From NCBI GenBank assembly GCA_030427925.1, contig JAUICJ010000016.1:1-63289 (forward strand): a stretch of 63,289 nucleotides of DNA. The letters are read 5' to 3'. The DNA is from Bacteroidia bacterium (GTDB lineage Bacteria; Bacteroidota; Bacteroidia; Flavobacteriales_D; Sanyastnellaceae). The notes below the pieces were generated by a model. The model worked only from the letters and a program-made list of their open reading frames with translations. It searched no databases and was not told where the DNA came from. A program made the translations under genes and the position numbers. Positions 1-63,289 of this stretch are shown here, piece by piece (position 1 is the stretch's first letter; every line of letters starts with the position of its first letter).

Positions 1-497
1 CACCGCCCCCTCCCCTCCGGCGCCACCAGCAACGCCCCCACCCAAAAAACCGCCGCCAACCCCGGCGCATACGGCCGCGCAATCCCCGACTGCAACACCC
101 CCCACTCCAGCCCGCCCCAAACCGCCAGCGCCAACCACGCCGCCTCCCGCCCCGCGAGCCGCCGGACCATCAACACGAACCCCACCAACCCGAAAATCGA
201 CACCGCCAGAAACGGCCATTTCACCCAGTGTTCCGCGGTTCCGGAATGCGCGATGCCGATTTGGTCCCCCAACGCCACCCACCCCGTCAAGAAGGCCTGC
301 ACGCCCGCGGGATGCGCGTCCACCAACACCGCCTTCGTCCAGAACGACGACCACGAATCCGTCGCCGCCACCCGCAGCAGCGCCGAGAACTCGTCGTGGC
401 TGTACGTCCCCATCAGCCACGACGCCACGCGCAGCGCCACGGCCACCCCCATGACCGCCCATCCCCACCCCCGAAGCGCTTCCCGAAGTGCCTGCAT
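1..497 (-). CDS. GT-C type glycosyltransferase, N-terminal part (family 39-like), cut by the window edge
   Basis: The minus-strand frame opens with ATG at 497 and stays open to base 1, so only about 165 N-terminal residues are present. A first hydrophobic segment (about residues 14-30) is followed by a loop holding the acidic pair in SHDEF, then a DAHPAGVQ motif, a membrane segment and an ARPYAPGL motif. Acidic residues after the first membrane helix, an HPP-like motif and an RPY motif are the usual arrangement in membrane GT-C enzymes of the ArnT/PMT/GT39 type, which transfer sugars from polyprenyl-phosphate carriers outside the inner membrane. The family is inferred from this pattern; the substrate is unknown. 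The start lies about 30 bp from the divergent lipoprotein gene at 531, so the two probably share a promoter region. Confidence 0.7.
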   Translation of the reverse strand, partial: MQALREALRGWGWAVMGVAVALRVASWLMGTYSHDEFSALLRVAATDSWSSFWTKAVLVDAHPAGVQAFLTGWVALGDQIGIAHSGTAEHWVKWPFLAVSIFGLVGFVLMVRRLAGREAAWLALAVWGGLEWGVLQSGIARPYAPGLAAVFWVGALLVAPEGRGR

Positions 498-530
498 GGC
501 GCGAAGATACCGAGTGACTAACTTGCGGGC

Positions 531-953
531 ATGACCCGATGGACGACTTGGGCCGCCGCGTGCGGCATGCTGATGCTCGGCTGCTCGATGGAGGCGCAGC
601 AGGACGGAATGTGGACGGGGCACCAGGAGGCGCACCCGATGCGGATGGCCGACGGGCGGGTGCGGACGATGCCGGATGGCACGCCGATTCAGCTCGCGGG
701 CGGGACGTTCACGCTGGAACTCGCCGCCGATGGGCGCATCGCGGTGGACCGGAAGCTCGATGATGGCCGGTCGTTTTCGTACGTTGGCCAGTGCTCGCAA
801 TCCGAGGCGGGCTGGGCCTGCCAGGCGGAAGATGGCGTGGGGGTGCCGCTGGTGTTCGACCTCGTGTTCGCGGCCGATGGGCGGACGGCGGAGTACCGGT
901 CGCGGGGGTACGATCCGGCGTTTGGCCTGACTCCGGTCAGCGCAGCACCGTGA
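531..953 (+). CDS. Small secreted lipoprotein, function unknown
   Basis: This 140-residue protein begins with a short hydrophobic segment ending in LMLGCS, a lipobox with the acylated cysteine at about residue 18. The remainder is soluble and rich in short polar turns; two segments containing ADGR suggest a beta-strand-rich fold. I recognise no family. The ATG is preceded by TAACTTGCGGGC, a TAnnTTG promoter-like element almost touching the start codon. The 3' end overlaps the convergent gene 937-2439 by 17 bases. It could be a lipocalin-like or META-like envelope lipoprotein, but nothing in the sequence proves that. Confidence 0.7.
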   Translation: MTRWTTWAAACGMLMLGCSMEAQQDGMWTGHQEAHPMRMADGRVRTMPDGTPIQLAGGTFTLELAADGRIAVDRKLDDGRSFSYVGQCSQSEAGWACQAEDGVGVPLVFDLVFAADGRTAEYRSRGYDPAFGLTPVSAAP

Positions 954-2439
954 TGGTGCCCGTCAAGACCAAATCCCCGTTCCCCGTTTCAACGCGGGTC
1001 CCGTGCGCGTCCTCAACCTGAACGGGCTCGCCATCGCGCGGGATGACCAGCTGATAAAAATACGTGCCTTCCGAAGCCGCAACGGGTCCGTCCACCGATG
1101 GGCTCCACCCCGCGCTCGTGCCGAAATCGCCGTGCTCGAAGACGGCATCGCCCCACCGATTCCAAATCGTAACCCGGCTCCGGGGCCAGTTGTCCAGCCC
1201 GTCCACCCGGAAGGCGTTGTTCACCGCATCCCCGTTCCCCGGCGTGATGGCGTTGGGAATGAACAAACCACAATCCTCCGCCATCACGTAAAACGCCCCC
1301 GCCGCCGAGAAACACGGAGGAACCGTTTCCAGCACAACCTCGTACAGCCCGTCCTCCTCCACGAGCCACGCCCCGCCTTCCGCCAGCCATTCCGGACTCA
1401 TGCCCCCGCCCGCATCGGCGTACCAATTCCACGTGTATTCCTGGCCGGCAGGTTGCTCGGCCCCGCCTTCAACATGCAGCACGACCGGCTCTCCTTCGCA
1501 GTGCATCACGTCGACTTGGCCCCAGCCCACGGGGGGCGTCAGGACGTCGATCATCAGGTCGAATTGGCCCGTCCCCAGGTTGCCGCACGGGTCTTCGACC
1601 GAGCCCGCCACCTCCGTGAACATCAGGTTGTACGCGCCGGATTGCGCCAGCGGATCCGAAGGGGTCAGCAGGAAGGTGGAACACAGTTCGCCGCTGGGGT
1701 TGATGGGCACGATGGGAGCCAAATCCACTTCCACCGCCCCCGGACCGAACAACGCAAAATCCGCCACTTCCACCGTGGACAGCAGCACCGGCTCGGTAAG
1801 CGTCACGAGCAATTCGGAGGCATCGCACGGCACTTCCACGTCCGCAATCCCCGGCGGCACACCGTCGTACAGGCTCGCCGTGGAGAATCCGAAATCGAGG
1901 GTGTAGCCGTACGGGCTCTGCGTCCAGTTCATGACGACCAGTGCGTACGTCGAACCGGCCACAACCGGCAGGTCCGCATTGAACGCCGGCCCGTTCAGGT
2001 TCCCGGGACCGATCGATGAACCCGTCCCTCCCATGGCCGAAGACATTCCGGTCGCACCGTTGTCACCGAATTCTCCAAAGGAATTGCACTCCACCTCGGG
2101 CGAGGCGCCGCCCGGACCGATGCCTTCGCAGCCGCCATCCGTGATGTCGAAGACGGCCCAGTCGTAATCGTCGGCGACTTGGTTCGGCGTGAGGATGAAG
2201 CTGAGGTAGCCGGATTCTTGAACCGTGAAGGTGTACCAAACACTCGGGTACTCCGTGCCGGCATTGCATTCGCCCGTGTACTCGAACACATCGCCCGTGC
2301 TGAAGGAGGCGTTTTCCTCGCTGTACCAATCGCCGCAGAGGACGATGGCGCCTTCGCAGTCGGCTGTGGTTTGGCCTGAGCCGACCGAAACTCCCCCCAT
2401 GATGCCGCAGAGGGCGGCCACGTACATCCGGATTCGCAT
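937..2439 (-). CDS. Secreted protein with C-terminal gliding-motility/T9SS type B sorting domain
   Basis: This protein has 500 residues if the ATG at 2439 (MRIRMYVA, followed by a signal peptide ending near GSGQ) is used. An upstream in-frame ATG at 2466 would add nine residues that do not fit a signal peptide. The N-terminal half (about 20-190) is Cys-containing, with WYTF and an SGYLSF-like strand, as in the sugar-binding-like modules common in Bacteroidota gliding proteins. The middle resembles Ig-like domains. The last 95 or so residues contain FIPNAITPGNGDAVNNAF and IWNRWGDAVF, the hallmark of CHU_C/TIGR04131 (type B T9SS sorting) domains. It should be exported by T9SS to the cell surface. 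It lies just downstream of the TPR/LuxR-type regulator on the same strand. Confidence 0.88.
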   Translation of the reverse strand: MRIRMYVAALCGIMGGVSVGSGQTTADCEGAIVLCGDWYSEENASFSTGDVFEYTGECNAGTEYPSVWYTFTVQESGYLSFILTPNQVADDYDWAVFDITDGGCEGIGPGGASPEVECNSFGEFGDNGATGMSSAMGGTGSSIGPGNLNGPAFNADLPVVAGSTYALVVMNWTQSPYGYTLDFGFSTASLYDGVPPGIADVEVPCDASELLVTLTEPVLLSTVEVADFALFGPGAVEVDLAPIVPINPSGELCSTFLLTPSDPLAQSGAYNLMFTEVAGSVEDPCGNLGTGQFDLMIDVLTPPVGWGQVDVMHCEGEPVVLHVEGGAEQPAGQEYTWNWYADAGGGMSPEWLAEGGAWLVEEDGLYEVVLETVPPCFSAAGAFYVMAEDCGLFIPNAITPGNGDAVNNAFRVDGLDNWPRSRVTIWNRWGDAVFEHGDFGTSAGWSPSVDGPVAASEGTYFYQLVIPRDGEPVQVEDAHGTRVETGNGDLVLTGTITVLR

Positions 2440-2444
2440 GAGGG

Positions 2445-2451
2445 GAATATA
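2445..2451 (-). promoter_or_regulatory. TAnnTTG-like -7 element (TATATTC) before the type B protein
   Basis: Read on the minus strand, TATATTC lies five bases upstream of the ATG at 2439. Bacteroidota vegetative promoters use TAnnTTTG at -7, so transcription here would begin at or within a few bases of the start codon. The element supports 2439 over 2466 as the true start. Confidence 0.45.
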
Positions 2452-2458
2452 CTGAAAA

Positions 2459-3961
2459 TCAGCCACCCATGTTCTCCAGCACCCAGGATTTCAAGGAAAC
2501 CGATTCGGGGAGCCCCAACTTCTTTCGGACACTGCTCCGCAGGTTGTAGATGTGCGATTTCGTGCAACCGAGCAGCTTCGCGCACTCCTGAGCATTGTAG
2601 GATTTGCCGATGAGCTGCAGCAGCTTGATTTCCGTCGGGGTCAAATCCACGTCCACCATGATGCGGCTGAGGGAATCGTTTTGGCGCGCTTCCAACAGCT
2701 CGCGCAATTCGGCCAAATGCAGCAGGGCTTCTTCGCCACCCGATTGGTTCACCAACGCTTCCCGAATCGCCTGAACCGACTTGTGATCCGCATCGCTGAA
2801 CTCCATGCGCTCCGCGGCCCCGCGGCGCTTCACTTTCCTCATGATGGCGTACACCCAAGCACCGCCGACCATCAAAACCACCACCATCAAACTCCCCATC
2901 AGCAAGGCATTCCAACGCTGTTCTTCGGCCAGTTTTTGTTCCAACCTTGTTTGCAAAATGGACACCGGACGGCTGTCGCTCACCACAGCCTCCAGCCTTC
3001 GGGCCAAATCGAACCCCCGCCGCGCAATGACCCACTTCACCGAAAGCGGCAGCCGCCCGAGCTCCGAACTGCGACCATCGTCGAACAGATCCACGAGGTA
3101 ACTCGGAACGGACTCCAATTTCGAGGCCAATTCGTCCGCTGAGAAATTCGCTCGGTGCGCGATGAACGCTTCATAATCGTCCATCAACAACAGGTACTTC
3201 CAGTAAGCAACGATGGCATAATCCGGCACCTCCACCAATCCGACCGCCTCCCGCTCCCGCATCACGTTCAACGCGGCCTCTTCGTGTCCTTGCATCGTTT
3301 CCGCAATGAGCATGTTCCAGTACAACATGTCCAGCGCCGTCGTGTCCTTCACGTCCAACGTGAGCCCGATTTCAAAGAAGGAACGCACTTCTGCGTACCG
3401 ACTCTTCAAGTTCAAGATCGAGACGATGTTGTTGAGGGTCATCAAGTTGACCTGCTCTCCTTGGTGTTTCAACGCCCGCTCGTAGTGGAATTGAGCGGAG
3501 TCCAATTCGCCTTCACGCTGCCAACAAGCGCCGATGTTTTCCATGGCCTTGACGCGATTCAATTCACTTCCGTTTTCTACGACCTGCTGCCAAATCTCCC
3601 GTGCGGTGGCATAATCCTGATCGGAAAATGCCAACACTGCGCGCTGGAACTCCATTCGAGGCAACTGACGCAAACACTCCGGGCGTTGATCGAACAATGC
3701 GTGCGCTCTTTCGAGGTCTCCCGAAGCCAGCGCAATCCGGACGAGCGCGAAGGTGCCCGCCGCAAAAGGTGCGCAGCGGCCCGACTCCTCAGCCGACCTC
3801 ATCATGCGCTCTCCCGCTTCCCGAAACGCCTCCCGGTCATCAGCGGGCATGGCTTCAACCAAATCCTCCACCTCTTGGATCAATTCCAAGTCCAACTCTT
3901 GGGCCCCAACACACGTCGATGTCATGATTAGAAACATGACAAATGATAGCTTCCTGAACAT
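2459..3961 (-). CDS. Membrane-anchored TPR protein with C-terminal LuxR-type DNA-binding domain
   Basis: A 500-residue protein. A signal peptide/anchor (MFRKLSFVMFLIMTSTCVGA) is followed by helical TPR-like repeats (about 60-330), a single membrane segment near residues 347-370, a basic cytoplasmic linker (KVKRRG), and a C-terminal helix-turn-helix (about 438-495) with LTPTEIKLLQ and CTKSHIYNLRSSVRKKLGL. This layout (periplasmic TPR sensor, one membrane helix, LuxR/GerE-type output) is a known one-component regulator design in Bacteroidota. The input signal and target genes are unknown. The stop sits 20 bases from the start of the T9SS gene 937-2439 (it overlaps only the alternative longer start), so the latter may be a target or an operon partner. 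Confidence 0.85.
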   Translation of the reverse strand: MFRKLSFVMFLIMTSTCVGAQELDLELIQEVEDLVEAMPADDREAFREAGERMMRSAEESGRCAPFAAGTFALVRIALASGDLERAHALFDQRPECLRQLPRMEFQRAVLAFSDQDYATAREIWQQVVENGSELNRVKAMENIGACWQREGELDSAQFHYERALKHQGEQVNLMTLNNIVSILNLKSRYAEVRSFFEIGLTLDVKDTTALDMLYWNMLIAETMQGHEEAALNVMREREAVGLVEVPDYAIVAYWKYLLLMDDYEAFIAHRANFSADELASKLESVPSYLVDLFDDGRSSELGRLPLSVKWVIARRGFDLARRLEAVVSDSRPVSILQTRLEQKLAEEQRWNALLMGSLMVVVLMVGGAWVYAIMRKVKRRGAAERMEFSDADHKSVQAIREALVNQSGGEEALLHLAELRELLEARQNDSLSRIMVDVDLTPTEIKLLQLIGKSYNAQECAKLLGCTKSHIYNLRSSVRKKLGLPESVSLKSWVLENMGG

Positions 3962-4027
3962 GATATAAATTTACGTCATGATGAAGCAAGTCTGACACAA
4001 CCCCGCATGCGAACGTGAAATTGGCAG

Positions 4028-4034
4028 TATATTG
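4028..4034 (+). promoter_or_regulatory. TAnnTTG -7 element before the M12B metalloprotease
   Basis: TATATTG, followed by ATTGC and then the ATG at 4040, matches the Bacteroidota -7 consensus at a spacing that would give a leaderless or near-leaderless message. No clear -33 element was seen. Confidence 0.45.
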
Positions 4035-4039
4035 ATTGC

Positions 4040-6241
4040 ATGATTTCAATGACACGCCTCTCCGCCCTGTTTGGGGCGGTGGTTCTTTTCGTCCAAGTTC
4101 AAGCTCAATGCACGGAACTCGATGTGGCGCTGTTTTCAGCGGCACCTGTTGAATCGGTGGCCCATTTGCGCCCCTTGACCCATCACCCGGAACAGACCGT
4201 TTTTCTGGAGCTTCACGGGGAGGCCATGCGGCAAGTCAGGGAGGCAAAACCGACGCAATTGACCACCGTGTTCCCCGGTCCAAATGGGGCCAAATGGGGC
4301 TTGGAGTGGGAACGCTTTTCGGCCTACAAACCCGACTTCAAAATCAGCCGCATGACACCGGCTGGGGCCATCGTGGAAGCGTATCAACCCCAACTTTTGA
4401 CGTACTCCTTGAAATCCAAAGAAGGGAGCGGAACCCTCGTTTTCCTCGAAAACGAAATCATGGGAACGTTCAGCGTTCGGGGGCAAGGCTACGAAATCAC
4501 CCGAACGGACGATGGGCACTACGCCCTGTTCCCGCTCGCCGATGCGAACCACGGCTTGACGTTTTCGTGTGGGGTGAGCGAGTTGGCGGAGCACCAGGAA
4601 GCGAAGATCAAGGAGCAGTCGGCTTCCAAGAGCGTCGTTGCGGAGTGCGTGGAGGTGGCGCTGGATGTGGACTTCCATACGTTTGGGTTGTTCGGCTCGG
4701 ATTGCGGGCCTGCGGTCGAGTGGGCGCTGGCGATGCTGGCCGGGGTGCACACGATTTACGATGCGGAGCTGGCGAACTTGATTGATTTGCAGGCGACGTA
4801 TGTGAACGTTTGGGAGGTGACGGACCCGTATGCGGCGGTGACCAACAACGGAGGGGGCGTGTTGGATGCGTTCCGGGTGGAGTGGGCGACGAATCCGGAT
4901 TTGGCTTTCATCCCGCGGGACATCACGCACCTGCTGACGCGGCGGACGAACACGGGCACCGGCGGCATCGCCTACCTCGATGTGACGTGCTACCAAGATT
5001 ATGCCTTCGGTTTGTCCTCGTACCTCAATGGCGGCAGCACCTACATCCCCGGAACGTACGCGTGGAACCTCAACGTGGTGGCGCACGAGCTCGGGCACAA
5101 CTTCGGGGCGAACCACACGCACTGGTGCGGCTGGAGCACGGGGCCCATCGACAACTGCTACGACATCGAAGGCAGCTGCAGCGGCTACACGAACAACGTG
5201 CAGGCGCAGGTGGGGACCATCATGAGCTATTGCCATGCCATCAGCGGCGGCTCGGTGAACCTGGTGTTCCACCCGACGGTGGAGAACGAGGCGCTGATTC
5301 CGACCATCAATGGAGACGGGTCCTGCTTCGGCGGGTGTGCGGCGTTCACTTCGAGCTGCGCGTACTACGGCTGCACGGATCCGACGGCGTGCAATTACTC
5401 AGCGGAAGCCATCGAGGACGACGGGTCATGCACCGTACTGGACAGCTGTGGGATTTGCGGCGGAGACGGGACGGCGTGCATTGGGTGCATGGATGAGTTG
5501 GCTTGCAATTACAGCGATTTGGTGACGATCGATGACGGGTCGTGTTACTACGGTCCGGCAGGAGGGCCGTGCGATTGCGGGGATGGGTTTACGCTTTCCG
5601 CTACGCTGTCGGGATCGGACACGCTGACCACGACGATGACGGGGAGCGGGTACATTTCGTCGTTGGAGGTGACCTTGGATTTCACCTATTTCAATGACCA
5701 AAGCTGGGCTTCCGAAGTGGTCCTGTTCATCGAATCACCGGACGGGCAGTGCATCGAAATCGGCGGTTACGAGAACGCCTTCGGTTGTGCGAACACGTAT
5801 TCGTGGCCCGCGAGCTGGGCGGTGGTTGGCAGCAATCAGTATTCCACGACCATTGCGCTGTTCGAGCCCATCGGCGGCATCGGCACGTGGACGTTGGGAC
5901 TGGGCAACGGCTGGGCCGGTTCAACGAACGCGGGCTACGTGCTCGACGTGACGCCGAACGCGTTCTGCGCGTTCGACTTGGTCGACGGCTGCACGGATGT
6001 GACGGCGTGCAACTACGATGCGGGGGCTACGGTGGACGATGGGACGTGCGTGCCTGCGCCGTGCGGCGGAGGCTGCCCCGGCGACTTGAATGGGGACGGG
6101 CAGGTGACGGTGGCAGATGTGCTGGTGCTGCTCGGGGATTTCGGTTGCGAGGGCAGCTGCGCGGGCGATGCGAACTCGGACGGCATGACGAACATCAGCG
6201 ACTTGTTGGTGTTGCTGTCGGCCTTCGGGGTGCCGTGTTGA
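4040..6241 (+). CDS. Secreted M12B (reprolysin-like) zinc metalloprotease with P domain and C-terminal dockerin-like pair
   Basis: A 733-residue protein; ATG 4049 is an alternative start. After the signal peptide and a pro-region comes a metzincin catalytic domain with the zinc motif [11 protein letters not shown] (H349, H353, H359) and a plausible Met-turn (TIMSYCH). Then follow two Cys-rich modules of the [15 protein letters not shown] type (about 444-505), a beta-rich domain resembling the proprotein-convertase P domain (about 515-645), a third [10 protein letters not shown] module (about 651) and a terminal pair of Ca-binding-like loops (679-733). The enzyme should be an extracellular protease. 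It lacks a recognisable T9SS type A or B C-terminal domain; the dockerin-like pair occupies that position. The gene faces, and nearly touches, the AlkD-like gene. Confidence 0.9.
6074..6238 (+). other. Cys-bracketed double dockerin-like C-terminal module (M12B protease)
   Basis: This stretch codes for two loops, [12 protein letters not shown] and [12 protein letters not shown]. Both carry D/N at Ca-binding positions 1, 3, 5 and 12, as in type I dockerins, and both are followed by a Leu-rich helix ending in FG. Cysteines open the module (CPGD), separate the loops (FGCEGSC) and close it (VPC). The same layout ends the proteins encoded at 50748-54440 and 54522-56378. Confidence 0.7.
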
Positions 6242-6242
6242 G

Positions 6243-6944
6243 CTAGCCGTTTTTCTTGCCGGTTTCGAGCTTGCGACGAACTTCGCGGAGGACGCGGGGG
6301 GCGAGTTGGGGGGCGTATGCTTCGAGGAAGGCACGGACGGCCGAAGGGTCCCACGGGGCGAGTTGACGGAGGGCCCAACTGAGGGCTTTGACGACGAGGT
6401 CGTGGCGGTCGGTGACGGCGGTTGCGGCGATGGCGAGGGTTCGGGGGGTGTCGCCGTGGCCGCCGCGCGATTTCAGGTTGAGGGCGACGGTCATGGTCAG
6501 GGCGAGGCGGCGCATGAACGGGTCGGCGTGGGTGGCGAGGTCGTGGGCGAAGGCGTCGTCGAGGCGGCCGAGGCGCCAGGCCGGGCCGAGGACGCGCGGA
6601 CCGAGGGTGTCCACGGTGACCCAGTTGTCGAGGCCGCGCAAGAGCGAGCGGGCTTGGGCGGGCGTGAGGGCTTCGAGGGTGGGGCGGTGCCGGGCGATCA
6701 GGTCGAACGCGACGAGGGAGGTTTCGAAGGTTTCGAGGTCGAGGAGGGCGTGGAGGAGGTGCCAGCGGGCGTCGGGCGGGAGGGGCTTGAAGGCGCGCAG
6801 GGCTTCGGCCGTGGTGGCGTTGACGTCGGGCATGGTCACCCCGAGGACGTGGAGGGCCGTGGGCGCGTATTCGAGGGAGTGGGCGCGGCGCGTGGGGTCG
6901 GCGTGGAGGGTGAGGGCGGAAAGGATTTGGCCTGCGAGGTGCAT
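6243..6944 (-). CDS. DNA alkylation repeat (AlkD-like) protein
   Basis: About 233 residues from ATG 6944 (MHLAGQIL); ATG 6971 is possible but would overlap the divergent gene. The protein is almost entirely helical, with repeating segments such as WHLLHALLDLETFET, MRRLALTMTVALN and ALSWALRQLAPWDPSAV. This is the HEAT-like pattern of the DNA alkylation repeat family, in which AlkD excises bulky alkylated bases. A start shortly before the ADPTRRAHSLEY segment and the late GVTMPD motif fit that family. I cannot confirm the catalytic Trp/Asp/Arg set by eye, so enzyme activity is uncertain. It is divergent from the TIGR03032 gene with only 25 bases between the starts. Confidence 0.7.
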   Translation of the reverse strand: MHLAGQILSALTLHADPTRRAHSLEYAPTALHVLGVTMPDVNATTAEALRAFKPLPPDARWHLLHALLDLETFETSLVAFDLIARHRPTLEALTPAQARSLLRGLDNWVTVDTLGPRVLGPAWRLGRLDDAFAHDLATHADPFMRRLALTMTVALNLKSRGGHGDTPRTLAIAATAVTDRHDLVVKALSWALRQLAPWDPSAVRAFLEAYAPQLAPRVLREVRRKLETGKKNG

Positions 6945-6969
6945 GGCCGCAAAGGAAGTAATTTGCGGC

Positions 6970-8046
6970 ATGTCCACCGCATCCCCCTTCAGCTGCCGGT
7001 ACGCGCCCGAATTCGCGCGGTTGCTCGACCAACTCGGCGCGTCGCTCGTCCTGTCCACCTACCAAGCCGGCAAGCTCGTCTTCTTCTCGCCCAACGGCGC
7101 GGGCAGGTTGCGGCAGCTGCCGCGGAGCATGGACCGGGCGATGGGCGTGGCGGAGGACGCGGACCGGGAAATGCTCGCGGTGGCGTGTCGGGATCGGGTG
7201 CACGTGTTTCGGAACTCGCGGGATTTGGCGGGGGCGTACCCGAAGGGGCCGGGGAAGTACGATGCGCTGTACATGCCGCGGGGGACGTACTACACGGGGC
7301 CGCTCGATGTGCACGACCTGCACTTCGGGGCGGACGGGGCGTTGTACGCGGTGAACACGTTGTTTTCCTGCATCATGCGGGTGGGGATGGCGCACAGCTT
7401 TGAGTCGGTTTGGGTGCCGCCGTTTGTGGACAAGGTGGCGCCGGAGGACCGGTGTCACTTGAACGGGCTGGCGATGGAAGAAGGGCGGCCGCGGTTTGCG
7501 ACGGCGTTCAATCGGGGGAACGCGGCGCGGAGTTGGCGGGAGGGGGATTTGACGGCGAGCGGGGTGGTGATGGACGTGGTGGCAAACCGCGTGCTCGCGG
7601 AAGGGCTGGGCATGCCGCACTCCCCCACCCTCGTGGGCGGCGAGCTGTACGTGCTGGAATCGGCGAAGGGCGCGCTGACGCGGGTCGATCGGGAGACCGG
7701 GGAGACCGAGGAGGTGGCGCGGTTTGGTGGGTTCGTGCGCGGGGTGGCGCAGGCGGGCGAGTTCCTGTTCATCGGGCTGTCGAAGGTGCGCAAGTCGTCG
7801 AAGACCTTCGGGGCCATCGCGCAGGCGTTCGAGCGCGACGTGGCGGGCGTCATCGCGTTCCATTTGCCGTCGCGCCGCACGGTGGGCAGGCTGGAGTATG
7901 AGCAGTCGGTCGAGGAGATTTATGATGTGCATATCTTGCAGGCCAAATCCCGCCCCAACCTCCTCTCCCCCGACGACCCCCTCCAATCGGACGGCGTGAC
8001 GACGGTGGAGACGACGTTTTGGCGCAAACACCAGCCCGACGCATGA
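6970..8046 (+). CDS. TIGR03032 family protein (possible beta-propeller), function unknown
   Basis: A 358-residue protein starting MSTASPFSCRY. It carries the conserved segments LVLSTYQAGKLVFF, VHDLHFG, VNTLFSC, CHLNGLAM and PHSPTLVGGELYVLES that characterise TIGR03032. The repeated strand-turn-strand pattern suggests a six-bladed beta-propeller. The family's reaction is not established; in other bacteria it often lies near glycan or tetratricopeptide genes. No signal peptide is visible, so a cytoplasmic location is likely. Its TGA overlaps the next ATG (ATGA), implying translational coupling to the secreted FG-GAP protein. The start is divergent from the AlkD-like gene. Confidence 0.85.
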   Translation: MSTASPFSCRYAPEFARLLDQLGASLVLSTYQAGKLVFFSPNGAGRLRQLPRSMDRAMGVAEDADREMLAVACRDRVHVFRNSRDLAGAYPKGPGKYDALYMPRGTYYTGPLDVHDLHFGADGALYAVNTLFSCIMRVGMAHSFESVWVPPFVDKVAPEDRCHLNGLAMEEGRPRFATAFNRGNAARSWREGDLTASGVVMDVVANRVLAEGLGMPHSPTLVGGELYVLESAKGALTRVDRETGETEEVARFGGFVRGVAQAGEFLFIGLSKVRKSSKTFGAIAQAFERDVAGVIAFHLPSRRTVGRLEYEQSVEEIYDVHILQAKSRPNLLSPDDPLQSDGVTTVETTFWRKHQPDA

Positions 8047-9521
8047 ACCGCACGCACGCTCGCAAACGCCGCCAACTGCAGCACGCCCTCAAGCAGGCGC
8101 GCCGCGCACTGGCCCAAGGACTTCGCCCGACGCACCTCATCGCGCGCATCCACCGGCTCGTCGCAGCCCTCCGCGGCGCGGTTCCGGCGCGTGCATTGGC
8201 CGGCCTCACGGCCCTCGGCCTCGCCGCCCCGGTCGCGGCCCAAAACTTCACCGCCGCCACCCCCAACGCGTTCGGACTTGGCGGCAACGTGCAGGTGAGC
8301 GACATGGCGTTTGTGGACCTCGATGGCGACGGGGATTTGGACCTCATTGGCCGTGGGTTCAGCTACTACGCCTACGGGCCGGTGCTGGTCTACCAAGAGA
8401 ATACCGGCACGGCGACGGCGCCTCAATTCGGCCCGCAAGTCGAGAACCCCTTCGGTGAGCTGTCGCAATACGAAGGCTGGGACTTTGCCATCTTCGCCGG
8501 CGGTCTGGGCATGGAAGTCGCTGACCTCGATGGCGATGGCGACTACGACCTGCTGTTCCCCGAGCGGTACGGCTACGCGTATGCTACCTACAACTACGGC
8601 TATTACCAACACCCGGTGCTTTGGGTGGAAAACACCGGAACGCCGCAGGCCCCCGTATTCAGCAGTCCGACCCAAATCGATCCGTTCGGGCTCTACCTGG
8701 CCCCTTTGGGCGGGGCACAAGATGTCGGCGTGTACGGGGCGGAGTTCATGGACTTGGACAGCGATGGCGATCTCGATCTCTTGGGCGTGTCAACGAACTT
8801 CGATTACTCCACGGGAGGCGGGCCGACGCACGGATTCTTTTGGTGCGAAAACGCGGGGAGCGCGGGTGATGCGGAATTCCTGCCGTTGGCGTTGGCGCCG
8901 TTCGGGCTGCATGGGGCAGATGATGTGCCGGCGGGCGAAGGCTTGAACTTCCACCTCGACGCCGTGGACGTGGACCTCGACGGCGACCTCGACCTGCTCG
9001 AATCCCTCTACTTCGAGGGCGGCGCAACGGGCTACCTGACGGAGCTGCACTTCATCGAAAACACGGGCACCGCTTCAGCGCCGCAATTCGCCGATCCGGT
9101 GCCTTCGCCCTTCGGCATTTTCCCCAGCCCGTCCGAAGGCCTGGTCGTCTCGGCCTTTGCGGACCTCGATGGCGATGGCGATCCGGATTTGGTGCACACG
9201 TTGCTGAGCGATTACATGAGCGGTGGTTCCCCCCAATTCCTGTTCCAGGAAAACTTGGGCGGCGTGAACGGCATGGACGCGCTGGAATTGGCTGCGTTCC
9301 AGGTGTTCCCGAACCCGGTGGCCCAAGGGGCGCAGCTCCGGATTGAAGGCGGCGCGGACTGGACGGCGTACGCCTTGTTCGACGCGCAGGGCCGTGAGGT
9401 GGCGGGCGGTTCGCTGGTCAGCACGGCGGTCATTGCGGTGGACGCGCCGGCTGGGGTGTATTCGCTGGTGTGCACGCGGCCGGATGGGGCGCGCAGTTCG
9501 CGGCAGGTGGTGGTGCGGTAA
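8043..9521 (+). CDS. Secreted FG-GAP/VCBS-repeat protein with T9SS type A sorting domain
   Basis: A 492-residue protein starting at the ATG that overlaps the previous stop. The N-terminus is unusually long and basic (MNRTHARKRRQ...), reaching a hydrophobic stretch and an APVAAQ cleavage site only at about residue 65. The body holds repeated DLDGDGDLDL Ca-binding loops typical of FG-GAP/VCBS propeller repeats. The last 75 or so residues (VFPNPVAQGAQLRIEGG ... APAGVYSLVC) form a type A T9SS sorting domain, so the protein should be surface-attached. Coupling to a cytoplasmic TIGR03032 protein is odd for a secreted adhesin-like protein and may only reflect gene packing. Confidence 0.85.
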   Translation: MNRTHARKRRQLQHALKQARRALAQGLRPTHLIARIHRLVAALRGAVPARALAGLTALGLAAPVAAQNFTAATPNAFGLGGNVQVSDMAFVDLDGDGDLDLIGRGFSYYAYGPVLVYQENTGTATAPQFGPQVENPFGELSQYEGWDFAIFAGGLGMEVADLDGDGDYDLLFPERYGYAYATYNYGYYQHPVLWVENTGTPQAPVFSSPTQIDPFGLYLAPLGGAQDVGVYGAEFMDLDSDGDLDLLGVSTNFDYSTGGGPTHGFFWCENAGSAGDAEFLPLALAPFGLHGADDVPAGEGLNFHLDAVDVDLDGDLDLLESLYFEGGATGYLTELHFIENTGTASAPQFADPVPSPFGIFPSPSEGLVVSAFADLDGDGDPDLVHTLLSDYMSGGSPQFLFQENLGGVNGMDALELAAFQVFPNPVAQGAQLRIEGGADWTAYALFDAQGREVAGGSLVSTAVIAVDAPAGVYSLVCTRPDGARSSRQVVVR

Positions 9522-9655
9522 TTAACGCTCCGGCTTTCCACCGTAGAACCAAACAAATCTTGGCCCCGTGTTCTTCACCCGGGACTCATTTGCCTTTGAA
9601 TTAAAAGCGTTTTTTTTGCTCATCGTTCTCAAGTCTTGCGTTAAACGCTATTGTT

Positions 9656-10165
9656 TTACCCTCTATTTTCTTGTTGCTGTTTTCTCCCAATCACAAAAAC
9701 AGCAACCAGACCGACAATCGTAGTGGTTCCGAATATGCCAGCGACGGTGTCGTGGCCATTGACTGCGAGGTAGACAGCCGATGCAATTCCAAATAGCCCC
9801 AAAATGAACCCAAAAACTTGGCCTCGCCCACGTTGTTTGAGTTCCTCGTTCACGGAATATTTCTCGAGCGCCATCCTCTCCTCCGATTGGTTTTCAACCA
9901 TTCGAAAGATGCGCTCAGCACCTCCAGGCACAACTTGATTGTAACCCTCAAGATGTTGAGGCAGCAGAAGCGCCCCCCCGAAAGACGTTGAGCGCGTGAC
10001 GACTACGCGAATCGACTGGAGAATTTGTTCTTTCACATGAGGTTCTAGCGTGGCCAAAATATTCTCCAGGCCCTGCGGAAGGTTAATGTCGTTTTTCGGC
10101 TCAATGGATTGTCCCTCTGTGTTCTTATCCTTCTCCTCCTTTGAATCCGGTTTCTTCTTTGCCAA
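9656..10165 (-). CDS. DUF2335 family membrane protein (TTG start)
   Basis: A 169-residue protein with a charged, disordered N-terminus, a central segment containing EGYNQVVPGGAERIFRMVENQ and two C-terminal membrane helices (about 115-160) ending in a basic tail. This central motif plus paired helices is the DUF2335 signature. The family's function is unknown. No ATG is available: a TGA lies 27 bases upstream in frame, and the only reasonable start is the TTG at 10165, inside the small ORF 10125-10277. It lies in an AT-rich stretch unlike the rest of the window, which suggests transfer. It could also be expressed by frameshifting from the upstream ORF. Confidence 0.72.
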   Translation of the reverse strand: MAKKKPDSKEEKDKNTEGQSIEPKNDINLPQGLENILATLEPHVKEQILQSIRVVVTRSTSFGGALLLPQHLEGYNQVVPGGAERIFRMVENQSEERMALEKYSVNEELKQRGRGQVFGFILGLFGIASAVYLAVNGHDTVAGIFGTTTIVGLVAVFVIGRKQQQENRG

Positions 10166-10277
10166 ACTCCATTTGATCCAATCGCTTCATGACATCCTCA
10201 AAGTCTTGGCCAATCATCTCCCAATCGGAAGCGATTGCCTGAAAATCCGCATCGAAGCCTGACTTGTTTCGACTCAT
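10125..10277 (-). CDS. Small ORF overlapping the DUF2335 start, unknown
   Basis: A 50-residue ORF from ATG 10277 (MSRNKSGFDADFQ) that overlaps the DUF2335 gene by 41 bases in another frame. It contains SDWEMIGQDFEDVMKRLDQ, which looks like an amphipathic helix. Its last codons are GGA/GAA-rich (GGAGGAGAAGG) and could act as a ribosome-binding site for a downstream start. It may be a genuine co-expressed partner of DUF2335 or its true N-terminus through a frameshift. Coding status is uncertain. Confidence 0.45.
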   Translation of the reverse strand: MSRNKSGFDADFQAIASDWEMIGQDFEDVMKRLDQMEFGKEETGFKGGEG

Positions 10278-10736
10278 GGGGAAATGGTTTCCCGCAAGGT
10301 TGAGAACGCTGCCAACACCCATCACGAATGATGAGTTCATGAACAGGGAATCAGTTCTGCTGCGTTTATTTTCTCTTATAACAACAAATTATTTACTGAA
10401 TTTTGGCCAACTCTTTTCTTGCAGAAAGTTCAACTCTGTGTCGCTTTCTGCGCTGAGGGATTCTTGTAACGCGATTTGCATCACAAACTCAAAAACTAGA
10501 GCCTATTTGCTAGCAGGTTGGGTAATGCCCTCTAGCGTGTGTCCTGCGAGTTCAACACCTCCAATTGCGTTGAGGCCAATTTATCCCTGCCCAAAATAGT
10601 TAAACTACCATGCTGTAAACCAACGAAATCCAGGTGACGATTCAGCCAAACACGCAGCATCGCACCGACAAGAGGACTGTGCCTCGAGCAAGAACCTATT
10701 TGGAATGTTGTAAACGCCCCGGGAACGTTACTAAGC
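10278..10736. other. AT-rich non-coding stretch
   Basis: About 460 bases upstream of the DUF2335 pair with visibly lower G+C than the flanks, including runs such as TTATAACAACAAATTATTTACTG. Only short, family-less reading frames occur. I see no repeat ends, tRNA or integrase that would mark an element boundary. It probably holds the promoter of the DUF2335 operon and remnants of transferred DNA. Confidence 0.5.
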
Positions 10737-11966
10737 CTAGTCCCCACGCAACCGAAGCCGCAGCGAATCCATCAACTCCAGCTCGGTCACGTTGAGGCCG
10801 ATGGCGCTCCAAATGAGGTCGGAGGTGGTGCAATTCACCATCTTCAACTGGATTTGTTCGTTTTGATTCAGGCATCCGTAGGAAGCGATGACCGTGGCCT
10901 CGGCCCCTGCTAGGCAACCGGCCGTCGCAAACTGGGCGTCATCGAACACCAAACCGGTCAGGGCGAGCTGTTGTTCCTTGAGGATGGCTTCGAGGTGGGT
11001 GCGATCAACGACGCGATAGAATTCCAGGAGCTCGCCCTCGATTAGGGCGGCGAGTCCTGTACCGTCATCCTGCCGTTTATCGCAGTGTTGGGAGGCCTTG
11101 CCGATGACAGCGATTTGGTTCACGGGGGCTGGATCCTGAGCCATGCGGATGCTCACGTCCGGGCTCCCCGTTGGTGGGGCTGCGCTCACAGTCTGAGCTT
11201 GAACAGGGGGATAAACCTTGCTACTGGAGATGGTGGCTGACCCCATGCGCGTTTGGAATTCGCGAGCCTCGAAGACGAAGGGAGCGCTGCGTGTAGTGCC
11301 GTCGACGAGGATGAATGCGCGGTCGTTGTAATGGGATTTGGGATCGAGCGAATAGGAAAAATGCGATTGCAAATCCGACAAGTGGAACTGAGATGTCGAT
11401 TCTTCTTGCCAAAGCAACATTTCCATCTCCCATTTCCGCGATCCGTTGCGCACAACCACTTCCCACACCCCAATCAACGGATGACCTGAGGCATCCGAGT
11501 ACTCGCGAACACGCTCCGGATTCGAATAATTGAACAGCGGATGCACCGAGGAAGACGTTTCGTTTCCTTGGCTGTCGAACACTTGCATGCGACCACCGAA
11601 GATGCTTTCATCGTCCGAGTTACTCAGAAAGAAAGCTTTTTCGGCATACCCCTGCGAGCTGCCAGAACGGAAATAATCGCGGATCTCTTCGTATTCACCA
11701 TTCAACCCCACACGATACACGCGGTAGTACGTCGCTTTTCTCTTCGATGGAAGCTCATTCCATTCGGCATCGTAGTACCGAATCTCTTCCCCCGGTTGAA
11801 GAAAACGGTCTGCGGATGCAATGTAAATCCTCGGTTTGTCGTTCCCTGCGTTCACCGCGAATTCCGATGAGGAATACGCTTCATCTTGAGCCCAAACCGC
11901 AGCGCACGAACATAAAACCGCGAACAGGAAACCACTACGCAGCATCGACTTGCTTTTGCACATCAT
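10737..11966 (-). CDS. Secreted protein with C-terminal CsgG/FlgO-like domain
   Basis: About 409 residues. The start is placed at the ATG pair 11966/11963; ATG 11945 is also possible. The signal peptide contains SGFLFAVLCSCAAVWAQ. The N-terminal two-thirds (to about 260) is a polar, beta-rich region with no family that I recognise. The C-terminal 130 or so residues (VIGKASQHCD ... ALIEGELLEFYRVVDRTHLEAIL ... CLAGAEATVIASY) resemble the CsgG/FlgO fold seen in curli secretion and flagellar outer-membrane lipoproteins: a paired helix with VxR and L..IL.EQ motifs. It lacks a lipobox. A terminator and tRNA-Pro lie upstream. A role in the periplasm or outer membrane is likely; details are unknown. 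Confidence 0.65.
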   Translation of the reverse strand: MMCKSKSMLRSGFLFAVLCSCAAVWAQDEAYSSSEFAVNAGNDKPRIYIASADRFLQPGEEIRYYDAEWNELPSKRKATYYRVYRVGLNGEYEEIRDYFRSGSSQGYAEKAFFLSNSDDESIFGGRMQVFDSQGNETSSSVHPLFNYSNPERVREYSDASGHPLIGVWEVVVRNGSRKWEMEMLLWQEESTSQFHLSDLQSHFSYSLDPKSHYNDRAFILVDGTTRSAPFVFEAREFQTRMGSATISSSKVYPPVQAQTVSAAPPTGSPDVSIRMAQDPAPVNQIAVIGKASQHCDKRQDDGTGLAALIEGELLEFYRVVDRTHLEAILKEQQLALTGLVFDDAQFATAGCLAGAEATVIASYGCLNQNEQIQLKMVNCTTSDLIWSAIGLNVTELELMDSLRLRLRGD

Positions 11967-12060
11967 CAACAATTCTCTCGCACCAATGTACTGAATGGAG
12001 GCGCGCAATTGACATGAAATATCAACATCACCAAATGTCCTCAGGGCGGGGAAGGCGCAT

Positions 12061-12088
12061 AAAAAAAGCCGCCCGGAATGGGCGGCTT
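12061..12088 (-). terminator. Rho-independent terminator downstream of tRNA-Pro
   Basis: On the minus strand a GGGCGGC-type arm reads as GCCGCCC, a 5-base loop and GGGCGGC, followed by a run of seven T. It starts 6 bases beyond the 3' end of the tRNA, so it ends tRNA-Pro transcription before the CsgG-like gene. Confidence 0.85.
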
Positions 12089-12093
12089 CGTTG

Positions 12094-12168
12094 TCGGGGC
12101 GGCAGGATTCGAACCTGCGATCTCCTGGTCCCAAACCAGGCGCCTTAACCGGGCTGGGCCACGCCCCG
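12094..12168 (-). tRNA. tRNA-Pro (UGG anticodon)
   Basis: The cloverleaf is complete: 7-bp acceptor CGGGGCG/CGCCCCG, anticodon stem CCTGG/CCAGG around loop TTTGGGA giving anticodon TGG, and T-loop GGTTCGAATCC. CCA is not encoded. The discriminator base is A. Confidence 0.95.
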
Positions 12169-12265
12169 CCGACAAGCGGGGGCAAATATAGGGGATGTTG
12201 TGCGAGATTTGGCATGCGTGAACCGAATCCCGCAGAAAGTTGTTCTCATCGCCAAACCCCCATCC

Positions 12266-12853
12266 ATGAATCGCATGTTCATCCTCCTGACTGCAGCGGC
12301 CGTTGTCGCCATTGGCCTTACTGCTTGGACCGTCATCCGCGGCAAGAACACCTACGCCGCCACCGAAGCGCCCGCCTCGTTTTATGACCTGAAGGCCAAT
12401 ACGTTGGAGGGGGAAGCGTTCGATTTCGCGAGCCTGAAGGGCAAGCGCGTGCTCATCGTGAACACCGCGTCGAAGTGCGGATTCACGCCGCAATATGAGG
12501 GGCTGGAGGCGCTGTACGAGGCGAACAAGGACAAGGGCTTCACCATCCTCGGGTTTCCGTGCAACGATTTTGGCAAGCAAGAGCCCGGCAGCGCGGACGA
12601 GATCGGCGCCTTCTGCGAGCGCAATTATGGCGTGTCCTTCCAGATGATGGAGAAGGTTTCCGTCAAAGGCGATGAGCAGCACCCGGTGTACGCTTGGCTG
12701 TGCAATGCAGACCAAAACGGAGTCGGCGACCACTCCGTCAAGTGGAACTTCCACAAGTTCCTCGTCAACGAGAACGGCCAACTCGTCGCCTCCCTCCGCA
12801 GCGCCGTCAACCCCGACGACGCCACCATCACCGCCTTCGCGGAAGGGAAGTAA
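12266..12853 (+). CDS. Glutathione peroxidase family thiol peroxidase
   Basis: A 195-residue protein from ATG 12266, which opens a membrane anchor or signal segment (MFILLTAAAVVAIGLTAW). The thioredoxin-fold domain carries NTASKCGFTPQY with the peroxidatic cysteine at residue 71, GFPCNDFGKQEPG supplying the Gln, and KWNFHKFLV supplying Trp/Asn. Cys replaces the selenocysteine of animal enzymes, as is usual in bacteria, where such enzymes normally draw electrons from thioredoxin. It should reduce hydroperoxides at the outer face of the inner membrane or in the periplasm. The gene is monocistronic, between tRNA-Pro and the glycosyltransferase gene. An N-terminal extension upstream of 12266 exists in frame but is unlikely. 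Confidence 0.93.
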   Translation: MNRMFILLTAAAVVAIGLTAWTVIRGKNTYAATEAPASFYDLKANTLEGEAFDFASLKGKRVLIVNTASKCGFTPQYEGLEALYEANKDKGFTILGFPCNDFGKQEPGSADEIGAFCERNYGVSFQMMEKVSVKGDEQHPVYAWLCNADQNGVGDHSVKWNFHKFLVNENGQLVASLRSAVNPDDATITAFAEGK

Positions 12854-12991
12854 GCCGCCCGCTCAACGGAAAGTGCCTACCTTCGACGTCCTTCGCCGAC
12901 CGAGCCCCGCGGGCAACCAAATCCGCGCGTTCTCGTAAGCGTTCAGGAAGTCCGTCGTCGGCGGTCGCACTAACTTTTGAAGCTGGCTCCC

Positions 12992-13939
12992 ATGTTGTTC
13001 TCTATCGTCATTCCCGTTTACAATCGCCCGGACGAGGTTGAGGAATTGTTGTCGTCGCTCACGCACCAAACCGACAACGGGTTTGAGGTCATCGTCGTTG
13101 AAGACGGCTCCACGCTGACGTGCGAGGAGGTGTGCAAAGCGCATGGCGAGCTGGACCTCCGGTACTTCTTCAAGGAGAATTCGGGGCCGGGCGGCAGCCG
13201 GAATTTTGGCGCTCAACACGCTCAGGGCGACTACCTGCTCATCCTCGACTCCGACTGCGTCATCCCCGAGAACTACATCAAGAACATCCGGGCGGAGCTG
13301 GCAGCCGAACCGTGCGACGCCTTCGGCGGGCCCGATGCCGCGCACGAAAGCTTCAGCGACATGATCAAGGCGGTCAACTACGCCATGACCTCGTTCTTCA
13401 CGACCGGGGGCATCCGCGGCGGCCGCAAAGACACGATGGAAAAATTCCATCCGCGCAGCTTCAACATGGGCATCCGCACCCGCGTCTACAACGACCTGAA
13501 CGGTTTTTCCGACATGCGCTACGGCGAGGACATCGACTTCAGCATCCGCATCATCGAGTCGGGAGCCACCGTGCGGCTGTTCCCGGAGGCGTACGTCTTT
13601 CACAAACGCCGAACGAACATGCGCCAGTTCTTCCGCCAAATTTTCCACTCCGGCGAAGCGCGCATCGCGCTGTGGAAAAAGCACCCCCACTCGCTCAAAC
13701 TCGTGCACTTCCTCCCTTCGCTGTTCGTCCTGGGAACCGCATCGCTTCTCGCCTTGAGCGCGTTCGAGCCCCGGCTGCTCTGGCTGCCCGCAGCTTACTG
13801 CGCCATGATCTTCGTGGACGCCACGCTCAAGAACAAAAGCGTCACCGTCGGGCTGCTGGCCATCGGCGCTTCCTTCGTTCAGCTCTTCGGTTACGGCCTC
13901 GGTTTCTTAAAACAAGCCCCTGCCCTGCTGCGCCGCTAA
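12992..13939 (+). CDS. Family 2 glycosyltransferase
   Basis: A 315-residue protein from ATG 12992 (MLFSIVIPVYNRPDEV). It shows the GT-A features of GT2 enzymes: the VIPVYNR strand, VEDGST, the metal-binding D86-S-D88 within LILDSDC, and a later YGEDIDFSIR acceptor/base motif. Two hydrophobic segments follow near 240-300, so it is probably attached to the inner membrane. The sugar and acceptor are unknown. TAACTTTTG 13 bases upstream is a good -7 element. The stop overlaps the convergent FkbM gene by 4 bases; the glycosyltransferase, FkbM and racemase genes may together decorate a surface glycan, which is inference. Confidence 0.92.
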   Translation: MLFSIVIPVYNRPDEVEELLSSLTHQTDNGFEVIVVEDGSTLTCEEVCKAHGELDLRYFFKENSGPGGSRNFGAQHAQGDYLLILDSDCVIPENYIKNIRAELAAEPCDAFGGPDAAHESFSDMIKAVNYAMTSFFTTGGIRGGRKDTMEKFHPRSFNMGIRTRVYNDLNGFSDMRYGEDIDFSIRIIESGATVRLFPEAYVFHKRRTNMRQFFRQIFHSGEARIALWKKHPHSLKLVHFLPSLFVLGTASLLALSAFEPRLLWLPAAYCAMIFVDATLKNKSVTVGLLAIGASFVQLFGYGLGFLKQAPALLRR

Positions 13940-14700
13940 GCCCGCGACCACAGCTGATTCCCGCTGTGCCCCGCGACCCCATCGTACTCCAGCGTGAACC
14001 CACGACCAGCGAGGTACGTCGCCACTTCCTCGGCGAGCGGTTGGCCTTCAAACAGTTCGACGCGTTCCACCTCCAACCAAATCAACTTCACGCCCGCCAC
14101 GTGCACTCCGAGGCCATTGAGCACCATCAGCTCAGCGCCCTGCACGTCCATGTGAATGAAATCCGGTGCGGGCAATTCCCCCGCGTCGATCGCCCCATCC
14201 AACCGCCGCGTCGGCACCTCAATTGCCGATTCAAAGGCCACGGACGCGAACACGTTCAGGTGTTCCGCCGGCGCAAGCAACGAGCTGCTGTCCGAAACCC
14301 GATTCCGCCAATCGCTGCGATTCGGCTCCGAAGAAACGTGGAAGGTCGCCGTGCCATCGGCATCCGAGGCCGCGTAGGTGTGCAACCGCGTCCGACGCTC
14401 CAACCCGGCCTCCCCCAAGCGCCCCTGCGCAATGCGCGCCACCTCCGGATGGGCTTCAAACAACTCCACCCGGCACGCGGGAAAGGCCCGCGCGTAGGCG
14501 ATTGCACTCCCCGCATCGTTGGCCCCGATGTCATAAACCACCCAGCCACGCTCAGATGAAAACGTGCGCTGTAGGGCGCGGTACACGACGCCCTCATCCG
14601 TCCGATTGCGGGCCGATCGATACCACCAACCAAAGGCATTCCTCGAAAAGGCCGTGCGTTCCGCAACGCGACCAACGGGCATGAGCAAGCGGGATATCAT
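13936..14700 (-). CDS. FkbM family SAM-dependent methyltransferase
   Basis: A 254-residue protein. The SAM-binding start VVYDIGANDAGSAIAY, the ELFEAHPEVARIAQ segment after strand 2 and the signature IHMDVQGAELMVLNGLG place it in the FkbM family of sugar or natural-product O-methyltransferases. No signal peptide or membrane helix is apparent. A TAAATTGG element lies 4 bases from the ATG. A broken paralogue with the same N-terminal layout lies at 16847-17595. Together with the neighbouring glycosyltransferase it could methylate a surface sugar. Confidence 0.92.
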   Translation of the reverse strand: MISRLLMPVGRVAERTAFSRNAFGWWYRSARNRTDEGVVYRALQRTFSSERGWVVYDIGANDAGSAIAYARAFPACRVELFEAHPEVARIAQGRLGEAGLERRTRLHTYAASDADGTATFHVSSEPNRSDWRNRVSDSSSLLAPAEHLNVFASVAFESAIEVPTRRLDGAIDAGELPAPDFIHMDVQGAELMVLNGLGVHVAGVKLIWLEVERVELFEGQPLAEEVATYLAGRGFTLEYDGVAGHSGNQLWSRA

Positions 14701-14704
14701 CCGC

Positions 14705-14712
14705 CCAATTTA
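14705..14712 (-). promoter_or_regulatory. TAAATTGG -7 element before the FkbM gene
   Basis: On the minus strand TAAATTGG is followed by GCGG-type bases and the ATG at 14700. The spacing implies a leaderless transcript. It overlaps the last codons of the racemase gene. Confidence 0.5.
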
Positions 14713-15780
14713 CGCAACAACCTTCTCAATATAATCTGAGTTGAGCAGGTTCAGCGCGCCCATGTACTTCAAGTTGAAGCTGACCAAGTCGCCCACCTTG
14801 TAGCGCGCGTGGTCGTCCCCCAGGTCGAGGACGAGCATGTCCGAACTCGCCCCGAGGAACTTGAGCTTCTCGTCATCGGGCAGGAGGTACGACGCGTCCA
14901 CGTCGAGCAGGCCGATGTCGAGGATGGCCCGGTAGGAGGACTTTCCGTAGTCGTCCTCGTCGATTTCGAAGGACTCGCCCGACGGGTTTTCGCCGAGGTA
15001 GCCGATCGGCACGCGCGGCTTTTCCGTGATTTCGATGACCTCGGCGAACAGCTTGAACACGTCCGTGTGCATGCCCTCCATCGGCTCCTCCGTGATGAGG
15101 TTGTTGCCGAAATAGAGCGCCTCACCGACCCGGAAGTGGTTGATGCCGGCGGGCACTTGACCGCGGTGCAGGAGCGGGATGATGACCGAAGTTCCGCCGG
15201 ACACCCAGGGGATGCTGACGTTGAATTTGGCCTCGATGAGTTGCTCGTAAAGCGACATTTGGATCAGCTTGTCCTCCGACGGCATCACCCCGTTCAGGCA
15301 ATTGAGGTTCGCCCCGATGCCCGCCACTTCGATGTGCGGCAAGTTCAAGATGGACTCGTAAAATTCGATCAGGTGCGAGCCCATGATGCCCTCGCGCAGG
15401 TCGCCCAGCTCGATCATGATGATGACCCGGTGCACCTTCCCCTGCCGCCCCGCTTCCGCGCTCAGCAGCTCGATGGTGTACCGCTCCGTGTTGAAGCTCA
15501 CGTCCGCATGGCGCACGACGTCCGCGATGCTGCGTTTCGCCGGCGGCTTGATGTAAATCGTCTCCACGTCGGGATCGATGTCCTTGACCGTGGCCAAATT
15601 CGAAATCCGCGAATCGCAAACCGACCGGATGCCCAACCCGATCAATTCCTCGAGGTACAAGCGGTTCCCGCACAGCATCTTCGAAACGACCGCCCACTCG
15701 ATGCCGTGCTCGGCAAAGAGCCGGTTGAGGTGGTCGTAGTTGGAAGCGAGTTTGGTCCGATAAAGTTTGATGAAAGCCAT
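14710..15780 (-). CDS. Alanine/ornithine racemase-type PLP enzyme (COG3457-like)
   Basis: A 356-residue fold-type III PLP protein. The N-terminal segment IKLYRTKLASNYDHLN and VSKMLCGN with the likely PLP lysine (about residue 34) are followed by barrel strands (VCDSRISNL, IYIKPP, IIMIELGDLREGI, VAGIGANLNCLNG, VSGGTS) and a C-terminal beta domain. These are typical of the predicted amino-acid racemases that include ornithine racemase, rather than canonical Alr. It probably racemises a free amino acid, but the substrate cannot be read from sequence. It lies 9 bases upstream of the FkbM gene on the same strand. A separate 35-codon remnant with an Alr-like C-terminus lies just upstream (15791-15917). 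Confidence 0.85.
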   Translation of the reverse strand: MAFIKLYRTKLASNYDHLNRLFAEHGIEWAVVSKMLCGNRLYLEELIGLGIRSVCDSRISNLATVKDIDPDVETIYIKPPAKRSIADVVRHADVSFNTERYTIELLSAEAGRQGKVHRVIIMIELGDLREGIMGSHLIEFYESILNLPHIEVAGIGANLNCLNGVMPSEDKLIQMSLYEQLIEAKFNVSIPWVSGGTSVIIPLLHRGQVPAGINHFRVGEALYFGNNLITEEPMEGMHTDVFKLFAEVIEITEKPRVPIGYLGENPSGESFEIDEDDYGKSSYRAILDIGLLDVDASYLLPDDEKLKFLGASSDMLVLDLGDDHARYKVGDLVSFNLKYMGALNLLNSDYIEKVVA

Positions 15781-15790
15781 GGTGTGCGAT

Positions 15791-15917
15791 TCAATTCACC
15801 GCCACCCGCGGAATCGAATCCGGCAGGCGCGTCAAGAGTTCATAATTCAACTGGTTGCTCCACTCCCCGAATGACTTCAAGGACAGCTTGTCTCGGTCGG
15901 TGGCCCGTTGCGACTAG
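15791..15917 (-). pseudogene. Remnant of a C-terminal gene fragment (alanine-racemase-like tail)
   Basis: Between a TAG near 15915 and a TGA at 15791 the minus strand encodes about 40 residues, including FGEWSNQLNYELLTRLP and SIPRVAVN. The pattern YELLTRL...IPRV resembles the C-terminal end of alanine racemases. There is no start codon or remaining enzyme body, so it is probably what is left of a deleted gene. The family match is weak, from memory only. Confidence 0.4.
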
Positions 15918-15956
15918 GCCGCTGCCTCCTCCAGCACTTTCGAGAAGCGAACCTGA

Positions 15957-16409
15957 TCAAGACGGATTGGGTCGGATGTACCGCATTTCAAGGTACTTGT
16001 TCTCGAACCCGAGCCGTTCGTAAAGGCGCCTCGCCGGGTTGTGAGGCTCGACGTGTAAGGCCACGGCACCGTCCACGCCCGCGAGCGCTTCATTCATCAG
16101 TTGGGCTCCGATGCCCTGGCCGCGGTGGGCAGCATCGACGGCGATGTAGACGAGGATGTTTTCGGGGATGTAACCGCCCATGCCCGTGCGATTGAGCACC
16201 ACAGCACCCGCGAGTTGGCCGCCCGAAGTTGCCGTGAATACCGCACCACCCTTCGCTGGGTGGAGCACGAAGTCGAGGCAGGCCGAGATTTGGTCCGTGG
16301 GGTCACCAAAATCTCCCAAATGCTCGTGCAAAAAGGCCACCAGTTGCTGCCGTTTCGACCGAATACCTTCTCCAGACAGCCGCTGAAAGGTCAACCTAGA
16401 AGGACTCAT
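15957..16409 (-). CDS. GNAT family N-acetyltransferase
   Basis: A 150-residue protein with the GNAT acetyl-CoA site AAHRGQGIGAQLMNEAL (motif A, R/QxxGxG/A) preceded by NILVYIAVD. Motif B is present in EPHNPARRLYERLGF. The length is normal for a single-domain GNAT. The substrate is unknown; possibilities include small amines, protein N-termini or sugars. It is flanked on both sides by decayed DNA. Confidence 0.9.
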   Translation of the reverse strand: MSPSRLTFQRLSGEGIRSKRQQLVAFLHEHLGDFGDPTDQISACLDFVLHPAKGGAVFTATSGGQLAGAVVLNRTGMGGYIPENILVYIAVDAAHRGQGIGAQLMNEALAGVDGAVALHVEPHNPARRLYERLGFENKYLEMRYIRPNPS

Positions 16410-16846
16410 GTTTTCAATTCAATTGGGCTACAGAAACTGCGCGTGAAGCCATCGGCCAAAACCGATGCCACATTCCTGAAGGCGTTCACACCCACCCCAT
16501 CGATGGGCCCTCTCTTCGCGCCGTCAGCACCAAGATTTTGATGCCCCCACCCCCCATCGCGACTAAAGCTGACCGAATCCGTGACCACCACACGGAACCC
16601 CATCTGACCCGCCCGATGCGAGCTGCTACCCGCGGAGCAATCGAACGATGACACGCTGCCCTGAGCGAAGCAAAAGGCCCTCAATGAATTCAACACAAAA
16701 CAAAATAAAAAGATGATGATTTCTTTTAAAAATGAAGTTTTATCCTACAAACATACAGCCTTTCACCCCAAAAAGCAATGAAATTCACTCATAAGCTCAT
16801 TATTTCGTCTACGAAATAAAACAACCACAATGATGGACATCCAACC
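16410..16846. other. Non-coding, partly AT-rich region with a possible decayed gene
   Basis: About 440 bases without an intact gene. The minus strand around 16430-16690 reads as an ORF containing FDCSAGSSSHRAGQMGFRVVV, which resembles the C-terminal end of formylglycine-generating-enzyme (SUMF1) domains, but no upstream part is present. Bases from about 16680 to 16850 are distinctly AT-rich. I read this as gene debris between the GNAT gene and the FkbM pseudogene. Confidence 0.4.
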
Positions 16847-17595
16847 TCAAGCCCTGCGCATCCAAAGTTGGTTGTCGACGCTGTCTCCGACGGCATCAAT
16901 GATGAGTTCGAAGCCATTCTTGCAAAGGAATTCGTGAACGTCGTCCACCAACGGCTGCCCCTTGTACAGCTCTACCCGCTCAACCTCGAGCCAAACCGCC
17001 TCCACGTGATCAAGCACGGCGCCCAAGCCTTCCAAAACCATCAACTCAGCACCCTGCACGTCCATGTGAAGGAAATGTGGATGCGCTGTGTTCGACTCGG
17101 CGAGCCAAGCCTCGAGCCGTCGAGTGGGCACATCAATCGTTTCGCTGAATGCGATTTCTGGGGGCAACTCGAGGAGGGAGCTGCCGTCGGATGCGTGCTT
17201 AAGCCAGCCGATCGCTCTGGGCTTCGACGAAACGAAAATTGCGCTACCCCGTCGGCATTCGATGCCGCAAATTCGTGGAGTTGCGTGCTGTGTTCGAGGC
17301 CCGCTGCGGCGAATCGGTCGCGGGCGATTTGGGCCACCTCAGGATGGGCCTCGTACAACTCAACCCGGCTGTTGTGAACAGCGCGAGCATACGCAATTCC
17401 GCTCTCCGCATCGTTGGCTCCGACGTCTTAACTCACCCACACATCGCGCCCAGAAAAACGCTGTTCGAGCAACCGGAAAAGCGGAGCCAATCGGGTGCGC
17501 TTTCGCTCAAGGCGGCAGCACCACGAAAACACAGGACGAAGGAGCGAGGGGCGCTCGGCAGTCCGTGCTAGGTTGCTGAATGCGAAACCGAGCAT
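16847..17595 (-). pseudogene. Broken FkbM family methyltransferase, paralogue of 13936-14700
   Basis: Joining three reading segments recovers a full FkbM protein. MLGFAFSNLARTAERP up to RDVWVS is followed by an in-frame TAA at about 17428, then DVGANDAESGIAYARA through ELYEAHPEVAQIARDRF. A one-base frameshift in the run near 17240 (GCGCAATTTTCG) comes next, then SSLLELPPEIAF through HFLHMDVQGAELMVLEGLG to the natural stop. Residues align along the entire intact FkbM protein 2.2 kb away, so it is a duplicated copy that decayed. Two lesions make sequencing error an unlikely full explanation. Confidence 0.85.
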
Positions 17596-17637
17596 TCTCT
17601 CATTTCGGGCATAACCCTCCACCCTCCTATAAATAGT

Positions 17638-17709
17638 GATCCCGTTGGGACTCGAACCCAAAACCGTCTGCTTAGAAGGCAGATGCTCTATCCGGTTGAG
17701 CTACGGGAC
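17638..17709 (-). tRNA. tRNA-Arg (UCU anticodon)
   Basis: The acceptor arm GTCCCGT/ACGGGAT pairs with one G-U. The anticodon stem TCTGC/GCAGA encloses CTTCTAA, giving anticodon TCT. The T-arm contains GGTTCGAGTCC. CCA is not encoded. Confidence 0.93.
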
Positions 17710-17741
17710 CAGAAAGCGACCGCAAAGAAACGGCGTTTTTC

Positions 17742-30471
<12,730 letters not shown>

Positions 30472-30566
30472 TGCAGGCGCGTATACGTTGGAAAACGGTG
30501 ACAAGTTGCGGTACCGACCCTCCATTTGCGCTGAGCAAATTTAGCCTTTTTCCAAGCGAATTCGCC

Positions 30567-30575
30567 TAACTTTCG
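30567..30575 (+). promoter_or_regulatory. TAACTTTCG -7 element before the lipoprotein/nuclease pair
   Basis: TAACTTTCG is followed by TAC and the ATG at 30579. It is a one-mismatch fit to TAnnTTTG and again abuts the start codon. Confidence 0.5.
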
Positions 30576-30578
30576 TAC

Positions 30579-31022
30579 ATGAATCGACTGGGCACAACCT
30601 TCGGCGGGCTGGTTCTTGCAATGAGCTTCTTTGCCTGCAACTCCAACGAAACTCCGCGTTTCGACGAGATCAATTTTGCGGCCTTGGACGAACCGTGTTC
30701 CTGCCTTGAAGCCGCGGCTGTGCTGTACGACCACACCAGTGATTTGGTCCTTGAAATCAAGCACGCAGCCGATGAAACGCGGCGCCGGACGAACCTGGGC
30801 GAACCCACTTCGGATGCCCTGCTCGACTCCATGCTCATGCTTTCTGAGCAAATGCGCGCGGTGCTGGATGGTCCAGGACGGGAACTGGATCGAGCCTGCA
30901 AGGACGTCGTGGACTTCGATGCCGTTGGGCAGGGGACGGAGGGTTCGGATTGCTCGGAGTTGGCTCCATTTCAGCGGGCCTTTCAGCGCTTGCGAAACAT
31001 CAAAGAAGGCGTGCAACCATGA
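30579..31022 (+). CDS. Small lipoprotein of unknown function, coupled to an endonuclease gene
   Basis: A 147-residue protein. The signal peptide ends in MSFFACNS, with the lipobox Cys at about residue 20. The mature part is mostly helical, with CSCLEAAAVLYDH and two further cysteines (ACKD, SDCSEL). I recognise no family. Its TGA overlaps the ATG of the secreted NUC1 nuclease (ATGA), so the two are translationally coupled. It could assist or restrain the nuclease, or simply share a transcript; no direct evidence distinguishes these. Confidence 0.75.
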   Translation: MNRLGTTFGGLVLAMSFFACNSNETPRFDEINFAALDEPCSCLEAAAVLYDHTSDLVLEIKHAADETRRRTNLGEPTSDALLDSMLMLSEQMRAVLDGPGRELDRACKDVVDFDAVGQGTEGSDCSELAPFQRAFQRLRNIKEGVQP

Positions 31023-31723
31023 GGATTTTCGGTGCGCTGCTGGGCTGCTTGCTCGCGGGACAGGTTGGGGCGCAATGCCCGAATCCCACCGGCGGGCGTA
31101 CAGGCCAAATCGCCAGCCACTCCGCCTACACGGTCGAATTCATCCCCGAACTGCGCATCGCCGAATGGGTGACCTACGAAGTCACAGCTGCTGAAATTCA
31201 AGGCGCCCGTTATGAGCGTTCCGACGACTTCCGCCGGGACCCGGCATTCAGCGCATCCCCCGACGCCGGTGCTTACCGGGGGAGCGGATTCGATCGCGGC
31301 CACCTCGCCCCTGCGGCCGACATGGCGTACAGCGCCCAAGCGATGAGCGAGAGCTTCTTCATGTCCAACATGACGCCCCAACACCCGAGCCTCAACCGAG
31401 GCCGGTGGAAAACCCTCGAGACGCAGGTGCGCCAATGGGCCGTCGAAAAGCAGGCCCTGTGCATTACGGCGGGTCCGGTGCTGCGCAACGGGTTGGACCG
31501 CCTCCCGAGCGGAGTGACAGTACCGGAATTCTATTTCAAAGTCATTTACGACCCCGAACCCGTTCCCACGGCCATCGGCTATGTGTTTCCCAACGGAAAG
31601 TGCCCCAATGGAATCGGCGCCTATGCCGTCCCCATCGACCACATCGAAGCGGTGACGGGTTTGGACCTGCTCCCTGGCGTGGATGAAGCGCTGGAGCAGC
31701 GCGTCCCCTCGACCGGTTGGTGA
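31019..31723 (+). CDS. Secreted DNA/RNA non-specific endonuclease (NUC1 family)
   Basis: A 234-residue protein from ATG 31019, with a signal peptide ending near AGQVGAQ. The catalytic motif appears as SGFDRGHLAPAADM (DRGH, His general base), followed by FFMSNMTPQHPSLNRGRWKTLE containing the Mg-binding Asn, the hallmark of the Serratia-type beta-beta-alpha-Me nucleases. It would degrade extracellular or periplasmic DNA and RNA, for nutrient use or defence. The stop is immediately adjacent to the cydB stop on the other strand. No T9SS domain is seen, so secretion beyond the periplasm is uncertain. Confidence 0.93.
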   Translation: MRIFGALLGCLLAGQVGAQCPNPTGGRTGQIASHSAYTVEFIPELRIAEWVTYEVTAAEIQGARYERSDDFRRDPAFSASPDAGAYRGSGFDRGHLAPAADMAYSAQAMSESFFMSNMTPQHPSLNRGRWKTLETQVRQWAVEKQALCITAGPVLRNGLDRLPSGVTVPEFYFKVIYDPEPVPTAIGYVFPNGKCPNGIGAYAVPIDHIEAVTGLDLLPGVDEALEQRVPSTGW

Positions 31724-32752
31724 TCAGTAGCTCATGTCGTCGAGCTTCACCTTGCCCCGGAACACGCGGTACACGAACAGGAAGTAAAGGCCGACCAGCG
31801 GCACCCCGATGACCGTGATCAGGAGCAGCAGCCGCAGCGTGCGCTCCGAAGAAGCCGCCTCCGCGAGCGTCATGCCGCCATCGGGATCGATCGTGCTGGG
31901 AATCAAGAAGGGAAACTGTTGGGCAAAGACCAAACCCAGCAACGAAGCGATCATCCCCGCACTCACAAAGAACGCCCGGCCATACCGCCGCCGCCTCACC
32001 AGCACAGGAATCGCCATCGACGCCACAAACGCCACAACCGCCAAGCCCACAAAGCCCGGCCGGTGCCACAACCGCTCGATGACCTCCGGATTCCAAGCGA
32101 ACAGCACCACCGTGCTCAAGGCCATCGCGCCGTAAAAAAAGAACAACGCCACCCGGTTCAACTGCTTCACCCGATCGAACAACCGGTCCTCCGTCTTCAA
32201 CAACAGGTACAAACTCCCGTGCACCGCGTACAACGCCGCCACCGCCAACCCCACCGACAGCGGAAACGCCCCCAACATCTCCACCAGCCCCGCTCCCCGA
32301 TACACCCCTTGGGCATCCACGGGCAGCCCCAGCATCAAGTTCCCCAACGCCATCCCCAGCAACACGCTGATCACCAGGCTCGAAAGGAAGTAGCTGTAAT
32401 CCCAAAACGTCCGCCACCACTGCATCGGCTCCTTCGACCGGAACTCGATGGAAATCGCCCGCCCGATGAGCGCCGCCAGCAACAAAAAGAACGGCACATA
32501 AAAGGCCGAAAACGCCGTCGCATACGCCTCCGGAAATCCCGCAAACAACGCCCCACCCGTGATGACGAGCCACACCTCGTTCCCATCCCAAACCGGCCCC
32601 ACCGCATTCAACGCAATCCGCCGACTCTGCTCCTTCCGAAAGAACGGGTGCAACAAACCCGCCCCAAGGTCGAACCCGTCGAGCACCGCATACAACGTCA
32701 CCGTCAACCCGATGACGAGGAACCAAATCGTGTGCAATTCCAATCCCATCAT
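31724..32752 (-). CDS. cydB: Cytochrome bd ubiquinol oxidase subunit II
   Basis: A 342-residue membrane protein with eight or so hydrophobic segments. The family N-terminus MGLELHTIWFLVIGLT continues to LDGFDLGAGLLHPFF, and VWDGNEVWLVITGGALFAGFP is diagnostic of CydB. Start: the ATG at 32752 overlaps the cydA stop (ATGA); ATG 32749 follows directly. A much longer in-frame extension is out-of-context DNA of cydA. It forms the quinol oxidase with CydA. Confidence 0.96.
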   Translation of the reverse strand: MMGLELHTIWFLVIGLTVTLYAVLDGFDLGAGLLHPFFRKEQSRRIALNAVGPVWDGNEVWLVITGGALFAGFPEAYATAFSAFYVPFFLLLAALIGRAISIEFRSKEPMQWWRTFWDYSYFLSSLVISVLLGMALGNLMLGLPVDAQGVYRGAGLVEMLGAFPLSVGLAVAALYAVHGSLYLLLKTEDRLFDRVKQLNRVALFFFYGAMALSTVVLFAWNPEVIERLWHRPGFVGLAVVAFVASMAIPVLVRRRRYGRAFFVSAGMIASLLGLVFAQQFPFLIPSTIDPDGGMTLAEAASSERTLRLLLLITVIGVPLVGLYFLFVYRVFRGKVKLDDMSY

Positions 32753-34116
32753 GACCAAGCCGATTCCAAGTGTGATGCCCGCGTGCCCTCGCCCCGTTCC
32801 TCCTCCGGCCCGTGCAGGATTTTCTTCCGCATCAGGTAAATGAACAAGGCGAACAGCACCACGTAAATGCCCGTGAAGAGGATGAGGCTGAACCAAACTT
32901 GCTCCGCCCGCACCGACTCGCTCAACGCATCGCTCGTTCGGAGCAAGCCGTAGACCACCCAGGGCTGACGCCCCATCTCGGCGGCAAACCAGCCGGCTTG
33001 GTTCGCGATTTGGGGCAGCAAAACGGCTGCCGTCAGCGCGCGCAACATCCACTTCGACTGCTCCAATTTGCCCCGACGGAACAGGTAAAACCCGTACGTC
33101 GACAGGCCGATGAGCAGCATGCCGATGGCCACCATGATGTGGTAAAACTGGAACACCGCGTTGACTTGGCGCGGGCGATCTTCATCGGCGAATGCGTCGA
33201 GGCCCGTCACCGGCGCGGAGGGGTCCTGATCGAGCAGGAAGCTCAGCCCCCCGGGGATGCCGAGTCCCGTCACCTCCTTCGATTCCTCGTCCACCCAGCC
33301 GAAGAGGTACATGTCGGCCGGCGCCTCCGCCGCGTAATGGCCTTCGAGGGCGGCGAGCTTCGCGGGCTGGTGTTCCGCCACCACCTCGGCGGCAACGTGG
33401 CCGCTGAAGAGTTGCGCCCAGCTCGCCACGAGCACCACGGGAAGGCCGATGGCCATCGCCTTGCGCGCCACGTCCACGTGCTGCTTGCGCAGGAGGTACC
33501 AAGCCGCGATGCTCAGCAGCAGGAAGCCCCCCGCGAGGAAACTCCCGAGCCAAACGTGCGCCAACCGCTCCACCGAGCTCGGATTGAACACCATCGCCCA
33601 GAAGTCCACGATTTCGGCCCGGGCGTCCATGCCCTCGCCCACCACGTGGTAGCCGGCGGGCGTTTGCTGCCACGAATTGGCCACCACGATCCAGACCGCG
33701 CTGAACATGCTGCCGAGCCAGACGCCGACGGCGGAGACGAAATGCCATTTGGGCTTCACCCTGCCCCAGCCGAAGAGCAGCACGCCGAGGAAGCCGGATT
33801 CCAGCGCGAACGCGAAAATGCCCTCCGCCGCGAGGGCCGACCCGAAGACGTCGCCCACATACCGCGAATAGACCGCCCAGTTCGTGCCAAATTCAAATTC
33901 CATCACGATGCCGGTCGCCACGCCCAGCCCGAAGGTCAGCGCGAACAGCCGAATCAGGAACCGCGTCAGCCGCCGCCAAACCGCCTCCGACGTGCGCAAC
34001 CAGCGCCACTCCGCCAACACGATGAGGAACCCGAGGCCGATTGACAGCGGCGGGTAGATGTAGTGAAACGCCACCGTGAAGGCGAACTGGATCCGACTGA
34101 GTATTTCCACGTCCAT
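32749..34116 (-). CDS. cydA: Cytochrome bd ubiquinol oxidase subunit I
   Basis: About 455 residues from ATG 34116 (MDVEILSRIQFAF), matching the CydA N-terminus; a GTG at 34122 is less likely. The haem ligand His18 lies in VAFHYIYPP. The conserved GIVMEFEFGTNWAVYS, ALESGFLG (Glu99 region), a second His in ERLAHVWLGSF and GRQPWVVYG are present. The Q-loop region is short, as in the cyanide-insensitive/short-Q-loop class. It oxidises quinol and reduces O2 at the inner membrane, giving high-affinity or stress-tolerant respiration. It is translationally coupled to cydB; cydX was not seen. GACATTTG ends 5 bases upstream of the start. Confidence 0.96.
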   Translation of the reverse strand: MDVEILSRIQFAFTVAFHYIYPPLSIGLGFLIVLAEWRWLRTSEAVWRRLTRFLIRLFALTFGLGVATGIVMEFEFGTNWAVYSRYVGDVFGSALAAEGIFAFALESGFLGVLLFGWGRVKPKWHFVSAVGVWLGSMFSAVWIVVANSWQQTPAGYHVVGEGMDARAEIVDFWAMVFNPSSVERLAHVWLGSFLAGGFLLLSIAAWYLLRKQHVDVARKAMAIGLPVVLVASWAQLFSGHVAAEVVAEHQPAKLAALEGHYAAEAPADMYLFGWVDEESKEVTGLGIPGGLSFLLDQDPSAPVTGLDAFADEDRPRQVNAVFQFYHIMVAIGMLLIGLSTYGFYLFRRGKLEQSKWMLRALTAAVLLPQIANQAGWFAAEMGRQPWVVYGLLRTSDALSESVRAEQVWFSLILFTGIYVVLFALFIYLMRKKILHGPEEERGEGTRASHLESAWS

Positions 34117-34121
34117 GCGCA

Positions 34122-34129
34122 CAAATGTC
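34122..34129 (-). promoter_or_regulatory. GACATTTG -7-like element of cydAB
   Basis: On the minus strand GACATTTG precedes TGCGC and the cydA ATG. It matches TAnnTTTG except for the first base. It lies in the 75-base divergent space shared with the thioredoxin-like gene. Confidence 0.4.
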
Positions 34130-34178
34130 CGCCACCGAGACGAGGTGTTCCGTAACGGCTGTCACACGCGCGGAAGCT

Positions 34179-34186
34179 TAACTTTG
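34179..34186 (+). promoter_or_regulatory. TAACTTTG -7 element before the thioredoxin-like gene
   Basis: A perfect TAnnTTTG consensus, followed by CGGAC and ATG at 34192. The spacing predicts transcription starting at the A of the start codon or within a few bases of it. Confidence 0.6.
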
Positions 34187-34191
34187 CGGAC

Positions 34192-34776
34192 ATGCATCCC
34201 ATCATTGCGCGGTTTTGGCCCGAGGCGTTGACGCTGGCGGCCTTTCTCGAGGAGTTGTTCACGTGCGAGATCCGTGAGGATCAGCCGTACGACCAGTACA
34301 TTGCCGTGAACCGTTCGCGGGTGAAGCGGATTCGGAAGACGCTGGCGCTTTCTGCTGAAGGCCAAATCGCCGCCCGCTCCACCCCCGCCGGCACCCGCTG
34401 GCTGGTCATCAACGAGCATTGGTGCGGCGACGGGGCCCAAATCCTGCCCGTCATCGAAGCCCTCGCCCTCGCCTCCGAAGGCCGCATCGAAGCGCGCGCC
34501 TGCTACCGCGATGCGGACACCGACCTCATCGACGCATTCCTCACGAACGGCGGCCGAAGCATCCCGAAGCTCATTCAGTGCAACGCGGCCGGCGAAGTCA
34601 CAGGCGCATGGGGTCCGCGGCCGGCCGAAGCGATGGACCTCGTGCGCACCATCAAATCCGACCCCGACCCGCAGACCGCAGCGAACTACGCCGAACCGCT
34701 CCACGCGTGGTACGCGAGCGACAAGCAGCGCGCCATCGAGTCCGAGTTGATCGCGCTGCTCGCTCAGGCCCGGTAG
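34192..34776 (+). CDS. Thioredoxin-fold family protein with a single active-site cysteine
   Basis: A 194-residue protein. The segment TRWLVINEHWCGDGAQILPVIEAL matches the thioredoxin-like family in which WCGD(A/C)xxxxP replaces the usual CxxC. The cis-Pro region is SIPKLIQCN. The preceding 60 residues form a helical cap common in this family. With one Cys at the active site it cannot form the usual internal disulfide, so a monothiol redox or binding role is possible. No signal peptide is seen. The 3' end overlaps the convergent SET gene by 13 bases. Confidence 0.82.
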   Translation: MHPIIARFWPEALTLAAFLEELFTCEIREDQPYDQYIAVNRSRVKRIRKTLALSAEGQIAARSTPAGTRWLVINEHWCGDGAQILPVIEALALASEGRIEARACYRDADTDLIDAFLTNGGRSIPKLIQCNAAGEVTGAWGPRPAEAMDLVRTIKSDPDPQTAANYAEPLHAWYASDKQRAIESELIALLAQAR

Positions 34777-35339
34777 TGCAACTCGCGCACACTGCGCTGC
34801 ACCGACTCCGGTGACCGGAGCTGGTCCCACACTTCCTCCCGGACGTACGACGCCAGCGGCTGATCGCGCTTGCCGAGGACGCGGAGGGCCTTGGCGATTT
34901 GGCGATCCCAAACCGCCGCACAGCGCAGCGCGTCGTCCGGCCGCACCCACTTCCGGCGCGTCCCCTCGTCCAAGGGCTTCCACGGCGCATTCAAGTTCAG
35001 GTACCCGTAATCGTCCGTCAACTGCTCCCCCGGATGGATGTCCCGCACCGCGACCTCAAAGTCGAAGACGGTGCTGAGGCAGTTGCTCCGGAAGCTGTGG
35101 TTGACGTACCGCGCATGGTCCCAACACAGCACCATCTCCCCCCGCGCATTCTTGAAGGCGAAGTATTCGAGTTGGTCTTGGGCAAATGGCGGAAGAGCGG
35201 CCACTTCGGCCGGCGTGAACACCCGGTCCAGCGGATCCTGGACCCAGGTGATGGTTCCCTTGGGAATGAACGCCGTAGCGACCACTCCCCGGCCCACCTC
35301 ATCGCTGATGAATTGGACCTCAGTGTGCGGGTGCATCAT
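34764..35339 (-). CDS. SET domain protein (putative lysine methyltransferase)
   Basis: About 191 residues from the ATG pair 35339/35336 (MMHPHTEVQF); a longer reading needs a TTG start. SET motifs are in order: GRGVVATAFIPKGT (SAM-binding G-x-G), RYVNHSFRSNC (the NHS core) and PGEQLTDDYGYLN with the catalytic Tyr position. A helical C-terminal tail of about 60 residues follows. Eukaryotic-type SET enzymes methylate protein lysines; the bacterial target is unknown. It lies 32 bases after the DinB gene on the same strand and may belong to the O-MT/sulfotransferase/DinB operon. Confidence 0.87.
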   Translation of the reverse strand: MMHPHTEVQFISDEVGRGVVATAFIPKGTITWVQDPLDRVFTPAEVAALPPFAQDQLEYFAFKNARGEMVLCWDHARYVNHSFRSNCLSTVFDFEVAVRDIHPGEQLTDDYGYLNLNAPWKPLDEGTRRKWVRPDDALRCAAVWDRQIAKALRVLGKRDQPLASYVREEVWDQLRSPESVQRSVRELHYRA

Positions 35340-35370
35340 GTTGGTGACGCGAATGTGCAACGCGCCGATG

Positions 35371-35850
35371 TCACCTGATCCCCAAGCGCGTGAAAATATT
35401 TTTGCGGGCGATCACTTGGCGGCGGAGGTAGTCGGCTTGGCCTTGGTGGCGCTGGAAATGGGCGATGAGTTGCACGAGGAAGTAGGCCACCGTTCGCCCC
35501 TTGTGATGGGGGGGCGGCGCAGGCATTTCCTCGGCGAGGCGGGCGGGCGGCAGGTCGGCGAGGACGCGCTCGACCACGGTGGCCGTGATTTCGAGTTCGA
35601 CGAGAAGCTCCGACTTCGTAGGGCGGGCGCTGAACTCGGTCTCGAGCTGCCGCACGTAGCCGTCACCGCCGAGCTGGGCACCGATGAAGTGGCGCAGGTT
35701 GCCGCAAACGTGCCAAGCGAGGCTGCCGACGGGGTTCTTCACCCCGGGCAGGGTGCGCCAGAGGTCGCGTTCGGGCATCGCCTCGAGGTCGCGGGCGAAG
35801 GAACGCAGGTCGCGGGCGAGGATGTGGGCGACGTCGTGGGTGAGGCTCAT
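35371..35850 (-). CDS. DinB family protein
   Basis: A 159-residue four-helix-bundle protein from ATG 35850, which overlaps the sulfotransferase stop by 4 bases. SVAWHVCGNLRHF-like LAWHVCGNLRHFIGAQL supplies the first metal-site His, and LVQLIAHFQRHQGQ supplies the later His residues; this triad is the DinB/DUF1572 signature. Members bind a divalent metal and include thiol S-transferases and damage-inducible proteins. The exact reaction is unknown. Coupling to a sulfotransferase suggests small-molecule metabolism rather than DNA repair, which is inference. Confidence 0.85.
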   Translation of the reverse strand: MSLTHDVAHILARDLRSFARDLEAMPERDLWRTLPGVKNPVGSLAWHVCGNLRHFIGAQLGGDGYVRQLETEFSARPTKSELLVELEITATVVERVLADLPPARLAEEMPAPPPHHKGRTVAYFLVQLIAHFQRHQGQADYLRRQVIARKNIFTRLGIR

Positions 35851-36836
35851 GGTTCGAGGGTTGGAAGTCCGGTGAAGTTCGGAGAGGAGATCTGGCCTGG
35901 CCCCCATTTCGCCTCGGATTTTTCCACCACCCGCTTTGCCAAATCCTGCGTCAGTTGATCCGACCAGCCGTCCGTACGCCCCTGCCGGAAAAACACGTCC
36001 GGATTGAAATGGAAACTGCGGGGATTCACCTTCATCTCTTGCTTCATCGACTCGAAATCGGTCCCCGCCGCGATGGCGATCAGGCGCTCCTCAGGCAGCG
36101 GGCGGTCAGGCATCAAGAACGCGGCGAGGCGCTTCACCGCGGCCAGCTTGCGCTCAACGAGGTCCTCGTAACGGAGGTACAGCACCTGCTTCGGCGCGAT
36201 GCCGTGCGGCGCCGGGTTCATCCACCCCAAGGCGTGGTCGTGGTAATCGCCGAAGAACAAGCCCCCGCCGAGGAACAGCTCCGCGAACTGCTCGATCGGA
36301 AAATCTGGCGTGGCGCCGAGGTTCGGGTGGCGTTGGTAGAAAAAGTACTGGCTGACGAGCGCACTTCGCGGGTCGCGGATGATGTAGATGAACTTCGACT
36401 GCGGGTGCACTTCGCGCATCGTCAGGTCTTCGATGGCGGTGTGGAGGTACCAAACCCGCGGCCACCCCGCCCCTTCTGCCCGAAACGCATCCATCGCTTG
36501 GCGCCCGTGCTGCGAAGCCAGGACCTCCGGCCACGGCACGGTGTCGTGCCCGATGTCCCCAGCCGCCATGCCCGTTTCCGCGGGGTAATCGTGGCCCGCC
36601 CGCAGGAGTTCGACCACGAATTTCTTCGTCAGGTGGGTGCCGACCTTTTGGTGTGTCGAGATGAAGACGTCCTCGGGGTCGGTGCACCACGTCGCCCGCA
36701 GTTCATCGGCCACGGCGGGATCGACGAAGGGCGGGTGCGGTTTGTCCCGCCACATTCGGTGCAAATAGCCGCCCACCGGCAACCGCTCCACCGGCTCGAA
36801 GTTGCGCATCCCCTCGCGCAACGTCCTCCCGCTCAT
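35847..36836 (-). CDS. Sulfotransferase domain protein
   Basis: A 329-residue protein from ATG 36836, overlapping the O-methyltransferase stop (ATGA). The PAPS phosphosulfate loop appears as ISTHQKVGTHLTKKF and the 3'-phosphate motif as FIYIIRDPRSALVSQYFFY. These are the two defining sulfotransferase motifs, although KVGTH replaces the common KSGTT. An RxxGxxGDWK-like C-terminal segment is present in altered form (FRQGRTDGWSDQL). It should transfer sulfate from PAPS to a hydroxyl or amine; the acceptor is unknown. The coupled methyltransferase suggests tailoring of one molecule. Confidence 0.88.
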   Translation of the reverse strand: MSGRTLREGMRNFEPVERLPVGGYLHRMWRDKPHPPFVDPAVADELRATWCTDPEDVFISTHQKVGTHLTKKFVVELLRAGHDYPAETGMAAGDIGHDTVPWPEVLASQHGRQAMDAFRAEGAGWPRVWYLHTAIEDLTMREVHPQSKFIYIIRDPRSALVSQYFFYQRHPNLGATPDFPIEQFAELFLGGGLFFGDYHDHALGWMNPAPHGIAPKQVLYLRYEDLVERKLAAVKRLAAFLMPDRPLPEERLIAIAAGTDFESMKQEMKVNPRSFHFNPDVFFRQGRTDGWSDQLTQDLAKRVVEKSEAKWGPGQISSPNFTGLPTLEP

Positions 36837-37414
36837 AGCCGCGCGACGAGCAACCCGCACTCGGTCGGCACGATGTGGTGCTCGACCCCGTTCGCGACAA
36901 ACCAGTCCAAGAACGCCCGGCACTCTTCCTCCCGGTCGATGACGTTGTCGGCCAACAACACCGAACCCGGTCCGATGAGTTTGCGCTCGAGCAGGTCCAT
37001 CAATTGCGGGTGGTACTGGTTCTTCTGCGCGTCGAAAAAGACGAGGTCGTATGGCTCAGTCAGCCCGTCGATGACGGCCCGGGCTTCTCCGATGAAGACC
37101 TTCACCGGCACGGCGCAATCGTCCATCAAGGCCTGAGCATTCCGACCGACCTCCTCGTGGAACTCGATGGTGTCGAGGTGAGCCCCCTCCGGCATGCCGC
37201 TCACGAGGTACAACGCGCTGAGTCCGTGGGCGGTGCCGATCTCCAAGGCTCGCTTGGGCGCGGTGGCCACGGTCAGGGCTTGCAACAGGCCGCCGGTGTC
37301 CGCGCGGATGGGGTTGCGCCAGCCGTAGCGTCCGTCCATATTGGTGTAGCTCTCGCCGTGCTTGGCATAGGTCTCTAATTCGGCAATGGCCGATTCAATC
37401 TTCGGTGTTCTCAT
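36833..37414 (-). CDS. SAM-dependent O-methyltransferase (catechol-OMT-like)
   Basis: A 193-residue Rossmann methyltransferase from ATG 37414 (MRTPKIESAIAELE); a TTG-initiated longer form is unlikely. The SAM motif is ALEIGTAHGLSALYL, followed by DTIEFHEE at strand 2, DLVFFDAQKNQY at strand 4 and GSVLLADNVI at strand 5, as in class I O-methyltransferases of the COMT/CCoAOMT type. The metal-binding Asp/Asp/Asn pattern of that type is consistent. It begins the probable operon O-MT, sulfotransferase, DinB, SET. TATTTTG lies about 18 bases upstream of the start. Confidence 0.88.
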   Translation of the reverse strand: MRTPKIESAIAELETYAKHGESYTNMDGRYGWRNPIRADTGGLLQALTVATAPKRALEIGTAHGLSALYLVSGMPEGAHLDTIEFHEEVGRNAQALMDDCAVPVKVFIGEARAVIDGLTEPYDLVFFDAQKNQYHPQLMDLLERKLIGPGSVLLADNVIDREEECRAFLDWFVANGVEHHIVPTECGLLVARL

Positions 37415-37476
37415 GGCCAACTTGTTTGGCACAAAATACAATCGATGACGCTTTGGTGACCATCGCCAACGGGCAT

Positions 37477-37506
37477 AAAAAAAGCCCCTTCGTTGCGGAA
37501 GGGGCT
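37477..37506 (-). terminator. Rho-independent terminator downstream of tRNA-Val
   Basis: The minus strand reads AGCCCCTTC, a short loop and GAAGGGGCT, followed by seven T. It begins 8 bases beyond the tRNA 3' end and separates it from the O-methyltransferase operon. Confidence 0.88.
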
Positions 37507-37513
37507 CGCTTGG

Positions 37514-37587
37514 TGGGCAATACTGGACTCGAACCAGTGACCTCTGCCATGTGAGGGCAGCGCTCTAACCAGCTGAGCTAAATGCCC
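37514..37587 (-). tRNA. tRNA-Val (CAC anticodon)
   Basis: The acceptor GGGCATT/ATTGCCC has one T-T mismatch. The anticodon stem CTGCC/GGCAG encloses CTCACAT, giving anticodon CAC. The T-arm contains GGTTCGAGTCC. The discriminator is A and CCA is not encoded. Confidence 0.92.
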
Positions 37588-37714
37588 AAGCGGGTGCAAA
37601 TTTCATAAATTCCTCCTAACCTTTGACCAACCTCCGCGAAAAAAACATCCCGCCGCCTGCAATCGCTTGAAGGTTAACGCTCCAGCGCAGTGAATTTTGG
37701 GCTATTTTCACTCC

Positions 37715-38146
37715 ATGAAAACGGTGATTATGCTTGCGTTGTGTTGGACTTCGGCGGCCTTGAGTGCGCAAGGGCTCGATGTCCTCGGTGGCATTCCGGT
37801 GTACGATGGGGACCGGTTGTCGTTTGTGTTGGCCCCGGCCGATGGTCCCGCTGTGGCGTGGGAGCGCGCGGCGCAGGTTCGGCCCGAGGTTTGGGCCCAA
37901 ACCGCGCTCGTGCCCGAATACGTCAAAGGGTGGCGGCTCCCCACGCGCGCCGAGTGGAACCTCATCGTGGCGCAAGCCCAACCCGACTGGGACCTCAACG
38001 AAGTGTTGTACTGGACTTCCGAAGAAGCGGATGAACACTACAGTTACGTCTGCGTCCAGCCCATGGAAACGGTGCGACCGGACGGACCGGAAGTGCGCCA
38101 CAAGAAGCAGGACGCTTTCGTCCGATTCATTCGTTCGGTCGATTAA
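37715..38146 (+). CDS. Small secreted protein with DUF1566-like C-terminus
   Basis: A 143-residue protein from ATG 37715; an in-frame TTG upstream is not needed. The signal peptide MKTVIMLALCWTSAALSAQ is clear. The second half has GWRLPTRAEWNLIV, then LYWTSEEADEHYSYV and FVRFIRSV, the pattern of DUF1566/Lcl and formylglycine-enzyme-like C-type-lectin folds (WRLPT...YWTS). Such domains are structural or ligand-binding. It has no lipobox or T9SS domain, so a periplasmic location is likely. It is divergent from tRNA-Val and upstream of the large nucleotidase gene. Confidence 0.78.
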   Translation: MKTVIMLALCWTSAALSAQGLDVLGGIPVYDGDRLSFVLAPADGPAVAWERAAQVRPEVWAQTALVPEYVKGWRLPTRAEWNLIVAQAQPDWDLNEVLYWTSEEADEHYSYVCVQPMETVRPDGPEVRHKKQDAFVRFIRSVD

Positions 38147-38294
38147 CAAAGCCGAAACACCGACAACGTTTCCGCAACGCATGCGCCACAACGGGCTGAT
38201 ATTTCCGCCCGGTTTCTTGACAATTCCTTCCGATTCTTCGTGCCCGTAGGTTGAATGCGATGGCGTGTTTTGGAGTCAAATCCAAAACCACATC

Positions 38295-41200
38295 ATGAAC
38301 CGTTTCATCCTCACGACAGCGGCCCTCCTTGCATGGTCAGCTGGCACCAGTCAGGCCCAGGATTGCGGCCTGTTCTTCAGCGAATACGCTGAGGGAAGCT
38401 CCTTTAATAAGTACGTGGAGCTCTACAATCCCACCGGATCAAGCATCGCGCTCGACGGGATTTCCATTGAAGTTTACATGAACGGCGCGACGGACGCGAG
38501 CAGTTCGATGGCCCTGACCGGCGCGCTCGGAGCGGGCGAAGTCGCGTTGTACGCGCACCCCTCAGCCGACGCGTCCATCCTGGCCCTCGCCACGGAAACG
38601 AACGGCTCGGTCATCAACTGGAATGGCAACGATGCGGTCCTCCTGCGCGGCGCTTCCGGTGAGGTCCTCGACGTGATCGGCGAAATCGGATCATCCGCAA
38701 ACTTCGCCGTCGCCGATGCCGACACGAAGGACAACACCCTGGTCCGCAAGCCGGAAGTCGGGCACGGCACCAGCGACTGGGCTTCGGCCGCGGGTACGGA
38801 CGCCGCCACTTCCGAGTGGGTGGCGCTGCCGAACAACGACTGGACGGACGCGGGCGTGCACACCTGCACGGCGGTTTGTGCTGCCACCCCCGCCAGCGAA
38901 TTCACGCTGCGCGTCTTGCACAACAACGACGGCGAATCCAGCCTCCTCGAAGTGGACCACTTCCTCGCCACGGTCAACGCGGAGCGCGCGGCCTCGGCAG
39001 CGGAAGGCGTTCCGACCATCATGTTGAGCTCCGGTGATAACTTCCTCGCGGGCTCGATTTTCACGTTGAGCCAAAACACGAACACCTATTACGACGCGAT
39101 GGCCCTCGATCGCATCGGGTACGACGCCCTGTGCCTCGGCAACCACGATTTCGACTTCGGCCCCGCTGTCCTCGCGGACTTCATCGAGAGCTACGAGTTG
39201 ACGACGCCTCCTTACTTGAGCGCGAACTTGGACTTCTCGACGGAGCCGGAGTTGGCCGGCCTCGCGGCTGCAGGCCGCATCTTGCCTTCGACCGTCTTGA
39301 ACGTGGAAGGGGAGCAAGTGGCCGTCATCGGGTTGACGACGCCGTTGTTGAATGGCATTTCGAGCCCGGGTTTGGTCGGCATCAACTCCGACATCGTGGG
39401 CGTGGTCCAAACCGAAGTGGACGCCTACGAAGCCGCTGGCATCAACAAGATCATCGTCATTTCGCACTTGCAATCGGTGACGAACGACATGGATTTGGCT
39501 GGAGCCTTGACCGGCGTCGACCTCATCATCGCAGGCGGGGGCGACCAATTGCTCACCAACTCCTTGTACGACACGGACTACGATGTCTACGGCAGCTACC
39601 CGCTCGCCACGACCGACGCCGACGGCGGCCCCGCTTACGTGGTCACCACCATCGGCAACTACCGCTTCCTCGGTAGCCTGAAGATGACCTTCGACGCGGA
39701 CGGCCACGTCACGAGCATCCACAGCGACGAGAGCGACGTCATCCAGGTCGACACGAGCGAGGGCGCCGCTTCCGATGCCGACATGTACACCAGCGTCGTG
39801 GCTCCCCTCGAAGCCGCGTTGTCCCAAACCCAAGTCATCGCGACCACGGAAATCGACTTCGATGTGCGCAAGAACATCATCCGCTCGCGCGAAACCGGCA
39901 TCGGCAACATCATCGCCGATGCGTACTTGAGCAAGGCCCGCGAATGGGCGCTCATGCAAGGCCACGATGTGCCCCAAATGGGCTTCGCCAACGGCGGCGG
40001 CATCCGCTCCAACACGATTTACCCCGCGGGCGAAATCACGGACCAAGACGCGGGCAACATCCTGCCGTTCCCGAACTACATCTCCATCATGGAGGATGTT
40101 CCCTCCTTCGTCATCAAGTACGTGTTCGAAAACGCTTACAGCCAAGTGAGCTTGGATGAAACGGGCGAACTCGTCGGTGACGATGGCCGCTTCGCGCACA
40201 TTGCGGACGCGGCGATCGTTTATGACATCGCGGGCGAAGCGTACACCCACGACGCATCGGGCACGCCGGTGGTCGAAGGCAGCCGCATCCTCAGCATGGT
40301 GCTCGCCGACGGCACCGTGGTCGTCGAAAACGGCGTGGCCGTGGAAGGCGTGACGGTCGACATCGCGTCGGTGGACTTCTCGTTGAACGGGGGCGACTTC
40401 TACCCGTTCGACCTCGCGGGTTCGCCGGTGTTGGTTTCGGAATTCGCAGCGCTCGACGCGTTCATTGACTACTTGACCACGGATTTGGGCGGACTCGTTG
40501 AGGCGGCTGAATACGTGCAGGATCCGGGCATGGATGCGGGCCGCATTCAAGTCCAAACCCCGACCTGCGACGACCCCACGGCCTGCACCTACTTGCAGGA
40601 CACGTTCTGCTTCTACGCGGACGACTGCGGCGTGTGCAACGGCGACGGCAGCACCTGCATCGAAGGGTGCACGAACGAATTGGCTTGCAACTACTACGAT
40701 TTGGCCGTGATCGACGACGGCTCGTGCATCGTCCCGACCCCGGGCAACCCCTGCCCCACCACGGTTTCAGTGACCGTTTCAAGCGGATCCGATGACGCGG
40801 AAGAGCAGCTCGACCCGTCGAACCCCTACTTCAGCGGTTACCCGTACATGGATTCCAGCGACCTCGAATTGACCTTCGATGGCGGCGAGCAAGAAGTGGG
40901 CATTCGCTTCGCATCGTTGGCGGTGCCCGCGGGCGCAACCATCACCGAGGCGTACATCCAATTCACGGCCGACGCTTCGCACGACGGTGAGACGAATTTG
41001 ACGGTCCTCGTGGAGAACAGCGTGAACCCCGCGACGTACTCGGCCGATGTGCTGAACGACGTGAGCAACCGCGATAAGTTCCAATTGCCGGTGGAATGGT
41101 CGAACGTGCCGGCGTGGACGGCGGGATTGGCTGGAATCGATCAGCGGACGCCGGATTTGGCCGCGCTCGTTCAGCACATCATCGACAGCGAAGGCTGGGC

Positions 41201-44200
41201 ATCGGGCAACCCGATCAACTTCATCATCACGGGAACGGGACGCCGCGAAGCCGAATCGTTCGAAAACGACGAAGCCGACGCTTCCCTCGCCCCGACCCTC
41301 GTCGTGAGCTACCAAGAACTGAGCGGTGAAGGCTGCACGGACAACGCGGCGAGCAACTACGACCCCGCAGCCGTCATCGACAACGGCACCTGCACGTACG
41401 AAGTGAGCTTCGCTGTGGCGACCGGTTCGGACGACATCGAAGAGACGTTGAACACGGACGCGACCTACTACGACGGCGGCTTGCCTTACATGGATTCAAG
41501 CGACCTCGAACTCGTCCAAGACGGCGATGCGAACCAGGCCGTCGGTGTGCGTTTCACGGGCTTGAACATTGCTCAAGGCCAAACCATCGCCTCCGCCTAC
41601 ATCCAGTTCGCGACCGACGAGGTGAGCACGGGCGCAGCGGCCATCGAAATCGCGATCCAAGACGCGGCCGACACGGAAACGTTCGACCCGAACACGGCCT
41701 TTGACGCAAGCGGACGCCCGACCCTCGGTGCGACCGTTTCATGGGACGTTCCGGAGTGGTTGACGGTGGGTGAAGCGGGCGCGGATCAGCGGACGCCGGA
41801 TTTGGCCAGCTTGCTCCAGGCCATCGTCGATCGTGCGGACTGGGCGCCGTACAACGCGGTGACGTTCATCCTCACCGGTTCGGGCACGCGGACGGCTGAA
41901 GCCTTCGAAGGCGATGCGGCCCTCGCTCCCCGCCTCGTCGTGGAAGTGCTCGGCACGCCGGCTTTGGCCCTCGGTTGCACCGACGAAGCAGCGACCAACT
42001 ACGATGCCAACGCCGGCATCGACGACGGCTCGTGCACCTACCTCGTGGCAGCGACCATCGCGGAAATCCAGGAAGGGCAGTTGACGGAAGCCTTTACGGG
42101 CACGCCGGTGACGACGTCCGGTGTGGTCACCTACGTGAACGGTTCGTTCTTCATTTTGCAAGACGGAACGGGCGCTTACTCGGCCATTTCCGCCTACACC
42201 AGCGGACACGGTTTGAGCGTGGGAGACGACGTGACGGTGACCGCTTCGGTGACCGAGTACAACGGTTTGACCGAGCTCATCAGCTTCACGGACATCACCG
42301 TCAACGGCACGGCCGCCCTCCCTGCAGCCGAAGTCCTCGGAACGGGCGAACTGAACGACGAGCAGTGGGAAAGCGTGCTCGTGGCCACCACGGGTGAAGT
42401 TTCCGCCGTGGCAAACCAGTACGGCGAATGGCTCTTGAACGATGGCTCGGGCGATGTGCAGGTTGACGATTACGATGTGTCGGTGCCTGCGGATTTGACC
42501 CTCGGTCAGGTCTATTACGTGGAAGGTCCGTTGACTTACGCCTTCGGTGCGTTCGAATTGCGTGCCTTGGTGCAAGAACTGCAGCCGGCGGTTTGCCAAC
42601 TCGGCGTGGTGTACGTCAGCGAGGCGCACACCAGCGGTGAGCCGAAGGACTACATCGAGCTGTACAACAGCGGCAGCGAGGACTGCTTGCTCACAGGTTT
42701 CCAATTGGACGACAGCGAAGAGTTGGCGGACTTGACGTTCGGCGACGTGGTCATCCCGGCGGGCGGCTTCTGGCTCGGCTACGAGGATGATCCGGAGTCG
42801 TTCACGAGCGGTTTGTCGAGCGGCGGTGACCTCGTGGTCTTTGCCGACCCGCAAGGCAACACGTTGATCGTGGAGGCCGGCCCGAGCATCGGCATCTTGT
42901 CGAAGAGCTTCGACGCGGAAGGCAACGGCTGCTACACCCTGCCCACGCCGGGTGCCGCAAACGACGCGTGCGGGGTGGTCGGCTGCACCGACGCCACGGC
43001 GTGCAATTTCAACAGCGAAGCGACCGCCGACGACGGATCGTGCACGTTCAGCGACGGCATCCTCGACTGCGACGGGGTTTGCGTCAACGATGCGGACGGT
43101 GACGGGATTTGTGACGAAAACGAAGCCCTCGAAGGCTGCACGGATCCGACGGCTGAGAACTACAACGCCCAAGCGAACTTGGACGACGGTTCTTGCTGGA
43201 CCAGCGACCTCGCCTTCACGGTGGCCGGCACGCACGGCACCGGCCAATTCGACGCCGGCGCCGCCGAGATCGTCGATTACCACGCCGGCACGCAGCGGTT
43301 GTTCTACGTCAACGCCTCGGCCCGGACGGTTGACGCCCTCGACATGAGCGACCCGAACAACTTGACGCTCGCCTTCACGTTCGACGCGACCGCGTATGGT
43401 GCCAGCGCGAACGGGCTCGTCGTCTTCGGCGATCACGTGGCCGTGGCGATCGAAGGCAATGCCATCGATGAGCAAGGCCAAATCGTCATCATCGACACCG
43501 ACGGCAACTTCGTCAGCAGCGCGCCCGCGGGCTACCTGCCCGATGCGGTCACCGTTTCGCACGATGGCACGACGCTCGCTGTGGCGAACGAAGGCCAGCC
43601 GAGCGAAGATTACACCTACGACCCGGTCGGCTCGACGACCCTCATCGACGTGACGAACCCGGCCAGCCCGGTCACCACGCAGGTCAGCTTCGCCGGGATT
43701 ACGGAGGAGATGTTGGACGAGTCGATCCGCATCTTTGGCCCGAACGCCAGCATCGAGCAAGACCTCGAGCCGGAATACAGCGCCTTCAGCGGCGACGACA
43801 GCAAGGTCTACGTGAGCTGCCAGGAGAACAACTGCATCATCACGATCGACGTGGCGAGCGGCCAGGTGGAGAACATTTGGGGCCTCGGCTTCAAGGACCA
43901 CGCGCTCGCGGGCAATGCGCTCGACGCTTCGAACCAGGACGACGCCATTAACATCGCGAACTGGCCGGTGAAGGGCGTGTTCATGCCGGACGCCATCCAC
44001 TCGTACGAGGTGGCAGGCCAAACCTACCTCGTCGCCGCCAACGAGGGCGACTCCCGCGACTACAGCGGCTACTCGGAGGAAGCGCGCGTGAAGGACGTGA
44101 CCCTCGACCCGACGGCGTTCCCGAACGCGGCGGAACTGCAGTTGCCGGAGAACCTGGGTCGCTTGCTCATCACGACGAGCATGGGCGACACGGACGGCGA

Positions 44201-45299
44201 CGGCGATTTCGACGAGCTGTACTCGTTCGGCGGTCGGTCGTTCACGATTTACACGGCGGAAGGGGATTTGGTCTACGACAGCGGCGACGATTTCGAACAG
44301 ATCCTGTCGGTGCTGCACCCGAACGACTTCAACTCCAACAACTCGGGCAACGACAGCTTCGACAACCGTTCGGACGACAAAGGCCCTGAGCCCGAAGGCA
44401 TTGACATCGGCGTCATCAACGGTCGCACCTACGCGTTCATCGGCCTCGAGCGCATGAGCGGCGTGATGATCTACGACATCACCGATCCGACGGCTCCGGT
44501 TTACCAGCGCTACCTCTCGAACCGCGACTTCGCCGTGGACAACAACGCGTTGCAACTCGACGCGGGCGCAGCCGGCGACCTCGGTCCGGAAGGCCTCGTG
44601 TTCATCCCTGAAACGGCTTCGCCCGATGGCATGCCATACCTCGTCACTTCAAACGAAATCTCGGGAACGGTGACGGCTTACGCCTTGACCAGCAGCGTGG
44701 TGGCTCCGGAAGTGGCGGTTTGCCAACTCGGCGTGGTGTACGTCAGCGAAGCGCACACCAGCGGTGACCCCGAAGACTACATCGAGCTCTACAACAGCGG
44801 TGCGGAAGACTGCTCGCTCGAAGGGTTCCAACTCGACGACAACACGGCGTTAACGGACTTGACGTTCGGTGACGTGGTCATCGCAGCAGGCGGCTACTGG
44901 CTTGGCTACGAAGACGCGGAGGGATCATTCGGCAGCGGGTTGTCGAGCGGCGGCGACATCGTGGTGCTCGGCAACGGACTCGGCGACCAGCTCGTCGTGA
45001 CCTTGGGCGGCAGCATCGGCGGCTACTCGCAGAGCTTCGACGCGGACGGCAACGGTTGCTACACGGAGCCCACGCCGGGCGCGGACAACGCGGCCTGTGA
45101 GGAAACCCAACTCGTGACGGTGGACGACCTCGGTTGCACGTACGCCGGTGCCTGCAACTTCAACCCGGACGCGTTGTTTGACGACGGGTCTTGCGTGTAC
45201 TTGCCGGGTGACTTGACCGGAAACGGCGTGGTGGACGCCCTCGACTTGCTCGACTTCTTGGCGTCTTACACTTCGACCTGTTCTGACATTGGATTCTGA
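38295..45299 (+). CDS. Giant secreted 5'-nucleotidase/metallophosphatase with choice-of-anchor I and lamin-tail domains
   Basis: A 2334-residue protein from ATG 38295, with a signal peptide ending SQAQ. In order: a lamin-tail domain (about 25-195); a calcineurin-like 5'-nucleotidase domain with LHNNDGES and LGNHDFDFG (about 205-450) and its C-terminal substrate domain with FANGGGIRSNT (to about 750); Cys-rich GCTNELACNY/DDGSC modules; two copies of a module containing MDSSDLEL and DQRTPDLA; an OB-fold-like region (about 1250-1427); lamin-tail; a choice-of-anchor I region (about 1640-2130); lamin-tail; a last GCTYAGACNF module; and a degenerate dockerin-like tail (DLTGNGVVDALD). It probably hydrolyses extracellular nucleotides for phosphate. 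No classic T9SS CTD is seen. Confidence 0.9.
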   Translation: MNRFILTTAALLAWSAGTSQAQDCGLFFSEYAEGSSFNKYVELYNPTGSSIALDGISIEVYMNGATDASSSMALTGALGAGEVALYAHPSADASILALATETNGSVINWNGNDAVLLRGASGEVLDVIGEIGSSANFAVADADTKDNTLVRKPEVGHGTSDWASAAGTDAATSEWVALPNNDWTDAGVHTCTAVCAATPASEFTLRVLHNNDGESSLLEVDHFLATVNAERAASAAEGVPTIMLSSGDNFLAGSIFTLSQNTNTYYDAMALDRIGYDALCLGNHDFDFGPAVLADFIESYELTTPPYLSANLDFSTEPELAGLAAAGRILPSTVLNVEGEQVAVIGLTTPLLNGISSPGLVGINSDIVGVVQTEVDAYEAAGINKIIVISHLQSVTNDMDLAGALTGVDLIIAGGGDQLLTNSLYDTDYDVYGSYPLATTDADGGPAYVVTTIGNYRFLGSLKMTFDADGHVTSIHSDESDVIQVDTSEGAASDADMYTSVVAPLEAALSQTQVIATTEIDFDVRKNIIRSRETGIGNIIADAYLSKAREWALMQGHDVPQMGFANGGGIRSNTIYPAGEITDQDAGNILPFPNYISIMEDVPSFVIKYVFENAYSQVSLDETGELVGDDGRFAHIADAAIVYDIAGEAYTHDASGTPVVEGSRILSMVLADGTVVVENGVAVEGVTVDIASVDFSLNGGDFYPFDLAGSPVLVSEFAALDAFIDYLTTDLGGLVEAAEYVQDPGMDAGRIQVQTPTCDDPTACTYLQDTFCFYADDCGVCNGDGSTCIEGCTNELACNYYDLAVIDDGSCIVPTPGNPCPTTVSVTVSSGSDDAEEQLDPSNPYFSGYPYMDSSDLELTFDGGEQEVGIRFASLAVPAGATITEAYIQFTADASHDGETNLTVLVENSVNPATYSADVLNDVSNRDKFQLPVEWSNVPAWTAGLAGIDQRTPDLAALVQHIIDSEGWASGNPINFIITGTGRREAESFENDEADASLAPTLVVSYQELSGEGCTDNAASNYDPAAVIDNGTCTYEVSFAVATGSDDIEETLNTDATYYDGGLPYMDSSDLELVQDGDANQAVGVRFTGLNIAQGQTIASAYIQFATDEVSTGAAAIEIAIQDAADTETFDPNTAFDASGRPTLGATVSWDVPEWLTVGEAGADQRTPDLASLLQAIVDRADWAPYNAVTFILTGSGTRTAEAFEGDAALAPRLVVEVLGTPALALGCTDEAATNYDANAGIDDGSCTYLVAATIAEIQEGQLTEAFTGTPVTTSGVVTYVNGSFFILQDGTGAYSAISAYTSGHGLSVGDDVTVTASVTEYNGLTELISFTDITVNGTAALPAAEVLGTGELNDEQWESVLVATTGEVSAVANQYGEWLLNDGSGDVQVDDYDVSVPADLTLGQVYYVEGPLTYAFGAFELRALVQELQPAVCQLGVVYVSEAHTSGEPKDYIELYNSGSEDCLLTGFQLDDSEELADLTFGDVVIPAGGFWLGYEDDPESFTSGLSSGGDLVVFADPQGNTLIVEAGPSIGILSKSFDAEGNGCYTLPTPGAANDACGVVGCTDATACNFNSEATADDGSCTFSDGILDCDGVCVNDADGDGICDENEALEGCTDPTAENYNAQANLDDGSCWTSDLAFTVAGTHGTGQFDAGAAEIVDYHAGTQRLFYVNASARTVDALDMSDPNNLTLAFTFDATAYGASANGLVVFGDHVAVAIEGNAIDEQGQIVIIDTDGNFVSSAPAGYLPDAVTVSHDGTTLAVANEGQPSEDYTYDPVGSTTLIDVTNPASPVTTQVSFAGITEEMLDESIRIFGPNASIEQDLEPEYSAFSGDDSKVYVSCQENNCIITIDVASGQVENIWGLGFKDHALAGNALDASNQDDAINIANWPVKGVFMPDAIHSYEVAGQTYLVAANEGDSRDYSGYSEEARVKDVTLDPTAFPNAAELQLPENLGRLLITTSMGDTDGDGDFDELYSFGGRSFTIYTAEGDLVYDSGDDFEQILSVLHPNDFNSNNSGNDSFDNRSDDKGPEPEGIDIGVINGRTYAFIGLERMSGVMIYDITDPTAPVYQRYLSNRDFAVDNNALQLDAGAAGDLGPEGLVFIPETASPDGMPYLVTSNEISGTVTAYALTSSVVAPEVAVCQLGVVYVSEAHTSGDPEDYIELYNSGAEDCSLEGFQLDDNTALTDLTFGDVVIAAGGYWLGYEDAEGSFGSGLSSGGDIVVLGNGLGDQLVVTLGGSIGGYSQSFDADGNGCYTEPTPGADNAACEETQLVTVDDLGCTYAGACNFNPDALFDDGSCVYLPGDLTGNGVVDALDLLDFLASYTSTCSDIGF

Positions 45300-45335
45300 C
45301 CACGCTTCCCGCAACGGCGGGTGAGTTGACCGACG

Positions 45336-45367
45336 AAGCCGGGCCCTGCGGGGTCCGGCTTTATCTT
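45336..45367 (+). terminator. Rho-independent terminator after the nucleotidase gene
   Basis: AAGCCGG pairs with CCGGCTT across a GC-rich internal stem (GCCC tgc GGGG), followed by TTATCTTT. It ends 7 bases before the CotH ATG, so the TTATCTTTA tract may serve both as terminator tail and as the -7 element of the next gene. Confidence 0.75.
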
Positions 45368-45373
45368 TATCGC

Positions 45374-48300
45374 ATGATTCGACCCCTGATCGTCTTCGCT
45401 GGGTGGTTCATGTTCAGCAGTTTGTCGGCCCAAATCGTGGTGAACGAAGCTTCGAGCTCGGGCGGTATGCAGGACGTGCTCGGCGCGGACGTGGATTGGT
45501 TGGAGCTGCGCAACCTGGGGAGCGCGCCGGCGGAACTCGCCGGGATGTGGCTGTCCGATGACGCACAGCAGTGGGCGAAGTGGGCGTTTCCGGCCTCCAC
45601 CCCCGCCCTTGCGCCGGGTGAGCGCCGGGTGGTGCTCGCTTCGGGCCGCGGGACCGTGGAAGCCTGGGAGCTCGCGGTGCATGAAGGGCAGGCCTTTCGG
45701 TACGCCACGGAAGCGACGGCTGCTTGGCGCGAGGAAGGGTTCGACGACGCGAATTGGGCCGTGGGTACGGGCGGGTTCGGCGTGGGCGACGGCGATGACG
45801 TCACCGTGCTGCCCGGCGGGACGCACGCCGTTTACCTCAGGCGGACCTTCGAAGTGGACGACCCGGACGAGGTCGCGCTGGCGCTGTTGGCCGTGGACGC
45901 CGACGACGGGTTCATCGCGTACTTGAATGGCCGGGAGATCGGGCGGTCCGAGAACATGCAGTGGGCCACGCCGGGGTTGGCGGTGCCGGTGCCCGCGTGG
46001 TCGACGGAGGCCCAGCTGTACCAGGGGGAGGCGCCGGAAGTCGTCGCGCTGGATTTGGGTCGGTGGTTGCGCGCGGGGGAGAATGCGTTCGCGTTGGAGG
46101 TGCATGGCGTGCTGGGGGGATCCGCGGATTTGACGGCGCGGCCGTTTTTGGCCTTGGGCCTGGTGGAAGGCCAAACCACCACCCCGCTGCCCCCGTGGCT
46201 CCTGCCGCCCGCCGAGCCCATGCACACGAACTTCAAGCTGCAGGCGGGCGAAACCGTGGTGCTCACCTCGCCCAGCGGACTCCCCATCGACGCCCTGCCC
46301 CTCCCCGACGGCTTGCGGCTCGGCCTCAGCACCGGACGCGCGGCGGCGAACCCATCGGCGACCTGCGTGTTCGACGAGCCGACGCCCGGTGCGGCGAACG
46401 GATCGACCTGCTTCAGCGGCATCGCGCCTGCGCCAGCGCTTGAACCGGCGTCCGGCTGGTACGGCTCCGCGGTGACCGTGAGCGGCGATGGCGTTCGGTT
46501 CACGCTCGACGGGAGCGACCCAACGGCGAACTCGCCCATGCTCCAAGGGGCGATTCCGATTGCGAACACCGTGGTCGTCCACGCCCGGACCTTCGCAGCG
46601 GGCCTCGTGCCCAGCGAAGTCGTCACGCGCACCTACTTCATCGGAGAAGACGAACCCGCCGTCCCCGTGGTCAGCATCGCCACCCACCCCGACCACCTGT
46701 GGGATTGGGAGACGGGGATTTATGTGCTCGGGCCCAATGCGCAGCCGGACTACCCGTTTTTGGACGCGAACTTTTGGCAGCCGTGGTCGCGGTTCAGCCG
46801 GTACGCTTGGTTCGACGATGGAGGCGCGCTGATCGATGCCGGGGCGCTGGACTTGGAAATCCACGGCGGGTGGTCGCGCGGCGAACCCCAAAAGTCCTTC
46901 CGCCTCGACTTCAAAAACCGCTACTCCGGAGACTTGCAGGTCCCCGTCTTCGCCGACCGCCCCGGACTGGCCACCTTCGGCAACCTGAACCTGCGCAACG
47001 GCGGGCAAACCAGCTGGACGAACAAGCTCAAGGACGGATTCTTATCGACGTTGGCGCTCCAGGATTTGCGGGCCCCGGCGGGCGCGTGGCAGCCGGTGGA
47101 GCTGTGGTTGAACGGCGAATACTGGGGAGCGTATGGCGCTCGGGAGAAGACCGACGAGCGGTGGATCGCGGACGCTTACGGGATTCCGGAAGAGGATGTG
47201 GACCTGCTGAACCAGTGGGAGCCGCTGGAGGGGCCGCCGTCGGCGTTCGATGTGTCGGTCGCGCCGTTGTTGGAACTGGAGGGGGAAGCGTTCGCTGCGC
47301 GGTTTGGCCAAACCTTCGACCTCCCCGCCTACATCGACTACTTCGCGCTGCAAATCCACGGCCAAAACATCGACTGGATTTCGGCCGACTGGGGCACGAA
47401 GAACATGAAGTACTTCCGCAACGGGCGCGAGGGCGGGCCGTGGCGGTACATCCTGTTCGACCTCGACGCGACCTTCGGCGAGTGGGGCACGCCCCCGTCC
47501 TTCAATGCCCTGAACGCCGCGCTCAACCCGCCCTACCCGACGGTGCACAGCGACGTGTTCGAGGCGTTCCTCGACCACCCCGAGCTGCGGTGCCAATTCG
47601 TGACGCGCTACACGGACCTGCTGAACTCGACCTTCGAGCCTAGCGCGTTCGAGGCGCGGCTGTGGGAGGCCGCCGAGGCCTTGGCGCCGGCGATGCCGCG
47701 GCACGTGGACCGCTGGGATTCGCCGGTTTCCGTGGAATACTGGCAGCAGCAAGTGGGCCAAATCGCGCAACACAACGCCGCCCGCATCGCCCCTTCCCGT
47801 GCCCACCTCGGCACCACCCTCAACCTCGGCTCCGCCCACACGGTCACGACGACTTGGGCTCCGACCGGCGGCGGAACCGTGACGGTCAACGACCTTCCCG
47901 GCGCGATCCCGAGCTGGTCGGGCGACTACTACGGGACCTGCCCGATCGAGTTGGCGGCTTGGCCCGCGGACGGCTTCGGCTTCACGGGCTGGGACGCGAA
48001 CGCGCACGGCACCGACCTTGACCTGTCGGCCCCGTTCCTGTCCGTAGAACTCACCACCTCCGACCTGTTCCGGGCGAACTTCGCGCCCTGCCTCGGCAAC
48101 GCCGAACTCGTCATCAGCGCCCTTCCCGACGGTTCGTTCCTCGCCACAGCGACCGGCCTGCCCGCCCCTGGCCTCATCCGGTGGTGGCAAAACGGCACCG
48201 CCATCGCAGAAGGGACCGCGTGCACCACCGCCGACCCGGACCTGCCGCTCCATGCCACCCTGACCATAGGGGATTGCACCCTCGTCGTGAGCGCGGAGGG

Positions 48301-48559
48301 CGAAACGGGAGCGATGGAAGTGGCGGAGCTGGAAGAAGAGCGCGGGCGCATTCTGCCGAATCCGGCGACCGCGACGGCCACCCTGAGCCCGCCGCCCGGC
48401 GCCGACCGCGCCACCGTAACGGCGCTGGGCCGCGTCATCGACGAAGTGCGGGCGGATGCGATCTTGGACGTGTCGGAATGGCCGGCTGGGGTGTACGTCG
48501 TGGTTTGGCATAAGGGAATTGAATACCTGTCATCAGAACGGTTGATGGTTCTGCATTGA
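45374..48559 (+). CDS. Secreted CotH-kinase family protein with lamin-tail domain and T9SS type A sorting domain
   Basis: A 1061-residue protein from ATG 45374; the signal peptide ends at SSLSAQ. An N-terminal lamin-tail domain (VVNEASSS...DWLELRN, about 20-110) is followed by a jelly-roll-like region, a second lamin-tail-like end (DEPTPGAANGSTC), a chitobiase C-like module (FTLDGSDPTANSP) and a CotH domain with DLEIHGGWSRGEPQKSFRLDF, LWLNGEYWGAYGAREK, NWxD-like HGQNIDWISADWGTKNMKYF and LFDLDATFG (about 430-790). The last 75 residues form a type A T9SS domain (LPNPATATATL ... WPAGVYVVVW). CotH enzymes are atypical protein kinases; here surface phosphorylation or a structural role is possible. 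Confidence 0.92.
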   Translation: MIRPLIVFAGWFMFSSLSAQIVVNEASSSGGMQDVLGADVDWLELRNLGSAPAELAGMWLSDDAQQWAKWAFPASTPALAPGERRVVLASGRGTVEAWELAVHEGQAFRYATEATAAWREEGFDDANWAVGTGGFGVGDGDDVTVLPGGTHAVYLRRTFEVDDPDEVALALLAVDADDGFIAYLNGREIGRSENMQWATPGLAVPVPAWSTEAQLYQGEAPEVVALDLGRWLRAGENAFALEVHGVLGGSADLTARPFLALGLVEGQTTTPLPPWLLPPAEPMHTNFKLQAGETVVLTSPSGLPIDALPLPDGLRLGLSTGRAAANPSATCVFDEPTPGAANGSTCFSGIAPAPALEPASGWYGSAVTVSGDGVRFTLDGSDPTANSPMLQGAIPIANTVVVHARTFAAGLVPSEVVTRTYFIGEDEPAVPVVSIATHPDHLWDWETGIYVLGPNAQPDYPFLDANFWQPWSRFSRYAWFDDGGALIDAGALDLEIHGGWSRGEPQKSFRLDFKNRYSGDLQVPVFADRPGLATFGNLNLRNGGQTSWTNKLKDGFLSTLALQDLRAPAGAWQPVELWLNGEYWGAYGAREKTDERWIADAYGIPEEDVDLLNQWEPLEGPPSAFDVSVAPLLELEGEAFAARFGQTFDLPAYIDYFALQIHGQNIDWISADWGTKNMKYFRNGREGGPWRYILFDLDATFGEWGTPPSFNALNAALNPPYPTVHSDVFEAFLDHPELRCQFVTRYTDLLNSTFEPSAFEARLWEAAEALAPAMPRHVDRWDSPVSVEYWQQQVGQIAQHNAARIAPSRAHLGTTLNLGSAHTVTTTWAPTGGGTVTVNDLPGAIPSWSGDYYGTCPIELAAWPADGFGFTGWDANAHGTDLDLSAPFLSVELTTSDLFRANFAPCLGNAELVISALPDGSFLATATGLPAPGLIRWWQNGTAIAEGTACTTADPDLPLHATLTIGDCTLVVSAEGETGAMEVAELEEERGRILPNPATATATLSPPPGADRATVTALGRVIDEVRADAILDVSEWPAGVYVVVWHKGIEYLSSERLMVLH

Positions 48560-48618
48560 GTCCGGGTGGCCGCCTGCCTTAGCTTCGCACTGGGCGCGTT
48601 CACTCAAACCTCAATGAA

Positions 48619-49140
48619 ATGGCAGTTCGTTCGATGAATCCCGCGGGCCTGATCCTGGGCGCAGCGCTGTTGTTGGCCGCCTGTTCAGGGCCGGAAGAAG
48701 TGCGCGAACTGCGCAGCGAAACCATGACCATCGTGCTCGAAGCACCGCTGTTCGAAGGCCCCAATCCCGGCCAGTACGAATGGGTGTTCGACCTCGCCGC
48801 GTCCCTGCAACTGGAGGGGCCACGTGAGGTGAAGCGTGCGCATTTAACGCAAGCGGTGTTGACGCCTGGGGATTCGCTGGGGTTCCAGCAGATCCGCTCG
48901 TTCGTCCTCTCGCTCGCCAGCGACAACCCGGAAGTGAGCATGCAGGAAGTGGCGTTCGTCAACCCGGTGGACGCTTCGTCGGCGTCGATTTCGATGGAGG
49001 TGGCGGAGGCGGCGGATGTGGCCGCACACCTGGCGGAGGGCAAGGCCTATGTGGTGCTGGACGTGGACCTTGCCGAGGATGAATGGGAACTAAACCGCAC
49101 CCTGTCCCTCGACCTGACCCTTGAACTTGGATTGAATTGA
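48619..49140 (+). CDS. Lipoprotein of unknown function
   Basis: A 173-residue protein; start at 48619, or ATG 48634. The lipobox LLLAACSG puts the acylated Cys at about residue 22. The mature part looks beta-rich, with no motif I recognise. It is followed after 7 bases by the DUF2147 gene, so lipoprotein, DUF2147 and DUF6268 genes probably form one operon. Together they look like an envelope-associated set. Confidence 0.75.
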   Translation: MAVRSMNPAGLILGAALLLAACSGPEEVRELRSETMTIVLEAPLFEGPNPGQYEWVFDLAASLQLEGPREVKRAHLTQAVLTPGDSLGFQQIRSFVLSLASDNPEVSMQEVAFVNPVDASSASISMEVAEAADVAAHLAEGKAYVVLDVDLAEDEWELNRTLSLDLTLELGLN

Positions 49141-49147
49141 TCGCATC

Positions 49148-49615
49148 ATGAAACACCCTTTCTTCTTGTTGGCCACCCTGGCCGCGTTTGCAGTGGGCTC
49201 ATTGGGCTTCACGTTGGACAAGCCCTCGGGCGATGACCTGATCGGCGTTTGGGAACCGAGCAACGGACGCGCTCGGGTGAAAATCGATCGGATTGGCGAG
49301 AAGTATTACGGACGCATTGTTTGGCTCATCGAGCCCAACGACCCGGAAACCGGCGAGCCGAAAACGGACAAGAACAACCCCGATCCCGCCCTGCAAAACG
49401 TGCCGCTCAAAGGCTACCGGATGCTGAAGGACTTCGTCTACCAGGAAGACGGCACGTGGGCGGAAGGCACCATTTACGACCCGCTCAACGGCAGCACCTA
49501 CAGCTGCATCATCACGATGACCGACCCCAACACGCTGGACATCCGGGGCTTCATCGGCGTCCAGGCGCTCGGGCGGACCGACGTGTGGAAACGCCTTGCG
49601 GTGCCGAAGCGATGA
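49148..49615 (+). CDS. DUF2147 family secreted protein
   Basis: A 155-residue protein with a signal peptide (MKHPFFLLATLAAFAVGSLG). It matches DUF2147 by IGVWEPSNGRARVKIDRIGEKYYGRIVWL in two adjoining strands, then DPETGEPKTDKNNPD, LKGYRMLKDF, GTIYDPLNGSTYSC and RGFIGVQALGRTDVWKR. The family is a lipocalin-like beta barrel of unknown ligand. Its stop overlaps the next start (ATGA), implying co-translation with the DUF6268 barrel protein. A periplasmic location is likely. Confidence 0.92.
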   Translation: MKHPFFLLATLAAFAVGSLGFTLDKPSGDDLIGVWEPSNGRARVKIDRIGEKYYGRIVWLIEPNDPETGEPKTDKNNPDPALQNVPLKGYRMLKDFVYQEDGTWAEGTIYDPLNGSTYSCIITMTDPNTLDIRGFIGVQALGRTDVWKRLAVPKR

Positions 49616-50721
49616 AGGCAGTTCGCGGTTGGTTGCTCGCAGCGGCCCTCGCGCCTGCGGTCTGCGCGGCGCAGGTGGATTCGACGGACGTGTTCGAGGA
49701 GGAAATCGATTTCAGTCTGTACGATGACTTGTCGTTCGCGGATGCGGGAGCACGGCGTTACTGTTCGCCCAAAATCGAAGGCCTGAGCCCGGCGAAGCTC
49801 ATCTCGATCGGTTACGATTTCCAAGGGCCGTATACACTGAACGCCGGGGACCTCCTCGGTGCCGATGGGGAAGTTTTGGCCGCGGGCAGCGATGCTCGGG
49901 TGCAGGCCACGCACGGGATGCGCTTGGCGGCGAACATTCCGGTGATCTCGAAGACGAGCTTGGTTTGGCAAATGGGGGCCAATTATTGGAACACCCGCTA
50001 CGATTACGAAGTGGCACCGGTGGACGACGCGAATCCGCTGCACCAAGCCTTGTCGGAGCACGGCTTGCGGACGATGGGCCTGAACACGACGGCGTTCAAG
50101 CCCTTGAACGACCGGGAATTCCTGCTGTTTCAAGGGTCGGCCGACCTGAGCGGCAACTACGGCTTCGGCTTGATGCCGGGCAAGTACGTGAAGTATTCGG
50201 CGGCATTGATTTACGGGCAGCGTCCGACTGAACGGAAGCAGTGGGGCGTGGGGTTGGCGCGGACGTACCGAGTGGGCGAAATCAACTACATCCCGGTGGT
50301 GCTGTACAACGCCACGGATGCGCGGAACCGGTGGGGCGCTGAGGTGCTGTTCCCTGCTCGGGCTCACGTGCGCCGGACGCTCTCGCCGCGGAAGATGCTC
50401 TTTTTCGGCTACGAGCTCGAGGGGCAGTCGTACCGGCTTTGGAACGACGTGGAGGGTGCGGACTTGCGGCCGGAGGACTTGGAGGTCCGGCGGGGCGAGG
50501 CGCGCGTTCGCTTGGTGTACGAGGCGTCGGTGAAGGATTTCATTTGGATTTCAGTCCAAACCGGTTACCGCATCAACTACCGCTTCGACGTGGACCGATT
50601 GGTGGACGGGGACGAAATCTACCGAGCCTTCGGCTTGCTCCGAGACGACGCGTACGCCCAGGTTAATGGGCTGGGCAACCCGTTCTACGTGAACGTGAGC
50701 TTGAATTTGGTCAGCCCCTGA
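49612..50721 (+). CDS. Outer-membrane beta-barrel protein, DUF6268-like
   Basis: A 369-residue protein from the ATG overlapping the DUF2147 stop; the signal peptide ends AVCAAQ. The body alternates amphipathic strands ending in aromatic residues (YDFQGPYT, WQMGANYWNTRY, LFQGSADLSGNYGF, YSAALIYGQRP) and finishes NPFYVNVSLNLVSP, as expected for a barrel inserted in the outer membrane. Assignment to DUF6268 is from memory of Bacteroidota proteins with similar LNTTAFKPL and FLLFQGSADLSG segments. Transport substrate, if any, is unknown. Confidence 0.72.
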   Translation: MKAVRGWLLAAALAPAVCAAQVDSTDVFEEEIDFSLYDDLSFADAGARRYCSPKIEGLSPAKLISIGYDFQGPYTLNAGDLLGADGEVLAAGSDARVQATHGMRLAANIPVISKTSLVWQMGANYWNTRYDYEVAPVDDANPLHQALSEHGLRTMGLNTTAFKPLNDREFLLFQGSADLSGNYGFGLMPGKYVKYSAALIYGQRPTERKQWGVGLARTYRVGEINYIPVVLYNATDARNRWGAEVLFPARAHVRRTLSPRKMLFFGYELEGQSYRLWNDVEGADLRPEDLEVRRGEARVRLVYEASVKDFIWISVQTGYRINYRFDVDRLVDGDEIYRAFGLLRDDAYAQVNGLGNPFYVNVSLNLVSP

Positions 50722-50747
50722 CGGGCGCAGCGCGGAAAACCGCTCGA

Positions 50748-53700
50748 TCAGCAAGGCAATCCGAACACAGCGAGGACCAAAAGGAAATCGCTGATGCCGA
50801 CCCACTCGTCGCCATTCAGGTCGGTGGTGCACGCCCCAGTGCAGCCGAATTCGCTCAAGATGTGCAGGACATCGGAGATGGTGACCAAGCCATCGGCATT
50901 GAAGTCCCCGGGGCACGCCTCAGCGCAGTCGGCGGCAACGGTGAAGGTCGTGCTGTACGACCACGATGAAGGCGGGTACGGGACTGCTTGGAGGTACAAC
51001 TGAAACAGCTCGCCCGTCCCCGGCTCCACCCCGTCGACCACCCAAGCGAAGCTGCCGGTATTCTCCACCACGCCCAACGAGAACCACGCGGCATTCAAGG
51101 TCGCGTTGATCACACTCAACGCCACCTCGCCGCTGGGATCGCCGCCCGTCCACGAAACGAGCACGGTATCGCCCAAACAAACTTCCGACACCAGCGGCTC
51201 AAACGACAACTCCGGGTACGCGCACGTTCCGTCATCGTAAGTCGCCAACGGATTGAAATTCAACGCTCCGGAATCCGTGCACCCCAGCACATCGTCCGCG
51301 TAATAGCACGAACCGTCATCGACCTCAGCGGCCGGGTCGTGGTTCAAGGCACTCGGGTCGGTGCACCCGAAAATGGGGTACGTGCACGAGCCGTCGTCCG
51401 CGAGGGCGTTCGGGTCGAAATTGAATGCCCCCTCATCCGTACAGCCCAGGAATTCCTCGCACGGCGCGTTAACCCCCACGAGGCCACTCGCGCCGCCCTC
51501 TCCCGAAGCGATCTCCTCGGAATTGAGCAGCAGGGACCACGAGATTTCGGCGAGGTAGGCACCGCCACCGGCCGTGTAGGTGTAGCAGCCGGTGGGAAGG
51601 CAGAATTCGGTTTGGCCTTCATCGCCCGACGGGAGGGTAAAACTGGCCTGCGAAACGCCGAGGACATCGAAAAAGGTCAACTCGTTGCCGTTCCAGCCGT
51701 CGCCGTACCCGTCGTACAGGTTCAACGTCAACGCAGCATCATCGCCGCAGTCCAGCGGGTACGTGCACGTCCCATCGTCGTCCACGGCAAACGGATTGTA
51801 ATTCAGCGCCGCCTCGTCGGTGCACCCATACGTGGCGTAGAGTTGACCCGCCGCGATGGGTTCGCCCGGCTTCGCATTGTACGCGTAATCCAGCAGGGTC
51901 ACTGCGTCTCCGGACTCGCTGACCTCGAGGCGCATCCAGCCGTAATGGAAGCGCTCCGCGATGGTGAATTTTACGCCGGCGAAAGCGATTTGGCCTTGCC
52001 AATCGGGGTAAGCCGGGGAGGAAATGACCAGCTGCGTCTCGAGCTCCGTGGTGTACTCCCAATTGCCGGCTGCCCCGATGGAATCCCCGGCTTGCAGCAG
52101 CGCGAGGTTTGTGGAACCGGGCGCGCACAGGCCCGATTTGTGGTACGTTTCCAAGCGGAAGTGGTCGTTGATGTACCACAGGCCAAAATCCGCATCCCCC
52201 ACCCCCCACGTGAACCACTTCCACTCCAAGCCCCCGCTCGACACGGAGATGCTCCCTTCCGGCGCGACGTCCTCGTGCACGATGCCGTACGGATCGGCAA
52301 AATCCAGGTTCAGGGACTGCGTCAAATCCATCCCGTCCGCACCGCCTTCGATGAGCGCGGGGTCCCAAGCCAGCACCACGTTCACGTCGGCCGCGTCGCT
52401 GTGTTGCAGCGCGCTGCCCGCAAAGGACACCTCGACCTGCGTAGCGTTCAAGCGCTGCACCTGCACGGTCAGGCCCTCCGGCACGTTGGTCGCCTCGACG
52501 CCTTCGCCCGGGCCGACTGCGTCGAACTCCGCCCAGGTCGCCCCGTGCAGCTCCACGAGCCGGTGGGAACCGATGCTGCCCGTGTTGGCGGCCGATTCGT
52601 GGAAGGTCGTTTGGGTGTAGGCGAGCACGGGGCCTTGCACCTCCCCCGCTTCGATGGGGGCGCCCGGCGCCTCGTTGTACGCCATGTCGAGGGCGTAATA
52701 GTGGTCGCCCGATTCGCTCACGCGCAGCCGAATCCAGCCGTAATGCGCGTTGCCGCCGCGCTGAAATTCCACGCCGACGAAAGCGGTTTGGCCGTTCCAA
52801 TCGGTGTAATCCGGGTTGGACAAGTCGAGCTGGTCGGGGTACCAGGGACCGGGCTCGGTGATGTCCGAATCGGGGCCGATGAGCGTGCCGGCGGGAAGCG
52901 GCGTCAGCTGGGAAGTTCCGGGATTGCAGATGGCGCCGTTACCGTAGGTCTCGAGTTTGATTTGGTCCAAATCGTAGTGGAAAAAGCCAAAATCCGCCGC
53001 CTCCGCCCCCATCGTGAACCACGTCCACCGGCGGCCCTCGAAAAAGTTGTGCGCGTCCTCCACCAAATCCACGAACACCACCTCATACGGATCCCGGAAC
53101 TCCAGCGCCAAATCGGTCTTCGACGGGTTGTAGAGGTCGGCCAAGGCCACGCCGTCGAACGGCGCTGCGGTGAAGTGAATGCCGATGGAATCCACTGAAT
53201 TCGCGGCGGCGTGGGCGGCGACTTGCCCGCTGAGCTGGAGCAGGGCGTGGGTGGCATCGGTGACCACCACCGACAACGTCAGGCCTTCGGGCACGTTGCT
53301 CGTCGTGAAATCCACCCCGGGGGCGAGGGGGCCGGTGGTGGCGAACTGCAGGTCGAGGAGCGCGATCGGGATTTGGCTTTCCACGGAGCCGTCGTTCGCA
53401 TCCGATTCCTCGAACGCCCCTTTGAGGTAGACCAAACGCGGCAAGAACTCCTCCTGCAGGAACACCGACGCCTGGTTCTCCGGGGTCCACAGGTTGTTCC
53501 GCCCCCCGACGTCGGAGCACATCGCCGCCACCATGCGCGCCCTCTGGCCCGTGGTGAACATGCTCGAACAGTTCGCGTAGTCCATGAAGTTTTGGACGTT
53601 GTCGAGGGTGCCGCACGAGGCGGCGTCCAGCGCGCAGCCCCAGTTGCCGATGGTGTTGGGCGTGTCTTCGACCTCGTCGTCGTGGAGGCACGCTTCGGCG

Positions 53701-54440
53701 GATTGGTGCGCGGTTTGGTCCCCCCAAGTGTGCTTCAAATTCGCCCAGTGCCCCACCTCGTGCGTGAGGATCTTGTAATGGGTCCAAACCGCGGTTTCCG
53801 TCCGCCCGACCGCCCAGTACGAAGCCACAATCCCGTCGTAAATCGAAGCGCTCCCCTCCACGTCCGCGGGATAAAAAGCAAAGGCCGATCCGTTTCCGCC
53901 ATTCGAGGAATGGACCACCCAAATGTTCAGGTAGCGCGTGGGATCCCACTGGATCAGCTCCTTCAGCCCGATGTTGCTCCCATTGTAGGTGTGGTGCGAT
54001 TGGAGGCGGTTGATGCCCGTGGTCGGCTCGCCGTTGGGCGCAAAATCCGCCAGCCGAAAGGACATCCCCACATCGGCGACCAGGTCCACGAAGCTCGCAT
54101 GCACGTCGGCGAGCTCGGGGTTCGTGGCCGAAAAATCCTCGTTGAGCTGGACCACCGCTTCGTGGATTTGGGCATCGGAGATGTTCTCCACCCCACCGTC
54201 GTGGACGACGTGGAACACGACCGGAATCACCAGTTCGGAGGGCAAATCATCCAAGGCTTCCATCGAAAACGCCTGGGTGAAATTCGACAAGAACTGCGCG
54301 CGCGCGGATTGCTCCGCCTGCCATTCCGGGTGCTCGTCGTGCATGCGCTGGGTTTGCTCGGCATGCTCGCAGCGGTGCTGGGCTTGAGCGGTGAGCGCGG
54401 CGAAAAGGAGCAACAAAAACGGGAGGCGGTGGATGTTCAT
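50748..54440 (-). CDS. Secreted M43 (pappalysin-like) metalloprotease with C-terminal dockerin-like pair
   Basis: A 1230-residue protein from ATG 54440 (MNIHRLPFLLLLFAALTAQAQ). The catalytic domain has VIPVVFHVVHDGG, HEVGHWANLKHTWGD (zinc ligands starting near residue 227) and a Met-turn near NFMDYANCSSMFT; this extended HExxHxxxxxHTWGD motif is the M43/cytophagalysin signature. Two copies of a beta-rich module (each with DPYxxVxxD, WTWFTMGAEAADFGF-like and HYGWIRLRVSESGD) follow, then several GCTDEAALNYNP/DDGTC modules, an Ig-like domain and a Cys-bracketed double dockerin-like end. It is predicted to be an extracellular protease. It lacks a T9SS CTD and lies 81 bases downstream of the cohesin-like gene on the same strand. 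Confidence 0.92.
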   Translation of the reverse strand: MNIHRLPFLLLLFAALTAQAQHRCEHAEQTQRMHDEHPEWQAEQSARAQFLSNFTQAFSMEALDDLPSELVIPVVFHVVHDGGVENISDAQIHEAVVQLNEDFSATNPELADVHASFVDLVADVGMSFRLADFAPNGEPTTGINRLQSHHTYNGSNIGLKELIQWDPTRYLNIWVVHSSNGGNGSAFAFYPADVEGSASIYDGIVASYWAVGRTETAVWTHYKILTHEVGHWANLKHTWGDQTAHQSAEACLHDDEVEDTPNTIGNWGCALDAASCGTLDNVQNFMDYANCSSMFTTGQRARMVAAMCSDVGGRNNLWTPENQASVFLQEEFLPRLVYLKGAFEESDANDGSVESQIPIALLDLQFATTGPLAPGVDFTTSNVPEGLTLSVVVTDATHALLQLSGQVAAHAAANSVDSIGIHFTAAPFDGVALADLYNPSKTDLALEFRDPYEVVFVDLVEDAHNFFEGRRWTWFTMGAEAADFGFFHYDLDQIKLETYGNGAICNPGTSQLTPLPAGTLIGPDSDITEPGPWYPDQLDLSNPDYTDWNGQTAFVGVEFQRGGNAHYGWIRLRVSESGDHYYALDMAYNEAPGAPIEAGEVQGPVLAYTQTTFHESAANTGSIGSHRLVELHGATWAEFDAVGPGEGVEATNVPEGLTVQVQRLNATQVEVSFAGSALQHSDAADVNVVLAWDPALIEGGADGMDLTQSLNLDFADPYGIVHEDVAPEGSISVSSGGLEWKWFTWGVGDADFGLWYINDHFRLETYHKSGLCAPGSTNLALLQAGDSIGAAGNWEYTTELETQLVISSPAYPDWQGQIAFAGVKFTIAERFHYGWMRLEVSESGDAVTLLDYAYNAKPGEPIAAGQLYATYGCTDEAALNYNPFAVDDDGTCTYPLDCGDDAALTLNLYDGYGDGWNGNELTFFDVLGVSQASFTLPSGDEGQTEFCLPTGCYTYTAGGGAYLAEISWSLLLNSEEIASGEGGASGLVGVNAPCEEFLGCTDEGAFNFDPNALADDGSCTYPIFGCTDPSALNHDPAAEVDDGSCYYADDVLGCTDSGALNFNPLATYDDGTCAYPELSFEPLVSEVCLGDTVLVSWTGGDPSGEVALSVINATLNAAWFSLGVVENTGSFAWVVDGVEPGTGELFQLYLQAVPYPPSSWSYSTTFTVAADCAEACPGDFNADGLVTISDVLHILSEFGCTGACTTDLNGDEWVGISDFLLVLAVFGLPC
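50751..50915 (-). other. Cys-bracketed double dockerin-like C-terminal module (M43 protease)
   Basis: This codes for DFNADGLVTISD and DLNGDEWVGISD loops, each followed by a Leu-rich helix ending FG. CPGD opens the module, FGCTGAC separates the loops and LPC closes it. It is the same layout as in the M12B protease and the cohesin-like protein. Confidence 0.7.
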
Positions 54441-54521
54441 GGCGGTCAATTCGGGCCCGAAGTCATCCACCAGGCGGGGTTCGTCCGAAGGCTTCTGAAT
54501 ATACGCCTTCTTTTATTGAGG

Positions 54522-56378
54522 TCAGTCGCAGCAGTTTTGGGTGCCAAAACCCGCAAGCAACACCGTAAAGTCCGCCATCGACACGATGCCATCTCCGTTG
54601 AAATCCCCGGGACAATCGCCCACGCACCCGAAGTACGTCAGGAAGGCCAACATGTCGCGCAAATCCACCGTGCAATCGCCGTCCACGTCCGCGGTGCACG
54701 CCCCCGGCTGGATGCCAAAGGTCGCCTCGGTGGCCTCCACCTCGTACGGCACGAACCCCGGTCCCACCACCTCATACGGCGTCGCGCCTCCGCCCAGCCC
54801 CACGGTCGTCGAATCCGCCCCGCCGATGACGTCCCACGTCAGGCTGAACAAGGAATCCCCCGCCGCAATCGCCACGCCTTCGAGCGTCGGGTCGAACCAC
54901 GAGCACAGGACTTGGTCGGGTCCACCCGACGCGTTGCCCGCGTTGAAATTCGGGAGGACGCCCGCTTCGGCCGTTGCGAACGCGAGCTGCGCGGCGTCGA
55001 AGGGCAGGCTGGTTTGGAAGGAGAGCAACGCCGCGGGTTGGGTGGCGACGACGTGCACCGTCAAGGCGCCCGCCGCGTAGCTGCCTTCGAGGACGAAACC
55101 GACCGAGGGCTCCGTCACGGTGAGCGCTCCGGGTTCGAAGGACGCGTCGAAGAGGACGCCTTCAGGGGTCGCCACTTCGGCGAAGCCGGTCCAGGTGAGC
55201 GGGTAGACACCGGCGGGTGCGGTCGCGTGCAGTTCGAGGAGGACCGGGCCTTCCACGCCGTCGAGCGCGGGGTCGAACCAGGAGATGGTGGCGGTTTCGC
55301 CGTCGGTGGACCAGTTCGCCGGGCCGAAACCAGTGAGGGCGGGCGCGGTCACGTCGGTCAGGGTGAGGCCGGAAAGGCCGATGGTGGCTTGGAAGCTGCC
55401 GATAGGCGCGTCGGCGCTCGCCGCGATGGGCAGCGTGAACGGGCTGCCGGGGGCGGCTTCGAGGGTCGGCAGGGTGAACGTGGCCGTCGGGGTGGCGGCC
55501 GGAACGATGGGCAGGATCACGCCTTCGTACGTGGCTGGGCGGGGGGCCAAATCCGCCCCGATCACTTCCCGCAACACCGGGAAATCACTGAATGCCAGTG
55601 CGGTGGGGCCGCTGGGGGCGAGGACCGTGAATTCGAGCTCGAACAGGGTGGTGCCGTCGGGGACCGTCAAGGAGGACAGGCCGTCGTCGTACCAGGAATA
55701 CGCCACGGCGCCGTCGGTGGCCGTCCAGTTCAGTCCCGGGAGGGCAGCGGGGGCGATGCCGACGAGTTCCAGCGCGGCCGGGTCGTAGTTCAGGCTGCCC
55801 TGGCAGGACAGCACGTCCTCGAAGCCCGCCGCCCGGACGGGCAGGGTGAACGCCGCCCCCGGGGTCAGTGCCAGCGAATCCAGGGAGAACGCCACCGTCC
55901 CGGTCGCCACGGGCGGGTCTTCGGGGTCCGTCCAGCCGCTCGTCGGTGCGATGGGCGGCCCCACCGTCACCGGGATGACCGAAAAGCCCGGACCGATGAA
56001 TTCGATCGGCGTCGGCGCGTTCACCAGGGCCACGGACGTCGGGGTTGCCGTCGAATCGACCCACGAGAAGTGGAGCGTGAGGAGGGACGCGGGCGGGGTT
56101 TGGCCCGCCAATGCCGCGTCATACCACGAGAACACCACGGTTCCTGCCGCCGGCTCCCCCACCGCCAACGAAGGCCAAGCCAACGCCGACGCGCTGTCCA
56201 ACGCCAACACCGCCGGGTCGTACGCCACCGTGCCTTGTGCGCTCAACAACGAGGGCATGCCGGCCACCGCCAGCGTCACCGCCAGCGGCTGCCCCTCCGG
56301 CGTCGCCACGAGCACGGCCCCTTGACCGCTCGCCCACGACGCCCACAAAACCAGCACCGCCGTCCACAAACGCATCAT
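54522..56378 (-). CDS. Scaffoldin-like protein: four cohesin-like modules and a double dockerin-like end
   Basis: A 618-residue protein; the ATG pair 56378/56375 overlaps the stop of the upstream giant gene, and the signal peptide is MMRLWTAVLVLWASWASGQ. Four modules of about 130-140 residues follow (about 22-140, 158-285, 299-420, 426-555). Each begins with a beta strand pattern like LTPGAAFTLPVRA, has a YDPAAL-type loop, and carries FSWYDAAL, YSWYDDGL, ISWFDPAL or CSWFDPTL at nearly even spacing. Two end in a clear IGPGF or VGPGF strand; a third has a weaker version. This matches type I cohesins in order and size. Residues 560-618 form the dockerin-like pair. It could organise partner proteins at the cell surface; cohesin identity is inferred from pattern, not from a profile search. 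Confidence 0.75.
   Translation of the reverse strand: MMRLWTAVLVLWASWASGQGAVLVATPEGQPLAVTLAVAGMPSLLSAQGTVAYDPAVLALDSASALAWPSLAVGEPAAGTVVFSWYDAALAGQTPPASLLTLHFSWVDSTATPTSVALVNAPTPIEFIGPGFSVIPVTVGPPIAPTSGWTDPEDPPVATGTVAFSLDSLALTPGAAFTLPVRAAGFEDVLSCQGSLNYDPAALELVGIAPAALPGLNWTATDGAVAYSWYDDGLSSLTVPDGTTLFELEFTVLAPSGPTALAFSDFPVLREVIGADLAPRPATYEGVILPIVPAATPTATFTLPTLEAAPGSPFTLPIAASADAPIGSFQATIGLSGLTLTDVTAPALTGFGPANWSTDGETATISWFDPALDGVEGPVLLELHATAPAGVYPLTWTGFAEVATPEGVLFDASFEPGALTVTEPSVGFVLEGSYAAGALTVHVVATQPAALLSFQTSLPFDAAQLAFATAEAGVLPNFNAGNASGGPDQVLCSWFDPTLEGVAIAAGDSLFSLTWDVIGGADSTTVGLGGGATPYEVVGPGFVPYEVEATEATFGIQPGACTADVDGDCTVDLRDMLAFLTYFGCVGDCPGDFNGDGIVSMADFTVLLAGFGTQNCCD
54525..54698 (-). other. Cys-bracketed double dockerin-like C-terminal module (cohesin-like protein)
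   Basis: This encodes CTADVDGDCTVDLRD and CPGDFNGDGIVSMAD loops with FGCVGDC between them and a NCC end. The second loop has all Ca-binding positions; in the first loop position 5 is Asp and the following residue Cys. Confidence 0.65.
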
Positions 56379-59300
56379 CGGACCACGTGCACTTGGATGG
56401 ACCACGCGCCTTCCGAGGTCGTCGCGCGGACCACATACGTTCCCGCGGCCGGCATCGCCTCGACCACGGCGCCCTCTGCAGTGCGCCGCCACGCCACATC
56501 GACCAACCGGCCGGCTGCATCGCGCACGTCAAGTCCCGTCAAGCCCGGCAAGGCCAAGGTGAAGCCGTCCGATGTCGGGTTGGGCCATGCCGCGAGCGCA
56601 CGCTCCATTTCCTCCACCTGCAGCGCCTCTTGCACGCCCGACCAAACCGGCCGGCTGACTGCCAAGTCCACGCCGCACGCCTCACCCGGCACGCCCACCG
56701 ACGTCAATCCGAGTTCGTCCCACGAAGCCCCTTCCGGCACGTCGAACACCCAAGTGACCAACGAGCCGCTGAACTCCGTTTCCGAAGCGAATTGGAACGG
56801 GAAGCGCCCCGAGGCGTGCATCGCCGGATTCGTCCGCATCGCCGCATCGTGCAGCGTCCAGTCGACGAGGGCCCAGTCTGCCGGCCACGCCACCGTGAAC
56901 TGCAAGCCACGCAGCACGTCCTCCGTAGCCAGGGTGACCGCGTGCAGCCCGTTGCCGAGCGCCGTCGCCGTCGCGCCCAACGGCAGGTCGAGTTCGTTGA
57001 CGGGCATGCCGCCCATCGGGGCCCAGCTGCCATCGACGTCCCCGCGCTTCACCGCCGTGAAGTCCACCACGGCCCCGTCCTGCAACGTGGGCACGAGCAC
57101 TTCCTCGAGGAAGCCATACGGATTCGTCGGGTCGGCGAACTGGACCTCGTCGGGAACGAGGACCCAATCGTCCACGCCCGGATAGGTCGCCGCCTGCTGC
57201 AAGATGACCTGTTGCATGAGGAGCAGGTCGAGCGTCGTCACTGTTCCCGAACCGTTCACGTCCGCCGCCAGCAGTTGCCAGGGCGTGGAGAGCGGCTGCC
57301 CGAGGATTTGGCCTTGCGCAAGCAGAATGTCCAGCGTCGTCACCCCGTTGTCCGCGGGATCATCGGTCGCCTTCATCGCGCTCACCCAGTAGCTGTTGCC
57401 CTCGTTCAAAGCCAAACCGAATCCGCCACTCGCGTCGCTCACCGCATTCGCCACCGCGCCGGTCGCCGCCGCCTGAGCGGTCACCTCGACCCCTTCAACC
57501 GGGAAACCCTGCGGCGTGAGGACCCCGCCCGACAGCCCACCGGTTCCTCCCGAAACCGGCCACACCTCCACCTCCGCGTACAGCGTATCCGCCGCGCACC
57601 CCAGCGCACTCGCGGTCACTGCATACACCCCCGACATGGCCTCCGTCGCTGGCGCCAGCTCCACGTTGGCGGTCGTCGCCTCGAAGCCATCCGGTCCGCT
57701 CCACGTCACGTTCGCTCCCGCACCCGGGCTCACCGTCAACTGCAGCGCACTGCCCTCAAACACAGGACTGTTCGTCGCCAGCCCCACCAACGTCGGCACC
57801 GGCAACACCTCCACGGTCACCGGTTCGGAAACCGCCGTGCAGCCCCCCACCGTCGCCGTAGCATGGTACGTCCCCGCCTCCGTCACCACCACCTGCTCCG
57901 CGCCGACCCCCAACTCCGGCCAGTACACCGAACCGGCTCCCAACGTCGCCGTGAGCACCACCGTTTCCCCCTCGCAGACCACCGACGGCCCGTCGAATCC
58001 AATCACCGGTGCGGGCGGCGTCGGCGCCACCGTCACCGTCACGCTCGCCATCCCCACGCATCCCCCCGTCGTCCCCGTCACCTCATACGTCCCGGACGCC
58101 GAAACCGGCAGCTCCGCGCCCGTCGCGCCCGTCGACCACGCCCAGTCCTGAGCGCCCGAAGCGGTCAGCACCAACGCATCCCCCGAACACGCCTCGAAGC
58201 TCCCCGTCGAACTCGCAATCTCCACGTCCACCCCAGCGGTCGTCGTGAAGTACCAATCCGACACGTCGTAGTTGTTCGAATTCGAGTAGGCCCGCACCCG
58301 CACCGACGCTTGGCCCATCGGCTCGTTCGGTAAGGTCCACGTGTACGTTCGGTCCGGCGCACTCACGTTCGTCGCGATCGAAATCCAAGCGGACGCCGGC
58401 GTCGGCCGGTAGTCGATGTTGAACGCGTTGTTCGTCGAAGGATCCTCCCAAACCAACGTCACCTCCGAACAGCCCGCAAACGCCTCCCCGCCATTGGGGC
58501 TCAACACGTTGATCGTCGGCTCGTACGCCGTCACATCGAATGGCAGCACCGACTCGGACGACTTGCACGCGTTGTTGGCATCCTCCACGCGCACCATCGC
58601 AAACGCGCTCGCACCGAAGGGCACCGACCAGGCGTAGCTGCCGCTCAGCGTGTAATGGTTCTCCACGATCGTCGTCCAGCTGCCGCCCGCATCCAAGCTG
58701 TAGGCCAAATCCCAAAAGTTCGAAGTCAACGTGTCATTCCACGTGATCGCCACTTCGCTCCCGGCCGTCGCGACCCCGCCGTACGTTAAGCTCGTCAGCT
58801 CCACCGTGGGGCTGATGGTGAACACGTTGTCGCTCACATCGAACTTGGACGGCGCATTCGCATCCCGCACCCGCACGAGCGCGGTCGTTGATGGCGTGTT
58901 GGGAATCAACCAGTTGTACGAAATGAAACCGCTGCCGTTCACGTAATCCGACGCGATGGCCGTCCACGTGTCGCCCCCGTCCGTCGAGTAATCGATGTCG
59001 TAGACTCCTGAAGTTCCGCCCGCGAACCAATCGATGTTCGTGTAGGTGCAGGAACGGTAGTCGGCGGCGAAGGTGTTTTGGGTTTCCAAAGCGATCGGCG
59101 GCGCAATGGTGAATCCGATGTCGCTGACGTCGGCCACCACGTTGTTGCCCGCGTCGCGAATCCGCACGAGGGCGAGCGACGTGGGATCGTCCGGAACGAG
59201 CCACTCGAACACCCCGTCGTTGAGGGTGCTCGCGGAAATGACCTGCCACGTTGCGCCGTTGTCGGTGGAGTAATCGATGGCCACGTAGGGCGTCGACAGG

Positions 59301-62300
59301 AATTGCGACTCCCACGTGATGTCTTCCACCGAGCCGATGTGCACGGTGGTCGCCGTATTGGGATGCTGGATCAAAATCGCAGGCGTTCCAGCAACGATGG
59401 TGAACACGTAATCGCTCTCATCCATCACCTGCCCATTGGCCACATCCACCACCCGGACCTTGCAGGCCGTCGACGGCGCATTCGGCACGGCCCAATCGTA
59501 ATGGCCCGTCGGGCTGTAGTAGTTCGACACGATGCGCGTCCAGGTGATGCCACCGTTCGTCGAGTACTCGAGGTTGAACTCCTTCGACGTTCCGGCCACA
59601 TCCCAATCGATGGGCTGGGTGGTGTCGTCGTCCTCGACGTTGATGGATTCGAGGTTCGCGTCCCAGCCCGCTGCGGTGCCGTTGTAGCCCGTCTCGTTTT
59701 GGAACACCACCTTCAATGCAGGGGCCTGAGCCGTGGGCGGATTCGTTTGCAAACTCGAAGCGCTTGGGCTGCCTTGCAAGTTCAGGAGCAACTGGTTCGT
59801 CGTCGCATCGTAGACGTACAACCGGTCGTCGTAGCTGCTGTAGCCGTCGTACAGCGCGAGCCGCGTGAACGTCATCTTGAGTTCGTTGCCTGCGGTGGCC
59901 GGGTAGAAGTGCTTCGTGTAGTTCGTGTTGCTCGCGTTGCCTTGCGGGCCGCCGCTGTCATAGAAGCGACCGCCGTCCGTCGTGATCGAGCCGTTGTCCA
60001 TCAGGTACACGCCGCCGAAGGCCGCCGGCATCACCGTTGCTTGGTACAGCTCGCCGCCGTTGGGCTCGTTGACCGCCACTTCGCTGACGATGGTGAAGGC
60101 CAAGTCGTTCGCGTCGTTGCGGCAGGTCACGCTTTGGTCCTGAACGCGCACGAAGGCTTGAGCGCTCGGAGCGTTGGGAACCGTCCAGCTGTAGCTGCCG
60201 TCGGTTTGGCTTGAAGCAATGGTCGTCCAGCTTTCGCCCGCATCGAGGCTGTAGGCCAAATTCACCGCCCCCACAACCGGCGATTTCAGGTAATTCAACG
60301 GGCGCACCTCCCCTGCATTCCACACCTCACCGCCATTCGGCGAGAGCATGACCACCTCCTCCGTCTTCATCAAGTCGAACGCGGCGTCGCTGTCGTCGGT
60401 CTTGCTGGCGTCGTTCACATCCTGCACGCGGATTTTCGCGTTGCTGGTGGTTTCGTTGGCGATGACCGACCAGTTCCAGCTCGAACCGGAGGCCGTCGTC
60501 GTCAGGTTCGTCCACGTCGCGCCGCCGTCCAGCGACAGGTCAACCGCGTACGTGCCGCTCGTGCCGCCCGCCTGCCACTGCACCGTCGTGGCGGCGCAGC
60601 CGTCCAGCTCCTCCCCGCCGTTCGGGTGCGTCACCGTGATGTGCGGGAGCAGGTTGAAGTCGGCGTCGCTCGTGTCCTCGTAGCCCGTCGTGGCCACTTT
60701 GACCCGGGCGTTCTCGGAGGCCGTGCTCGGGAGGAGCCACGTGTACGAGCCGTCGTTTTCGGTGGTCGCGATGGTCGTCCACGTCTCGCCGCTGTCCAGC
60801 GAGTAGCTCAGCGTCACGACCGTCGAAGGGATGAAGTTCGCCACCCACTCGATTTCGTGTTCCGTGCCCGCGAACCACGCCTCGCCCCCGTTCGGGAACG
60901 TCAGGCGCGGGGCCGCAGGAGCGATCGTGAAGTTCGCGTCGCTGAGGTCAACCACCGCGCCGTTCTCCGTGTCCGTGACCTTCACCAGGCAGCTCGTGCC
61001 CGAGTTGTTCGGGACCGGCCAGTCGTAGTGGCCCGTCGGGCTGTAGTAGTTCGACATGATCCGCTTCCACGTCAGGCCCCCGTCGTTCGAGTAGTCCAAA
61101 TGGAACTCCTTCGACGTGCCCGCAACATCCCAGTCCATCGGGTACGTCGTGTTGTCGTACGTCACGTCGATGGACTCGATGTTCGCGTCCCAACCTGAGG
61201 CCGTGCCGTCGTAGCCCGTTTCGTTTTGGAACACCACCTTCAGGCCTTGGCCTTGGGCGGTCGGGGGGTTGTTGTGCAGGCTGGCCGAGCTCGGCGTGCC
61301 TTGAAGGCTCAGCAGCAGCTGGTTCGTTGTGGCGTCGTAGACGTACAGGCGGTCGTCGTAGCTGCTGTAGCCGTCGTACAGCGAGAGCCGCGTGAACGTC
61401 ATCTTCAGCTCGTTGTTTTGGGTGGCCGGCCAGAAGTACTTCGTGTAGTTCACGTTGCTCGCGTTCGACTCCGGGCCGCCGCTGTCGAAGAACCGGCCGC
61501 CGTCCGTCACGATCGTGCCGTTGTCCATGATGTAGTACCCGCCAAACGTCGGCGGAACCACCGTGGCCGTCAGTTCTTCACCGCCGTTGGGTTCGTTGAC
61601 CAGCACCTCGCTCACGATGGTGAACGGGGTGTCGCTCGCGTCCACGCGGCAGCTTACGCTTTGGTCTTGGACGCGGACCAGCGCTTCCGTGCTCGGTGCG
61701 TTCGGAACCGTCCAGCTGTACGCTCCGCCGTTTTGGGACGTCACGATGGTGGACCACGTCGTGCCGTTGTCCGTCGAGTAGCTCAGGTTGACGTTGTTCG
61801 CGGCGGCCGTTTTGATGTAGTTCAGTTGGCGCACTTCGCCCGTGTACCACGTCTCGCCGCCGTTGGGCGAGAGCATCACGACGTCTTCCGTTTTGATCAG
61901 GTCGAACGCGGCGTCGCTGGCGTCGGTCTTGCTGGCGTCGTTCACGTCGCGGACCCGGATGCGGGCGTCGCTCGTCGTTTCGTTCGTGATGACCGACCAG
62001 TTCCAGCTCGAACCGGAGGCCGTCGTCGTCAGGTTCGTCCACGTCGCGCCGCCGTCCAGCGACAGGTCAACCGCGTACGTGCCGCTCGTGCCGCCCGCTT
62101 GCCATTGCACCGTCGTGGCCGCGCAGCCGTCCAGCTCCTCCCCGCCGTTCGGGTGCGTCACCGTGATGTGCGGGAGCAGGTTGAAGTCGGCGTCGCTCGC
62201 GTCTTCGTAGCCGGTCGTGGCCACTTTGACCCGGGCGTTCTCTGAGGCCGTGCTCGGCAGCAGCCACGTGTACGAGCCGTCGTTTTCCGTGGTCGCAATC

Positions 62301-63289
62301 GTCGTCCACGTGTCGCCGCTGTCCAGCGAGTAGCTCAGCGTCACCACCGTCGAGGGGATGAAGTTCGCCACCCACTCGATCTCGTGCTCCGTACCCGCGA
62401 ACCACGCCTCGCCCCCGTTCGGGAACGTCAGGCGCGGGGCCGCAGGAGCGATCGTGAAGTTTGCGTCGCTCAGGTCCACCACCGCGCCGTTTTCCGTGTC
62501 CGTGACCTTCACGAGGCAGTTCGTGCCCGCGTTGTTCGGAACCGGCCAGTCGTAGTGGCCCGTCGGGCTGTAGTAGTTCGACATGATGCGCTTCCACGTC
62601 AGGCCCCCGTCGTACGAGTAGTCGAGGTGGAACTCCTTCGAAGTGCCCGCCACGTCCCAGTCCATCGGGTACGTCGTGTTCGCGTACGTCACGTCGATGG
62701 ACTCGATGTTCGCGTCCCAGCCCGAGGCCGTGCCGTCGTAGCCCGTTTCGTTTTGGAACACCACTTTCAGGCCCTGGCCTTGGGCGGTCGGGGGGTTCGT
62801 GTGGAGGCTCGAAGCGCTCGGCGTGCCTTGCAGGCTCAGGAGCAGCTGGTTCGTCGTCGCATCGTAAACGTAGAGGCGATCATCGTAGCTGCTGTAGCCG
62901 TCGTACAGCGACAGGCGCGTGAACGTCATCTTCAGCTCGTTGTTCTGGGTCGCCGGCCAGAAGTACTTCGTGTAGTTCACGTTGCTCGCGTTCGACTCCG
63001 GGCCGCCGCTGTCGAAGAACCGGCCGCCGTCCGTGACGATCGTGCCGTTGTCCATGATGTAGTACCCGCCAAACGTCGGCGGAACCACCGTGGCCGTCAG
63101 TTCTTCACCGCCGTTGGGTTCGTTGACCAGCACCTCGCTCACGATGGTGAACGGGGTGTCGCTCGCATCCACGCGGCAGCTCACGCTTTGGTCTTGGACG
63201 CGGACCAGCGCTTCCGTGCTCGGTGCGTTCGGAACCGTCCAGCTGTACGCTCCGCCGTTTTGGGACGTCACGATGGTGGACCACGTCGT
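56375..63289 (-). CDS. Giant surface protein with CUB-like and KNH-type repeats, dockerin-like domain and T9SS type A sorting domain; N-terminus beyond the window
   Basis: More than 2300 residues are visible and the start lies past the right edge. The body is built of units containing a CUB-like domain (GGRFFDSGG, LYDGYSSYDDRLYVYDA, ETGYDG) and several roughly 90-residue domains with LSYSLDSGDTWTTIA and YTWLLPS patterns, like the Ser-Thr-rich GPI-anchored/KNH family. Then come Ig-like domains, a carboxypeptidase-regulatory-like domain, a dockerin-like segment (NGVTTLDILLAQ ... DVNGSGTVTTLDLLLMQQ), a second beta domain with a cohesin-like feel, and a type A T9SS end (AAWPNPTSDGFTLAL ... PAAGTYVVRA). 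Its stop is coupled to the start of the cohesin-like gene. Likely role: surface adhesin or scaffold partner. Confidence 0.9.
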   Translation of the reverse strand, partial: TTWSTIVTSQNGGAYSWTVPNAPSTEALVRVQDQSVSCRVDASDTPFTIVSEVLVNEPNGGEELTATVVPPTFGGYYIMDNGTIVTDGGRFFDSGGPESNASNVNYTKYFWPATQNNELKMTFTRLSLYDGYSSYDDRLYVYDATTNQLLLSLQGTPSASSLHTNPPTAQGQGLKVVFQNETGYDGTASGWDANIESIDVTYANTTYPMDWDVAGTSKEFHLDYSYDGGLTWKRIMSNYYSPTGHYDWPVPNNAGTNCLVKVTDTENGAVVDLSDANFTIAPAAPRLTFPNGGEAWFAGTEHEIEWVANFIPSTVVTLSYSLDSGDTWTTIATTENDGSYTWLLPSTASENARVKVATTGYEDASDADFNLLPHITVTHPNGGEELDGCAATTVQWQAGGTSGTYAVDLSLDGGATWTNLTTTASGSSWNWSVITNETTSDARIRVRDVNDASKTDASDAAFDLIKTEDVVMLSPNGGETWYTGEVRQLNYIKTAAANNVNLSYSTDNGTTWSTIVTSQNGGAYSWTVPNAPSTEALVRVQDQSVSCRVDASDTPFTIVSEVLVNEPNGGEELTATVVPPTFGGYYIMDNGTIVTDGGRFFDSGGPESNASNVNYTKYFWPATQNNELKMTFTRLSLYDGYSSYDDRLYVYDATTNQLLLSLQGTPSSASLHNNPPTAQGQGLKVVFQNETGYDGTASGWDANIESIDVTYDNTTYPMDWDVAGTSKEFHLDYSNDGGLTWKRIMSNYYSPTGHYDWPVPNNSGTSCLVKVTDTENGAVVDLSDANFTIAPAAPRLTFPNGGEAWFAGTEHEIEWVANFIPSTVVTLSYSLDSGETWTTIATTENDGSYTWLLPSTASENARVKVATTGYEDTSDADFNLLPHITVTHPNGGEELDGCAATTVQWQAGGTSGTYAVDLSLDGGATWTNLTTTASGSSWNWSVIANETTSNAKIRVQDVNDASKTDDSDAAFDLMKTEEVVMLSPNGGEVWNAGEVRPLNYLKSPVVGAVNLAYSLDAGESWTTIASSQTDGSYSWTVPNAPSAQAFVRVQDQSVTCRNDANDLAFTIVSEVAVNEPNGGELYQATVMPAAFGGVYLMDNGSITTDGGRFYDSGGPQGNASNTNYTKHFYPATAGNELKMTFTRLALYDGYSSYDDRLYVYDATTNQLLLNLQGSPSASSLQTNPPTAQAPALKVVFQNETGYNGTAAGWDANLESINVEDDDTTQPIDWDVAGTSKEFNLEYSTNGGITWTRIVSNYYSPTGHYDWAVPNAPSTACKVRVVDVANGQVMDESDYVFTIVAGTPAILIQHPNTATTVHIGSVEDITWESQFLSTPYVAIDYSTDNGATWQVISASTLNDGVFEWLVPDDPTSLALVRIRDAGNNVVADVSDIGFTIAPPIALETQNTFAADYRSCTYTNIDWFAGGTSGVYDIDYSTDGGDTWTAIASDYVNGSGFISYNWLIPNTPSTTALVRVRDANAPSKFDVSDNVFTISPTVELTSLTYGGVATAGSEVAITWNDTLTSNFWDLAYSLDAGGSWTTIVENHYTLSGSYAWSVPFGASAFAMVRVEDANNACKSSESVLPFDVTAYEPTINVLSPNGGEAFAGCSEVTLVWEDPSTNNAFNIDYRPTPASAWISIATNVSAPDRTYTWTLPNEPMGQASVRVRAYSNSNNYDVSDWYFTTTAGVDVEIASSTGSFEACSGDALVLTASGAQDWAWSTGATGAELPVSASGTYEVTGTTGGCVGMASVTVTVAPTPPAPVIGFDGPSVVCEGETVVLTATLGAGSVYWPELGVGAEQVVVTEAGTYHATATVGGCTAVSEPVTVEVLPVPTLVGLATNSPVFEGSALQLTVSPGAGANVTWSGPDGFEATTANVELAPATEAMSGVYAVTASALGCAADTLYAEVEVWPVSGGTGGLSGGVLTPQGFPVEGVEVTAQAAATGAVANAVSDASGGFGLALNEGNSYWVSAMKATDDPADNGVTTLDILLAQGQILGQPLSTPWQLLAADVNGSGTVTTLDLLLMQQVILQQAATYPGVDDWVLVPDEVQFADPTNPYGFLEEVLVPTLQDGAVVDFTAVKRGDVDGSWAPMGGMPVNELDLPLGATATALGNGLHAVTLATEDVLRGLQFTVAWPADWALVDWTLHDAAMRTNPAMHASGRFPFQFASETEFSGSLVTWVFDVPEGASWDELGLTSVGVPGEACGVDLAVSRPVWSGVQEALQVEEMERALAAWPNPTSDGFTLALPGLTGLDVRDAAGRLVDVAWRRTAEGAVVEAMPAAGTYVVRATTSEGAWSIQVHVVR
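60187..63240 (-). repeat. Tandem 1527-bp repeats inside the giant surface-protein gene
   Basis: AGCTGTACGCTCCGCCG-type sequence occurs at 63241 and 61714, and a diverged version at 60187, spacing 1527 bases (509 codons) each time. The units 63240-61714 and about 61713-60330 are almost identical at the DNA level. A third unit (60186 to about 58660) keeps the same domain order but is diverged. A further copy begins at the window edge. Confidence 0.9.

Follow-up and report, generated by a model that had tools for sequence, protein, structure and literature searches.

A secreted four-cohesin protein beside a giant dockerin-bearing protein in a Bacteroidota genome, and its dockerin-like tail as a possible sorting domain

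A dockerin is commonly taken to be the plug that fits a cohesin, and cohesins and dockerins outside cellulosomes are said to have been reviewed by Peer et al. in 2009. The modules of the protein described here, P0002, resemble the type I cohesins of cellulosomes (PF00963; CipC, 1g1k/2vn5; CipA, 1aoh/1ohz) in their profile, their predicted fold, their tandem repetition and the polar residues at the dockerin-contact positions. They differ from them in an identity of 10–19%, an SW[YF]D motif, the absence of a cellulose-binding match in the protein and the Bacteroidota host. The accessible text of a survey of cellulosome-displaying bacteria makes no mention of Bacteroidota or Bacteroidetes (PMC11557425).

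The published ideas nearest to the P0002 system are the 'planctosome' and the scaffoldin of Ca. Stygibacter (Cloacimonadota). In the accessible part of the description of Ca. Stygibacter, dockerin-bearing enzymes are proposed together with a scaffoldin whose C-terminal domain is of the T9SS type (PMC8542988). According to the same part, this scaffoldin is like P0002 in carrying tandem cohesins and in being non-catalytic and secreted, and C-terminal dockerins are found on peptidases and glycoside hydrolases, as are the tails in the present genome. Its T9SS-type end is shared by the relatives of P0002 in another family, f9 (P0007–P0010). However, the scaffoldin has 3,755 aa with CBM2/CBM3, whereas P0002 has 618 aa, no CBM and a dockerin-like tail at its end. 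The planctosome, in the available sections of its description, is a hypothesis for freshwater Planctomycetes that involves peptide degradation, M12B peptidases and an LTD protein (PMC6461901). As there, cohesin and dockerin parts occur here with M12B reprolysin-like peptidases and an LTD protein and with no link to cellulose; the planctosome adaptor is described as having a single dockerin and a single cohesin together with a hyaline repeat (PMC6461901), whereas here four cohesins stand beside a giant repeat protein. The parts of the planctosome are present in this genome (2.95 Mb, 99.5% complete), but the link between tails and cohesins fails across the family.

In the literature covered, outside which most subscription papers lay, no paper was found with the term 'GC-type dockerin' and none joining dockerins, type IX secretion and Flavobacteria; in the same literature, none was found by title on such a dockerin tail.

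The four-cohesin protein P0002

The position of P0002 in the window, which is the whole stretch of 63,289 nucleotides that was analysed, is given in Table 1. Its reading frame opens with an ATG at 56378, comprises 618 codons and closes with a stop codon whose last base is 54522; the original prediction had placed it correctly without naming the strand, which is minus. A GTG at 56492 is a possible alternative start.

Table 1. Positions of the features of P0002, its neighbour P0004 and the other tail-bearing genes in the window.
Feature	Position	Strand	Remarks
P0002, secreted four-cohesin protein	54522..56378	-	618 aa; signal-peptide-like N-terminus; C-terminal dockerin-like tail
Cohesin module 1	55941..56324	-	residues 19-146; PF00963 14.6 bits, under cut-off; module homology
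Cohesin module 2	55488..55910	-	residues 157-297; best PF00963 match, 30 bits; pLDDT 93.5
Cohesin module 3	55101..55487	-	residues 298-426; PF00963 11.9 bits, under cut-off; module homology
Cohesin module 4	54693..55103	-	residues 426-562; not matched individually by PF00963; known by homology to modules 1-3
Two-loop Cys-flanked dockerin-like tail of P0002	54525..54701	-	residues 560-618; tail profile, predicted fold
P0003, M43 peptidase, two-loop tail end	50748..54440	-	tail 50751-50915
P0004, giant repeat protein (reelin/BNR/NGGE repeats)	56375..63289	-	at least 2304 aa; 5' end beyond contig end
Canonical two-loop dockerin of P0004	57203..57355	-	TTLD in both loops; PF00404 33.2 bits, best of the genome
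Cohesin-like module following the dockerin of P0004	56642..57028	-	approximate limits, set by eye on the homologous part of P0006
ATGA overlap, P0004 stop / P0002 start	56375..56378	-	four bases shared
P0005, reprolysin-like M12 peptidase, two-loop tail end	4040..6241	+	tail 6074-6238
LTD / 5'-nucleotidase / choice-of-anchor I protein, one-loop tail end	38295..45299	+	tail 45204-45281

The modules of P0002 have a size of about 127–141 residues, and the C-terminal end of 59 residues contains two calcium-loop motifs. The SW[YF]D motif, one of the features by which four modules had originally been recognised, was located at residues 84, 228, 366 and 493, where it follows F, Y, I and C, respectively, and it was present even once in only 63 of 20,000 shuffles of residues 19–560. 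The modules proved homologous in BLASTP comparisons made pair by pair, with E-values of 8e-12 (modules 1 and 2), 1e-11 (1 and 4), 9e-10 (2 and 3), 2e-8 (2 and 4), 2e-6 (3 and 4) and 0.026 (1 and 3). As judged from its sequence, P0002 is a true four-fold repeat. The GPGF ends, two of which had been noted as clear, are those of modules 1 and 4; module 2 ends in IGADL and module 3 in FDASF. A Pfam scan of P0002 at E 1 gave no catalytic family and no cellulose-binding family. By its domain content, P0002 is an assembly of several cohesins in one non-catalytic protein with a signal-peptide-like start, as is expected of a scaffoldin. No relatives of it were found in the named genome collection.

The identification of the modules as cohesins was borne out by the search with PF00963, in which the whole of P0002 scored 52.2 bits against a gathering cut-off of 24.1; P0002 was the sole cohesin gene found by this model in the genome. 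A profile of the four modules, searched at E 10 against the sequences of the PDB, listed 12 matches; 11 of these were cohesins (best 1g1k, E 1e-4), two of which are labelled 'Endoglucanase' in entries whose titles show cohesin chains, and the twelfth was a designed repeat protein (E 0.56). With 11 relatives added to the four modules, 20 of 23 matches were cohesins and the other three were designed Ig-like proteins. The structure prediction was made for module 2 only; AlphaFold2 with a 15-row alignment gave a pLDDT of 93.5 and a pTM of 0.86, and the best 25 Foldseek matches of the model all came from cohesin or cellulosomal scaffoldin entries. VIA-align of the model with 6kgc_A gave a Z of 17.8 and an rmsd of 1.8 over 132 residues, in agreement with the cohesin fold that had been foreseen. 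The matches include 2xdh of Archaeoglobus (Z 16.9), and the identity of module 2 to the cohesins listed in the structure comparison was 10–19%. The profile, the predicted fold of module 2 and the match to solved structures indicate that the modules of P0002 are of the type I cohesin family.

In the C. thermocellum cohesin, as far as the accessible text describes it, Asn37 and Asp39 touch the Ser/Thr motif of the dockerin (PMC5772552). Ser191 and Gln193 of P0002 are aligned to residues 37 (Asn) and 39 (Asp) of 1aoh in a weak alignment (E 0.11). The Ser and Gln at these putative dockerin-contact positions are invariant across the four modules of P0002, and a reading by eye of the 12 operon-type modules shows the Gln in all 12 and the Ser in ten. 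P0008 and P0009 each have a second module that has lost the Ser and the acidic residue of SW[YF]D.

A cohesin over the PF00963 cut-off was present in eight of 60 related genomes, the present one counted. By eye, 13 frames from cohesin-bearing related genomes mostly contained a single cohesin match within a longer protein, and several of them had dockerin loops and a T9SS-like end on the same chain; one short frame was apparently spurious.

The giant neighbour P0004 and the operon

Besides its repeats, P0004 has a dockerin in its interior and a module resembling a cohesin; it probably also has a T9SS type A sorting domain, which scored 20.4 bits with TIGR04183, under the curated cut-off of 23. 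From the overlap of the P0004 stop with the P0002 start, we infer that the two genes are translationally coupled. In the PF00404 search of the genome, the P0004 dockerin scored 33.2 bits and the next best match, a tail, 23.0 bits; because a tail alone also passes this model, the designation of the P0004 dockerin as the only canonical one rests on its score and on the TTLD seen by eye.

Of 399 genomes of the order, nine gave matches to the four-module profile. At least two modules were matched only in the present genome and in G247 and G286, the latter two of which belong to one genus of family f9. In all three, the cohesin genes lie behind a giant gene; in G247 and G286, the gene of a giant repeat protein is followed by a one-cohesin gene and a three-cohesin gene. 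P0004 is 36% identical to P0006 over 1889 aa, the dockerin regions of the two align at E 1e-38, and P0002 matches P0008 at E 6e-28. In both P0004 and P0006, each of the two loops of the dockerin carries TTLD and a cohesin-like module follows the dockerin; the place homologous to the P0004 module was matched by the four-module profile in G247 at E 8.9e-8. P0006 ends in a T9SS sorting domain (35.2 bits, cut-off 27), and P0011 of G286 resembles P0004 and P0006 by eye, with the TTLD nearly kept.

Because two of the three operon genomes share one genus, the operon represents two independent cases. The presence of a multi-cohesin gene beside a canonical-dockerin gene in two families is the strongest pointer to the partner of the cohesins, and P0004 is the best candidate for this partner on the gene order and motifs described above. 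The cohesin-like module of P0004 could instead pair with the dockerin in its own chain.

P0003 was considered as a conserved third member of the operon and was rejected, since a promoter-like site precedes it between P0002 and P0003. In addition, the fetched flanks of P0003 relatives contained no frame of at least 200 aa matching P0002 or P0004 at any of six loci (L328–L333; the contig of L331 is short). T9SS sorting domains are present in the genome and the nearest five named relatives of P0003 are Flavobacteriales MAGs, in line with the Bacteroidota host assumed in the original prediction.

The cysteine-flanked tail and its distribution

The two dockerin-like loops noticed earlier at the end of P0002 were recovered by two models. 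NF041540 (GC-type dockerin) scored 22.2 bits, under its cut-off of 29; PF00404 scored 17.9 bits on the protein, under its cut-off of 22.9, but 25.7 bits in the genome scan, which adds frame neighbours. The tail profile, which includes the P0002 tail, matched it at E 4.3e-21. The AlphaFold2 model of the tail, based on 32 rows, had a pLDDT of 89.1 and a pTM of 0.72, and its best 24 Foldseek matches all came from structures of scaffoldins or of cohesin-dockerin pairs. The first of these, 2y3n_B, had an E-value of 2.8e-4, the sole value below 0.001, with an rmsd of 1.2 over 53 columns and a Z of 9.0. Because of these structure matches, the tail is regarded as a dockerin by predicted fold, as had been supposed, and P0002 is predicted to end in a two-loop dockerin. 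The profile built from 25 two-loop tails has four invariant Cys and four invariant Asp; disulfides probably close each half of the tail.

In the present genome, the tail profile gave 53 matches at E ≤0.01 in 50 reading frames. The tail is C-terminal in 46 of these frames, where the match ends 0–7 residues short of the stop; left out were L201, L210, L227 (internal half-loop) and L230 (weak match, probably chance), and L201 and L227 extend past the fetched stretch. Two loops were scored in 14 of the 46 tails and one loop in 31, and one tail was unscored. A hydrophobic N-terminal segment was found in 43 of the 46 tail proteins compared with 58 of 420 internal control stretches. The best family matches of the tail that were fetched, 29 of 29, end 1–4 residues before the stop.

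The nearest named relative of the tail is the GC-type dockerin NF041540, which has likewise two loops, cysteines and a C-terminal position. However, only 11 of the 46 tail proteins match it at E 0.01, and two of its 29 matches in the genome pass its cut-off; among the 12 tail-bearing M43 peptidases, one matches at E 0.01, and one-loop versions are common here.

The T9SS type A domain (TIGR04183) occupies the same C-terminal slot in homologous proteins as the tail, and its fold is, to our knowledge, unrelated to that of dockerins. P0002 gave no match to TIGR04183 at E 1, and it has the tail in the place where its f9 relatives P0007–P0010 end in T9SS type A domains. In M43 peptidases, TIGR04183 matched none of the 12 tail-bearing proteins, P0003 included, and all of the 24 proteins without the tail. 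For this comparison, 40 loci were fetched and five broken or truncated ones were dropped (L290, L291, L293, L306, L317). The tail class comprised 11 loci, ten assigned by profile and L304 by eye, with L322 ending just short in the fetched stretch, and the T9SS class comprised 24 loci, 21 assigned by a PNP-type pattern and L296, L321 and L325 by eye; both classes were then checked by running the profiles on the final 300 residues. The protein at L333, whose match to P0003 is 57% over 1197 residues, has another ending by eye and no match to TIGR04183; this end looks like a variant T9SS domain.

T9SS type A domains were found in all 114 genomes of the family, the present one included, which indicates that the two endings coexist. 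In 67 of the 114 genomes, picked for this comparison, the number of tails per Mb and that of first-look T9SS candidates per Mb had a Spearman coefficient of −0.44, with tail counts that are lower bounds and relatedness uncorrected. All per-genome counts of tails, at E 0.01 as at E 1e-8, and of T9SS domains are to be read as 'at least'.

At E 0.01, the tail was present in 111 of the 114 family genomes, some of which had just one or two matches. A split at 19 matches divided the 114 into 81 tail-rich and 33 tail-poor genomes (15 or fewer). A cohesin over the Pfam cut-off occurred in two of the tail-rich genomes, the present one and one other, and in three of the tail-poor ones (p 0.14, non-significant), so that 79 of 81 tail-rich genomes had no cohesin over the PF00963 cut-off. 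At E 0.1, cohesins were found in 6 of 81 tail-rich and 13 of 33 tail-poor genomes (Fisher p 1e-4, relatedness uncorrected), and 75 of the 81 had none with PF00963 at this level. Dockerin-bearing proteins that track a cohesin protein, as around a scaffoldin, were thus not seen for the tails in the 81 tail-rich genomes. The tails seem to do without a cohesin of known kind, because cohesins are so rare in the tail-rich genomes; these genomes may hide divergent cohesins, because PF00963 misses module 4 of P0002. At E 1e-8, a cut-off that misses many one-loop tails, the tail was found in 105 of the 399 genomes of the order, of which 98 belong to the family of P0002 and the other seven have one or two each. 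The multi-cohesin genome G286 has two tails at this cut-off and G247 is not among the 105 listed, on the assumption that the sample was the one searched with the four-module profile.

Possible roles of P0002 and of the tail

The best explanation, to which the sequences and models give a little less than an even chance, is that P0002 is a secreted cohesin adaptor that binds the TTLD-type dockerin of P0004 and that its tail is an export or anchoring domain. P0004 would be exported by the T9SS, and the cohesins of P0002 would bind its dockerin at the cell surface, so that one P0002 could bundle up to four giant P0004-type proteins. The tail would not serve the cohesins of P0002 itself; as the homologues suggest, it may export or hold P0002 in the slot of the T9SS type A domain. 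Against this explanation, pairing within the chain is suggested by several relatives, and by P0004 itself, in which dockerin loops seen by eye share a polypeptide with a cohesin-like module. The exclusion seen in the M43 peptidases, the endings of the f9 relatives and the scarcity of cohesins in tail-rich genomes indicate that the tail fills the slot of the T9SS signal and seems independent of cohesins. More generally, with a probability that we consider close to even but below it, the Cys-flanked dockerin, either complete or reduced to one half of some 27 residues, may be an unrecognised C-terminal export or surface-sorting domain of this Flavobacteriales family, evolutionarily swappable with T9SS type A and independent of cohesins. 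P0002 would then be an adaptor so tagged, whose cohesins serve another, canonical dockerin.

The predicted dockerin fold of the tail (2y3n_B, E 2.8e-4, Z 9.0) and the position of P0002 as the sole cohesin gene found would also suit a lineage-specific scaffoldin, in which the cohesins carry the peptidases, nucleases and other secreted proteins that end in the tail, and the tail of P0002 chains copies or plugs into another cohesin. The 14 two-loop tails accord with this, as do the reprolysins and LTD proteins among the tail proteins, kinds that appear also in the accessible account of the planctosome (PMC6461901). However, we consider it quite improbable in view of the 79 of 81 tail-rich genomes that lack a cohesin over the cut-off, the higher share of tail-poor genomes with cohesins at E 0.1 (13 of 33 against 6 of 81, p 1e-4), the 31 of 46 tails that score for one loop only, and the genomes of the multi-cohesin relatives, with two tails (G286) or none listed (G247) at E 1e-8. 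A scaffoldin for tail-bearing peptidases is possible in this one lineage, yet less likely than an adaptor for P0004. Of the original idea that P0002 gathers dockerin-bearing proteins, the abundance of secreted proteins ending in the tail remains, but the tails do not track cohesins; of the three partners then named, the protein at 56375 with its internal TTLD dockerin is the best candidate, and the tails at 4040 and 50748 have lost weight as cargo handles. The idea that the tail links P0002 copies into a chain was rejected, since, read by eye, the recognition positions of its loops hold no pair of matching residues and since the tails do not track cohesins. The four modules might instead be structural Ig-like spacers of an adhesin that bind no dockerin, with the operon link reflecting joint use in adhesion. 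Modules of the cohesin fold do occur without cellulosomes, as 2xdh of Archaeoglobus illustrates (Z 16.9), and the identity of 10–19% to the listed cohesins is compatible with spacers; they are nevertheless unlikely, given the Ser-x-Gln that is mostly kept at the dockerin-contact positions across two families and the TTLD in both loops of the dockerin of the neighbouring gene, kept in P0006 and nearly so in P0011. For the tail alone, export or attachment through a pathway unrelated to the T9SS, with the slot shared by chance, is compatible with any of the other explanations, and the persistence of T9SS type A domains in all 114 genomes, where both endings coexist, would allow it. It is made doubtful by homologous peptidases, in which the two endings exclude each other at one and the same site, by the cohesin-operon slot that holds T9SS domains in f9 and the tail in P0002, and by the decrease of tails per Mb as T9SS candidates per Mb rise (Spearman −0.44 in the 67 of 114 genomes, relatedness uncorrected).

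A dockerin tail acting as an apparent sorting domain is more surprising than a multi-cohesin protein. Here a tail of dockerin fold is found on dozens of proteins per genome, in a family with few cohesin genomes, and alternates with a known secretion signal on homologous enzymes. If it is such a domain, dockerin matches in environmental genomes should not be counted as evidence of cellulosome-like complexes, and a second label that directs proteins to the surface of Bacteroidota can be put to the test. The operon that joins a giant repeat protein to a multi-cohesin protein offers a concrete candidate for a cohesin-dockerin pair that is not cellulosomal.

The families found among the 46 tail proteins, where the same protein may count more than once, are reprolysin-like (4), LTD (3), ExeM nuclease (3), choice-of-anchor B (2) and choice-of-anchor I, GH16 and alpha-amylase (1 each). 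The choice-of-anchor families are named for their varied C-terminal anchors, and their membership therefore fits a sorting domain. The GH16 and alpha-amylase domains, which are on tail-bearing proteins elsewhere in the genome, correct the earlier expectation of a cargo of proteases and adhesins, which had been drawn from the absence of a visible glycoside hydrolase.

Spread of the dockerin-like tail

Genome-wide, 46 proteins carry a C-terminal dockerin-like tail of one or two loops, and this tail is abundant in 81 of the 114 genomes of the family. The cut-off of the NCBIfam GC-type dockerin model was passed by 2 of the 29 matches in the genome. In three frames, at the loci L201, L210 and L227 of the same genome, a single half-dockerin loop was located internally rather than at the C-terminus; at L210, the loop is followed by a GHSAG-containing stretch, which appeared esterase-like by eye.

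Kinds of C-terminus

As listed in the table, three kinds of C-terminus were observed within the one window.

C-terminal features of proteins encoded in the window and elsewhere in the genome
Protein	Position	C-terminus
PKD protein, 3137 aa	21112-30525	CHU_C-type T9SS domain, 21.1 bits (under cut-off of 27)
P0004, giant repeat protein	56375-63289	probable T9SS type A domain, score likewise under its cut-off
P0005, reprolysin-like peptidase	4040-6241	dockerin-like tail
LTD/5'-nucleotidase/choice-of-anchor I protein	38295-45299	dockerin-like tail
P0003, M43 peptidase	50748-54440	dockerin-like tail
P0002, four-cohesin protein	54522-56378	dockerin-like tail
42 more loci	elsewhere in genome	dockerin-like tail

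A relative of P0003 with 57% identity is encoded in a Flavobacteriales MAG (L333:5761-10908). The T9SS type A model, TIGR04183, gave no match to this protein, and its C-terminal domain resembles a variant T9SS signal.

P0004 and the cohesin genes of another family

The P0004 gene is partial, as the contig end falls within it; long, near-identical duplicated segments were seen inside it by eye. In the other family, f9, the operon contains two consecutive cohesin genes, encoding a one-cohesin and a three-cohesin protein (L250:9409-15176, L251:4017-9523). In the latter, the cohesins are followed by many short GDS...GCDS repeats, noted by eye.
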